This document shows positions 1-64,000 of a DNA stretch of 64,000 bases, one piece after another. Position numbers and translations under genes: made by a program. Source of the stretch: Siphonodentalium dalli (taxonomy: Eukaryota > Mollusca > Scaphopoda > Gadilida > Siphonodentaliidae); NCBI GenBank assembly GCA_032622095.1, contig CP136068.1, positions 15,669,729 through 15,733,728 of the forward strand, given 5' to 3'. Every line of letters starts with the position of its first letter. Positions within the stretch are counted from its first letter, which is position 1. The notes under the pieces were generated by a model. The model did no database searches. It saw only the letters and a program-made list of their open reading frames with translations, and had not been told where the DNA came from.

Positions 1-3000
1 TGTCATTTGACCCAATTAAGCTTTTCCGGCACCCAGTAGCCTTATCTGGGACCGTAGCCCCACCCCAAGTCGGGGGGCGGGGGGTGATGGCATCACCACT
101 AGAGTTACTGTCGTGCAAAACTGTCATGGCAGCTTTGTTAAACAGACAGTATGCCCTGCCATCTGGTAAAATTTCATGCCTGAGGCTGTGTCTGATGTTG
201 TATCATAATGTTTCGATATTTAAATTGACTTATGGTTGCTTTACATTGCTATTAAAAAAACAACAAAAAATTATTTTCTGTTAATTTTGGTAAATATTTA
301 TTATAAATTGCCAATTCTGCACGAAAAGGGTTTAAAATTGGACAATATATCCCTCTCAAAATGTATATTAACATTTCCTCTTCAATTTAGTAATATTATG
401 GTATATAAGGACATACTTCAGTTATACAAGATGCATTAGCTAGTAAAATTGAAAGAAAAGCTAAATTTTTTGCTTTATTTTGAGGATTGACACTAATTTT
501 CAGGATGCCTCATATTGGAAAAATAAACCACTACTGCTCGATATAATCCATTTTTGATTTCAGTAAGGTCTATATTTTGATAAAATACTATAAGAAACGC
601 TGTTATTCACACATATACATATATATAAGAAAAATTTGAATTTTACGAAATTTCACGTCTCACCATGATAAGTTGTTATTTCCATATTTTCTTATTTTCA
701 AATGAAAATGACCACATTTTGGACAGATTTAAAGAAGAAACGCATGGATTCGCCTGTATATAGTAAAGAAAGTGATAAATCTGGTAATTTTCCATGGATG
801 TCATGTACCATTAGGGGGTCAGGGGGTCTAAAGCCCCCCCTCCCCACAATTTTGAGGAGTGTTAGCCCCCCCCCCCTATTTGGCAAATGTGTCATTTGAC
901 CCAATTAAGCTTTTCCGGCACCCAGTAGCCTTATCTGGGACCGTAGCCCCACCCCAAGTCGGGGGGCGGGGGGTGATGGCATCACCACTAGAGTTACTGT
1001 CGTGCAAAACTGTCATGGCAGCTTTGTTAAACAGACAGTATGCCCTGCCATCTGGTAAAATTTCATGCCTGAGGCTGTGTCTGATGTTGTATCATAATGT
1101 TTCGATATTTAAATTGACTTATGGTTGCTTTACATTGCTATTAAAAAAACAACAAAAAATTATTTTCTGTTAATTTTGGTAAATATTTATTATAAATTGC
1201 CAATTCTGCACGAAAAGGGTTTAAAATTGGACAATATATCTCTCTCAAAATGTATATTAACATTTCCTCTTCAATTTAGTAATATTATGTTATATAAGGA
1301 CATACTTCAGTTATACAAGATGCATTAGCTAGTAAAATTGAAAAAAAAGCTAATTTTTTTTGCTTTATTTTGAGGATTGACACTAATTTTCAGGATGCCT
1401 CATATTGGAAATATAAACCACTACTGCTCGATTTAATCCATTTTTGATTTCAGTAAGGTCTATATTTTGATAAAATACTATAAGAAACGCTGTTATTCAC
1501 ACATATACATATATATAGGAATCAGGGAGCTAAATGTGTTCTAGAGTCGGGGAGCGAGTACACCGTGGAACCCTAAAGGTGAAGGTAACTGAAGAATGAC
1601 CTTCACCTGATACATGCGACACGTTATTAAAGGATGACATCGCGTTTATTTGATTTGTACATAATATCTAAATAATTTAAACTGGTGAATGAATGGGGGA
1701 ACGGATTTTTGTGAGCGGGAAATGTATTTAACTAGCTGTTGTAGATTTGGGTTTTTCCAGATCAAATTTGGCTGTGAGATAGCCCTGTCGTACACTTGGG
1801 GATTTATTTTAAAAAGTAAACACATGACCTATGATTTTTCTTGCATTTTCGTGATCAACTGGTGTCAATCTAGCTGGGTAAACATCACTGGTATGGCCTG
1901 CAGGCTTCAATTCAGCGAATTTGGCCGAAACGTTAACACTGTCGCCTATGGGAAACCATTTAGTTCCGTGATTCCTATAAGAAAAATTTGAATTTTACGA
2001 AATTTCACGTCTCACCATGATAAGTTGTTATTTCCATATTTTCTTATTTTCAAATGAAAATGACCACATTTTGGACAGATTTAAAGAAGAAACGCATGGA
2101 TTCGCCTGTATATAGTAAAGAAAGTGATAAATCTGGTAATTTTCCATGGATGTCATGTACCATTAGGGGGTCAGGGGGTCTAAAGCCCCCCTCCCCACAA
2201 TTTTGAGGAGTGTTAGCCCCCCCCCTATTGGGAAAATGTGTCATTTGACCCAATTAAGCTTTTCCGGCACCCAGTAGCCTTATCTGGGACCGTAGCCCCA
2301 CCCCAAGTCGGGGGGGGGGGGGGTGATGGCATCACCACTAGAGTTACTGTCGTGCAAAACTGTCATGGCAGCTTTGTTAAACAGACAGTATGCCCTGCCA
2401 TCTGGTAAAATTTCATGCCTGAGGCTGTGTCTGATGTTGTATCATAATGTTTCGATATTTAAATTGACTTATGGTTGCTTTACATTGCTATTAAAAAAAC
2501 AACAAAAAAATATTTTCTGTTAATTTTGGTAAATATTTATTATAAATTGCCAATTCTGCACGAAAAGGGTTTAAAATTGGACAATATATCCCTCTCAAAA
2601 TGTATATTAACATTTCCTCTTCAATTTAGTAATATTATGGTATATAAGGACATACTTCAGTTATACAAGATGCATTAGCTAGTAAAATCGAAAAAAAAGC
2701 TAAATTTTTTTGCTTTATTTTGAGGATTGACACTAATTTTCAGGATGCCTCATATTGGAAAAATAAACCACTACTGCTCGATATAATCCATTTTTGATTT
2801 CAGTAAGGTCTATATTTTGATAAAATACTATAAGAAACGCTGTTATTCACACATATACATATATATAAGAAAAATTTGAATTTTACGAAATTTCACGTCT
2901 CACCATGATAAGTTGTTATTTCCATATTTTCTTATTTTCAAATGATAATGACCACATTTTGGACAGATTTAAAGAAGAAACGCATGGATTCGCCTGTATA

Positions 3001-6000
3001 TAGTAAAGAAAGTGATAAATCTGGTAATTTTCCATGGATGTCATGTACCATTAGGGGGTCAGGGGGTCTAAAGCCCCCCCTCCCCACAATTTTGAGGAGT
3101 GTTAGCCCCCCCCTATTGGGAAAATGTGTCATTTGACCCAATTAAGCTTTTCCGCCACCCAGTAGCCTTATCTGGGACCGTAGCCCCACCCCAAGTCGGG
3201 GGGGGGGGTGATGGCATCACCACTAGAGTTACTGTCGTGCAAAACTGTCATGGCAGCTTTGTTAAACAGACAGTATGCCCTGCCATCTGGTAAAATTTCA
3301 TGCCTGAGGCTGTGTCTGATGTTGTATCATAATGTTTCGATATTTAAATTGACTTATGGTTGCTTTACATTGCTATTAAAAAAACAACAAAAAATTATTT
3401 TCTGTTAATTTTGGTAAATATTTATTATAAATTGCCAATTCTGCACGAAAAGGGTTTAAAATTGGACAATATATCCCTCTCAAAATGTATATTAACATTT
3501 CCTCTTCAATTTAGTAATATTATGGTATATAAGGACATACTTCAGTTATACAAGATGCATTAGCTAGTAAAATTGAAAAAAAAGCTAAATTTTTTTGCTT
3601 TATTTTGAGGATTGACACTAATTTTCAGGATGCCTCATATTGGAAAAATAAACCACTACTGCTCGATATAATCCATTTTTGATTTCAGTAAGGTCTATAT
3701 TTTGATAAAATACTATAAGAAACGCTGTTATTCACACATATACATATATATAGGAATCAGGGAGCTAAATGTGTTCTAGAGTCGGGGAGCGAGTACACCG
3801 TGGAACCCTAAAGGTGAAGGTAACTGAAGAATGACCTTCACCTGATACATGCGACACGTTATTAAAGGATGACATCGCGTTTATTTGATTTGTACATAAT
3901 ATCTAAATAATTTAAACTGGTGAATGAATGGGGGAACGGATTTTTGTGAGCGGGAAATGTATTTAACTAGCTGTTGTAGATTTGGGTTTTTCCAGATCAA
4001 ATTTGGCTGTGAGATAGCCCTGTCGTACACTTGGGGATTTATTTTAAAAAGTAAACACATGACCTATGATTTTTCTTGCATTTTCGTGATCAACTGGTGT
4101 CAATCTAGCTGGGTAAACATCACTGGTATGGCCTGCAGGCTTCAATTCAGCGAATTTGGCCGAAACGTTAACACTGTCGCCTATGGGAAACCATTTAGTT
4201 CCGTGATTTCTGTAAGAAAAATTTGAATTTTACGAAATTTCACGTCTCACCATGATAAGTTGTTATTTCCATATTTTCTTATTTTCAAATGAAAATGACC
4301 ACATTTTGGACAGATTTAAAGAAGAAACGCATGGATTCGCCTGTATATAGTAAAGAAAGTGATAAATCTGGTAATTTTCCATGGATGTCATGTACCATTA
4401 GGGGGTCAGGGGGTCTAAAGCCCCCCCTCCCCACAATTTTGAGGAGTGTTAGCCCCCCCCTATTGGGAAAATGTGTCATTTGACCCAATTAAGCTTTTCC
4501 GGCACCCAGTAGCCTTATCTGGGACCGTAGCCCCACCCCAAGTCGGGGGGGGGGGGGTGATGGCATCACCACTAGAGTTACTGTCGTGCAAAACTGTCAT
4601 GGCAGCTTTGTTAAACAGACAGTATGCCCTGCCATCTGGTAAAATTTCATGCCTGAGGCTGTGTCTGATGTTGTATCATGTTTCGATATTTAAATTGACT
4701 TATGGTTGCTTTACATTGCTATTAAAAAAACAACAAAAAATTATTTTCTGTTAATTTTGGTAAATATTTATTATAAATTGCCAATTCTGCACGAAAAGGG
4801 TTTAAAATTGGACAATATATCCCTCTCAAAATGTATATTAACATTTCCTCTTCAATTTAGTAATATTATGGTATATAAGGACATACTTCAGTTATACAAG
4901 ATGCATTAGCTAGTAAAATTGAAAAAAAAGCTAATTTTTTTTGCTTTATTTTGAGGATTGACACTAATTTTCAGGATGCCTCATATTGGAAAAATAAACC
5001 ACTACTGCTCGATATAATCCATTTTTGATTTCAGTAAGGTCTATATTTTGATAAAATACTATAAGAAACGCTGTTATTCACACATATACATATATATAAG
5101 AAAAATTTGAATTTTACGAAATTTCACGTCTCACCATGATAAGTTGTTATTTCCATATTTTCTTATTTTCAAATGAAAATGACCTCATTTTGGACAGATT
5201 TAAAGAAGAAACGCATGGATTCGCCTGTATATAGTAAAGAAAGTGATAAATCTGGTAATTTTCCATGGATGTCATGTACCATTAGGGGGTCAGGGGGTCT
5301 AAAGCCCCCCCTCCCCACAATTTTGAGGAGTGTTAGCCCCCCCCTATTGGGAAAATGTGTCATTTGACCCAATTAAGCTTTTCCGCCACCCAGTAGCCTT
5401 ATCTGGGACCGTAGCCCCACCCCAAGTCGGGGGGGGGGGGGGGGTGATGGCATCACCACTAGAGTTACTGTCGTGCAAAACTGTCATGGCAGCTTTGTTA
5501 AACAGACAGTATGCCCTGCCATCTGGTAAAATTTCATGCCTGAGGCTGTGTCTGATGTTGTATCATAATGTTTCGATATTTAAATTGACTTATGGTTGCT
5601 TTACATTGCTATTAAAAAAACAACAAAAAATTATTTTCTGTTAATTTTGGTAAATATTTATTATAAATTGCCAATTCTGCACGAAAAGGGTTTAAAATTG
5701 GACAATATATCCCTCTCAAAATGTATATTAACATTTCCTCTTCAATTTAGTAATATTATGGTATATAAGGACATACTTCAGTTATACAAGATGCATTAGC
5801 TAGTAAAATTGAAAAAAAAGCTAAATTTTTTTGCTTTATTTTGAGGATTGACACTAATTTTCAGGATGCCTCATATTGGAAAAATAAATCACTACTGCTC
5901 GATATAATCCATTTTTGATTTCAGTAAGGTCTATATTTTGATAAAATACTATAAGAAACGCTGTTATTCACACATATACATATATATAGGAATCAGGGAG

Positions 6001-9000
6001 CTAAATGTGTTCTAGAGTCGGGGAGCGAGTACACCGTGGAACCCTAAAGGTGAAGGTAACTGAAGAATGACCTTCACCTGATACATGCGACACGTTATTA
6101 AAGGATGACATCGCGTTTATTTGATTTGTACATAATATCTAAATAATTTAAACTGGTGAATGAATGGGGGAACGGATTTTTGTGAGCGGGAAATGTATTT
6201 AACTAGCTGTTGTAGATTTGGGTTTTTCCAGATCAAATTTGGCTGTGAGATAGCCCTGTCGTACACTTGGGGATTTATTTTAAAAAGTAAACACATGACC
6301 TATGATTTTTCTTGCATTTTCGTGATCAACTGGTGTCAATCTAGCTGGGTAAACATCACTGGTATGGCCTGCAGGCTTCAATTCAGCGAATTTGGCCGAA
6401 ACGTTAACACTGTCGCCTATGGGAAACCATTTAGTTCCGTGATTTCTGTAAGAAAAATTTGAATTTTACGAAATTTCACGTCTCACCATGATAAGTTGTT
6501 ATTTCCATATTTTCTTATTTTCAAATGAAAATGACCACATTTTGGACAGATTTAAAGAAGAAACGCATGGATTCGCCTGTATATAGTAAAGAAAGTGATA
6601 AATCTGGTAATTTTCCATGGATGTCATGTACCATTAGGGGGTCAGGGGGTCTAAAGCCCCCCCTCCCCACAATTTTGAGGAGTGTTAGCCCCCCCCTATT
6701 GGGAAAATGTGTCATTTGACCCAATTAAGCTTTTCCGGCACCCAGTAGCCTTATCTGGGACCGTAGCCCCACCCCAAGTCGGGGGGGGGGGGGTGATGGC
6801 ATCACCACTAGAGTTACTGTCGTGCAAAACTGTCATGGCAGCTTTGTTAAACAGACAGTATGCCCTGCCATCTGGTAAAATTTCATGCCTGAGGCTGTGT
6901 CTGATGTTGTATCATAATGTTTCGATATTTAAATTGACTTATGGTTGCTTTACATTGCTATTAAAAAAACAACAAAAAATTATTTTCTGTTAATTTTGGT
7001 AAATATTTATTATAAATTGCCAATTCTGCACGAAAAGGGTTTAAAATTGGACAATATATCCCTCTCAAAATGTATATTAACATTTCCTCTTCAATTTAGT
7101 AATATTATGGTATATAAGGACATACTTCAGTTATACAAGATGCATTAGCTAGTAAAATTGAAAAAAAAGCTAATTTTTTTTGCTTTATTTTGAGGATTGA
7201 CACTAATTTTCAGGATGCCTCATATTGGAAAAATAAACCACTACTGCTCGATATAATCCATTTTTGATTTCAGTAAGGTCTATATTTTGATAAAATACTA
7301 TAAGAAACGCTGTTATTCACACATATACATATATATAAGAAAAATTTGAATTTTACGAAATTTCACGTCTCACCATGATAAGTTGTTATTTCCATATTTT
7401 CTTATTTTCAAATGAAAATGACCTCATTTTGGACAGATTTAAAGAAGAAACGCATGGATTCGCCTGTATATAGTAAAGAAAGTGATAAATCTGGTAATTT
7501 TCCATGGATGTCATGTACCATTAGGGGGTCAGGGGGTCTAAAGCCCCCCCTCCCCACAATTTTGAGGAGTGTTAGCCCCCCCCTATTGGGAAAATGTGTC
7601 ATTTGACCCAATTAAGCTTTTCCGCCACCCAGTAGCCTTATCTGGGACCGTAGCCCCACCCCAAGTCGGGGGGGGGGGGGGGTGATGGCATCACCACTAG
7701 AGTTACTGTCGTGCAAAACTGTCATGGCAGCTTTGTTAAACAGACAGTATGCCCTGCCATCTGGTAAAATTTCATGCCTGAGGCTGTGTCTGATGTTGTA
7801 TCATAATGTTTCGATATTTAAATTGACTTATGGTTGCTTTACATTGCTATTAAAAAAACAACAAAAAATTATTTTCTGTTAATTTTGGTAAATATTTATT
7901 ATAAATTGCCAATTCTGCACGAAAAGGGTTTAAAATTGGACAATATATCCCTCTCAAAATGTATATTAACATTTCCTCTTCAATTTAGTAATATTATGGT
8001 ATATAAGGACATACTTCAGTTATACAAGATGCATTAGCTAGTAAAATTGAAAAAAAAGCTAAATTTTTTTGCTTTATTTTGAGGATTGACACTAATTTTC
8101 AGGATGCCTCATATTGGAAAAATAAATCACTACTGCTCGATATAATCCATTTTTGATTTCAGTAAGGTCTATATTTTGATAAAATACTATAAGAAACGCT
8201 GTTATTCACACATATACATATATATAGGAATCAGGGAGCTAAATGTGTTCTAGAGTCGGGGAGCGAGTACACCGTGGAACCCTAAAGGTGAAGGTAACTG
8301 AAGAATGACCTTCACCTGATACATGCGACACGTTATTAAAGGATGACATCGCGTTTATTTGATTTGTACATAATATCTAAATAATTTAAACTGGTGAATG
8401 AATGGGGGAACGGATTTTTGTGAGCGGGAAATGTATTTAACTAGCTGTTGTAGATTTGGGTTTTTCCAGATCAAATTTGGCTGTGAGATAGCCCTGTCGT
8501 ACACTTGGGGATTTATTTTAAAAAGTAAACACATGACCTATGATTTTTCTTGCATTTTCGTGATCAACTGGTGTCAATCTAGCTGGGTAAACATCACTGG
8601 TATGGCCTGCAGGCTTCAATTCAGCGAATTTGGCCGAAACGTTAACACTGTCGCCTATGGGAAACCATTTAGTTCCGTGATTTCTGTAAGAAAAATTTGA
8701 ATTTTACGAAATTTCACGTCTCACCATGATAAGTTGTTATTTCCATATTTTCTTATTTTCAAATGAAAATGACCACATTTTGGACAGATTTAAAGAAGAA
8801 ACGCATGGATTCGCCTGTATATAGTAAAGAAAGTGATAAATCTGGTAATTTTCCATGGATGTCATGTACCATTAGGGGGTCAGGGGGTCTAAAGCCCCCC
8901 CTCCCCACAATTTTGAGGAGTGTTAGCCCCCCCCTATTGGGAAAATGTGTCATTTGACCCAATTAAGCTTTTCCGGCACCCAGTAGCCTTATCTGGGACC

Positions 9001-12000
9001 GTAGCCCCACCCCAAGTCGGGGGGGGGGGGGGTGATGGCATCACCACTAGAGTTACTGTCGTGCAAAACTGTCATGGCAGCTTTGTTAAACAGACAGTAT
9101 GCCCTGCCATCTGGTAAAATTTCATGCCTGAGGCTGTGTCTGATGTTGTATCATAATGTTTCGATATTTAAATTGACTTATGGTTGCTTTACATTGCTAT
9201 TAAAAAAACAACAAAAAATTATTTTCTGTTAATTTTGGTAAATATTTATTATAAATTGCCAATTCTGCACGAAAAGGGTTTAAAATTGGACAATATATCC
9301 CTCTCAAAATGTATATTAACATTTCCTCTTCAATTTAGTAATATTATGGTATATAAGGACATACTTCAGTTATACAAGATGCATTAGCTAGTAAAATTGA
9401 AAAAAAAGCTAATTTTTTTTGCTTTATTTTGAGGATTGACACTAATTTTCAGGATGCCTCATATTGGAAAAATAAACCACTACTGCTCGATATAATCCAT
9501 TTTTGATTTCAGTAAGGTCTATATTTTGATAAAATACTATAAGAAACGCTGTTATTCACACATATACATATATATAAGAAAAATTTGAATTTTACGAAAT
9601 TTCACGTCTCACCATGATAAGTTGTTATTTCCATATTTTCTTATTTTCAAATGAAAATGACCTCATTTTGGACAGATTTAAAGAAGAAACGCATGGATTC
9701 GCCTGTATATAGTAAAGAAAGTGATAAATCTGGTAATTTTCCATGGATGTCATGTACCATTAGGGGGTCAGGGGGTCTAAAGCCCCCCCTCCCCACAATT
9801 TTGAGGAGTGTTAGCCCCCCCCTATTGGGAAAATGTGTCATTTGACCCAATTAAGCTTTTCCGCCACCCAGTAGCCTTATCTGGGACCGTAGCCCCACCC
9901 CAAGTCGGGGGGGGGGGGGGGGGGGGTGATGGCATCACCACTAGAGTTACTGTCGTGCAAAACTGTCATGGCAGCTTTGTTAAACAGACAGTATGCCCTG
10001 CCATCTGGTAAAATTTCATGCCTGAGGCTGTGTCTGATGTTGTATCATAATGTTTCGATATTTAAATTGACTTATGGTTGCTTTACATTGCTATTAAAAA
10101 AACAACAAAAAATTATTTTCTGTTAATTTTGGTAAATATTTATTATAAATTGCCAATTCTGCACGAAAAGGGTTTAAAATTGGACAATATATCCCTCTCA
10201 AAATGTATATTAACATTTCCTCTTCAATTTAGTAATATTATGGTATATAAGGACATACTTCAGTTATACAAGATGCATTAGCTAGTAAAATTGAAAAAAA
10301 AGCTAAATTTTTTTGCTTTATTTTGAGGATTGACACTAATTTTCAGGATGCCTCATATTGGAAAAATAAATCACTACTGCTCGATATAATCCATTTTTGA
10401 TTTCAGTAAGGTCTATATTTTGATAAAATACTATAAGAAACGCTGTTATTCACACATATACATATATATAGGAATCAGGGAGCTAAATGTGTTCTAGAGT
10501 CGGGGAGCGAGTACACCGTGGAACCCTAAAGGTGAAGGTAACTGAAGAATGACCTTCACCTGATACATGCGACACGTTATTAAAGGATGACATCGCGTTT
10601 ATTTGATTTGTACATAATATCTAAATAATTTAAACTGGTGAATGAATGGGGGAACGGATTTTTGTGAGCGGGAAATGTATTTAACTAGCTGTTGTAGATT
10701 TGGGTTTTTCCAGATCAAATTTGGCTGTGAGATAGCCCTGTCGTACACTTGGGGATTTATTTTAAAAAGTAAACACATGACCTATGATTTTTCTTGCATT
10801 TTCGTGATCAACTGGTGTCAATCTAGCTGGGTAAACATCACTGGTATGGCCTGCAGGCTTCAATTCAGCGAATTTGGCCGAAACGTTAACACTGTCGCCT
10901 ATGGGAAACCATTTAGTTCCGTGATTTCTGTAAGAAAAATTTGAATTTTACGAAATTTCACGTCTCACCATGATAAGTTGTTATTTCCATATTTTCTTAT
11001 TTTCAAATGAAAATGACCACATTTTGGACAGATTTAAAGAAGAAACGCATGGATTCGCCTGTATATAGTAAAGAAAGTGATAAATCTGGTAATTTTCCAT
11101 GGATGTCATGTACCATTAGGGGGTCAGGGGGTCTAAAGCCCCCCCTCCCCACAATTTTGAGGAGTGTTAGCCCCCCCCTATTGGGAAAATGTGTCATTTG
11201 ACCCAATTAAGCTTTTCCGGCACCCAGTAGCCTTATCTGGGACCGTAGCCCCACCCCAAGTCGGGGGGGGGGGCGGTGATGGCATCACCACTAGAGTTAC
11301 TGTCGTGCAAAACTGTCATGGCAGCTTTGTTAAACAGACAGTATGCCCTGCCATCTGGTAAAATTTCATGCCTGAGGCTGTGTCTGATGTTGTATCATAA
11401 TGTTTCGATATTTAAATTGACTTATGGTTGCTTTACATTGCTATTAAAAAAACAACAAAAAATTATTTTCTGTTAATTTTGGTAAATATTTATTATAAAT
11501 TGCCAATTCTGCACGAAAAGGGTTTAAAATTGGACAATATATCCCTCTCAAAATGTATATTAACATTTCCTCTTCAATTTAGTAATATTATGGTATATAA
11601 GGACATACTTCAGTTATACAAGATGCATTAGCTAGTAAAATTAAAAAAAAAGCTAATTTTTTTTGCTTTATTTTGAGGATTGACACTAATTTTCAGGATG
11701 CCTCATATTGGAAAAATAAACCACTACTGCTCGATATAATCCATTTTTGATTTCAGTAAGGTCTATATTTTGATAAAATACTATAAGAAACGCTGTTATT
11801 CACACATATACATATATATAAGAAAAATTTGAATTTTACGAAATTTCACGTCTCACCATGATAAGTTGTTATTTCCATATTTTCTTATTTTCAAATGAAA
11901 ATGACCTCATTTTGGACAGATTTAAAGAAGAAACGCATGGATTCGCCTGTATATAGTAAAGAAAGTGATAAATCTGGTAATTTTCCATGGATGTCATGTA

Positions 12001-12470
12001 CCATTAAGGGGTCAGGGGGTCTAAAGCCCCCCCTCCCCACAATTTTGAGGAGTGTTAGCCCCCCCCTATTGGGAAAATGTGTCATTTGACCCAATTAAGC
12101 TTTTCCGGCACCCAGTAGCCTTATCTGGGACCGTAGCCCCACCCCAAGTCGGGGGGGGGTGATGGCATCACCACTAGAGTTACTGTCGTGCAAAACTGTC
12201 ATGGCAGCTTTGTTAAACAGACAGTATGCCCTGCCATCTGGTAAAATTTCATGCCTGAGGCTGTGTCTGATGTTGTATCATAATGTTTCGATATTTAAAT
12301 TGACTTATGGTTGCTTTACATTGCTATTAAAAAAACAACAAAAAATTATTTTCTGTTAATTTTGGTAAATATTTATTATAAATTGCCAATTCTGCACGAA
12401 AAGGGTTTAAAATTGGACAATATATCCCTCTCAAAATGTATATTAACATTTCCTCTTCAATTTAGTAATA
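1..12470. repeat. Higher-order tandem array, alternating ~886-bp and ~1350-bp monomers
   Basis: The landmark TGTCATTTGACCCAATTAAG recurs at 1, 890, 2239, 3127, 4474, 5358, 6710, 7597, 8948, 9836, 11192 and 12080. The spacing alternates between 884-889 and 1347-1356 bp, giving a dimeric unit of about 2.24 kb and five and a half copies in the window. Long monomers differ from short ones by a 458-bp insert. Copies are nearly identical; differences are a few substitutions and the length of a G run (about 8 to 19) after CCAAGTC and of C runs nearby. The many short ORFs recur because the DNA recurs; none resembles a known protein. The array continues off the left edge. Confidence 0.95.
1518..1975. 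mobile_element. 458-bp MITE inside the long monomer of the array
   Basis: Short monomers read ...ATATATA then AGAAAAATT. Long monomers have an insert starting GGAATCAGGGAGCTAAATG and ending CATTTAGTTCCGTGATTCC, so the ends are inverted repeats of about 20 bp with a few mismatches, flanked by TATA on both sides. Short monomers therefore serve as empty sites. Further copies start at 3753, 5989, 8227 and 10471 in the array and at 18970. There is no coding capacity (the recurrent 100-aa ORF is unlike anything I know). The superfamily is not assigned. Confidence 0.8.
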
Positions 12471-13574
12471 GCAACCACCCCAGTGGGTGTTTATACCTAA
12501 ATGCGTGTGAATTATGACGTCATATAATTTTTCTATATTTCTATACCAAGAGTGAAAATAGCGTGTATGCTTTCTTGTAAATTTCACACGTGACTTCCGG
12601 GAGGTTACTGCGCAGAATCCAGCAGAAACTGATCGAAGAATTACGTTTTCTTCACTTCAACTTCAACACAATCGACTGTTAGTAACGGTGTTCTGAGTTA
12701 GGAGAGCAGCGTGCTCCGAAGACAACCGAGACGGAGGAATTTACATACAAGTACAACAACAACAACGATTGCCGATGATCACTTTTTAATTGTCCTCACT
12801 GAGTCATTCAGAGACTCAATCAAATAATAGATTAATCGAGGATTGATCACAGCCTTTCTAGTCTGATAACATGGCATTCGGTAAAATATTACTGTGGCAC
12901 AGTTTGTGATTAGCCATCTCGATTGTAAACAAATCTTCTACTCGAAATTTGTAAATTAAAAAAACAAATCAAATGTGCATGTGCGATAATCAATATCATC
13001 CATGACCCAACCCGGACCAACATACCAAATCGCATTCACATCCACTGAGAAAATACGAAGAAGTGCGACATTACACTTTTATTTAGAGCCGGCATCGGCG
13101 TCGACAAACACTTTATATACACCGATTTCTCCACTACAAGGTCAAGGCCCACATGGCACGAAATTGAAAAATCAACGTGTGATTGATCTGTGTTTCATGT
13201 AATTTGCAACAATGAATGTTGTTTTGAAGATTTTATGGATTATTGTGTACCACAGATACACGAAGACTAGGCAATTCAATTTTAAGTGTATTCAATTTCA
13301 TGACATCATGTGTAAACTGTGTTTGTGACATGATTATTGCACTTTCACCTGTTCACTTTCGACAGGAGCTTGGAGGCATTGTTGAATTTGTTCTCTAATC
13401 ATCAAAGGTTGCACAGGTATTTGCTTATCATTAATTTAATCATTTGATTTAGGACTGAAAAAGAATTGTTTCTGTTTTCAAATTGAAAAGATCAATCGTA
13501 CTGCCCTGCTGTACAAAACAAGTGTCCATTGGCACCGCGGTATGTTTGGCGTTCGGCGGCGGTTTCAGAGTTTG

Positions 13575-13860
13575 TAACTGCAGTTGAGCACCGCGGCCGA
13601 GCGGCAAGTACACCATGGCCGACCGTCAAGTACACATGTACACCATGGCCGAAAAGCAACTACAATGGGGCCGAATGGCATGTACACCGTGGTTAGATTT
13701 CTGGTTTATATTGTCTTTTTTCAGTTTAATGAATGCACACAGCGGCAACTACACCATGGTCGAATGGCAAATACACCGCGGCCCAATTGTAGTTAGCTGG
13801 TGGAGCCGCTGTGAAGTTGCATTTCGGCCGCAGTGGCAATGCTAAGCGCACCGTGGTTAA
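13575..13860. repeat. Degenerate minisatellite with TACACCATGGCCGA core
   Basis: Variants of a core of roughly 20-25 bp (GGCAAGTACACCATGGCCGA, AAGTACACATGTACACCATGG, GGCAAATACACCGCGGCC) recur about eight times. Two overlapping short ORFs read through it but owe their length to the repeat. Confidence 0.6.
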
Positions 13861-14744
13861 GTGGACACTTGTTTTGCCCAGCAGGGTAGTACATGTGTAT
13901 TCAGTTCAAATTCATACAGATATCTTTCAGACTTTCATGTTTACAAAATGTAGGCGCGCATAGTCCCGCTCGCTGGGTTTTGGCCAGCCGCGCGGTTTCT
14001 ATCAAGGTAAAATAAACAGCGGAAATACATTCATAAATGTTGCGTAAATTGAATTAGTTTACTCACGATGGATGTCCATTATTATGAAAGTTTCCTCAAT
14101 AATATCCTAATAGTATACGTATGTAGAATAATGATCATATTAAGAATGCGTTATTTTCCGCAAAACACTTTGTGTGAGCGGAGCGTTTGTATATATACAG
14201 CATGTAAATAGTGAGCGATAAGCAAAACACCGTGGTGATTGATTAGGTTGAGAGTGATTCATGGTGACCCATTCAACACCAAAATCGGAGATTTAGCTTA
14301 TTAAATGGCTATACCGGTAATGCGGTATGTTGTAAATAAGTTCATGATTCCACTGAATTGTAGAATGTAGAGGCTATGAATCATTGCTGCCTTATCGTAG
14401 CGAAAATTTGATATAACCCTTTCTTTACTAAATGGATTCTCCCACCAAGTAAAAAAGAATTTATTTGAATGATCTATTATTCATTCAGAGGGGTGTTCAG
14501 GAAATGCAAGCAGATGACAACAGACTAACAGATAATACATACATGTACATGTGTACTAGTAGAAGGATATCTATTAATTGGTTGGAAATGTTCAGAAAAG
14601 TTCAACGAACGACTTTATCTGAACACTTCCCACAACATCTACTTGTCAATAAGCATTTAGTAAATGAAGGGTTAATATATGATTCTCAATAGAACTAGAG
14701 GTGGGCGGTCCCCAAGTCTGAATTTAGTGTGGCTGACATTTGCG

Positions 14745-14800
14745 GAATGAGGTCCCCAGAGGGCTAGCATCACCAAATTCACCCTCTGGGAACCTCATTC
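14745..14800. repeat. Short hairpin, 19-bp stem
   Basis: Arms 14745-14763 and 14782-14800 are inverted copies with one mismatch (GAATGAGGTCCCCAGAGGG against GAATGAGGTTCCCAGAGGG), separated by an 18-base loop. No role is evident. Confidence 0.75.
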
Positions 14801-15230
14801 AGCTTAGGCCTCTCTGTATGGGAGGCATTGGGTCAGATTCCACAGTTGAAGTTGGTGATGTTCAGCCATTAATTACTTTGATTATGCGATTTTAAGTTGG
14901 ATTAAATTAAATTTTAATTGGAAATACACATGATCAGTGTGTTGGTGAACTGCTTGGTGAACTTTCAAGCACCGTACATCTATAAAATGGCTTTGTTGAT
15001 GTCAAATGATCCAATATTCCCAATATTCAATAAATTGTGACCTACAAAACTTGAAAATATAAGGGTACATGTAACATAACTTGCTGAATGCTGATATAAG
15101 CCCAAGTTGCCAGGAAATGATATGGGGGCCATTGGTTCATTTCTTTCACCTTTCATATGCTTCAGAACAACCAAACAGCCCCCATTTTCGGTTTACTTTA
15201 AAAAGTACCCCCAATAGTCACAAGGGGGTA

Positions 15231-15253
15231 CCCCCCCCCCCCCCCCCCCCCCC
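15231..15253. repeat. Poly-C run of 23 bases
   Basis: An uninterrupted C run after GGGGGTA. It is a simple repeat and a likely site of length error. Confidence 0.95.
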
Positions 15254-15867
15254 TCACTCAAACCTATCACCTCTGTCCCCCAAAATGTCCCCAAATTAGC
15301 CTAATCTAAAGGCGTAAATAACGGTGGTATTTCTAACAAAATTTCATATACATGTATATGCAGTGGGGTCTACTCGGTGTTGAGTGTTTTGCTTATCGCA
15401 TACTCTTTACATACATGTAGATGTACTGTTTGTTTACATAAGATGACATTTGCTTACATACAATGTAACACAAAGTACTAACATAACAACATGCTGAAAT
15501 TAATGTGATACATGTATTTATGATTGGTATAAGAACAAGGTTTGTTTATACTATTAATTCTGTTTATGGCGGTTTTAACGGATGTTTTAACAGCTATACC
15601 CAGCGCCAACACTTAGTCACTTACCCAATCTTTAAAAAGATCCTCATGGACATATATCATAATTTTCTTCAACGTCTGGTGTGACAACCCGCTAATACCT
15701 GTAGGGCTGTAGACCGTGTATCATAACCTAACAGCATGTATCGTAACTCCACCGCAGTGACCGTTTCCATACTGCTGTCATTGCCAATTCATTAAAAGCG
15801 ACACATCACATATTCATTATTAGCTCAACAACGTCCATGTGTGCGTGTGTGTGTCCGTCAACAATTT

Positions 15868-17430
15868 CCTTTGGCGCGGGCTACAGGTCGTACCTTTGGT
15901 CTGATCTTTATCAAATTTGTCATGAATGTTGACATTGACATGTACCGGTAGATGGGAACAGGTCATTTTGGGTCATTGGCCAAAAAACATGGCGACTTAC
16001 GGCCATCTTGGATTTCAAAATTAAATCGATAGGCGCGGTCTACATGTCTTACTGTTTGTCTGATCATCATGAAATTTATCATGGATGTTAACGAGTCATT
16101 TTGTGGTTGTTCCACCAAAAAACATGGCTGCCAGCAGCCATCTTTGATTTTACTCTTTGCATGACTAAATCCTTTGGCGCGGGCTACAGGTCGTAGCTTT
16201 GGTAGGATCTTCATGAAATTTGTCATGGATGTTAACAATGACATGTAGATTGGAAAGAATCCTTTTGGGGTCATTCGGCCAAAAAACATGGCCGCTGGCA
16301 GCCATCTTGGATTTCAAAATTAAATCGATTCGCGTGGTCTACAGGTCATACTGTTCGTCTGATTATCATGAAATTTGTCATGGATGTTAATAATGACAGG
16401 CAAATGGGAACGAGCCATTTTGGGGTCGTTCGGCCAAAAAAACATGGCCGCCAGCAGCCATCTTGGATTTGACTCTTTGCATGACTAAATCCTCTGGCGC
16501 GGGCTACAGGTCGTAGCTTTGGTCGGATCTTCATGAAATTTGTCATTGGTTTTAACAATGACATGTAGATGGGAACGAGCTGTTTTGTGGTCATTCGGCC
16601 AACATACATCTTGGATTTTACTCTTTGCTTGACTTAATCCTTCAGCACAGGCTCTAGGTTGTACATTTGGTCATATCATTATGATATTTGTCATCTCTAT
16701 TGACATGTAGATGACATGTAGATGTGAACGAGTCATTTTGGGGTAGTTTGACCAAAAAACATTGCCACCAGCAGCCATCTTTGCATGACTAAATCCTTTG
16801 GCACAGGCTACAGGTCCTTACTTTGGTCAGATCATTATGAAATTTGTCATGAATGTTGATGTTGACATGTGGATGGGAGTGAGTCATTTTGGGGTCATTT
16901 GGCCAGAAAACATGGCCGACAGCGGTCATTTTGGATTTCAAAATTCAATCCATTAGCACGGGCCAGAGGTCGTATCTTTTGTCTGATCATTAATAAATTT
17001 GTCATGGATGTTAAAATGGACATGTAGATGGGAAATGAGTAATTTTGGGGTTGTTCGACCAAAAACATTGCCGCCAGCAGCCATCTTGGATTATACTCTT
17101 TGCATGACTAAATTCTTTGTCAAGGGCTACAAGTCGAATCTTTGGTCCAATCATCATGAGATTTGTAATGGATGTTAACAATTACATGTAGATGGGAAAA
17201 GGTTCATTTTGAATTCAACCAAGAAACCTGGTCGCCAGCAGCCATCTTGTATTTTACTCTTTACATGACTAAATCCTTTGACACGGGCTACAGGTCGTAT
17301 CTTTTGTCGGATCATCATGAAATTTGTGAAGGATGTTAACAATGACATGTAAATAGGAAGGAGTCTTTTTTGTGTCATTTGGCAAAAAAACGATGGCTGT
17401 CGCGGCCATCTTGGATTTTAATCTTTGCAT
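15868..17430. repeat. Satellite of ~155-165 bp, about ten diverged copies
   Basis: Each unit contains GGGCTACAGGTCGTA, then ATGAAATTTGTCATGGATGTTAACA, then GTCATTCGGCCAAAAAACATGG and GCCAGCAGCCATCTTGGATTT, with variation. Spacing of the GGCTACAGGTCGTA block is about 155-165 bp. The same family appears at 31085-31725 and 52965-53605, so it is dispersed. Reverse-strand ORFs here (for example 108 aa) repeat the same peptide and are satellite translations. Confidence 0.9.
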
Positions 17431-17825
17431 AACTAGGCCTTTCAACTTTCCACATTCCTAATCGCTCCATTAACTGTAACACATGAAATTATTCCCTTTC
17501 CTCATTGAGCTACAGTGTCATTGACACTTTCATAATTACATTTCAGTCAATTCACATTTTCAAATGCATATACATGTATACCGGTATGTGAACCAATTTC
17601 ATCATTACAGAAATTGCAAATTCATCGTTGATTCCATCATCTCAACATTTCATTAAAGTGAGACTTTATGTTCACACATCGATTCATTCAGGCAACATTT
17701 TTTTTCCATTTCTACACTGGTCATTGCATTGATCGTCTTCAATGGGAATAATCTATAATTATATATATATGTATATCATTGTTGACTATTAAAGTGACAT
17801 TTCTCTTCCTCCCAATCGATATTGC

Positions 17826-18050
17826 ATTAAAATGACGCTTCATATTCATTACACTTCATTCAATAATTTCTGTTTCTACATCACTTATTGCATTGATTGC
17901 CTTCAGGTAAGGTAAGCTATGTCCGACTCAAATATTAAAGTGACGCATCATATTCACTACACTTTATTCAATAATTTCTTTTTCTACATAGTTTACACGT
18001 ATTGCATTGATTGCCTGCAGCTAAGGTAATCTATGTCCGACTCAAATGAT
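17826..18050. repeat. Tandem duplication of ~115 bp
   Basis: Two adjacent copies share TTAAA(G/A)TGACGC, CATATTCA, CACT(T)CATTCAATAATTTC, TTGCATTGATTGCCT and CTATGTCCGACTCAAAT. A weaker third copy lies just upstream, from about 17650. Confidence 0.6.
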
Positions 18051-18141
18051 ACAAATATTAGAGGCATTCCATTTCCATCCATTAATTCTAAGGAAACTTC
18101 TGCTGTGATATATATATATATGAATATATACATACATGGGT

Positions 18142-18648
18142 ACTACATGTGCTACACCACTCGGAGGAATGTCTGTGTCATCACACTAAAATACCATGTT
18201 AGAACTTGAATTGATATATTCGTAATCGTATATAGTCACCAATAGCCGGGTTACTACCGTAGTACCTGACATTGCCTATCTAGTGAACTATTCAAACCCA
18301 ACAGGCCTGGTTGATTTCACTGTGGGATGATGGTTCACTTCCATCCTCAAGCTACTTTTCTTTTCTGACGTGCAGGGGTAGATATGCTTGAGGCCCCACC
18401 ACAGTTAAATTCGCACCAGGTTCTCAGCTATCTTATGTTCGAACTTTACTCATATGTTTGGACTGATCATAACCATGATTTCAATGCTGGGTTTGAATAG
18501 TTCACTAGATGGGCAATGTCCGTTACTACGGTAGTAACCCGGCTATTGGTGACTATATACGATTACGAATATATTAATCCAAGTTCTAGCATGGTATTTG
18601 TGTGACGACACAGACATTTCTCCGAGTGGTGTAACACATGCAGTACCC
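18142..18648. repeat. Long inverted repeat, ~160-bp arms
   Basis: The left arm (about 18142-18301) and right arm (about 18489-18648) are near-perfect inverted copies, for example TGGTGACTATATACGATTACG against its complement and GTTTGAATAGTTCACTAGAT against its complement. The spacer is about 187 bp. It resembles a foldback or MITE-type element. No ORF is recognised. Confidence 0.8.
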
Positions 18649-18734
18649 TGTATGGTACATCATATAATTATTGTAACGTTGAACTTAATGATCAACTTGG
18701 TGGTTGCTCCATTACGTGTCACGTACGATCATAT

Positions 18735-19427
18735 TATTATGGTATATAAGGACATACTTCAGTTATACAAGATGCATTAGCTAGTAAAATTGAAAAAAAA
18801 GCTAAATTTTTTTGCTTTATTTTGAGGATTGACACTAATTTTCAGGATGCCTCATATTGGAAAAATAAACCACTACTGCTCGATATAATCCATTTTTGAT
18901 TTCAGTAAGGTCTATATTTTGATAAAATACTTTAAGAAACGCTGTTATTCACACATATACATATATATAGGAATCAGGGAGCTAAATGTGTTCTAGAGTC
19001 GGGGAGCGAGTACACCGTGGAATGCTAAAGGTGAAGGTAACTGAAGAATGACCTTCACCTGATATATGCGACACGTTATTAAAGGATGACATCGCGTTTA
19101 TTTGATTTGTACATAATTTCTAAATAATTTAACTGGTGAATGAATGGGGGAACGGATTTTTGTGAGCGGGAAATGTATTTAACTAGCTGTTGTAGATCTG
19201 GGTTTTTCCAGATCAAATTTGGCTGTGGGATAGCCCTGTCGTACACTTGGGGATTTATTTTAAAAAGTAAACACATGACCTATGATTTTTCTTGCATTTT
19301 CGTGATCAACTGGTGTCAATCTAGCTGGGTAAACATCACTGGTATGGCCTGCAGGCTTCAATTCAGTGAATTTGGCCGAAACGTTAACACTTTCGATCTA
19401 TGGGAAACCATTTAGTTCAGTGATTCC
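18735..19427. repeat. Continuation of the array, ending with a MITE copy
   Basis: This resumes the monomer cut at 12470 and runs through its 3' half into a full 458-bp MITE (18970-19427). Homology stops exactly at the MITE's TGATTCC end instead of continuing into the next monomer. It is more diverged than the array copies (for example AATGCTAAAGG for AACCCTAAAGG). Confidence 0.9.
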
Positions 19428-20597
19428 TACTGTGTTAACGACCTTGGCCTTGATCGTGCCTAACTACTGTGCCAATTTTCAAACATGCAAGATAGAGTTT
19501 CTCCCCTTGTAGTGCAGCGGCCAAACGCCAAAAGTGGTCGGGTACCCCTACCCACGGTAGAACAAGATAAAACAAAAAAAATTTGAAGGAGAAATATATA
19601 CTGTTGACGAAACTGATAGTGAAAAATGGCTATTGTCAAATCGACGATGAATGATACCCACCAGTGATTTTTTCCAGAAATTTAATGATTTTGGTAAAGC
19701 GAGCCCTGCGGCTATGTCCTAACTTATTTGCCAACATTGTTGGTGTTAAAATTACTACATCATACCATATCTCTACCTGATATGTAAAAAGTGTTGGTTC
19801 ATTTAGATTTTCCTGCCATTTGGAGCCGAAACATTTTTTTTTTCTGAAAAATCGCTCTTTTTCACAAAAATAATATATTTCAAACATTATCATCGTGGTT
19901 ATATATGTCCTCAGGCTTCCAAACCCCCAGTTACAACAACAACAACAACAAAACATTTGATTTATAACATGTAATTTTATATTAATACTAGAAGGGTTAC
20001 CCGGCGTTGCCCAGGTTAAAGTGATGCGAAACCCTCTGTGGATATTTGATGGTAATAGAGAATACAATTGCTCCCAAAGTGTTACACGTGTTCTCATAAA
20101 TTGTATATCCAAATGGCATCACAAAACATGATTCTTATAGGTAGTGGCTCACCTTGTCAGGTCGGAGCGATAGCATCTTCTTTGTCGCGTTTAATTCGCC
20201 CCACCAATAAAGAAGTAGTTATTTATTTACAAATGCGTATACTTAGACTTTAGACTTAGACCGGCTATCATAGCTCCATGAAGATACATATGTCCAGGTG
20301 CTCCTCTGTTCCGGTGCTATATACTGGCTAATCACCCTCAGTTTAAAAGAAATGTTATGCATGTATAGCAGATAGTTGTTCCCGACACAGCGATATTTTG
20401 AGTTGTTTATGTTAGGCGATGAGTCTGTCTTAACAAATGAAAGAAATCATTTGTATCCGGCAGATATACCCTTGTCGGATGTCACCATGGGAAGATCCTG
20501 AAAAGTCATTTGCCATGGACTGCATTTTCCTTTATCTCAGACTGCACACTGTGGCCACTATTTTGGAACAGGTCTGCTCTACATATCCATATCTCTA
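19428..20597. other. No gene recognised
   Basis: The longest ORF is 158 aa on the minus strand (19636-20112). It includes a six-cysteine run encoded by a CAA/GTT microsatellite near 19935 and resembles no family I know. At 19988 there is ACTAGAAGGGTTACCCGGCG, a word of the type seen at retroelement ends, but it is too short to assign. Confidence 0.5.
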
Positions 20598-21783
20598 AAG
20601 GTCGTTCCACACTGGGCGCGAGCGAGCGATTATAACGGCCGATTTCTAACGTCCGTAGCAGTTCAAAGCGCGCGATTTTTGTGTTCACACGGCAAGCGAC
20701 TGAAACGCTTCGTCGCGCGCGATAGTCAGGTTATTATTCTGTGTGTACGCTAATTTCAAGGGAGTCAGGTGGCTGCATGGGGGATACCCCACCCACACAC
20801 TTATGACTGATGTGTAGGGTTTCTACACATAACGTGTAGCCCTGCTACACAACCATTATTCATTTTTTATCTTAAACATATTTTACACAATAAATGGGTC
20901 AATTTATACACATTTATACACACTGGTGTGCATAAAATCAACACCTATGCCTTACACATTTTGTGTAATTCTTACACATATATATCGTAGACAAGAATGT
21001 AAAGTTCAGTATTCCGAACTGTGGGTATATAGTATTCATGGCAAATGGAGATTTATATGTTAAAACTTTCTTGGTGTACTATGGTACGTAATATTTTGCT
21101 CTGTCATGTGTGAGTTTTCGTTTTAAATGAACAAACCATGGTCGTGGCGTGGTTGCACGTGATTAGTATTAACGTATTACAACAATCATATAAACAAGAG
21201 TAAGAGCAGTATTCTTCATGAAAGTTTTAACAAATATATCCTCATATATCATTAATACAATACTCACAAGTCGGCATTCTGAATTACATTCCTTGTCTAC
21301 AATTTGTTTATTCTCGTCACTCAAAATGACATGGGTATTGAGAAAACATATACTCAAACAATATCGCCGTCATGTAGCAGACTATGAAACTGAACGCACG
21401 CAATGCGCATGCACGCTCTACGTTCTTACACAAGAGTGTGTAACAAAATGTACACGTTATGTGTAGAACGGCACCTGGTCAATGTATGTGTATGTAAAAC
21501 TACACATTGCTATGTGTATTAACCGGGTTTACACATTTGATGTGTAATCGTTTCTACACATTAGTTATAATAGTGCACCCACCCGTAATACGCGAATTAT
21601 TATTAGTTGATGAATGCATTGTTTCATGTTTACCACAATGTCTTTTGGAATGAACTATATAGCCTCGTTATATTCTTTATCATTTCCCCTGATTATACCA
21701 AAAATATAATTCACCAGCCAATGGAGCAGATTATACGGTCCATGATTTTAGTTCTTTACAAGGAATAAACTGAATATAGTAAT
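20598..21783 (+). mobile_element. Repeat unit A, forward copy: non-autonomous DNA transposon with subterminal TACACAT clusters
   Basis: It begins AAAGGTCGTTCCACACTGGG and is rich in GCGAGCGAGCG. Two clusters of TACACAT / ATGTGTA heptamers in both orientations lie near 20810-20985 and 21425-21565, inside the two ends. Such subterminal arrays are typical of transposase binding sites in cut-and-paste elements. The ORFs are at most 82 aa and are not recognised. Copies recur inverted at 22255-23456 and 23457-24633. Confidence 0.65.
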
Positions 21784-22254
21784 CTAAAGGTTGTTCCACA
21801 CCGAGCGCGAGCGAGCGATTATAACGGCCGTTTTCTAACGTCCGTAGCAGTTCAAAGCGCGCGATTTTTATGTTCACACCGCAAGCGACCGACTCGCTGA
21901 CCACGAGGCGATTATAGCAGTGATTTTATGCTTCGTCGAATTGTCGCTTTGTTGCAAACCAGCGAGATAATTGGACGGCTCTCAAATAGGTGTTTATACG
22001 ACCGTTATTTTTCTATTTGATGACGGCACACTGATTTGTCGCCGCGATAATGGAGGACTTTAGCGAGAGGCTAATAATCGAAGTACAACGCATGTGTGTC
22101 TGTATGGTACATGTGTGTCTGTATGACTGTGTGTGTCTGTATGACTGTATGTATGTATGCATGTATGCCATGTGTGTCTGTATGACTGTATGTGTCTATG
22201 ACCAAATAATTAAACCATTTATTTTTGTTATTTTTCGTGACTGAAATTCCACCT
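21784..22254 (+). mobile_element. Repeat unit C, forward copy, with GTAT microsatellite
   Basis: It starts AAAGGTTGTTCCACACCGAG, the same terminal sequence family as unit A, and ends GACTGAAATTCCACCTTAGA. It contains the words GATTATAACGGCCG and CACGAGGCGATTATAGCAG and a TGTGTCTGTATG microsatellite. An inverted copy is at 24634-25077. Confidence 0.65.
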
Positions 22255-23456
22255 TAGATTACTATATTCAGTTTATTCCTTGTAAAGAACTAAAATCATG
22301 GACCGTATAATCTGCTCCATTGGCTGGTGAATTATATTTTGGTATAATCAGGGGAAATTATAAAGAATATAACGAGGCTAGTTCATTCCAAAAGACGTTG
22401 TGGTAAACATGAGACAATGCATTCATCAACTAATAATAATCGCGTATTACCGGGTGGGAGCACTATTATAAGTAATGTGTAGAAACGATTAAACATCAAA
22501 TGTGTAAACCCGGTTAATACACATAGCAATGTGTAGTTTTACATACAAATACATTGACCAAGCGCCGTTCTACACATAATGTGTACATTTTATTACACAC
22601 ACTTGTGTAAGAATGTAGATCGTGCGCATTGCGTGCCTTCAGTTTCATAGTCTGCTACATGACGACGATATTGTTTGAGTATATGTTTTGGAATACAATT
22701 TACTACTGTCTCAATACCCATGTAATTTTGAGTGACGAGAATAAACAAATTGTAGACAAGGAATGTAAGTTCAGAATTCCGACTTGTGAGTATTGTATTA
22801 ATGATATATGAGGATATATTTGTTAAAACTTTCATGAAGAATACTGCTCTTACTCTTGTTTATATGATTGTTGTAATACGTTAATACTAATCACGTGCAA
22901 CCACGCCACGACCATGGTTTGTTCATTTAAAACGAAAACTCACACATGACAGAGCAAAATATTACGTACAATTGTACGCCATGAAAGTTTTAACATATAA
23001 ATCTCCATTTGCCATGAATACTATATACCCACAGTTCGGAATACTGAACTTTACATTCTTGTCTACGATATATATGTGTAAGAATTTACACAACATGTGT
23101 AAGGCATAGGTGTTGATTTTATGCACACCAGTGTGTATACATGTGTATAAATTGACCCATTTATTGTGTAAAATATGTTTAAGATAAAAAATGAATAATG
23201 GTTGTGTAGCAGGGCTACACGTTGTTTGTAGAAACCCTACACATTAGTCATAAGTGTGTGGGGTGGGGGTATCCCCCATGCAGCCACCTGACTCCCCTGA
23301 AATTAGCGTACACACAGAATAATAACCTGACTATCGCGCGTGATGAAGAGTTTCAGTCGCTTGTGGTGTGGACATAAAAATCGCGCGTTTTAAACTACTA
23401 CGGACGTTAGAAAACGGCCGTTATAATCGCTCGCGCCCGGTGTGGAACAACCTTTA
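22255..23456 (-). mobile_element. Repeat unit A, first inverted copy
   Basis: This is the reverse complement of 20598-21783 with scattered differences, starting TTAGATTACTATATTCAG and ending CGGTGTGGAACAACCTTTAG. Both TACACAT clusters are conserved. Confidence 0.75.
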
Positions 23457-24633
23457 GAACTAAAATCATGGACCGTATAATCTGCTCCATTGGCGGGTGA
23501 TTTATATTTTGGTATAATCAGGGGAAATGCATAAAGAATATAACGAGGCTAGTTCATTCCAAAAGACGTTGTGGTAAACATGAGACAATGCATTCATCAA
23601 CTAATAATAATCGCGTATTACCGGGTGGGAGCACTCTTATAACTAATGTGTAGAAACGATTACACATCAAATGTGTAAACCCGGTTAATACACATAGCAA
23701 TGTGTAGTTTTACATACAAATACATTGGCCAAGTGCCGTTCTACACATAATGTGTACATTTTATTACACACACTTGTGTAAGAATGTAGATCGTGCGCAT
23801 TGCGTGCCTTCAGTTTCATAGTCTGCTACATGACGACGATATTGTTTGAGTATATATTTTGGAATACAATTTACTACTGTCTCAATACCCATGTAATTTT
23901 GAGTGACGAGAACAAACAAATTGTAGACAAGGAATGTAAGTTCAGAATTCCGACTTGTGAGTATTGTATTAATGATATATGAGGATATATTTGTTAAAAC
24001 TTCCATGAAGAATACTGCTCTTACTCTTGTTTATATGATTGTTGTAATACGTTAATACTAATCACGTGCAACCACGCCACGACCATGGTTTGTTCATTTA
24101 ATACGAAAACCCACACATGACAGAGCAAAATATTACGTACCATTGTACGCCATGAAAGTTTTAACATATAAATCTCCATTTGCCATGAATACTATATACC
24201 CACAGTTCGGAATACTGAACTTTACATTCTTGTCTACGATATATATGTGTAAGAATTTACACAACATGTGTAAGGCATAGGTGTTGATTTTATGCACACC
24301 AGTGTGTATACATGTGAATACATTGACCCATTTATTGTGTAAAATATGTTTAAGATAAAAAATGAATAATGGTTGTGTAGCAGGGCTACACGTTGTTTGT
24401 AGACACCCTACACATTAGTCATAAGTGTGTGGGTTGGGGGTATCCCCCATGCAGCCACCTGACTCCCCTGAAATTAGCGTACACACAGAATAATAACCTG
24501 ACTATCGCGCGCGACGAAGCGTTTCAGTCGCTTGCGGTGTGGACATAAAAATCGCGCGCTTTGAACTACTACGGACGTTAGAAAACTACCGTTATAATCG
24601 CTCGCTCGCGCCCGGTGTGGAACAACCTTTAGG
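23457..24633 (-). mobile_element. Repeat unit A, second inverted copy in tandem
   Basis: It repeats 22255-23456 head to tail and is closer to it than to the forward copy (for example both read GTTGTTTGTAGA in the left cluster). Local duplication after inversion is the simplest reading. Confidence 0.75.
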
Positions 24634-25077
24634 TGGAATTTCAGTCACGAAAAATCACAAAAATAAATGGTTTAATTATTTGGTCATAGTGACATACATA
24701 CATACATACACACATACATACATACATACACACATACAGTCATACAGACACACATGTGTCATACAGACACACATGGCGTTGTACTTCGATTATTAGCCTC
24801 TCGCTAAAGTCCTCCATTATCGCGGCGACAAATCAGTGTGCCGTCACCAAATAGAAAAATTACGGTCGTATAAACACCCTATTTGAGAGCCGTCCAATTA
24901 TCTCGCTGGTTTGCAACAAAGCGAGAATTCGTGGAAGCATAAAATCACTGCTATAATCACCTCGTGGTCAGCGAGTTGGTCGCTTGCGGTGTGAACATAA
25001 AAATCGCGCGCTTTGAACTGCTACGGACGTTAGAAAACGGCCGTTATAATCGCTCGCTCGCGCCCGGTGTGGAATAT
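24634..25077 (-). mobile_element. Repeat unit C, inverted copy
   Basis: Reverse complement of 21784-22254, from TGGAATTTCAGTCACGAAAA to CGCCCGGTGTGGAAT, with a shorter CATACA microsatellite. Confidence 0.7.
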
Positions 25078-28000
25078 ATTCTATTTCACTATAGAATCAC
25101 TTCCGGGGTCAACTGAGACAGCATCACTGCGCATGTGTCCACGACAACACCTCATTGTTTTCGCTGCAAGCGTCGTGTGAAGACGCATTCTTATTCTTAT
25201 GTGCTCTGCACAGTAAATACTTTTCAGAGGCTACGATTGTAGCGGCTTCTGATTTGTATTTTAGTTGACTCGGACAGTTCCTATTTATGAATGCAACAAT
25301 ATTTTATTGTATTTGCTTTCATTTTGACGGCTCGCTTGATTTTTTCATGGCAAAATCCGTGCTGTCCGATTAGCGCTTCTTGTCACGCAGTGACAGATTT
25401 TCTGCGCCATTGAACAACAATCGGTCGCGACTTGATCATGTTGATAACGCCACGCTAGAAGTGGTCAGTTATTTAATGCTCCAGTTCACTGGAACTGCGA
25501 ATTAGTTCGAATCAAATTTGTTCGACTCATTCCATCGGCTGTTCACCGATCTGGGTCATGCATGCGGTTGCGATTGTAGCGACCGTGACTCTAACACAAC
25601 GTGCATAGTTTTGCCATTGATCTTGATCATGGAGTAACTTTTGTTTCGCAATCTCGGTAGTTGGCCATTTTCGGTCACGGACGGGATAAAGCTGTCTTGT
25701 CATATTGTTGACATTCAGTTCAACATGGCGGGTGCCGTTTGGCCTGATGGACTGGACTCCATTGCCTTTATATAGCGATGGGTTCGCTAATGTGCCGATC
25801 AGGTCGAGCGTTGTTACTACAACGGCTCAAAAATGACAGGACCATCGAGTACCAATGGGAAGCATTGTGTGCTACATGTACAGTGGTCCGATACGTTGTC
25901 CAGGATGATTGTGTGTGGCCATGCATGACTTCGCAGGTCGAATTCCATGCGCGTTTTAACGCTTCGCTCATGACGGAGGCTTTGTTGTTCACACAGCTTG
26001 TATATCCACTATCTATGCGCTCGTGATTTCGATTGCAGAAGTCAATGCGTTTTCCGACCTGTTCATGTATATGGAGGCTATGTTGTACATAGTCTGTGTT
26101 CATGACTTCGTCTGTGTATGTCTTACACTCTCAAATAAAGCAATTGATTTAGGTACCCCATGGAACCTAAAGCCGCGATAGTACCAGACAGTTTGGTACT
26201 ATAAGCCTTTAGAGCCTATTTAGCGTTATAGAACCACATGAGTTGGTACTCCACAGAGTGCCAATCGTTGGCTCCATGCTGATTGGGTGAGACCGTGGGT
26301 GTGTCAATATCGAGTGGCGTGTGCAAACGATTAAATTAAAGTGAAAAATGGCCGCCCGTCGACTCGCGGTCGTAGATCTGTCGGATTATTTCATTTAGCA
26401 CTATGCAAGGGAGTCTTTGTGGATTTGTACTTAATTGGATGTTTAAACGCGGGAGCATAATTTGGAATCTAACATATCACATTGTTAAATTTGCCGGTAT
26501 CAGGGCTGTTTTGTTCTCTGGAGTATCAAATTGCTGGATCTATGCGTAGTACCTAAATACTTCAGAGTACCTGTCTTGATATTTTGGTACTTCAGATAAT
26601 ATATAGGGCGTATCATGAAAGCATCTATTTCTTGGCACCTCATATCGTGAGCGTCATGGCTTCGGTGACATAAATGCGGGGTGGGTATTATATGCACAAT
26701 GCCCGGGTAGAACTTAAATAATCATTAGGTAATCCAGAGTACCAACAATTTGGTACTCTAGAGTACCAAGAAGTTGGTACTCTGGGTACCAAACATTTTG
26801 GTACTCTAGAGTACCTAAACTTTTGGTACTCCAGAGTACCAAAAAGTTGGTACTCCCCCTGGGACAAAGCTTAGTACCTACATAGGCACTCTGAAGTACC
26901 TATATTTTTAAGAGTGTAGAGTTTTCATAAAGCTTCGCATGTAGAGGTGTTTTGCATACCAACAAAAATAGTAGATTCACGTGGACAGTCGGTGTTACTG
27001 TAAATAAGATGTGGAAGTGTCACGATATAAATACGTCTGGTTTTCCGACGTCAACCAATGCTTTGCCGTGTGTCCTATTGTCTGCATGGATTACAGATCA
27101 CATGTGGTTCATAAACATGCAGGGGTTTTTGATGATATATAATCGACCATAGCATTCTGCGGCTCTTGTTCGCCTATACATGTATACGCTATAGTTGTGA
27201 TGTGATGCATCCTAACCAACATACAAAGCTTGATTGTGCCCTCTTTTGATGGAAAGTTGTGCTCAACTGCTTTGGGTCTGATGGACACATATTTTCTGTC
27301 ATATCAATGTTGTATTACTTCAACATTTGAATCATTGACAATATTTGGGCACGCACGTTCTTTGTTAACTCATCAAGGACTGATTTTTTAAGGAGATTAT
27401 TCACATCTCTACTGACACACCGAACCATTCGTGACAGAAATATTTGGTTACATTTTCGCCACGAGACAGAATCCGATAACGTTTCCGGTGTGCATTTGGG
27501 CGTGATAACGGTTTCGATGTTAATGCTCCGATACCATGATGCGCCATATCCAATGTTATGGTAGCAAAGACCAGTTATGTCGAGCTGGTGATGTCCCTGG
27601 TCGTTGTTCATCTTGAAGCGGCCATACACGAGAGAAAGGTTATGGATCATATGATCGCCTTGCCACTGGTCACTTGTAATTGTGTTTGGCTGATTTGTGT
27701 ATTTGCATACATCCGCGGACGGATCTCAGCTATCGCGTCGCAATATCGCATATGATTCTTGTCATGCCATGTAAGTTACACCTATAGGTTATTGGTGGTT
27801 TTGGCGATTACGCAAGTTGAAACACACTTTATTTCTATGAACGGTAAATGAACTCATAGACGGTGATTGGTATTGCCAATGTACCTTGGTCGACCGATGG
27901 TTTTATTTTTATATTTGTAGTTGCGACCGACAACCCGGCATACTGGTACAGCGGCAGTGTATCAAAGCCTATGATCATTATATGGGGCTCAATGCCTTCA

Positions 28001-30457
28001 CCAGTTTCAGGTGGATTTTAAGGGCTTTATTTAGTGATGCCTGATTGTTACAATTATGACGTATTGTACTTTACGTCACGACTAATATATCCTTATCTGT
28101 CGTTATTAATTACAGCCAATAATGTTCAGTTCGCATCGGAAGGACATTTTGTACCTAGTTATATATAATTGTGTGGTTATGGTTCACATGCTGTTCAAGA
28201 ACGGATAAAACCGGTATGAAATTTGCCGGACGTTCGGTGTGAAGATTGTCATTTTTGTCATGGCTGATATTTGTGAATATGCACAAATATGCGAGGTTGT
28301 CTTTAGCGCTCATTCCATCGCATGGTTTCGTTATAGCATTAGGAAAATCAGTATTGCATCATTCACTCTCTTCGATTTCTTACTAATGTGACAAAATTAG
28401 TGCATATCACTGGTTCACTTATACATAATTGTGCCATGGGTCAGTAACGCACGCATGTCACAGGCGTGCGATTGGCGAATATTAGTATGCTGCTATCCAA
28501 ACCGTAGCTGAAATCATGGTGGTTTCTTACGAATTATCCATCCTTCATGTATATATGTCTGCATATGACTATATGTGAGCCGGTTACGAGTATTACTTGA
28601 ACTAGGCATGGTTTGGGTTCATTTTGGGACAATTCATGTTCAATTTTGACGCTCTGATTGCGTTCTTTCAAACGTCACACACGTTGCCTTGTGCTGTTGA
28701 TGTCATCATATAGCTATATGGTTTTCTGCCACTTCAATCATGGTTGTGAGTCACTAATTTTATAAAGTGATGTCCGCATATTTGGCGGGGATGCCCCAAT
28801 AGCAATGTTAACGTTTTATGTGCCACTTCATGTTTTGTTTTTTTCCGTTGTGAACACGCACCATGGACATCGATAGCCTTGAAACTCCACTTGGCATACT
28901 TTAATTGTCCACCATTGGCATACTACGCATACTCAAATTTATACTGATCATACTACTCATGTTCCTTACATACACAACACGGCCGAATGTGCATGTACAT
29001 GTACATATGCAAGATATAACCGTTTGACATTGGTCATGTGGATGTTTGGGCTAAGGCAACAATTTATGCAAGTTTCTTCCGAGTGTTGAAAATACTCAGA
29101 CTGAGCATGTCTCTATCTTTGATGATGGCCACGACATGGCATCTCATATACATATACCTGTCTAATTGGTATCCTTAAGGCATTCATGTATAATCCATGT
29201 ATGTTTGGAATGCCCATAAATTGCATGCTTCGTCTCACCACTGATTTCTTAGCTTCGCTGAAATGGAGTGCATTTTCACTCATATATCTCAATTTCAATT
29301 TGATTGGGAACTTTGCTCAGCTAGCCGTTTCAGACTGTGAAATTTCCAATGGTCGCGTGTCTTGTATAGAGCCCACGCAGATGTACCTGTGTTTTTTTCG
29401 GTGTTTATAAAGTTGGGGAAATGCTCCTGATACCGTCGTTACCGCACATTATCGTGTATTACCGGCTGCACCAAAGCTTAATTGTTTGGTTCGCATATCA
29501 TCTGACTGGGAGACTGGGAAAGCTTCCCGAGATGAATATTAGTACAATGTGTCGACCAGGAACCCGAACGCAACTGACAATGGGATTTGTTCTGTTACTG
29601 GTGCCTGTGAACCATTTTACCGACGTTTCTTATACCTCTCTAATGTTACGAATGATTTGTTTCCGTGCGATTGAGCTACGGTGTTATATTCTCACTGCCC
29701 GGTGGGCTGTGTTGTGTATATTATCAGTCGGTGCTACCGTTGGCGATATGTCAGTGACTCGGCAATAATCCTGCCACGCCAGATTTCAAAACGTGTCTAT
29801 ACATGCATATGAACTGTGCTAATTTCATTCCCAGATATCGTAGTGGATGTAATTTCATTTATCAGAGGATTTCGCCTTTGGCAAAATTATCGGTGAGTGA
29901 ATTGTCTTTGACAATCGCCTTCAACCAGTATCTGGTACATGGCGCTGAGGCATGCGCAATTTGTGCTTTAAGTTCAAGAATATAGTCGGCTGAGTAGGCC
30001 CAATAAACCTCTTGTTTTGCCAATAATTGCCAAGTGGATGGTTTTATATTGTTACCGATATATACTGAACTGCTTATCCGTGGTGCCTTAATTAACCTTC
30101 GGTTGAGTTGATGCGTATATGTATGGTACGCACCATCATTGCCATGATGTCATATTAAACGCTGCCACTAGCGACGTTCTTGTACTGATGACCTTCCTAG
30201 ATATGTTGGCGGGGCAAATGTGAGTTAACTTAGGTGGAATACTACAATATTCATGAAATTCATCTAACAATAACAACACTGCTAGCAATGTCTTGATGCT
30301 GTGCTTTGTGATTCGTATATTTCAACTGCAGGAGTTATTTTGTTTTTCATGGAGTACACCGTTTGTTCACTGTGTTGAACGCGGTTGTTTGTGTCTACTA
30401 TCGATCGCTTTAAAGTCTCAGTTGACCCCGGAAGTGATTCTATAGTGAAATAGAATT
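25076..30457. mobile_element. 5.4-kb TIR element without a recognisable transposase
   Basis: The left end (25076-25117) and right end (30416-30457) are inverted copies of about 41 bp, including CACTATAGAATCACTTCCGG and GGTCAACTGAGA. The interior has only short ORFs (up to 115 aa at 29421-29768), none recognised, so it appears non-autonomous or its genes are decayed. A second element (26124-26925) is nested inside. Terminal sequences match the MITE at 30462-30741, including CACTGCGCATGTGTCCACGA, so they are one family. Confidence 0.8.
26124..26925. mobile_element. Nested ~0.8-kb element rich in GAGTACC/GGTACTC palindromes
   Basis: The ends are inverted and imperfect: TTACACTCTCAAATAAAG...TTTAGGTACC on the left, and CTACACTCTTAAAAATATAG followed by GTAC on the right when read from the other strand. 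Between about 26735 and 26850 a series of palindromes of the form AGAGTACCAA...TTGGTACTCT recurs about every 30 bp. No ORF is recognised. Confidence 0.65.
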
Positions 30458-30461
30458 AAAA

Positions 30462-30741
30462 ATTAAACGAGGCTTCACCCGTGAAGGTGAAGTTTAATTG
30501 TGATTCTATGAAGTATAGAATCACTGGAGGGATCAACTGCCGCCCGCCCCATACCCCACCGTGGGTGTGATTTTTCCAGCTTTACTACAGATCAATAGTA
30601 GACACATGCTTCTAAGAATGAGGTGTTGTCGTGGACACATGCGCAGTGATGCTATCTCAGTTGATCCCTCCAGTGATTCTATACTTCATAGAATCACAAT
30701 TAAACTTCACCTTCACGGGTGAAGCCTCGTTTAATTTTTAA
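30462..30741. mobile_element. 280-bp MITE with ~80-bp terminal inverted repeats
   Basis: The arms at about 30462-30541 and 30661-30741 are inverted copies containing TTAAACGAGGCTTCACCCGT, GAAGTTTAATTGTGATTCTA and GAGGGATCAACTG. The middle shares GGACACATGCGCAGTGATGC with the adjacent 5.4-kb element, marking it as a deletion derivative of that family. Confidence 0.85.
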
Positions 30742-30965
30742 CTTTATTGTAACAATCAGTTGTTTAGTTTACATAGCACGCACTTACTTACATGTACCGG
30801 TATAGGTCCCACTGATTAAACGCTCTTTATTTTAGGTAGGCCATTGAATAAAGAGCGTTAATTATCTAACTGATTGAATTACATGATATCGCCAGCCCTT
30901 ATTAGCTCAACTTTACTATGTAAAGTTTGAGCTATTGCCATGGCTTGGTATCCGTCATCTGTGTG

Positions 30966-31078
30966 TGCGTGTGTGTGTGTGTGTGTGTGTGAGGGTGTGT
31001 GTGTGTGTGTGTGTGTGTGTGAGGGTGAGGGAGGGTGTGTGTGTGTGTGCGTGTATGAGGGTGTGTGCGCGTGTGTGA
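30966..31078. repeat. GT-rich microsatellite
   Basis: (GT)n interrupted by GAGGG and GCGT. A matching tract at 52872-52950 is where the second copy of the flanking block begins. Confidence 0.95.
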
Positions 31079-31084
31079 TTCGTC

Positions 31085-31725
31085 AACAATTTCCTTTAGC
31101 ACGGGCTACAGTTCGTACCTTTGGTCCGATTATTATGAAATTTGTCATGGATGTTGACATTGACATGTAGATGGGAACGAATCATTTTGGGATCATTCGG
31201 CCAAAACACATGGCCGCCGGCAGCCATCTTAGATTTTACTCTTTGCATGACCTTTGACACGGGCTACAGGTCGTACCTTTGGATCATCATAAAATTTGTC
31301 ATGGATGTTAACAATGACATATAGATGGGAACGAATCATTTTTGGGTCATTCGGCCGTCAGCAGCCATCTTGGATTTTACTCTTTGTATAACTAAATCCT
31401 TTAGCACGGCTACAGGTCGTACCTTTAGTCTGATCATCATGAAATTTGTCATAGCTTTTGAAAGTGGAACGAAGATCGGAACGAGACATTTTGGGATCAT
31501 TTGGACAAAAAACATGGCCGCCAGCGGCCATCTTTTATTTCAAAATTTAATTAGCACGGGCCACAGGTCGTACTGTTCGTCTGATCATCATGAAATTTGT
31601 CATGGGTGTTAACAATGATATGTAGATGGGAACGAGTCATTTTGGGGTCATTCGGCCGAAAAACATGGCCGCCAGCAGCCATCTTGGATTTTGCTCTTTG
31701 TATGACTAAATCCTTTAGCTTTTTC
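31085..31725. repeat. Satellite of ~160 bp, four copies
   Basis: Same family as 15868-17430 (GGGCTACAGTTCGTACCTTT, ATGAAATTTGTCATGGATGT, ATGGCCGCCAGCAGCCATCT). Short forward ORFs here are satellite translations. Confidence 0.9.
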
Positions 31726-32083
31726 AATATGCTTTATTTCTCTTATCAAATTTCACATGATATTGAGATATGAGTGTATATACAAAAGATATGTACAATA
31801 TTATAGATGGTAGTCTATAGAAATGAATTATATAATTTATATACATTCTGACTCCCTTAAATTGTATTACAGTTGACTCTGTTGTGAGTTGGCCGGATAA
31901 ATGTGGTGCCAATTTATTTATTGACCGGATCATTGATTGTCTATTGTTTAGAGTTATCTTTCATAATTTTAATGTCGCCTGATTTCGTTTAGTACTTTCT
32001 GTCAGGAAATTTGTCAAAGTAAACTTAATTTCATTTAATTACGTATTGCTACAGTGATGTTATCCAAGCTTGATATACGTTCT

Positions 32084-32730
32084 ATGTGCCACCGCAGACG
32101 CTACGATTAAAATCGTAAGTGGGGAAAATCGTAGGTGGAGAAATCGTAGCTTGCCCGCAGACGCTACGGTGCTGCGATGTTTGCAGCTACGATTTTATCA
32201 ACGTGATCGATCACATGATAGCAAAATGTTATACCACATTCTCCGCATTATGCAACTAAATACATATGGCATGTATTTCAACGGTGCACCTACAGCCAAA
32301 TCAAGGCTACTACACCGAACTACATACATATACAGAATGATCTAAACTAACAAGTTGATGTTGAAAGTTCAAGCGAAATTGAATATGTTTTTTTTTTTTT
32401 TTTTTTTTACCTGTCAACTCAACAGGCTCAGATGCCCCAATTGAATTTCAACAATGGCGGCAGCCCTCTACTCCTTGCATGATATGTGGTATAGGCCTGC
32501 ACTCCCTGCACTTTCGTGGTATTTACAACATGACCAGAGCGACAGTGGTCATGTGGCAGCTACGATCGCGTGCGTTGCCAAGGTCACGCCACGATTTTCC
32601 TGGTAAAATCAAACAGTGCTTGATTGCTACGATTTGGCTACGATATTGTCGTGGGCATGCGCATTGGATGCTTCCTCCTGCGATTTTCCCCACTTACGAT
32701 TTTAATCGCAGCGTGTGCGGTGGCACTATG
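32084..32730. mobile_element. ~650-bp MITE with ~45-bp TIRs
   Basis: The left end reads GTGCCACCGCAGACGCTACG then ATTAAAATCGTAAGTGGGGA. The right end read from the minus strand is GTGCCACCGCACACGCTGCG followed by the same ATTAAAATCGTAAGTGGGGA. The interior contains repeated CTACGATT words and a poly-T run. No transposase is present. The second copy is at 53967-54613. Confidence 0.85.
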
Positions 32731-33176
32731 AGTCCCGCTATCAGTTTATGTCTTTTTGTATGCACTAAATTTGGAAAGATTTTTGTGTTTTTTTGTGTTT
32801 TTTTTTTGTTTTGTCGCACGTGTCGACAAAGTGACATTCGAAAATGGGAAACCCGAAAAAACCATCGGCTGGGCATGTGTGTATGTTGTTGCCAGCTATG
32901 AGTGATCACTAGCATATTCGCGATGCAGCTTGTGTTCAACCATATCTACAAAAAAAAGGGAAAAAATATTGATCTGTTATTATTAAAATTATAACTTTTT
33001 CAATAAAAGCTGAGAATACTGGTCCATGCTAATTTCTAGTCTGGATTTTCATCAGAATGTATATAATGAATACAGTCAATATTATACCAATACAGCAATG
33101 GTCCAAGCAAACTACCCCCAACCACAGCAGAACCATGGGCAACCCCCTCAGGACCCAGTCCGAAACACGGTCTGCC

Positions 33177-33221
33177 GCCATTCATCGGAAAGCTCTCAGG
33201 GAGAGCTTTCCGATGAATGGC
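33177..33221. repeat. Perfect 21-bp hairpin with 3-base loop
   Basis: Arms 33177-33197 and 33201-33221 are exact inverted copies around AGG. The copy at 55059-55103 has one mismatch. It lies downstream of the LINE's 3' end, but its relation to the LINE is unknown. Confidence 0.9.
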
Positions 33222-33509
33222 AACAAGCCACATCCCCGACCAAATCCCGAGAAACCACAAACAACTCCGCCTTGGCCAGGGAGTCGACTACTTGGAGCAT
33301 TGCTCTACAATAGTACACTACCGGTATAAGTTATAATTCTGGTCACAATCTAGGTGGAACATTTTAGATACAAAACATATGGTAAATAAAAATACAATTT
33401 ATATTACATTTTAAGTTCAATGTGTCATCAAGATTAACTTATCGAGTTGTCATTTATCAGCAGCTTAATTTAATTCTTGTTTATTCTGTTACTGGATTTA
33501 TCATGTGGG

Positions 33510-34832
33510 TCACAAATTTTCATCTTCAGTCTCTTTTAGGACTAGTCTAATAAATGAACACAACTTTTTCAAAAGTGCAGGGTCTTTCGTGCTTAGAATT
33601 TCGCACATGGTTTCTGTGTTAATTTTATTTGTACTTATAATTGGTAGGAAATGTTTTCTTATATTTCTAAATTTATCGCACTCTAGAAGGTAATGAAATT
33701 CATCTCCAAGTCTACAGCTCTTACATAGTTTGCATTTTCTGTCCCGTAAGTCAGTGTTGTTCCATCTACCAACTTCAATGGGTAGTTTGTGATTACTTGT
33801 TCTGAATTTACTGAGTGTGACTTGGTTTCTACGACCTAAAATATACAGGTAGTCTTCAAAATAGATGTCACTTTTAAATATCCGGTAAATTTTCCCTTTG
33901 CTAGATTGTGTCATACTATTTTCCCAAGAGTGTCTAAATGTACTAATGATACTGCATTTTACATAGTTTATAAATTGTTCTTTGTTTGGAATATGGGTTG
34001 ATTCTATCATATGTGACTGGTTGCAGTTTGCCAATATTTTTCGAATGCTTAGGACCCATTTAAATGGTGTTTGTTCAGTTTCATTAGCCATTTTCTCAGC
34101 TAGTCTGAAATGAATTTTACATATTTTTGTATTTCCAATATTTATCAGTTTTGTCCAGTACTTAATTTGTCGAATATTAATGGTTATGTATATTGGGTGT
34201 CTACCGGTTTCACCATATATCATATAGTCTGGAGATGAAGGTTTTAGGCTTAGCACATGCTTACAGAACTTTTTATGAACATGTTCTAGGATGTCATTGT
34301 TGTCAAAACCCCAGACTTCACACCCATATAATAGAATAGGTAGGACTTGGGAGTCAAACAGTTCAAATTGGTTTTGTAGTGATAACCAGAGGGTTCTTGA
34401 TCGTGATATGACAGCATACATGGCTTTGGTTGCTTTTTCTGCTAGGGATTTTTGGCCTCAGAGAAGTTACCTGACTTTGTGTGAATTATTCCCAGATAAT
34501 TAAATTTCTTAATGGGTTCTAGGTTTTGGCCATTAAAATTAAATTTGGCATATTTTGGGACACTGCGCTTTGATATTAGCATAATCTTTGTCTTGCTTAC
34601 ATTAACTGTTAGTTTCCAGTTGTTACAGTATTTTGCAAACATATCAAGTTGATTTTGTAATTGTTTTGGAGTTTCTGCCATTAAAACAGTGTCATCAGCA
34701 TATAAGATATCAAAGAGTTTCAAATATGTATTCAACTGATTTTCTATCTGTACAGAGACCTTATTTAGTCCAGACGCACCACTATCTATTATGAAGTGTT
34801 CGAGGTCATTGAGATATAGAGAAAATAGCAAC
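33510..34832 (-). pseudogene. LINE A (left block), 3' part of the RT ORF, frameshifted
   Basis: 33510-34421 encodes the C-terminal part after the RT palm, ending in a cysteine-histidine motif (CKLCKSC...GDEFHYLLEC). 34442-34832 encodes palm residues with YADD. The two are one ORF in the right-hand copy (55392-57755); here one T is missing from the T run in GGATTTTTGG near 34447-34452, which shifts the frame. At 34832 LINE A homology ends abruptly at AGCAAC, where unrelated sequence and LINE B begin. Non-LTR retrotransposon with APE-type endonuclease; clade not resolved (Jockey/CR1/L2-like). Confidence 0.85.
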
Positions 34833-36589
34833 AATTCGTTTAATCTTTTTGACCCATAATACATAGGTATTAAGATAACATATAATACATTTTATGTACA
34901 TGACTTACATAATAGAAATACAAATGATATACATTATAATATATGAAAAGTATTTACAATATAAATAATATACCTGTTTGCCATAGGTGCTGTCTGCTGA
35001 CGCTATATACTATGGTGTCATATATGACTGATCCACACAAAGTGCATAGGCATCCTCAATTATATTACCAGCGAGGTAATATAATTAAGAGTATGTATCC
35101 ACTCTGGTTTAGTCGCTTGCACATGTTATTTCGTGTTAGGTTCGTAGGAATACTGTGTCATTTACTATCTTTTCGGTATCTACCCAAGCTTATCTGAATT
35201 TATAAGTTTACGATTGATTATTTTAATAAAGTCGCACAATTTCCGTATGTCTGTTGAATTGTTCTGGTTAAGTATTTCACTCATTGTGACAGTATTTTGT
35301 TTTTTGTTAGTAAATTTTGATAGTAATCGCTGTCTTTCGGGTGATAGTCTCTCGCATTCAAGAAGATAATGAAATTCATCTCCAATCTTTCTGGAGTTAC
35401 AGAGTGGACATAGTCGGTTAGTTTGTTCAAGTTTTCGCCAGCGTCCTGTTTCAATAGGTAAATGGTGATTACTGGTTCTAAATTTACATAATGTAATCCG
35501 GTTTACTACGTTCAACGTTAGATACCTTTCAAAAGATAAGTCATGTTTAAAAATTTGGTATATCTTACCACGACTGGAGTTGTTCATATCAGTTTCCCAA
35601 TTATCCGTGAATTGTGAAATTAAACTACACTTTATATACGAAACGAATTGGGCAGTATCCGGTATGCGTTCCATGTGCCATGCATGTAATTGGTTACAAT
35701 GGTCTAATAAATCATAGATTCGGTGTAACAAAGGGAAATGATTAGCGTTGATATCGAACATAGTCTGTGCTAATTTCAGAAGTATTCTGGGATATCTCAC
35801 CTCCTCACTGTTCATAATTTTGCACCAATATTTTATTATTCTCGTGTTTATATACACGTCAATTGGTAGTCTCCCACATTCCCCATACAGCATAAAGTTG
35901 GGAGTAGATGGCCTCAGGTGAAGAATATGCTTCATAAATTTTCGATGAACTTTTTCAAGAATATCATTGTTACCGAAACCCCAAATCTCGCAACCATATA
36001 ATAAAATTGGCATAACGTGCAAGTCGAACAAATCAAGTTGTGTTTTGATCGAGAGACAGTGCTTTCGCGAATTGCCAATAACTGAGTACATGGCTTTGGT
36101 AGCTTTTTCTGCCAGGGCCTTTTTTGCCGTCGTGAATGATCCAGATTTGCAAAATATTATTCCTAGGTAATTAAATTTGTTTACTGTTTCGATTCTTCTT
36201 CCTTTGAACAGAAATTTTGTCTTTTTTGGAAGACTGGTCTTCGAAAAGTTGACAATTTTCGTTTTCTCGATATTCACTGTTAATTTCCATTTATTGCAAT
36301 ATTTTTCAAAGAGGTCCAGTTGTTGTTGTAATACTTTTGGGGTTTCCCCCATGATTGTCGTATCATCGGCGTACATAATCATGAATATTTTCACATAACA
36401 GTTGAGTCGATTCTCTATTTCTAGGTCTATTGTTTTTAAGCCCACTACGTCGTTATCAAGTAAATATTCTTGCAAATCGTTCAAGTACAGTGTGAATAGT
36501 AAGGGGGATAGGTTGTCACCTTGTCTAACACCAGCATGGCAGGGGAAGTAAATGGATTTACTTCCCTCTGCTTGAACACAGGATTTAAT
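34833..36589 (-). mobile_element. LINE B, 5'-truncated insertion into LINE A
   Basis: 35180-36590 encodes a related but distinct RT: GVRQGDNLSPLLFTLYLNDL, MYADDTTIM, and a C-terminal CPLCNSRKIGDEFHYLLEC. Upstream RT motifs and endonuclease are missing. By chance or by the insertion mechanism it is in frame with LINE A RT sequence upstream, giving one 626-codon ORF (35180-37060) with two YADD motifs. LINE A residues encoded at about 34430-34832 recur at 36590-36962, so the insert is flanked by a target duplication of about 370-400 bp. 34833-35170 is its AT-rich 3' region. Confidence 0.8.
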
Positions 36590-39079
36590 GGTTGCTTTTT
36601 CTGCTAGGAATTTTTTGGCCTCAGAGAAGTTACCTGACTTTGTGTGAATTATTCCCAGATAATTAAATTTCTTAATGGGTTCTAGGTTTTGGCCATTAAA
36701 ATTAAATTTGGCATATTTTGGGACACTTACATTAACTGTTAGTTTCCAGTTGTTACAGTATTTTGCAAACATATCAAGTTGATTTTGTAATTGTTTTGGA
36801 GTTTCTGCCATTAAAACAGTGTCATCAGCATATAAGATAACAAAGAGTTTCAAATATGTATTCAACTGATTTTCTATCTGTACAGAGACCTTATTTAGTC
36901 CAGACGCACCACTATCTATTATGAAGTCTTCGAGGTCATTGAGATATAGAGAAAATAGCAACGGTGACAGATTGTCGCCTTGCCTTACTCCCGTGAGACA
37001 TGGAAATGCTTCTGAAATATCATCGCCTAGGCGGACTGATGACTTTATGTTAAGATACATATTTTTAATAATTCTTAGAATTTTCCCAGTTATTCCGGTA
37101 CGATGTAGTTTGTACCATAGACCGTCTCTCCATACTCTGTCGAAAGCTTTCTCAAAATCAATAAAAGCGCAGTATCAATTGGAATTCAATTTTCTTGTGA
37201 TTTCAGTCAGTATATGAATGGCAAAGATATTATCAATTGTTGCATATCCTTTCCGGAAGCCAGATTGGTTTTCACGTAAAATGTTGTTTCCAGGAATTCG
37301 TATAGTCTAGTCACTAGTATTTTTGTGAAAAGTTTTCCTAGGCAGCTCAAGATTGTTATGGGTCTATAATTTTGAGGGTCTTTTGGGTCACCTTTATTTT
37401 TATAGATGGGGCATATTATTCCAATACCCCATGCTTCTGGGATATTCCCAGTTTCTAAAATCAGGTTAAAATTTGTGCAATATATAGCTATTATCGGTTC
37501 GGATGAGGATGTAATGTATTCATTCAGTAGTTTATCTTCACCTGGAGATTTGTTATTTTTTAGGCCTCTTATTGCAGTTGTTATTTCTTTGATGTTGACA
37601 GGCTTGTTCAGTTCATTTGTATCATAGAGATCAGATGATCCACATATTTCAGGCACTGGTTTGGGGCTATTTTTGTGAATATCTGAGTTGAGATTTCTGA
37701 ATATAGTTGGAATCTGTGTCATTTTATGGCCTTTTAGTTTCGACCAAAATTTCTTTGGGTCAGTATTTCTCATTTGTGCTATTTTATGGGAACATGCATC
37801 TCTGTGTATATTAATGGCTGTGTTGGGTGCTCGCTTATATATCTTGGCTTTCTGACGCATTGTTTTACTGGATATAATGCTGCCAGTGACTTTACACTTC
37901 CTAGCAGCCATTCTATAGTCCTTACGGGCTAATTGACAATCTTTGTTAAACCATGGTTTGCTGTTAGCTAGGTACTTCCTGGCGGGTCTTAAAGGCATAT
38001 TACTATTTGTTGCAAAGGTTTTATGTGCCGAGTCTGATTTCCTCGATGATCATCTGCCCAATGTACAATTTTATGTTCAATTTCGGCTATGGTGGGGAGG
38101 TCAAAGTTCCATTTAAATATTTCTTTTTTACTTGCATCCCACATTCGGGGCTTACAACTACTTTTTTCTTGATTTATGCTTTTGGTATTTTGGGGGGACA
38201 CGTCAAGACTTGTAATGATGGGGCAATGGATATCGGAGAAAAGGTCAGAAAACATTTCGACAGAATTTGTTTTCAATAGTGGCAGAGATGTGTGTGTACA
38301 TAACACGTAGTCGACTGTAGAAGCATCTTTACGTGTTAATGCTCCAATTCCGCTATCGGTTCCTATTCTACCGTTTACTATGAAAAATTCGTTAGCTTTG
38401 CAAAAGCTTAATAATTTATTTCCGAAATTATTTTTTGATTTGTCGGTATTGCACCTTTTTATTAGCAGATTGTTCAGTTCCAGAATAACGGATGTATCTT
38501 CTACATAATATTTTAACCCTGGAATATTATTTTGTTCTGTTTCTTCAGGGGTGATATAGTCGTTATCTGTGGAGGTGCGTGCATTAAAATCGCCTGTTAG
38601 GAAAATTTATTGGTTCGATTTTTTAATTTAATATATTCGCCTGTAATCGTGGTAAATGCCTCTTTAGATGAATAATTACTACTCTCTGGCGGTATATATA
38701 TTGCCCCAATGATGATTTTTTCATCTCTGGAGCCATGTATTATTTTCAGTTCGATCCAGTGGACATAAGGACAGCTTGTATTTATCACATTTGACAGGTT
38801 GGCTAGATTTGACTTAATACCTATTATGATTCCACCAGATTTTATTCGGGAATGTTTTGTTCTGTTTTTCATAAAAAAGGTATAGCCAGATAGTGATATT
38901 TCATCGCAATCATCAGTTTTTATACGCCCGTTTGAAAAAACGGCCGTATTATAGTATTGGTCTGTCCGTCCGTCCGTCCGTCCGGGCGTCCGGACCGACG
39001 TCGATACACTTGTGAGTTGCGATCTTTTGTTTGAGTGACTTGTGGGTTGCACCCCACAAGTAACGTACGGAAAATCCAA
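36590..39079 (-). pseudogene. LINE A (left block), endonuclease and N-terminal RT, broken
   Basis: Pieces on the minus strand: 38597-39079 (N-terminal APE endonuclease, with KSGGIIIGI and GAIYIPPESS), 37989-38306 (C-terminal endonuclease, FSDIHCPIITSLDV), 37207-37998 (RT fingers, GLKNNKSPGED and NYRPITILSCLGKL), and 36590-37060 (palm, GVRQGDNLSPLLF). Frameshifts separate them. This copy has extra damage compared with the right block: a 4-base deletion near 37290, a TGA near 37175, and an 11-codon in-frame loss near 36727. It is not functional. Confidence 0.85.
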
Positions 39080-39099
39080 TTTTAAAGAGCGGTATGTGG

Positions 39100-39447
39100 G
39101 TTTATTAGCCGAAAAGTAAGTTCAAGTTCGAATTTGGGTTCCGCCCGCCAATTTTCACCGGAGTTATGCCCCTTATTTGACATATTTTGACTTAGAAAAT
39201 CCTTGAAATTTGTTGTCCGGATGATAACTTTAGTATAGTTTATCGGAATGAATCCAAATTTGGTATATTACACAGGTCAAGTTCGAACTTGGGTTCTGTC
39301 CGACCATTTTTGGCAGAGTTATGCCCCTTTTTCGACTCAGAAAATTCAGTTTTTCTTATGTTTTTTGGTTTCCGGATGATAACTCGATTTTGGAATGTTT
39401 ATACGCAAAACCCGTTTTTTTGTGGATTACATATATCGAAATACAGC
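39100..39447. repeat. Satellite of ~170 bp, truncated at the Polinton junction
   Basis: Units contain GAGTTATGCCCCTTATTTGA, TTGTCCGGATGATAACTTTA and CAAGTTCGAA. The right block holds more copies (58850-59620). Here the unit is cut after ATACAGCT. Confidence 0.85.
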
Positions 39448-39547
39448 TGCTGCAAGACGGCTGGTTTGGCCGGTAAAGGTACATTATATAAGTACATTGG
39501 AAGTATGGGTACATATTCTACTGCCCTATTGTCTTCCGACATCAAAG

Positions 39548-39655
39548 GAGATCAAAGGAAAGTACCCCGCCCCCGCACAGTATGACGTAACGACGTTGTA
39601 TGTAAACAAAGAAGATCAAGGTACCACCGCCCCCGCACCGTATGACGTAGCGACG
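39548..39655 (+). promoter_or_regulatory. Duplicated GC-rich block with TGACGTA sites
   Basis: AAGTACCCCGCCCCCGCACA with GTATGACGTAACGACG, and GGTACCACCGCCCCCGCACC with GTATGACGTAGCGACG, form two copies about 59 bp apart. A reversed TACGTCAC is at about 39698. These resemble CRE/ATF sites and sit upstream of the + strand gene string, so a promoter or enhancer role is inferred. Confidence 0.45.
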
Positions 39656-39959
39656 CGTGGGTGTTTGAGTATACACGAGTGGGTGTGGGTATTTGTATAC
39701 GTCACGGTTGTGGGGGTCCTTCAGTATATGGATGTGTACTTCGTGAGTGTGGCTATTTGAGAATGGTTGTATACGCTTTCGGGCCTTTGAGAACGGTACA
39801 ATGGGCAATCGTATACTTCCGTCATCGAAGTACGTCGTGTATACTGTTCGTCAGGTACGAAGTATATTTGACAATGATGGTGTACCCCCGCTGGTGTATC
39901 CCTCAGGTGTGCTTATCAAGAATTAATAAGGATGATCCAAGTACCTCTGTGTTATAACC

Positions 39960-40196
39960 ATGGACAGTGATCATACTTCGGAAAAGTGGCAGTTAATGGG
40001 TCACAAAGTCCCCAGATCCGAAATAGTTTATTTCTGTCAAATTATCATTCTGTACTCCATCATAATCACGTCTATCGTCAATTTATCTATAGGACACGAG
40101 GCATCGACATTATGGACTAGTCTCCTTTCGTCATCGGCGGGGTATCTATTGCCAGCTCCTTATATACGTAAAAGCGTCACGTCTGCGGCGGTATAA
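39960..40196 (+). CDS. Small membrane protein with two hydrophobic helices
   Basis: This 78-aa protein has hydrophobic segments at about residues 22-44 (IVYFCQIIILYSIIITSIV) and 50-66 (LWTSLLSSSAGYLLPAP). The pattern KxPRxEIVxFxQ...LW..LLSS..GYLLP.P recalls small proteins I associate with invertebrate Polinton-like elements, though that is from memory. It opens the + strand gene string, 35 bp before the TBP-like gene. A holin-like or virion-membrane role is possible but not shown. It is probably real, because the reading frame is open and its composition is that of a membrane protein. Confidence 0.65.
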   Translation: MDSDHTSEKWQLMGHKVPRSEIVYFCQIIILYSIIITSIVNLSIGHEASTLWTSLLSSSAGYLLPAPYIRKSVTSAAV

Positions 40197-40231
40197 AGAA
40201 AGAATGTGATACAGCTTCGTGTCATTTATCA

Positions 40232-40747
40232 ATGATGGTACGTATAACGAACATCGTGTGTTCCAGCCACTTAGGTTATGCTATCGACATAGTTGGCTTA
40301 GCGAAGTCATTGTGTAATGTGATATATCAGAGAGGATTCATAATGTGGAAGCACCGTTCCATAGGTGGTTGCTGTTGGATTTATAACACGGGAAAAATAA
40401 TGTGTATGGGTGCAGCATCGCACGTCCAGGACGGTAGGAATAGACTGAGAAAGTACGCTAGAATCATTAAAAAAATGGGCCATCATGTTCGATTGTCACA
40501 AGTACGAATAGTGACAATGTCTGGAGTACACAAGTGCGGTAAATTATCAGCAGAGACCATCGTGCGATACATGGACGGTAAATACCATCCGGAAATCTTT
40601 CCGGCAGTCACCTTCTACGAACGAGGTATCCACTTCGCTTGCCACATGAGCGGCACAGTGCTAATAACGGGCATTAAGAAACCGTGTCAGCTTAATAACA
40701 TCGTGCATCCTAAAATATTGGAGTTGGAGTGCTGTAGCCATGGATGA
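40232..40747 (+). CDS. TATA-binding-protein-like protein
   Basis: The 171-aa protein spans both direct repeats of the TBP saddle. Repeat 1: ITNIVCSSHLGYAIDI, YNTGKIMCMGA, RKYARIIKKMG (residues about 5-83). Repeat 2: VHKCGKLS, YHPEIFPAVTF, MSGTVLITG (about 92-147). These align with the eukaryotic TBP words QNIVSTVNLG, FSSGKMVCTGAKS, ARKYARVVQKLG, YEPELFPG and SGKVVLTGAK. Of the four DNA-intercalating phenylalanines of TBP, the aligned positions are F36, Y51, F123 and H138. There is no N-terminal extension. ATG is at 40232 or 40235; the 3' end overlaps the integrase start by 8 bases. Likely role: directing Pol II to the element's own promoters, or competing with host TBP (inference). The ORF has no stops despite decay elsewhere. 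Confidence 0.85.
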   Translation: MMVRITNIVCSSHLGYAIDIVGLAKSLCNVIYQRGFIMWKHRSIGGCCWIYNTGKIMCMGAASHVQDGRNRLRKYARIIKKMGHHVRLSQVRIVTMSGVHKCGKLSAETIVRYMDGKYHPEIFPAVTFYERGIHFACHMSGTVLITGIKKPCQLNNIVHPKILELECCSHG

Positions 40748-41813
40748 ATATCTGCAATCGTTATATTATGATCCGGGCAAGCCGGGGAGTTTCGGAGGAG
40801 TCGAAAAGCTGTACGAGGCTGTCAAAGCGGAGGGAACACGCTCTATAAGCCGCAAACAAATTCGTGAATGGTTAAGCTCGCAAGAAACTTACTCGCTAGT
40901 TAGACCAGCCCGGCGTAAATTCCCCAGGAGCAGAGTGATCGTCGAGGGAATCGATTCAATGTGGGATGCCGATTTGGCAGATATGACGGCTTCTGGTAGT
41001 CGTTACAAATATATTTTGGTTATTATCGACGTATTTTCAAGATTCGCTTGGTGTCGCTCGTTGTTACAGAAAGATGCCAAACACGTCGGTGAGGCATTCT
41101 CAGACGTGTTCGGGGCACAAAGCCGTAAACCGAAAATTCTACGAACTGATAAGGGGACAGATTTTAACTCTAGACCCGTGCAAAGAATACTTAAAGAACG
41201 AGGAATCAAATACTTATCAACGGAGAACGAAACTAAAGCGAACTACGCAGAGAGACTTATAAAGACTTTGAAAACCAAGCTATACAGATACCTAGTTCAC
41301 AACAACGTACTCGATTATTCCGAGGTTTTGCAGGCTGTGGTAAATAGCTACAATAATACTGTGCACAGGTCCACCGGTTTCACACCCGTATCGGTTAGCA
41401 AGGACAACGAATCGGAAGTGCGTTATGAACAGAAAAGACTTCTAGGGCATAAACAACCAAAGTTGAAAAAGTATAAGTTCAAAGTCGGCGACAGGGTGCG
41501 AATATGCCACGTTAAAGACGTGTATGACAGAGAATTCTACAAGAAGTGGACTGGTGAAATTTTCACTATAGTTCGGCGATACAGAAGGGGTGGTGTCAAC
41601 GTTTACAAGTTGTCTGATTGGAACGAAGAAGATGTGACAGGCTCATTTTATGAACAAGAATTACAGTTAGCGACGGTCAACTCTGACACTTTATACAGAA
41701 TAGAGAACGTTCTAAGGAAAAACAGAGGGAAGGTACTCGTTAGGTGGCTTAATTGGGGGCCAAAATACGATTCTTGGATACCCGAAATTGACCTAGTTAA
41801 ACACGGACAATGA
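40740..41813 (+). CDS. Polinton-type integrase with chromo-like C-terminus
   Basis: The 357-aa protein matches the Polinton integrase family throughout. An N-terminal SLYYDPGKPGSFGGVEKLY and IREWLSSQETY region (about 8-51) precedes the RNase H-fold DDE core: D78 in WDADLADM, D137 in RTDKGTDFNS, E171 in NYAERLIKTLK. A basic SH3-like segment follows (about 246-310), then a chromo-like tail (YRIENVLRKNRGKVLVRW, WGPKYDSWIPEIDLVK, about 319-354). Full length, and all three catalytic acids are present. It inserts element ends into host DNA; the chromo-like tail may steer target choice. It overlaps the TBP-like gene by 8 bases and the next ORF by ATGA. Confidence 0.95.
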   Translation: MDEYLQSLYYDPGKPGSFGGVEKLYEAVKAEGTRSISRKQIREWLSSQETYSLVRPARRKFPRSRVIVEGIDSMWDADLADMTASGSRYKYILVIIDVFSRFAWCRSLLQKDAKHVGEAFSDVFGAQSRKPKILRTDKGTDFNSRPVQRILKERGIKYLSTENETKANYAERLIKTLKTKLYRYLVHNNVLDYSEVLQAVVNSYNNTVHRSTGFTPVSVSKDNESEVRYEQKRLLGHKQPKLKKYKFKVGDRVRICHVKDVYDREFYKKWTGEIFTIVRRYRRGGVNVYKLSDWNEEDVTGSFYEQELQLATVNSDTLYRIENVLRKNRGKVLVRWLNWGPKYDSWIPEIDLVKHGQ

Positions 41814-42199
41814 GGCTATATATTTCCAGTGATAAATATCAAGTATATTTTCCAGACAATGAGGCCGGTGATTTTACTTTACCTCTACCATCGAACTTGC
41901 ATTTGAATAGCGAATGGACCGTCACCTTGGAACAAATATCTATGAAACCAAAACCACATAACAGAATAATTTACATATGCTGCGATATTTGTCAAGATTC
42001 TAGACTGCCAACACACTCATTGCAGGTCCTAAGGGCTATATACGAGGATGTCACGGGAGATTTCACCGGAGGTATCTCAATCCCTGTCGCAGGAGGACCT
42101 TCAAACTTTATAAGGATCTATCTGCTGGATGAGAATTTGAGAAGAATAGAAATTGATTCATTGGATTGTTGCTTGTTACTCAGCGATGGTCGGGACTAG
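41810..42199 (+). CDS. Putative minor capsid / penton-like protein
   Basis: The 129-aa protein begins MRLYISSDKYQVYFPDNEAG and continues FTLPLPSNLHLNSEWTVTLE. The pattern S...YFPDN....F...LP..L.L...W.V.L..I is what I recall from the N-terminal region of Polinton/adintovirus minor capsid (penton-type) proteins. It is short for that family, so it may be only part of one. It starts in the ATGA overlap with the integrase and sits directly upstream of the capsid gene, which fits a virion role. The function is inferred. Confidence 0.55.
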   Translation: MRLYISSDKYQVYFPDNEAGDFTLPLPSNLHLNSEWTVTLEQISMKPKPHNRIIYICCDICQDSRLPTHSLQVLRAIYEDVTGDFTGGISIPVAGGPSNFIRIYLLDENLRRIEIDSLDCCLLLSDGRD

Positions 42200-42377
42200 A
42201 TATTATTACGATACGGTGCACAGTGTATCTGCCGATGGTGCCCAGAAAAAATGGTGTGACAAAAGTGAAACCTAATCTTCGGAAAGTAAGGTCACTAAGA
42301 AGAAAATAAAACCTCAAAAAGGTGGAAAAAAGAACAAATCTCTAAAGCGCGAAAAAAAAAATCAGGGCGGTTCATGA
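42186..42377 (+). pseudogene. Small lysine-rich protein, interrupted by TAA
   Basis: An ATG at 42186, inside the end of the preceding ORF, opens a frame beginning MVGTRYYYDTVHSV that meets TAA at 42273. The same frame then runs on as a strongly basic stretch (VTKKKIKPQKGGKKNKSLKR) to TGA at 42375. Small basic proteins in this position could be core or DNA-condensing proteins, as in adenovirus-like viruses (inference). A nonsense mutation in a former 63-codon gene is the simplest reading; an unrelated spacer is the alternative. Confidence 0.4.
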
Positions 42378-42428
42378 AGAAGTCAAAAGTTATAAGGGGA
42401 AACAGACCCCCGGATGTTTTTGATAAAA

Positions 42429-43590
42429 ATGGAAAAGCTACCGATATTCGGAGAAGTTGAAGAAGACAGGCACGCGCATAAAGAATGGATGGAGTTCAAC
42501 CCCACAACAGCCATTACAGAAAACTCGCCCATAGAATTTTATATACCAGGGACATCTAATGATTATGTCGATTTAAGAAGCAGTACTCTCAGTGTCAAAA
42601 TCAAAATAGTTAATGATGACGGAACGGCATTGGCTTCAGCATCGAAAGTCGGTCCCATTAATATGCCTCTTTCGTCCATATTTAGTTCCGTCAATATGGA
42701 ATTACAGCAAACACCCGTTGGATCCCTAGGTCCTTATTATCCGTATAAGGCATATCTCGACACGTTACTGGAGTCAACAGAGACGCAACTACGCTATACC
42801 TTTTCCGAACGGCTATTTGAAAAGGACAGAGCAGAACATATGGATTCTGTCAATGTCAGGACCGATCAGCCATGACTTGTGTCAACAGGGACGCTACATG
42901 TTGAATGGAGTTCCAGTCAAAATAACATTATGGCCTGGTAAAAATGACTTTTGTTTAATGAGTGCTGACACTACTCCCAAATACAAAATGAAGATAACCG
43001 AAGCTAAATTTAAAGCGTGCTTTGTCAAAATAGAAAATGGGACTGATGTGGAAAGAAAACTCACTACAAAAGACGCTATCTACCCGTACAGAAAGTCGGT
43101 CATTAAAGCTTTCTCTGTTTCCAAGGGGGCATTCAACTTCACAGCGACTAACGTGTTCCAGAATGATGTTCCACAAAGGGTTCTTATAGTAATTACAGAG
43201 GCTGAGGCGTTGAATGGCAGCTACACCAAGAATCCGTTCAATTTTAAACATTATAATTGCAGTCATCTGGCATTTAAGGTGGATGGTCAATCTGTACCTA
43301 GTCGCCCCCTAAATATGAACTTTAAAAAGGACGACTATATGGAAGCATACCACAACTTGACAAGTGCCTTCCCCCACTTATCTATCAATAGAGAATCTTA
43401 TAAAGAAGGTTTCACCATATTCTGCATCGAGCCTTACGGAGAAAATGTTGCGTCTGTCAATAAAGGATTAGTGCAAATAGACATGAGGTTCAGTGAAGCT
43501 CTGCCAGAAACTGCAGTCATCTTAGTTTACGGAACTTTTCCAGCACATTTGACGGTTGACAAAGACAGAAATGTATTTCTTCCTATGTAA
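42429..43590 (+). pseudogene. F54H12.2-type capsid protein, frameshifted
   Basis: The first part (42429-42875) includes NSPIEFYIPGTSNDYVDL, STLSVKIKIVNDDGTAL and YYPYKAYLDTLL. The second (frame +1, ending 43590) includes QGRYMLNGVPVKITLWPGK and NPFNFKHYNCSHLAFKVDGQ. Together they match the capsid-like protein annotated as F54H12.2 in nematodes and common in invertebrate Polintons. The frames change between about 42845 and 42870. Family members usually have more residues between these parts, so a small deletion with frameshift is likely. No intact protein can be made. AATAAA lies 47 bases after the stop. Confidence 0.85.
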
Positions 43591-43636
43591 CAGTTGTGAA
43601 ATGTTTTTTCATTGTTTTGTGCATGTTTCTTTTGTA

Positions 43637-43642
43637 AATAAA
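43637..43642 (+). terminator. Poly(A) signal AATAAA for the + strand gene string
   Basis: AATAAA in TTGTAAATAAACTATTG, 47 bp after the capsid stop codon, followed by TTGTAAATATTGTAAAC. Confidence 0.6.
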
Positions 43643-43814
43643 CTATTGTAAATATTGTAAACAATCTTTGAGTTATTTCAAATCACCAACTGAGCACTAT
43701 CAACACCCTCCAACGTGTCATTCATTTCTAGATGGCGTAACTCGAACGTAAATGGCGTTTGAAATGTGTAATGGGGGATTCAAACCAAAATAACAACGTT
43801 TTATCATACAGATA

Positions 43815-43820
43815 TTTATT
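43815..43820 (-). terminator. Poly(A) signal for the - strand gene string
   Basis: TTTATT on the plus strand is AATAAA on the minus strand, about 160 bp beyond the last minus-strand gene. 43591-43978 is otherwise the convergent non-coding gap between the two gene strings. Confidence 0.45.
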
Positions 43821-43978
43821 AACTCAGATGGATACATATATCAAACAATGGACAATGAAATAGACAACGCAAATTTTGACATAAATGATAAAAACACTAT
43901 CACACATTGATTATGGTGCTGTATAGATAACCATACATATACATTTAAAAAACATTGACAGAGAACACATTTCATTAG

Positions 43979-44164
43979 TCATTTGGGAAGTTGCAGCCAT
44001 TTGGACTTTATGAGTCCTCTTCTTATTCCAGGCAGAGAAGGTGGCCTATTCACAGTTTCTTCCTGAGGCGGTTCACTTTCGACTTTCGAATCCTCTCCAC
44101 ATTTTTTCACCAAATTTTGATATTTCTCTAATGGTATCAGAATATTTTTGCCGAAAGTGGCCAT
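43979..44164 (-). CDS. Small protein, last gene of the minus string
   Basis: A 61-aa protein: MATFGKNILIPLEKYQNLVK, an acidic middle, then PPSLPGIRRG. The words (V/I)LIPLEKYQ.L and PP..PGIR recall short proteins next to Polinton capsid or ATPase genes, from memory only. Its ATG shares one base with the stop of the upstream gene (TAATG), which suggests coupled expression. The function is unknown. Confidence 0.55.
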   Translation of the reverse strand: MATFGKNILIPLEKYQNLVKKCGEDSKVESEPPQEETVNRPPSLPGIRRGLIKSKWLQLPK

Positions 44165-44472
44165 TATAGTTCTCGCAATGGAAGATTTTTCAACAATGCA
44201 GTCACTGCCTCCGGTCTTCTTTGCAACAGTTGCTTCTTTCTACGAACACCTATTTCTGAACTAGATAATTCTCTATACACGTCTTTGTAGGGTTCCAAAC
44301 TTTCAATATTTGAAACTGGTAACACATCAAACAGAAAGTTTAAACAAATTTCGGCGATGCTTCTAACTTGATCATAAGTCACGGAACGTAATATAGCTGA
44401 CACTTGGTTTTTAGTCTTACTGGAAGACAATATAAACATAAAATCAATGTTTCGTTTGACGAGTTCGCTCAT
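44164..44472 (-). CDS. Small conserved Polinton protein of unknown function
   Basis: A 102-aa protein: a helical N-terminal half (SVTYDQVRSIAEICLNFLFD), LEPYKDVYREL, then the basic VRRKKQLLQRR and an LLKNLPL tail. I recall similar short basic proteins (E.ALN.L.G.....Y......RKKLL...GGFL) in metazoan Polinton-like elements. It begins 2 bases after the ATPase stop and overlaps the next gene by one base. A core or DNA-associated virion protein is a guess from the basic segment. Confidence 0.6.
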   Translation of the reverse strand: MSELVKRNIDFMFILSSSKTKNQVSAILRSVTYDQVRSIAEICLNFLFDVLPVSNIESLEPYKDVYRELSSSEIGVRRKKQLLQRRPEAVTALLKNLPLREL

Positions 44473-44474
44473 CC

Positions 44475-45125
44475 TTATAATTTTGTGTATATGATGGGAT
44501 ATTCTCCGGGAAAAATGTCAGTTCTCACACGGAGTTCTTGTTCCGTATTAGGAGTTGTGTCAACAACTAAATAACCGTACCGTCTGTCCAAAACTGCATC
44601 CTTATAACTATCACTCAGAAAATGAGATTTTCCTGGAAAGAGTTGCTGTCCCAAATATTTGACCTGATTGGCATCTCGAACGTTCTTCAAAAGAATGAGA
44701 TATGAACTGTTCAAAGCTATAGATCTAGCGTGACGTCCTTTCTGAAATTGGTTTTGGGTTAAAAATAAAGTTGTTAGGCGACGATGGTGACAGCCTTGCG
44801 TAAACAAACATTCCATTTCTGAACTGTCTAGCACCTTATGGGCTAGATCATCCAGAATAATCATAGAGGGTGTCCCGTCTGCAAACACATCTAAGGTTTC
44901 TACCGTAGGTAGCCCTTTGTGAAAAGTTATATTCGGAATAACTCGCTCCATTTCGTGGAACAGCCGTTGATCGACACCGTAGCAATACAAAATTTTCTGA
45001 GGGTATTCTCCCGAAATCATTTGTTGTAAATTTTGCAAGAATCGAAATGTCCATCGCGTTTTTCCAGATTTGGTGGCACCGGACACCATGTAACTAGAAT
45101 CCGGTTCAAAAGGTATTAGTGACAT
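44475..45125 (-). CDS. FtsK/HerA-type genome-packaging ATPase
   Basis: The 216-aa protein has a P-loop GATKSGKT (residues 16-23), Walker B SMIILDD with D92/D93, and TQNQF (123-127) at the sensor position, the pattern of the packaging ATPases of Polintons and related DNA viruses. It would pump element DNA into a capsid. Near full length, no stops, Met1 just before SLIPFEPDSSYMVSG. It is followed at 2 bases by the small basic protein. A single exon, unlike the neighbouring polymerase gene. Confidence 0.9.
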   Translation of the reverse strand: MSLIPFEPDSSYMVSGATKSGKTRWTFRFLQNLQQMISGEYPQKILYCYGVDQRLFHEMERVIPNITFHKGLPTVETLDVFADGTPSMIILDDLAHKVLDSSEMECLFTQGCHHRRLTTLFLTQNQFQKGRHARSIALNSSYLILLKNVRDANQVKYLGQQLFPGKSHFLSDSYKDAVLDRRYGYLVVDTTPNTEQELRVRTDIFPGEYPIIYTKL

Positions 45126-48115
45126 GACTGATGTGAATTTGAGAATTTTACATCCTTATAACTATCACTGAAATTTGTTCCGGAGGTACACAATCTTAAA
45201 AACCGAAGGGTAATGTGTCAAGGTTTTCTTGTAAAACACGTTTCGTATACACGATGCTGTACTCCTTGTCCTGTTTCTGATTATAAAGTAAGGGCCTGCG
45301 GCGACTTCTATTGATTTTATTTTCAGTGATGTACACTTTGCAGTGGTCGTTTAGATCATTCTCAGCCTTCCTTTTTCTGTTAATCAAAGTGTCCATCACC
45401 GAAAAGTTTATCTTCGTCGCGTTCACGTGGTTCAGAGTAAACCCTCTGACCTTACACACTTCCTTGTTGTCAGTGGTCTGATACGCATAGTTTTTAGGAC
45501 CACCACTCCGGAATTTTGTTATGGAATGTCCATCGAGCTCGTCCGTCAGATCACCGAGGTAGTCACCAGTCTGAACGGTAGGGCCTCCCGGTCTTTCCAC
45601 GTAGATGACAGAATCTGCAATGTAAGCATATAATATAAGCTTCTATAGCCACAATGTATTTAGCGTTAACCTTCGTCCCCCATGATGTATTTAATTGATT
45701 ACTCACCAGTGTCAAAGTAAAGAACGTTTTCTCCTAGGTGTTCCAGAACGTCGTACAATTTGAGACGAGCCCAAGCAGTCGTTAGACTCGCTATAAATAC
45801 GTTCGTCTTGTCATCAGAGGGAATGAAGTGTCGGTCGTATACGTATGACAGCTGAATGTGGGTGTCGTTGATGATGTGAAAGTCTTTCACGTGTTTTGTG
45901 GAGTCCGAAATCAAGCTGAAAAACTTTTCTGGCTCACTGTCGTGTATGATATCACTTTGAGACATGTTCAACCTCTCTCCGAATTTTCCCCTGAAATATG
46001 AAACATAAAATATAATATCACATCATTTTTTTTAAATTTTATTTTTCTCGTTTTTTTTATATACAAAAACTTACTTACCAAAGGACATTTAGCATCATTT
46101 TTGAAGTGGCTCTTAGTGCGGGTGCTTTCCTTATGCTGGCAGGATCCAGCTGTATACCCTCCACACTAGCGTAGTCCGCTATGTAACGCTCCTTGTCACT
46201 TTCGGTTTCGACCCAAGCTGGCCAACCACTCGCTTCCTGTTTCAACTTTAAGAACCTGTAATGAGAAATAATGAGTAATATTGCGATAATGTATGAACCC
46301 CCCCACTCACCCGAACCGAATAAAACCCTGGTACAAAAAAAAGGGAGGGAGGGGGGCGCGCACGCTTTTTGGTTTAAATTTAAAAAAAACAATACTAACC
46401 TATTGACGTATCCGGAGAAGAGACCTCCGCTTTTGCTTTCTTTGTCGTATTGGGTGGATTCTTCCCAGTTATATACTTCATAGATTTTCATCACAGCGTA
46501 TCCTTTGTCGAGAGCTTTAACTATTTCGCAAGTGGTCCAACAGCCAGTGAGTGAGCGATCCGTGTCATCGTGTTTACAAACAGTCTGTAACCTTTCATCC
46601 ACACAACTCCGACACAAAGGGAACGTGAGCTTGCCACCTGAACGGTACGGTAATACACCGTGGTACAGTCCACGAGGAGGCAACACTTTCACCAACGCTA
46701 GCCCGAAATATTCACGAATATCACTGAAGTCACTGGTGATGATTTGAGGATGTTTGGAAACCATCTTGGCTGTCTTATTGATAAATGGATATAATGATGT
46801 AAAGTCAACATATTTCACCTTCTCCCCCGGCTGTACATCATACGCCAATTTGCAGGCATTAGTTCTACCTGAAAATAATTTTATTTGAATTATTTTTTGA
46901 ATTTTTTTGAATTATTTAAAAAAATATATATTTTGGAGACAAATTATACTCACAACTTATATATTTCCTACTTGAAAACATCTTTTTAATTGTTTTTGAA
47001 TTATTTTGAATTATTAATGTTTTTTTTTTAATAATTTTGAATTATTTTTATTTTGAAAAATGTGAAAATTTATACTCACCACCGAAAAATGAGTCACGTG
47101 GCTTCAGACGCGGTTGTACGTCCAGGCTCTCCACATAATCCTTCACATCAATGTCATCTTTCAATAGCTTGTCAAACGTGTGTTCCCAGATGCATACGTA
47201 CTTGAACCCTGCTTCTTTCAAGAAATTTCGCTTCTTTATAGTTAAAGCGTGCAATTCACTCAGGGACTGTTTAGTGAGTGGATGTTTCGTGGTGTCACGG
47301 TTCAGAGGATGGCACGTATGGCACGCGTGATAAAAGCAACCTAAAAATAGAAAGGAGTGAATATGTATTCGTGTAAAACCATAAATGTTGTGTGACAACA
47401 AAAATAAATGAAATAAATATACATACCGTGGAATTCAAAGCAAGTGTTGGTGTTGAGACAGAATCCATCCACTTTGTATCGACTGTTTGGTATCTTGTAC
47501 TCTCCATTGTGCAGAGCGTGATCTATTTCCAAGCCTTTTTTGTGTGACAGCCAGCACAGCCATTGAATTGATTTGTGGGAATACTGGTCAGATTCACGAT
47601 CTGAATCCACTTTAGCTATGGGTGTGCTGACAAACTTCCCTTCAGATATCTTCATCCCACGAGCATTCAGGAAAGCTTTAGTAACCCACGCACCGTCATA
47701 CAGTATGCTGCACACACCATTTACTTTCTTCATGGGTACATCTTTCAACAACGTAGCGTCATTCTTTTCGATGGATATTTTATATGTTTCCTCCAAGAAC
47801 AACGTTTTATAGGCGTTCATACATGCCGAGCTTATGGTAACAGACTTGAAAGGATCGACTGCACCTTCAGTCACATCCATGAATAGTGCTCGAAATTTTA
47901 AACAAGCCTGTCTGAGAATGTCCACATCGGAGATGCAATAAGCACGAATTTCTTTTCTAAAATTGAAAATTTCTTCAGATTTTCCAGCGTGCCATTGCAG
48001 GAATTTTTCTCTCTCCGAAGGTGACATCGTATCTGGTCCATAATACACGGCATCGGGGGGTAGTGTCCCACATAATCTTGGTTGGCTGCGGTGTTGAAAA
48101 AGTGGCAAAAATACC

Positions 48116-48354
48116 CTGCAAAATAAATTAGACATATACATACGGAGTAAATATGAAAAATATCTTACAACAAAACTCACCTTTATGTAACTTACGCAAA
48201 TCAAAGGCTTTCGAGAGTGCGGTCAGTAGCATAGACAATAAGTTGAAGCTGCACAGCACTCAGAATTCCGAAATGGGGTTTTAAATACATTATTTTGGAC
48301 CTTGAATTTATTTCCCCCCAATAAATATGAAACATATCTTACACCAAAACTCAC
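48116..48354 (-). other. PolB intron 2 containing a decayed duplicate of the preceding exon end
   Basis: 48150-48309 repeats about 48323-48486, that is the last ~130 bp of exon 2, its GTGAGT donor and about 30 bp of intron, with roughly 15% difference. Both donors survive. Only use of the donor at 48354 keeps the reading frame into KGYF. Confidence 0.75.
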
Positions 48355-50472
48355 CTTTATGCAACTCACGCAAATCAAAGGCTTTCGGGAGTGCAGCCAG
48401 TCGCATCGACAAGAAGTTGAAGCTGTCCATCACCCGAATTCCGAAATGGGTTTTTAAATACATTATTTTGGATCCTGAATACAGGATCCTCGTTGGTCGT
48501 ACACCTTGGAACACCAAATATTCTAGCAGCAGGATGGAATCGTACGCCTTGCCATTATGGCTCATGACTGTGTAATACTTGTGAGCGTCCGTAAACAACC
48601 AAAGTCCAAATGTGTTCAATGTATGTGTTCCACTGGCTATAAACTGGCGACGTCCACATCCGTCACAAGGTGCATTCTTGAACGAACCTTGCTTGTTCCT
48701 GGCATCACAAGCGTTACAACGACTTCCACAATTAGCACATTGCGAATCGGCATCCACAGGTTCCTTGGAACAGGACTCACAGGCCGAATGTGCGACAACC
48801 AGATTAGGTGTGTGCCTATTTAACCCGCACTGGGGAAGCTTGCATTCTATACATCTGCAATGAAAATTGAAGTGATACATAAATGCCTAATAACGTTAAT
48901 GTCACTTAATACATTATAATGCGCCTGAAGAATCATCAGTGATAAACACAACGCCATTCCATAGTTGTTTCCTAAAATTAAAAAAAAAAAAAAACCTTAC
49001 CTGCGACATTTTGAACATCTTTCATCTTCTGAACAAGTATCCCGGCACGGTGGACCCCTTTTGTAGCCTGTGTCACATTGGAAAAGTTCATTCTGCGTGC
49101 ACTCGAAATCAAAGAATATAAATTTGTGGTCACTGGGTGTCGGTCGTACACAGGGTCTCAAATAACACAGATGTTGTCCCGTCACCAATTCGCCGCACGA
49201 AGAACACATCCATTCACTGCAAATATGTGGATGTTTTTCCATATTTCGTTTGATGATGTTTATAACTTTTTTGCAGGTGATACATTTGTGGTAAGTATCA
49301 CATTGTGAATTGCCATTTTGAGGAGTCATTCGATGTCTGTTGAAACACTCAAGACCACGGCATGTAATGTGGCATTGTTTGCATGACAGTTCATCAGCCA
49401 CTTTGCAACCTGCGGTCTTACAATTTATGCAATAGTCATCGCAAGAATGATCCTCTGTTATTGTAAGGCTTTAGACAGGTTTCACAAAAATAACTTTGAC
49501 GAAAGAATCCGCAGATAGATACAATAGGGGTGAAATGAGTTTGTTCTTGATAATACACGTAAATATTCCTTTCATACTTGTTGCTGCTTCTCACTATTTT
49601 ATTTCCAACTTCCGCACTAATTAGTACCAGATTAATATTGAAATACTCTTCAAAAAGTGGAATGTCACTCAAGACACCGGGTCTATCTGTTGGTATATTC
49701 AGTTCCCCCAAAACGCGGTAGGTGGTGGTTCGTTGAGTACTTCTTTCTGAATATGTCAGCTCCTTGTAGTTGCGACGTGTGATTTTGTGATGTTCTAAAA
49801 AAATGTCAGCTGCACTTTGATGAGGATATTGAAGTTTTAAATCCTCATCTACTATAAATAACTTAGCTGCGGCTATCACTATGGATCACGCCAAACAGGT
49901 GTTGTCCTTGTTCTTTATATAGACCATAGATTTTTTCTTTAGAACATCATTATCACATAGTATGGGTCGCGTGCCACCCCCTGAGCCTCTCGGTTTACGT
50001 ATAGATCCTACTGTAACGTTAAATGTTCTATCCAACGATAAACTTTCTTGAGAACTCAGGACGTTGGCTACACGATCCATAACCATCGTGGGAGTGAGAT
50101 GTTTCCACTCTGTTAGTTCCACCACGATGGGTCTGTTCAGTTGAACTGTTTGTATAACAACCCGGCCGAGATCTTCATCATCCCTATCGCCTCTGGCTTT
50201 ATGCAGCACATCTGCGAACATTCGTTCCAACTCCTCCCGTAAGTCTGAAAGTCTCTCAGTATACCACCGCTCATTAAAGGTCACATCGTAAATATTCTCT
50301 ACGGCAGTTGTTTTCATAAATGTTTTTGTTTCACGTAGAGTTATATTATATGGCACAGTTGTTGGTAATGGTTCCGTGACATCACTGGTGGGGGTCAGAT
50401 TTTGTATAGATGATGTTTGACCCGGTGTTGGAACGGGTGTGGTGGATGAATGTGTGTTTGGAGGAGCTGACA

Positions 50473-50869
50473 TCGTTAAGTCCAGAGGCTGACTTTGTGG
50501 ACTCGTTGGCTGAATCGGCACGTGTGATAAGTCCATGGGACTGGTTTGAGGACGTTCCGATGACTGCGTCGTAGGTCGTTGACGGGATGTATTCGATAAG
50601 TCCATCGGACTGTTTCGTGGTCGTTCCGAAGTCCTCGTCGTAGGTCGTTGACGGGATGTCCTCGATGTGTCTAGAGGCTCGTTATGAGGTCGAACCGGTC
50701 GCTGCCTTTGAGGTGCGCTGGTGACGGGCTGCCTGCTGGACTCCAACCGCACTAATGCGTCGTACAAAGATCTGTTGAAGGGGGTTAATGGCTGTCCCGA
50801 TATTTCCCTTAGCAAATCATCGCTGGTATAACCACCGTTGAACATTTGTTGAGCTAGATAATTCTCCAT
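50473..50869 (-). other. N-terminal Pro/Ser/Thr-rich region of PolB ORF with PxDLS motifs
   Basis: This is the first ~132 codons of the polymerase ORF. A 23-residue unit (TSRQRPTT...SERP..SPMDLS) is present twice, at about 50662-50594 and 50593-50525. It places PMDLS at 50608-50594 and 50539-50525; PLDLT lies at 50488-50474 and the weaker PLDTS at 50677-50663. PxDLS is the docking motif for the CtBP corepressor, known from adenovirus E1A and many host repressors. The context is disordered, as such motifs require. Function is inferred; the sequence just before MENYLAQQ is a strong acceptor-like tract (TATTATTTTTTCAG), hinting at a 5'UTR intron. Confidence 0.6.
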
Positions 50870-50879
50870 TCTGAAAAAA

Positions 50880-51013
50880 TAATAATATAGTTGAGTCATA
50901 TGAAATAATCACGTGATTGACACTCGTAACCAATCAGATGAAAACTTTGGGGGTATAAAGAGCTTCTACTTTCATTTTTTCCCCCCCGCAGCATTCAGCG
51001 TCATCGATACATC
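50880..51013. promoter_or_regulatory. Bidirectional promoter between PolB and IAP genes
   Basis: About 130 bp separates the divergent genes. It holds CACGTG (50910-50915), CCAAT (50930-50934) and TATAAAG (50954-50960), the latter 54 bp before the IAP ATG. TATA and CCAAT are oriented for the + strand gene; no clear TATA faces PolB. Confidence 0.6.
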
Positions 51014-51640
51014 ATGGACATACCTCCTGATTTCACAACCAGGCCAGGAGTGGATATTAAACCCGCTTCCTACTATGGAATATTCCCTAAATGCGAAGCA
51101 GCGAAACCTGACATGGCGTCACTATCGGCCCGATTCGCTACTTTTAAGGAATGGAAGGGTCCCGTTTCTGCGCGCAAACTGGCCGAAGCCGGAATGTACT
51201 ATGTGGGTTACGAAGATCGTGTGAAATGTTTTACGTGTGATGGAGGGATATATAACTTCGTTGAAAGTGATATTCCTCTCACTGAACACAAAAACTATTA
51301 CCCTCATTGTGACTACATAGACTATATAAGATTCCTTTCTGGACAAAGTCGCGCATTATCGCAGGAAAATGTTGAGGGGATCGAAGAATGGCAGAACTAC
51401 GATTCGGACAGCGAGAGATTCGACACGCCGGACACGCCGGACACGCAGTTAGGTGATACTGATGTCGACGACATTCTACAGAATGAGAACTTGTGCGGTA
51501 TATGTTTCTCGGGCAGTAAGCGAGTGTGTTTTCTCCCTTGCGGACATTTGATATCTTGTGAGTATTGCGCTATCGCTTTGGATAAATGCCCAGTTTGCAG
51601 AAGTATAATTACGGCTTACAGCAAAGTACATCAGTGCTAA
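51014..51640 (+). CDS. IAP-like protein: one BIR plus C-terminal RING
   Basis: The 208-aa protein has one BIR (about residues 40-100: RFATFKEW, LAEAGMYYVGYEDRVKCFTC, zinc ligands C72, C75, H92, C99) and a C3HC4 RING (about 161-196: CGIC, LPCGH, C182/C185, CPVC). An acidic, repeat-bearing linker (DTPDTPDTQ) joins them. IAP family proteins block caspases or signal through RING ubiquitin ligase activity; baculoviruses and other DNA viruses carry them to delay host-cell death. Here it has its own TATA box and an AATAAA at 51771, and all zinc ligands are intact. It was presumably acquired from a host (inference). Confidence 0.92.
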   Translation: MDIPPDFTTRPGVDIKPASYYGIFPKCEAAKPDMASLSARFATFKEWKGPVSARKLAEAGMYYVGYEDRVKCFTCDGGIYNFVESDIPLTEHKNYYPHCDYIDYIRFLSGQSRALSQENVEGIEEWQNYDSDSERFDTPDTPDTQLGDTDVDDILQNENLCGICFSGSKRVCFLPCGHLISCEYCAIALDKCPVCRSIITAYSKVHQC

Positions 51641-51770
51641 CTGTAAGGAAGGACTATCGGAGCTGCTCGTAAACTTACCTCGGGTGGTGTAATTCCGACT
51701 GTTTTTTTTTAAATCCGCAAACTGTAAGGAAAAAAAGACCGATAGTGATACGTTCACACGCTGCACATAG

Positions 51771-51776
51771 AATAAA
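51771..51776 (+). terminator. Poly(A) signal for the IAP gene
   Basis: AATAAA 130 bp beyond the IAP stop codon, in CATAGAATAAACTAAG. Confidence 0.5.
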
Positions 51777-51840
51777 CTAAGACGGTTATATGCGGTCGTC
51801 GTTATATTATAAAAGCTCACACCTTTTTTTTTAAATCAGA

Positions 51841-52163
51841 GAATCATTTTCCGCAGACTCTGATACTTATAAGCGGATAGTTAGACACGGAAGTGATTCA
51901 TTTCCGGCTCTTTGAGACTCTGATATCTGTATGAACCATTTTCAATCATTTAACCGTGGGTACTTATCGAGTTAAAACATTTAAGGTAGTGGCGCGCTGA
52001 AGCCGAGTGAATCATTTCCGGATGTGTGTGACTCAAGCGCTTAGTTCGCTCCTATAGAACCGTCAATACATACGCGGAAGAGGGTGAATCATTTCCGTTT
52101 CTTTGTGACTCACGTGCGTAGGAGTGAATGGCAGTGGCGTCAGTAGAGCCGAATTATTTCCGG
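51841..52163 (+). promoter_or_regulatory. Five iterated GAATCATTTCCGG elements upstream of the PC4-like gene
   Basis: Copies: 51841-51853, 51893-51907, 52007-52021, 52084-52097 and 52151-52163. The first four are followed within 1-12 bases by GACTC, and two of these by GACTCTGATA. TTCCGG resembles an ETS site and TGACTCA an AP-1 site. The region lies between the IAP and PC4-like genes near the element's right end, so it may be a promoter/enhancer or a replication-end element. 51641-52338 has no gene. Confidence 0.55.
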
Positions 52164-52338
52164 CCACTTAGCGGCTTGATTCTCATTGGACAAAAATGAT
52201 TTCCTAACGTCGCTCGTCACTGATAGACACGCCCCCGAAGGATAGCGATTGGATGATGCGCGCTGCCACGCATTACTTTTAACAAAGTACCGGATCGGCT
52301 ATCGTCATTCGCATCCTGACTCTAGAACGCTCAACACG

Positions 52339-52842
52339 ATGAATTCAAAAATACTGTCGAAACATTTGGGACGTGAAAGATACGTGACTGTCGGAGAATT
52401 CAAAGGAAATAAACAGATAGATATAAGGATTTGGGAGAATGGTAAAATTCCTACCAAACAGGGCGCTAGCATGGACTTGCAACGTTGGCAAACCTTAGTC
52501 GACAACTTGCCAGCAGCGAGAGAAAATTTGCGAAATAAGACACCCATGGACAGAGTACATCTCGGATATAACGTGTACATGTGTTTAGATCACGACAATG
52601 GTGTCTTACACGTTAGACAGTTTTTCTACCCTGAAAACTCTGAACAGATTCATCCAACGAAGAAAGGAGTTACTCTAAACGCCGGGGAAGTCGATGTTTT
52701 GGCAGACAATATCGACGTCGTACGCGGAGCAGTGCCCGAGTTAGAAACATTTATACCATGCTATTTGCAAGACTCTCACCAGAATCAGCTCGGTGCACTT
52801 TCTTGTCGCTCATGCAACCCTGGATCGTGCGACATCTATTAA
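52339..52842 (+). CDS. PC4/SUB1-like single-strand DNA-binding protein with two PC4 domains
   Basis: A 167-aa product from the ATG at 52339 (an upstream in-frame ATG at 52249 adds 30 residues of unclear value). Domain 1: RERYVTVGEFKGNKQIDIRI ... PTKQGASMDLQRWQTLVDNL. Domain 2: YNVYMCLDHDNGVLHVRQFF ... PTKKGVTLNAGEVDVLADNI. Both follow the PC4 pattern (Y/F.V..F.G...VdIR......PtKkGisL....W..L...I). PC4/SUB1 is a Pol II coactivator and ssDNA binder. In the element it could help transcription with the TBP-like protein, or coat displaced strands in protein-primed replication (inference). It ends 29 bp from the element's right boundary with a Cys-rich tail. Confidence 0.8.
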   Translation: MNSKILSKHLGRERYVTVGEFKGNKQIDIRIWENGKIPTKQGASMDLQRWQTLVDNLPAARENLRNKTPMDRVHLGYNVYMCLDHDNGVLHVRQFFYPENSEQIHPTKKGVTLNAGEVDVLADNIDVVRGAVPELETFIPCYLQDSHQNQLGALSCRSCNPGSCDIY

Positions 52843-52964
52843 ACAATCTTTGGCGGATTACGTTATCAGCAGTGTGTGTGTGTGTGTGTGTGTGAGGGTG
52901 AGGGAGGGTGTGTGTGTGTGTGCGTGTATGAGGGTGTGTGCGCGTGTGTGATTCGTCAACAATT

Positions 52965-53605
52965 TCCTTTAGCACGGGCTACAGTTCGTACCTTTGGTCC
53001 GATTATTATGAAATTTGTCATGGATGTTGACATTGACATGTAGATGAGAACGAATCATTTTGGGGTCATTCGGCCAAAAAACATGGCCGCCGGCAGCCAT
53101 CTTAGATTTTACTCTTTGCATGACTAAATCCTTTGACACGGGCTACAGGTCGTACCTTTGGTCGGATCATCATCAAATTTGTCATGGATGTTAACAATGA
53201 CATATAGATGGGAACGAATCATTTTTGGGTCATTCGGCCGTCAGCAGCCATCTTGGATTTTACTCTTTGTATAACTAAATCCTTTAGCACGGCTACAGGT
53301 CGTACCTTTAGTCTGATCATCATGAAATTTGTCATGGCTTTTGAAAGTGGAATGAAGATCGGAACGAGACATTTTGGGATCATTTGGACAAAAAACATGG
53401 CCGCCAGCGGCCATCTTTTATTTCAAAATTTAATTAGCACGGGCCACAGGTCGTACTGTTCGTCTGATCATCATGAAATTTGTCATGGGTGTTAACAATG
53501 ATATGTAGATGGGAACGAGTCATTTTGGGGTCATTCGGCCGAAAAACATGGCCGCCAGCAGCCATCTTGGATTTTGCTCTTTGTATGACTAAATCCTTTA
53601 TCTTT
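52965..53605. repeat. Satellite of ~160 bp, second block copy
   Basis: Counterpart of 31085-31725. Confidence 0.9.
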
Positions 53606-53966
53606 TTCAATATGCTTTATTTCTCTTATCAAATTTCACATGATATTGAGATATGAGTGTATATACAAAAGATATGTACAATATTATAGATGGTAGTCTA
53701 TAGAAATGAATTATATAATTTATATACATTCTGACTCCCTTAAATTGTATTGCAGTTGACTCTGTTGTGAGTTGGCCGGATAAATGTGGTGCCAATTTAT
53801 TTATTGACCGGATCATTGATTGTCTATTGTTTAGAGTTATCTTTCATAATTTTAATGTCGCCTGATTTCGTTTAGTACTTTCTGTCAGGAAATTTGTCAA
53901 AGTAAACTTAATTTCATTTAATTACGTATTGCTACAGTGATGTTATCCAAGCTTGATATACGTTCT

Positions 53967-54613
53967 ATGTGCCACCGCAGACGCTACGATTAAAATCGTA
54001 AGTGGGGAAAATCGTAGGTGGAGAAATCGTAGCTTGCCCGCAGACGCTACGGTGCTGCGATGTTTGCAGCTACGATTTTATCAACGTGATCGATCACATG
54101 ATAGCAAAATGTTATACCACATTCTCCGCGTTATGCAACTAAATACATATGGCGTGTATTTCAACGGTGCACCTACAGCCAAATCAAGGCTACTACACCG
54201 AACTACATACATATACAGAATGTTCTAAACTAACAAGTTGATGTTGAAAGTTCAAGCGAAATTGAATATGTTTTTTTTTTTTTTTTTTTTACCTGTCAAC
54301 TCAACAGGCTCAGATGCCCCAATTGAATTTCAACAATGACGGCAGCCCTCTACTCCTTGCCTGATATGTGGTATATGCCTGCACTCCCTGCACTTTCGTG
54401 GTATTTACAACATGACCAGAGCGACAGTGGTCATGTGGCAGCTACGATCGCGTGCGTTGCCAAGGTCACGCCACGATTTTCCTGGTAAAATCAAACAGTG
54501 CTTGATTGCTACGATTTGGCTACGATATTGTCGTGGGCATGCGCATTGGATGCTTCCTCCTGCGATTTTCCCCACTTACGATTTTAATCGCAGCGTGTGC
54601 GGTGGCACTATGA
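53967..54613. mobile_element. ~650-bp MITE, second block copy
   Basis: Counterpart of 32084-32730 with the same TIRs (GTGCCACCGCAGACGCTACG...). Substitutions are few. Confidence 0.85.
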
Positions 54614-55058
54614 GTCCCGCTATCAGTTTATGTCTTTTTGTATGCACTAAATTTGGAAAGATTTTTGTGTTTTTTTGTGTTTTTTTTTGGTTTTGTCGCA
54701 CGTGTCGACAAAGTGACATTCGAAAATGGGAAACCCGAAAAAACCATCGGCTGGGCATGTGTGTATGTTGTTGCCAGCTATGAGTGATCACTAGCATATT
54801 CGCGATGCAGCTTGTGTTCAACCATAGCTACAAAAAAAGGGGAAAAAATATTGAACTGTTATTATTAAAATTATAACTTTTTCAATAAAAGCTGAGAATA
54901 CTGGTCCATGCTAATTTCTAGTCTGGATTTTCATCAGAATGTATATAATGAATACAGTCAATATTATACCAATACAGCAATGGTCCAAGCAAACGACCCC
55001 CAACCACAGAAGAACCATGGGCAACCCCCTCAGGACCCAGTCCGAAACACGGTCTGCC

Positions 55059-55103
55059 GCCATTCATCGGAAAGCTCTCAGGAAGAGCTTTCCGATGAAT
55101 GGC
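55059..55103. repeat. 21-bp hairpin, second block copy, one mismatch
   Basis: Counterpart of 33177-33221; CAGGAAGAGC instead of CAGGGAGAGC breaks one pair. Confidence 0.85.
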
Positions 55104-55391
55104 AACAAGCCACATTCCCGACCAAATCCCGAGAAACCACAAACAACTCCGCCTTGGCCAGGGAGTCGACTACTTGGAGCATTGCTCTACAATAGTACAC
55201 TACCGGTATAAGTTATAATTCTGGTCACAATCTAGGTGGAACATTTTAGATACAAAACATATGGTAAATAAAAATACAATTTATATTACATTTTAAGTTC
55301 AATGTGTCATCAAGATTAACTTATCGAGTTGTCATTTATCAGCAGCTTAATTTAATTCTTGTTTATTCTGTTACTGGATTTATCATGTGGG

Positions 55392-58300
55392 TCACAAATT
55401 TTCATCTTCAGTCTCTTTTAGGACTAGTCTAATAAATGAACACAACTTTTTCAAAAGTGCAGGGTCTTTCGTGCTTAGAATTTCGCACATGGTTTCTGTG
55501 TTAATTTTATTTGTACTTATAATTGGTAGGAAATGTTTTCTTATATTTCTAAATTTATCGCACTCTAGAAGGTAATGAAATTCATCTCCAAGTCTACAGC
55601 TCTTACATAGTTTGCATTTTCTGTCCCGTAAGTCAGTGTTGTTCCATCTACCAACTTCAATGGGTAGTTTGTGATTACTTGTTCTGAATTTACTGAGTGT
55701 GACTTGGTTTCTACGACCTAAAATATACAGGTAGTCTTCAAAATAGATGTCACTTTTAAATATCCGGTAAATTTTCCCTTTGCTAGATTGTGTCATACTA
55801 TTTTCCCAAGAGTGTCTAAATGTACTAATGATACTGCATTTTACATAGTTTATAAATTGTTCTTTGTTTGGAATATGGGTTGATTCTATCATATGTGACT
55901 GGTTGCAGTTTGCCAATATTTTTCGAATGCTTAGGACCCATTTAAATGGTGTTTGTTCAGTTTCATTAGCCATTTTCTCAGCTAGTCTGAAATGAATTTT
56001 ACATATTTTTGTATTTCCAATATTTATCAGTTTTGTCCAGTACTTAATTTGTCGAATATTAATGGTTATGTATATTGGGTGTCTACCGGTTTCACCATAT
56101 ATCATATAGTCTGGAGATGAAGGTTTTAGGCTTAGCACATGCTTACAGAACTTTTTATGAACATGTTCTAGGATGTCATTGTTGTCAAAACCCCAGACTT
56201 CACACCCATATAATAGAATAGGTAGGACTTGGGAGTCAAACAGTTCAAATTGGTTTTGTAGTGATAACCAGAGGGTTCTTGATCGTGATATGACAGCATA
56301 CATGGCTTTGGTTACTTTTTCTGCTAGGGATTTTTTGGCCTCAGAGAAGTTACCTGACTTTGTGTGAATTATTCCCAGATAATTAAATTTCTTAATGGGT
56401 TCTAGGTTTTGGCCATTAAAATTAAATTTGGCATATTTTGGGACACTGCGCTTTGATATTAGCATAATCTTTGTCTTGCTTACATTAACTGTTAGTTTCC
56501 AGTTGTTACAGTATTTTGCAAACATATCAAGTTGATTTTGTAATTGTTTTGGAGTTTCTGCCATTAAAACAGTGTCATCAGCATATAAGATAACAAAGAG
56601 TTTCAAATATGTATTCAACTGATTTTCTATCTGTACAGAGACCTTATTTAGTCCAGACGCACCACTATCTATTATGAAGTCTTCGAGGTCATTGAGATAT
56701 AGAGAAAATAGCAACGGTGACAGATTGTCGCCTTGCCTTACTCCCGTGAGACATGGAAATGCTTCTGAAATATCATCGCCTAGGCGGACTGATGACTTTA
56801 TGTTAAGATACATATTTTTAATAATTCTTAGAATTTTCCCAGTTATTCCGGTACGATGTAGTTTGTACCATAGACCGTCTCTCCATACTCTGTCGAAAGC
56901 TTTCTCAAAATCAATAAAAGCGCAGTATAAATTGGAATTCAATTTTCTTGTGATTTCAGTCAGTATATAAATGGCAAAGATATTATCAATTGTTGCATAT
57001 CCTTTCCGGAAGCCAGATTGGTTTTCACGTAAAATGTTATTTGTTTCCAGGAATTCGTATAGTCTAGTCACTAGTATTTTTGTGAAAAGTTTTCCTAGGC
57101 AGCTCAAGATTGTTATGGGTCTATAATTTTGAGGGTCTTTTGGGTCAACTTTATTTTTATAGATGGGGCATATTATTCCAATACCCCATGCTTCTGGGAT
57201 ATTCCCAGTTTCTAAAATCAGGTTAAAATTTGTGCAATATATAGCTATTATCGGTTCGGATGAGGATGTAATGTATTCATTCAGTAGTTTGTCTTCACCT
57301 GGAGATTTGTTATTTTTTAGGCCTCTTATTGCAGTTGTTATTTCTTTGATGTTGACAGGCTTGTTCAGTTCATTTGTATCATAGAGATCAGATGATCCAC
57401 ATATTTCAGGCACTGGTTTGGGGCTATTTTTGTGAATATCTGAGTTGAGATTTCTGAATATAGTTGGAATCTGTGTCATTTTATGGCCTTTTAGTTTCGA
57501 CCAAAATTTCTTTGGGTCAGTATTTCTCATTTGTGCTATTTTATGGGAACATGCATCTCTGTGTATATTAATGGCTGTGTTGGGTGCTCGCTTATATATC
57601 TTGGCTTTCTGACGCATTGTTTTACTGGATATAATGCTGCCAGTGACTTTACACTTCCTAGCAGCCATTCTATAGTCCCTACGGGCTAATTGACAATCTT
57701 TGTTAAACCATGGTTTGCTGTTAGCTTGGTACTTCCTGGCGGGTCTTAAAGGCATATTACTATTTGTTGCAAAGGTTTTATGTGCCGAGTCTGATTTCCT
57801 CGATGATCATCTGCCCAATGTACAATTTTATGTTCAATTTCGGCTATGGTGGGGAGGTCAAAGTTCCATTTAAATATTTCTTTTTTACTTGCATCCCACA
57901 TTCGGGGCTTACAACTACTTTTTTCTTGATTTATGCTTTTGGTATTTTGGGGGGACACGTCAAGACTTGTAATGATGGGGCAATGGATATCGGAGAAAAG
58001 GTCAGAAAACATTTCGACAGAATTTGTTTTCAATAGTGGCAGAGATGTGTGTGTACATAACACGTAGTCGACTGTAGAAGCATCTTTACGTGTTAATGCT
58101 CCAATTCCGCTATCGGTTCCTATTCTACCGTTTACTATGAAAAATTCGTTAGCTTTGCAAAAGCTTAATAATTTATTTCCGAAATTATTTTTTGATTTGT
58201 CGGTATTGCACCTTTTTATTAGCAGATTGTTCAGTTCCAGAATAACGGATGTATCTTCTACATAATATTTTAACCCTGGAATATTATTTTGTTCTGTTTC

Positions 58301-58836
58301 TTCAGGGGTGATATAGTCGTTATCTGTGGAGGTGCGTGCATTAAAATCGCCTGTTAGGAAAAATTATTGGTTCGATTTTTTAATTTAATATATTCGCCTG
58401 TAATCGTGGTAAATGCCTCTTTAGGTGAATAATTACTACTCTCTGGCGGTATATATATTGCCCCAATGATGATTTTTTCATCTCTGGAGCCATGGATTAT
58501 TTTCAGTTCGATCCAGTGGACATAAGGACAGCTTGTATTTATCACATTTGACAGGTTGGCTAGATTTGACTTAATACCTATTATGATTCCACCAGATTTT
58601 ATTCGGGAATGTTTTGTTCTGTTTTTCATAAAAAAGGTATAGCCAGATAGTGATATTTCATCGCAATCATCAGTTTTTATACGCCCGTTTGAAAAAACGG
58701 CCGTATTATAGTATTGGTCTGTCCGTCCGTCCGTCCGTCCGGGCGTCCGGACCGACGTCGATACACTTGTGAGTTGCGATCTTTTGTTTGAGTGACTTGT
58801 GGGTTGCACCCCACAAGTAACGTACGGAAAATCCAA
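55392..58836 (-). pseudogene. LINE A (right block): endonuclease fragments and a 787-codon RT ORF
   Basis: 55392-57755 is an open 787-codon RT frame: GLKNNKSPGED, NYRPITILSCLGKLF, AFIDFEKAFDRVW, GVRQGDNLSPLLF, YADD at about residues 391-394, and a C-terminal CKLCKSC...GDEFHYLLEC zinc motif. Endonuclease pieces lie at 57746-58063 (C-terminal, FSDIHCPIITSL) and 58354-58836 (N-terminal, GAIYIPPESS). Frameshifts near 57755-57800 and 58354 separate them, so the element cannot make a full protein. It is the uninterrupted version of the left copy. Upstream (58720-58745) is a GTCC simple repeat. A Jockey/CR1/L2-like clade is likely but not resolved. Confidence 0.88.
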
Positions 58837-58849
58837 TTTTAAAGAGCGG

Positions 58850-59620
58850 TATGTGGGTTTATTAGCCGAAAAGTAAGTTCAAGTTCGAATTTGGGTTCCG
58901 CCCGCCAATTTTCACCGGAGTTATGCCCCTTATTTGACATATTTTGACTTAGAAAATCCTTGAAATTTGTTGTCCGGATGATAACTTTAGTATAGTTTAT
59001 CGGAATGAATCCAAATTTGGTATATTACACAGGTCAAGTTCGAACTTGGGTTCTGTCCGACCATTTTTGGCAGAGTTATGCCCCTTTTTCGACTCAGAAA
59101 ATTCAGTTTTTCTTATGTTTTTTGGTTTCCGGATGATAACTCGATTTTGGAATGTTTATACGCAAAACCCGTTTTTTTGTGGATTACATATATCGAAATA
59201 CAGCTCAAGTCCGAATTTCGTTTTAATCCGATAATTTTTGCGAGAGTTATGGCCCCTTTTTTGACGTAATTTGACTTAGAAAATCCCTGAAATTTGTTGT
59301 CCGGATGATAACTTTAGTTAGAGAGAACCGATTTCAATCAAATTTGGTATGTGGGTTTATTAGGAGAAAAGACAGCTCAAGTTCGAATTTGGGTTCCGTC
59401 CGCCAATTTTCACCGGAGTTATGCCCCTTATTTGACGTAATTTGACTTAGAAAATCCCTGAAATTTGTTGTCCGGATGATAACTTTACTAGAGCTTATCG
59501 GATTCAATGATAATTTGGTATATTACTTTCTCCCACCAAAACACAGGTAAAGTTCAAATTTGAGTTCCGTCCGCCAATTTTTACCAGAGTTATGCCCCTT
59601 TTTTTTTGGACAGTGTGGAC
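58850..59620. repeat. Satellite of ~170 bp, about four and a half copies
   Basis: Units share GTTCCGTCCGCCAATTTTCA, GAGTTATGCCCCTTATTTGA, GACTTAGAAAATCCCTGAAA and TTGTCCGGATGATAACTTTA. The left block has only the first units, up to the Polinton junction. Confidence 0.88.
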
Positions 59621-59759
59621 ATAGGCCTATATGGAAGTTACATGTGTATATGTGGACGAGTCCAGTGTCCATAACCTATAACTGGGATAGGTACCATGCA
59701 GTGTTTAAGTGTTATTATCACAGGGGTCTGTAACGCGCTACGCTGCCCACACCATGTTT

Positions 59760-59880
59760 GCGCCGCCCATGCATATACGCTTCTATATACGCACATGCTT
59801 CACATTAATGGTAGTATTATTATACTACCATTAACGTAAAGCAGGCGCGTATATAGAGGCGGCGTATATGGGTAGCGCAA
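59760..59880. repeat. Imperfect palindrome, ~58-bp arms
   Basis: Arms 59760-59817 and 59821-59880 pair around TTAATGGTAGTA/TACTACCATTAA and outward through CTATATACGC and CATATACG with several mismatches. It resembles a foldback remnant. Confidence 0.75.
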
Positions 59881-60336
59881 GGGACGGCGGCAGCGGATCG
59901 CGGTACAGGCCCTAATTGTGGTTATTATCTTAGATATTGCATGATATTATGATGTCTAATAATAAATATATCCGAATATATTATTTATCATTGACATTCA
60001 TCGCCATTCATGTTTCGATCGGAATGGTATATTGATATGTTTCTCAACGCAGATAAAGCTATTCCGGAGAATAACAAGAGTTCAAAGGTCAGTGGATGGA
60101 TGCGGGCGGGTAAGATGGTGGTGCATACACTATATAGTACGAAATGCCATATTATACAAAATGCCATTCAATTTACATTTGTTCACCGTTGGCCTGAATC
60201 GATGGACTTAACTGCCATTCCGAAATTACAAATTCGAAAACAAATGAACAACAAGAAAACCATAGTCAGAAATGGTAACGCCACAAAGATTATATTATTA
60301 GCCATAAATATAAATTATAATATAATTATAATATAA

Positions 60337-60388
60337 AATATTATTCATTAGTTAGCGCTAATATAGGCGCTAACTAATGAATAATATT
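60337..60388. repeat. Perfect 22-bp hairpin, 8-base loop
   Basis: Arms 60337-60358 and 60367-60388 pair exactly (core CATTAGTTAGCGC / GCGCTAACTAATG). It lies in AT-rich non-coding DNA. Confidence 0.9.
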
Positions 60389-61661
60389 ATTTGATTGACT
60401 TGTTAAATAACATCTAATAAATTTCATATTATTTACATTTTTAAGGAGTCCTTCTGGCACGCGAGAATATTTATCGCCGTTTTATTTGCACTAAGTGAAC
60501 TCGACGCATATATAATTGATAGAACAGACCTCTATTATGATGATCGTGTCGTTATTTGTTTAAACTACGTATCAATTGACATATACGCACCCGTTCCCTC
60601 ATTAAAATCTACATATATCGCCCATTTTAGGGGACCTCCGCTAATTCGGGGACTTCCGCTGTCCGCAAAGTGACCTCCACAAATAGGGCATTACTGCAAA
60701 TCGTCGCACCCAATGCAATTTGTAAACAAATACGATTGACACACTGATTGACATGCGTTTTAACGAGGTGAACTTTAGTTAAATGAAAGAAGCAATGCTA
60801 CATAAACTATTTGTCATGGACTCAGCCAGTGTGCCATATATCTGTGTCAACTTAGGTCGCTTTGCGTGGTAAAAGTGGTAAAAGTGAAAAGTGAAAGTGG
60901 AAATTCGGAAAATCCTATTGAAAATGAAAGTAGCGTACAATTTTGGGAATTCCGCCGCAGATTCAGAGAATCTATATTATTGAAAGTGAATGTACGATTC
61001 CTGGAATTCTATCAGATATCGCGACTCTGCTCGTTTTGTGATCATATGTTATATATAGGGCATATATGACCACGAAAACGAGTCGAGTCACAATACATCC
61101 ATTGGTACAAACACATTGTGTATACGATACAATTTTGACTTGATGACCAGAAAATAAAAGATAGCGGTTACTCCAACAGAACAGGCATGCGCACTCCATT
61201 TAATTACCCATAATTCACTTAACTGCATCAGGGGCTCCCAATGGGTTATACATTATTTTCAAGCTATCAGATTATTTATATTTTCAAGAACATATTATTA
61301 CACCGGTGACTTTAAGTTTACAATTTCAGCCTGTCTTGACTCTATCGATACGATTGAGTCATATTTTCAAAACCATATTATACACCGGTGGCGTTAACTT
61401 TACATTTTAAGCATCCACGTGATTCTATTGGTACGATTGAGTAAGGTACAAAAAAAATCTCCCACAATTCATTCGCCCAGTCGACCACAGAATATAAAAA
61501 TATCCGAAACAACTTAGACCACATGTGGCGTAATGATCGAATTATAAAGAGCATGGTACCTATTCTGATACATAAGTCACAGGGCAGCGAATAAAATGAC
61601 GTTGGATGGGAAATTATGTCACTATATATACACCAGTGATTAAATTATTTAACTACATATA

Positions 61662-61730
61662 TATGCAATCTTGGTGCGCATGCATGCAGTTCTGAGAGTG
61701 TAGATCCGTACCATGCACGCATACAATGTG
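61662..61730 (+). repeat. Dispersed ~70-bp repeat, copy 1 (copy 2 at 63576-63641)
   Basis: GCATGCATGCAGTTCTGAGA and GTGTAGATCCGTACCA are shared with 63576-63641, which has lost four bases. Next to each lies GTTCTCCCTTAA or its complement, on opposite sides. The element type is unknown. Confidence 0.7.
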
Positions 61731-64000
61731 GTTCTCCCTTAAAGGAGCAAATTGATGTCTCGTGTACAATTGTTCCGTAAAAATATGATTATGCCACAAA
61801 CAAGACCTATTGTGGCGTTCCATTTCACTGAGGAGCATGTGGCACAACGTTATGATATAACAGTATTGTAATATATCAACACATGCCTTTAGTTACATGG
61901 TCAAAACAACGAGAAAACACGAAAATCGCATCTCATCGCCTAACTGCGAAATTTCTTCTTGATTCCTATTCAGTTATCTTACCTCTAATTGACAGAGAAC
62001 GTGCAGTGTTATGTTATTTCTTGGACTGTTTATCTATGAATATCATTTATGGTGCACGTTTTTCGTGGTTTGATGTAAATATTGACTCTGAAACATCGAA
62101 AACCGCCTGTCTCGAGAAATGTCACACCGCGACATTGTTTACAATATAGGCCATCCCGGTTCCATTTAACTAAGGGCAACAACCTACCATATGCATAAGA
62201 AAGTTTTGCCTTTTGACATTTTGTTATGAAGATTTTGGACAATATAAAGAATCGAACACATGAAAAATGAGACGAAAATAAGTGTACCCTCCAGGGCACC
62301 TTAATTAATGTCCACAGCGCGACGCTATCAAAGGAACTAGAAAATATGTCGGGAGACTATCAAAATTGCTCAAATAATAGTACACATGGGGTGAAGAATC
62401 GTGAATAAAAACGAATGGACGCCTGACAAACAGAACATGAAAAAAAATTAAGAAAATATAAAAATTGTCCACACCGCGACATGTTCACACCGCGACGCAG
62501 AATAACGTTACAGCCAGCCACAGACACATTTCACGATTAGAATATTTGGGTGGTTCTGTTGTAAAAGGGTCAAGACGATGTACATACACATATAGTTCCT
62601 ATTGGATCGGGGGGGGGGTGGTGTGAATGAGTGAGTTGGGAGTGTGCTCAGAGAGAAGCAGCTGACAATTTGAAAATCAACTGTTTCGGTACTTTTCAAC
62701 AATCGTCCTGGCTGTGGGACGATTTCCGGCTCGTGTGGTATAGCAAAGGCGTCAATGACACATTTTGGGCCATCGGAATATCTCAATGACAATTCTATCT
62801 GATTGAGCTCATCGAAAAACCCCTAAATACCAAATTTCAGTTCGATATCTTGAAACATGTAAGAGAAATCCATCAACATTGTTTTCTATTGTAAATTCTC
62901 TTTGCAATTTGGCGAACCCCTTGAGGAACAGAGTTTGATTGACGTATGTTCACGTTGTCTCACCATAGTTCCTCCGTCGTTTGGCGTCAAACCAAGTGTA
63001 CGATGGACCAGGACATGCCCGACTTGATAGGAATCGCCCTTTATGCGATCAAAATCTGTTTCCAATTATCAGATCTGTACCCTGTATTCGCTGACCTCTT
63101 AGGAGAGTTTGAACTCACGCCCACAAAACACAAATTTCCACCACCTATATTGAAATGGCCGTATCTCATAGAGATCTCAACGTGCGGAGCTGGGCGATAC
63201 GTCGTTTGGACAGATACGTCATCGGCTACTCCGTGATGTACGTGTTGATAATTCAAATATTAAAGGGAATATGGCAAACAAGTGGCAAAAGTTTGGTTGG
63301 TTTCCATAAATCATGATATTCGAATTAAACACACGTTTTGGAGAAAGAGCGAATTTGACAATGACGTCGCCCTGATTCAACACAAAACGTCATTAGCACA
63401 TGCTGTAATGAACGACCTTGATTGACCTTGAACTTGCCCTATAATTTTGCCAAATGTCATTTTCGTGGTCACCAATATCTGTGCAACATACTCACATAAA
63501 ATTAATCGGCATGTGACATATTTAATTTTTTCATAATTTTCTGGACGAATTTGTTCATTTAAGGGAGAATCACCCATATGCAGTCTTGGTGTGCATGCAT
63601 GCAGTTCTGAGAGTGTAGATCCGTACCACGCATACAATGTGTGAGTCTGTGTCGCATTTCACGAGTAAACGCGTTATAACACAGACCAACACCAGTTCCT
63701 CTCTATACCATGCAGGGCACTTACTTATACTTATAGGCACTTAAAGGGACTCAAAAATAATCGCCACCATGTTGTTGTTGAAATCAGCTGTTTACTGCCT
63801 GTTCCTAGCGCTTCTATAAACTGCATGCATGGTTTATCTCCCCTGATACAGCCTGATATGCTATAAATAGATTGGGGATATCCCTGTGTTCTGTCAAGAA
63901 TGGTTTCACTGTCAGGATATCGTTAGAAAAAGACTGAGATATTTTGAGCTTAAATTGTCAAAATGCGATCAAATAAGAAGTTTTCGTAAGCGGGAAGATG

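Follow-up and report, generated by a model that had tools for sequence, protein, structure and literature searches.

The window, a 64,000-nucleotide stretch of the Siphonodentalium dalli genome, contains an intron-less open reading frame of 171 aa on the forward strand (40232..40747, from the ATG at 40232 to the stop at 40747), which a sequence-only reading had taken for a TATA-binding protein (TBP) gene inside a Polinton. The locus raises the question of whether this ORF is a TBP gene of the element and not of the host and, if so, what a Polinton would do with it.

The TBP ORF and the element that carries it

In a Pfam scan the ORF matched PF00352 with 62.3 bits (cut-off 22.9) in two stretches corresponding to both TBP repeats, and in a PDB sequence search its residues 4–154 matched TBP chains with E = 1.9e-11. 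The predicted structure was a two-repeat saddle that VIA-align superimposed on 1cdw and 7egb at 1.5–1.6 Å over 169 residues; the structure alignment gave 25% identity with cellular TBP across aligned residues, and the fold fitted the TBPs of Pol II and of Pol III complexes equally. The ORF coordinates, the two-stretch PF00352 match and the PDB match confirmed the position, the length of 171 aa and the two TBP halves claimed earlier, and both checks that had been proposed, a Pfam TBP match and a saddle fold, gave positive results. A chance ORF was ruled out by the Pfam match, the fold and conservation. 

The start of the rve integrase ORF (40740..41813, + strand; Pfam rve 1.6e-12, with a weak C-terminal Chromo match of 0.0013 below the cut-off) shares 8 nt with the end of the TBP frame, in line with the overlap reported earlier. 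A host TBP exon was located elsewhere (C6:155354090-155354272, 95.6 bits); it is a canonical metazoan TBP, 76% identical to nematode TBP over 63 residues, and is followed by non-coding sequence and then by the next TBP-like stretch in another frame. With the host TBP represented by a separate canonical exon, the claim that the ORF is an element gene held, and a host gene or host pseudogene was ruled out by that exon, the non-coding sequence after it and its location. A host TLF/TRF2 exon was not recognised among the matches listed, which were filled by element copies.

Polintons are characterised by an rve-type integrase, a protein-primed type-B DNA polymerase, genes for a capsid, an ATPase and an adenovirus-type protease, terminal inverted repeats and a 6-bp target-site duplication. 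The Polinton/Maverick element spans 39449..52872 (about 13.4 kb). Its left edge was placed at 39449 because the alignment with the copies L003, L005, L006 and L007 stops at 39448; the alignments with L002, L004 and L008 end slightly further inside. The right edge is put tentatively at 52872, where the flanking duplicate begins in the window copy. The retroelement-rich left flank (30999..39448), outside the element, is repeated at 52872–59205 with 98–99% identity by self-BLAST, and long direct duplicates thus border the element on both sides. A comparison of the left 920 nt with the remainder of the window revealed no long terminal inverted repeat. Reverse-transcriptase-like retroelement frames were seen by eye at 33510–38306 in the left flank, and positions 1–12470 form a tandem array of units of about 2.24 kb that are about 99% identical and contain further repeats.

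Downstream of the integrase, on the same strand, are a conserved ORF (41810..42199; matched in L001–L020, in L008 partly; no Pfam match above cut-off) and a putative major-capsid-like gene (42414..43590), so labelled from its position and length, which is split in the window into two overlapping frames (42414–42875 and 42817–43590) and is a single ORF of 407–423 aa in L022, L029 and L032; the capsid-like ORF gave no Pfam match and no significant PDB sequence match. The minus strand carries a small ORF (44164..44472; conserved in families, no Pfam match above cut-off) beside a putative packaging-ATPase-like ORF (44475..45125), which has a weak AAA_14 match (0.032) and is likewise conserved in families, and a type-B DNA polymerase (46075..48880) that is broken across several frames in the window copy and matched DNA_pol_B_2 in three pieces (1.2e-07, 2.5e-07 and 1.6e-05, the last below the cut-off). 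An inhibitor-of-apoptosis protein (IAP) gene with BIR and RING domains (51014..51640, + strand; Pfam BIR 2e-17, zf-C3HC4_3 9.1e-13) precedes a tandem PC4 gene, described below.

Copies, selection and relatives

The genome (2.2 Gb, 9 contigs) was searched with the window TBP, and the best 150 of 431 first-look candidates were scored; all 150 had E ≤ 0.001, and 141 of them, some being fragments, had no stop inside the match. By identity to the window the copies fell into groups of about 94–100, 58–65, 53–55, 45, 40 and 46%. The same ORF stood beside the integrase in related elements, as the sequence-only reading had proposed to look for: TBP was followed by integrase within 200 nt at 39 of the 40 loci L001–L040 (L001 is the window, L033 the exception), and 90 of 114 integrase matches were immediately preceded by a same-strand TBP. 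The other 24, truncated copies included, had no directly adjacent TBP among the best 150 TBP matches. In L008 an open TBP frame lies beside an integrase that matched in pieces only.

The 46% group, represented by L043, was the most numerous by frame length among the Pfam matches listed, and is arranged in another way. Its TBP directly follows PC4, at 11–12 nt, and its capsid-like and protease-like genes are on the other strand; the protease label is a putative one from position and conservation, the adenovirus protease match (20.4 bits) being just below the cut-off of 21.3. The L043-type integrase is also on the other strand: among the matches listed, two of six integrase matches of 46–47% identity were 3.7–4.3 kb from a TBP of this group, and a third (C4:7417557) had an L043-group TBP within 5 kb among the Pfam matches listed.

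Nei–Gojobori counts gave TBP omega values of 0.15–0.33 for pairs inside the window family, 0.27 for L029–L033 and about 0.21 for L032–L040 at a dS of 1.2. Four close pairs with few changes (L009–L021, L012–L021, L032–L036 and L032–L034) gave 0.64–1.27, and most between-family dS values were saturated, so that omega was not computable for those pairs. Integrase omega was 0.12–0.68 for pairs inside the window family. The element TBP is under purifying selection in most measurable pairs.

Rearranged copies were also observed. At L050 (G000:C3:293382300-293385800) two TBP–integrase–capsid halves face each other as a palindrome, whose fetched arms of 1606 bp are 100% identical and are separated at the centre by about 250 nt, and the matches listed include no fewer than ten cases of two TBPs on opposite strands no more than 12 kb apart. 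Such facing pairs may be terminal-palindrome derivatives comparable to snap-back defective genomes. L044 (G000:C2:85770600-85777400) is a tandem array with units of about 2.77 kb that holds three copies of TBP, two whole copies of PC4 and one cut copy.

As a single-sequence protein query, the window TBP (P0001) found no relatives; an alignment of eight genome families retrieved 119 proteins at E ≤ 0.001, mostly unnamed proteins on short contigs. In one of them, the gene model P0058 of the clam Tegillarca granosa, the TBP continues into an integrase of Polinton type; this is an independent animal record of the TBP–integrase gene order. For the tree, 15 of the 119 relatives were removed for a length below 150 aa, and 112 sequences in 171 columns were used, namely 74 element-type TBPs, of which this genome contributed 8, and 38 others; the 'cellular' group (P0066, P0078–P0120) was assigned from names and score, many rows being unnamed proteins. 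The element-type TBPs formed one clade apart from the 38 others (UFBoot 94, branch 0.75), and within it the seven integrase-linked families of this genome formed a clade with a support of 100. Of the placement in a TBP, TLF and viral tree that had been proposed, the separation from other TBPs was thus obtained, in a tree from which mirusvirus and nimavirus TBPs and TLF sequences were absent. One scan of prokaryote genomes found no relative, and prokaryotic contamination was discounted on that result. Viral contigs yielded no match to TBP, integrase or cellular TBP queries, and four distant matches to a tandem-PC4 query.

DNA-reading residues, promoter boxes and the tandem PC4 gene

Canonical TBP has four intercalating phenylalanines and minor-groove Asn/Val pairs in both repeats. 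We compared these residues in the alignment of the 112 TBPs, in which the window clade has seven members, with the intercalating columns and residue roles assigned from what we take to be their equivalents in the known yeast and human TBP structures. All seven window-clade sequences lack three residues of the N-terminal stirrup, and the first intercalating Phe falls in this gap (another F is near it in five of the seven, the window included); outside this clade one other element row had a gap there. The second position was Y and the third F, each in 6/7 sequences of the clade, and the fourth was H in five and Y in two. The window ORF therefore reads deleted, Y, F and H: of the F, Y, F and H given earlier, the last three stood and the first F was lost with the stirrup deletion. 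The L043 family retains all four phenylalanines.

In the second repeat, the minor-groove Asn was replaced by Thr in 72 of 74 element TBPs (Asn in 38/38 other TBPs), and the Val two residues further on by Ser in 71 of 74 (Val in 36/38 others); the window ORF has N and V in its first repeat and T and S in its second, and so is a homologue of TBP and not a canonical one. The first-repeat Thr before Gly, present in 32 of the 38 other TBPs, was replaced by Met in 5/7 window-clade sequences, and by Asn or Gln in 62 of the remaining 67 element TBPs. The basic helix was retained, and the glutamate of the PE-L/I motif, presumably the TFIIB contact, was present in 70 of 74 element TBPs and in all seven of the window clade. 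This residue pattern would fit a changed, not lost, DNA preference. The altered DNA preference suggested before is supported by these residue changes, and the preference itself is a prediction from sequence. Since the window clade has two changed and one deleted intercalating Phe, binding and bending could be weakened.

A TATAAAGA box (40192..40199, + strand) lies 40 nt upstream of the TBP start, and TATAAA was found 35–44 nt upstream of the conserved TBP ATG in 8/8 integrase-linked loci (one per family, and L031); it is absent in L043. A TATAAGGA box (45153..45160, − strand) lies 35 nt upstream of the ATPase-like ORF, and in two families, that of the window and the 45% one, TATAAGGA recurred 33–36 nt upstream of this ORF. 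At that distance it also precedes IAP in the families of 45% and 40% identity. Upstream of the window IAP, at −60 (50954..50961, + strand), stands TATAAAGA, not TATAAGGA. In L039, TATAAGAA precedes one of two IAP copies, and no TATAAGGA was found in the 45 nt upstream of the ATPase; the IAP of L049 has TATAAGGC at −66. TATAAGG was not found in 5.5 kb of the L043 family. A first-order model predicts 1.5 TATAAGG for the window element, which has eight, and some of these fall inside coding frames (42744, 52422). The whole window contains 18 TATAAGGA against 3 expected, an enrichment inflated because 12 copies are at 404–18745, 11 of them in a tandem array. TATAAGG was present in 9/9 chosen promoters, among which the IAP row had been picked for its match. 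Its occurrence before the capsid-like gene was downgraded as promoter evidence, because there it lies within or near an upstream coding frame, a small one reading V-I-R-K in several families, and may reflect protein constraint. The boxes hint that the element may have two promoter classes.

The earlier TBP finding had omitted a second gene carried by the element, a tandem PC4/SUB1 coactivator gene (52339..52842, + strand) encoding 167 aa with a C-terminal Cys/His tail. Its ORF matched Pfam PC4 with 1.9e-16 (59.7 bits, cut-off 25) in two PF02229 stretches and the PDB PC4 structure 1pcf with E = 0.001, and the same type of protein was found in the L043 family (4.5e-15) and in L049 (5.4e-14). Genome PC4 matches were taken as the best 150 of 725 candidates. 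Where integrase and TBP adjoin, no fewer than 38 of 71 loci had PC4 5–20 kb downstream on the same strand, or, by a wider count, at least 39 of 72 integrase loci, one of the 72 lacking an adjacent TBP among the matches listed; the distance was 9.3–10.4 kb in 29 of these 39 and 11.6–11.9 kb in six. PC4 also ends 337 nt before TBP in L029, and similarly in L030. A PC4 profile search gave 206 relatives, several of the best 120 being from oysters and mussels.

Some further observations concern the PC4 gene. The oyster proteins P0172, P0173, P0174, P0186 and others have CARD and PC4 domains in one chain. At least 40 opposite-strand PC4 pairs were seen, most of them about 8.8–9.3 or 5.0 kb apart, and in L049 PC4 occurs together with IAP; these pairs and L049 suggest right-end palindromes. 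At 51841..52164 (+ strand), upstream of the PC4 gene, a repeat search detected five spaced copies of a motif like GAATCATTTCCGG, which in our view resemble joined AP-1 and ETS sites.

Possible roles of the element TBP and known systems

The reading that we favour, with a probability of roughly 0.6, is that the ORF is a working Polinton gene and that TBP and tandem PC4 form the element's own transcription-initiation module, acting with host TFIIB and Pol II. It draws on the fold, the integrase linkage, the spread over families, the purifying selection, the PC4 partner and the residue changes. Host factors would transcribe the element TBP gene from its ordinary TATAAA box; the element TBP, with DNA-reading residues unlike those of cellular TBP, would bind and bend element promoters and, with the main TFIIB-contact glutamate and the basic helix retained, would recruit host TFIIB and RNA polymerase II with the assistance of PC4, and the element genes would be read independently of TFIID and host control. 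We infer which promoters the element TBP targets, that host Pol II is its partner, and in what order the steps occur. A narrower and more tentative proposal, which we consider rather doubtful as it stands, is an early/late switch in a lineage of animal Polintons, in which host TBP would read the TATAAA of the element TBP gene, and element TBP with PC4 would then read TATAAGG. In this proposal the element TBP would have a changed reader of the second half-site, and TATAAGG would serve the packaging and IAP genes and perhaps that of the capsid.

Other roles were weighed against the initiation module. TFIIIB directs Ty3 integration, and the element TBP, perhaps made from the integrase transcript, might likewise anchor the integration complex at promoters with a TATA box or at those of polymerase III. 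The overlap of the two reading frames and their joint presence in most matches speak for this, but in the L043 family TBP adjoins PC4 and not the integrase, and we regard targeting as unlikely. About equally unlikely, or slightly more so, is a decoy, which would not drive the element's genes but would compete with host TBP for TFIIA, TFIIB or TAFs and thereby lower host or antiviral transcription. Conservation of the basic helix and the TFIIB glutamate beside a changed N-terminal stirrup and changed DNA-reading residues would suit such a protein; however, the Thr and Ser changes on the DNA face are common to the clade, which looks like a retained alternative specificity, and PC4 points to positive transcription. 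Service to Pol III, or to an as yet unseen polymerase of the element, is improbable: the fold suits Pol II and Pol III complexes alike, but the window ORFs that were scanned include no recognisable RNA polymerase gene, and protein-coding genes with PC4 fit Pol II. Least probable is that a recently captured copy of host TBP is carried by chance. Polintons carry host-derived genes such as IAP, and IAP is present in the window element, but the element TBPs are one clade apart from the 38 others, and TBP occurs in at least seven diverged families with purifying selection in most measurable pairs.

The presence of TBP and tandem PC4 across diverged families would mean that animals and these elements compete over promoter recognition itself. 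If the early/late switch were true, these would be, as far as we know, the smallest DNA elements to encode two parts of the eukaryotic initiation complex. The element TBPs offer a natural set with altered DNA-reading residues for studying how TBP specificity evolves, and together with PC4 a way to study the activation of endogenous Polintons. To our knowledge, own general transcription factors are known in large DNA viruses and not in 13-kb transposon-like Polintons, and we know of no described Polinton with TBP or tandem PC4; none with TBP or PC4 was found among the matches listed in the open-access literature, subscription papers and preprints being outside its scope.

Among known systems, the virus-encoded TBPs are those of large viruses, compared here from two published descriptions. 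Mirusviruses have TBP in 59% of genomes, against 0% of Nucleocytoviricota in that comparison (PMC10132985), and for nimaviruses (white spot syndrome virus and endogenous relatives) a TBP gene is listed, as an 891-aa protein, and placed in a tree (PMC4506587). The element TBP shares with cellular animal TBP (PF00352; 1cdw, 7egb) the two-repeat saddle, the basic helix and the TFIIB-contact glutamate, and differs from it by the lack of an N-terminal tail, by Thr and Ser in place of the second-repeat Asn and Val in nearly all copies and, in the window clade, by the stirrup deletion and two changed phenylalanine positions. The element PC4 resembles PC4/SUB1 in its two PF02229 stretches and its PDB match, whereas it has two domains in tandem and a conserved Cys/His tail. 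With Maverick/Polinton elements and adintoviruses the window element has in common the rve integrase, type-B polymerase pieces, and capsid-like, ATPase-like and IAP genes, and to these it adds TBP and tandem PC4.
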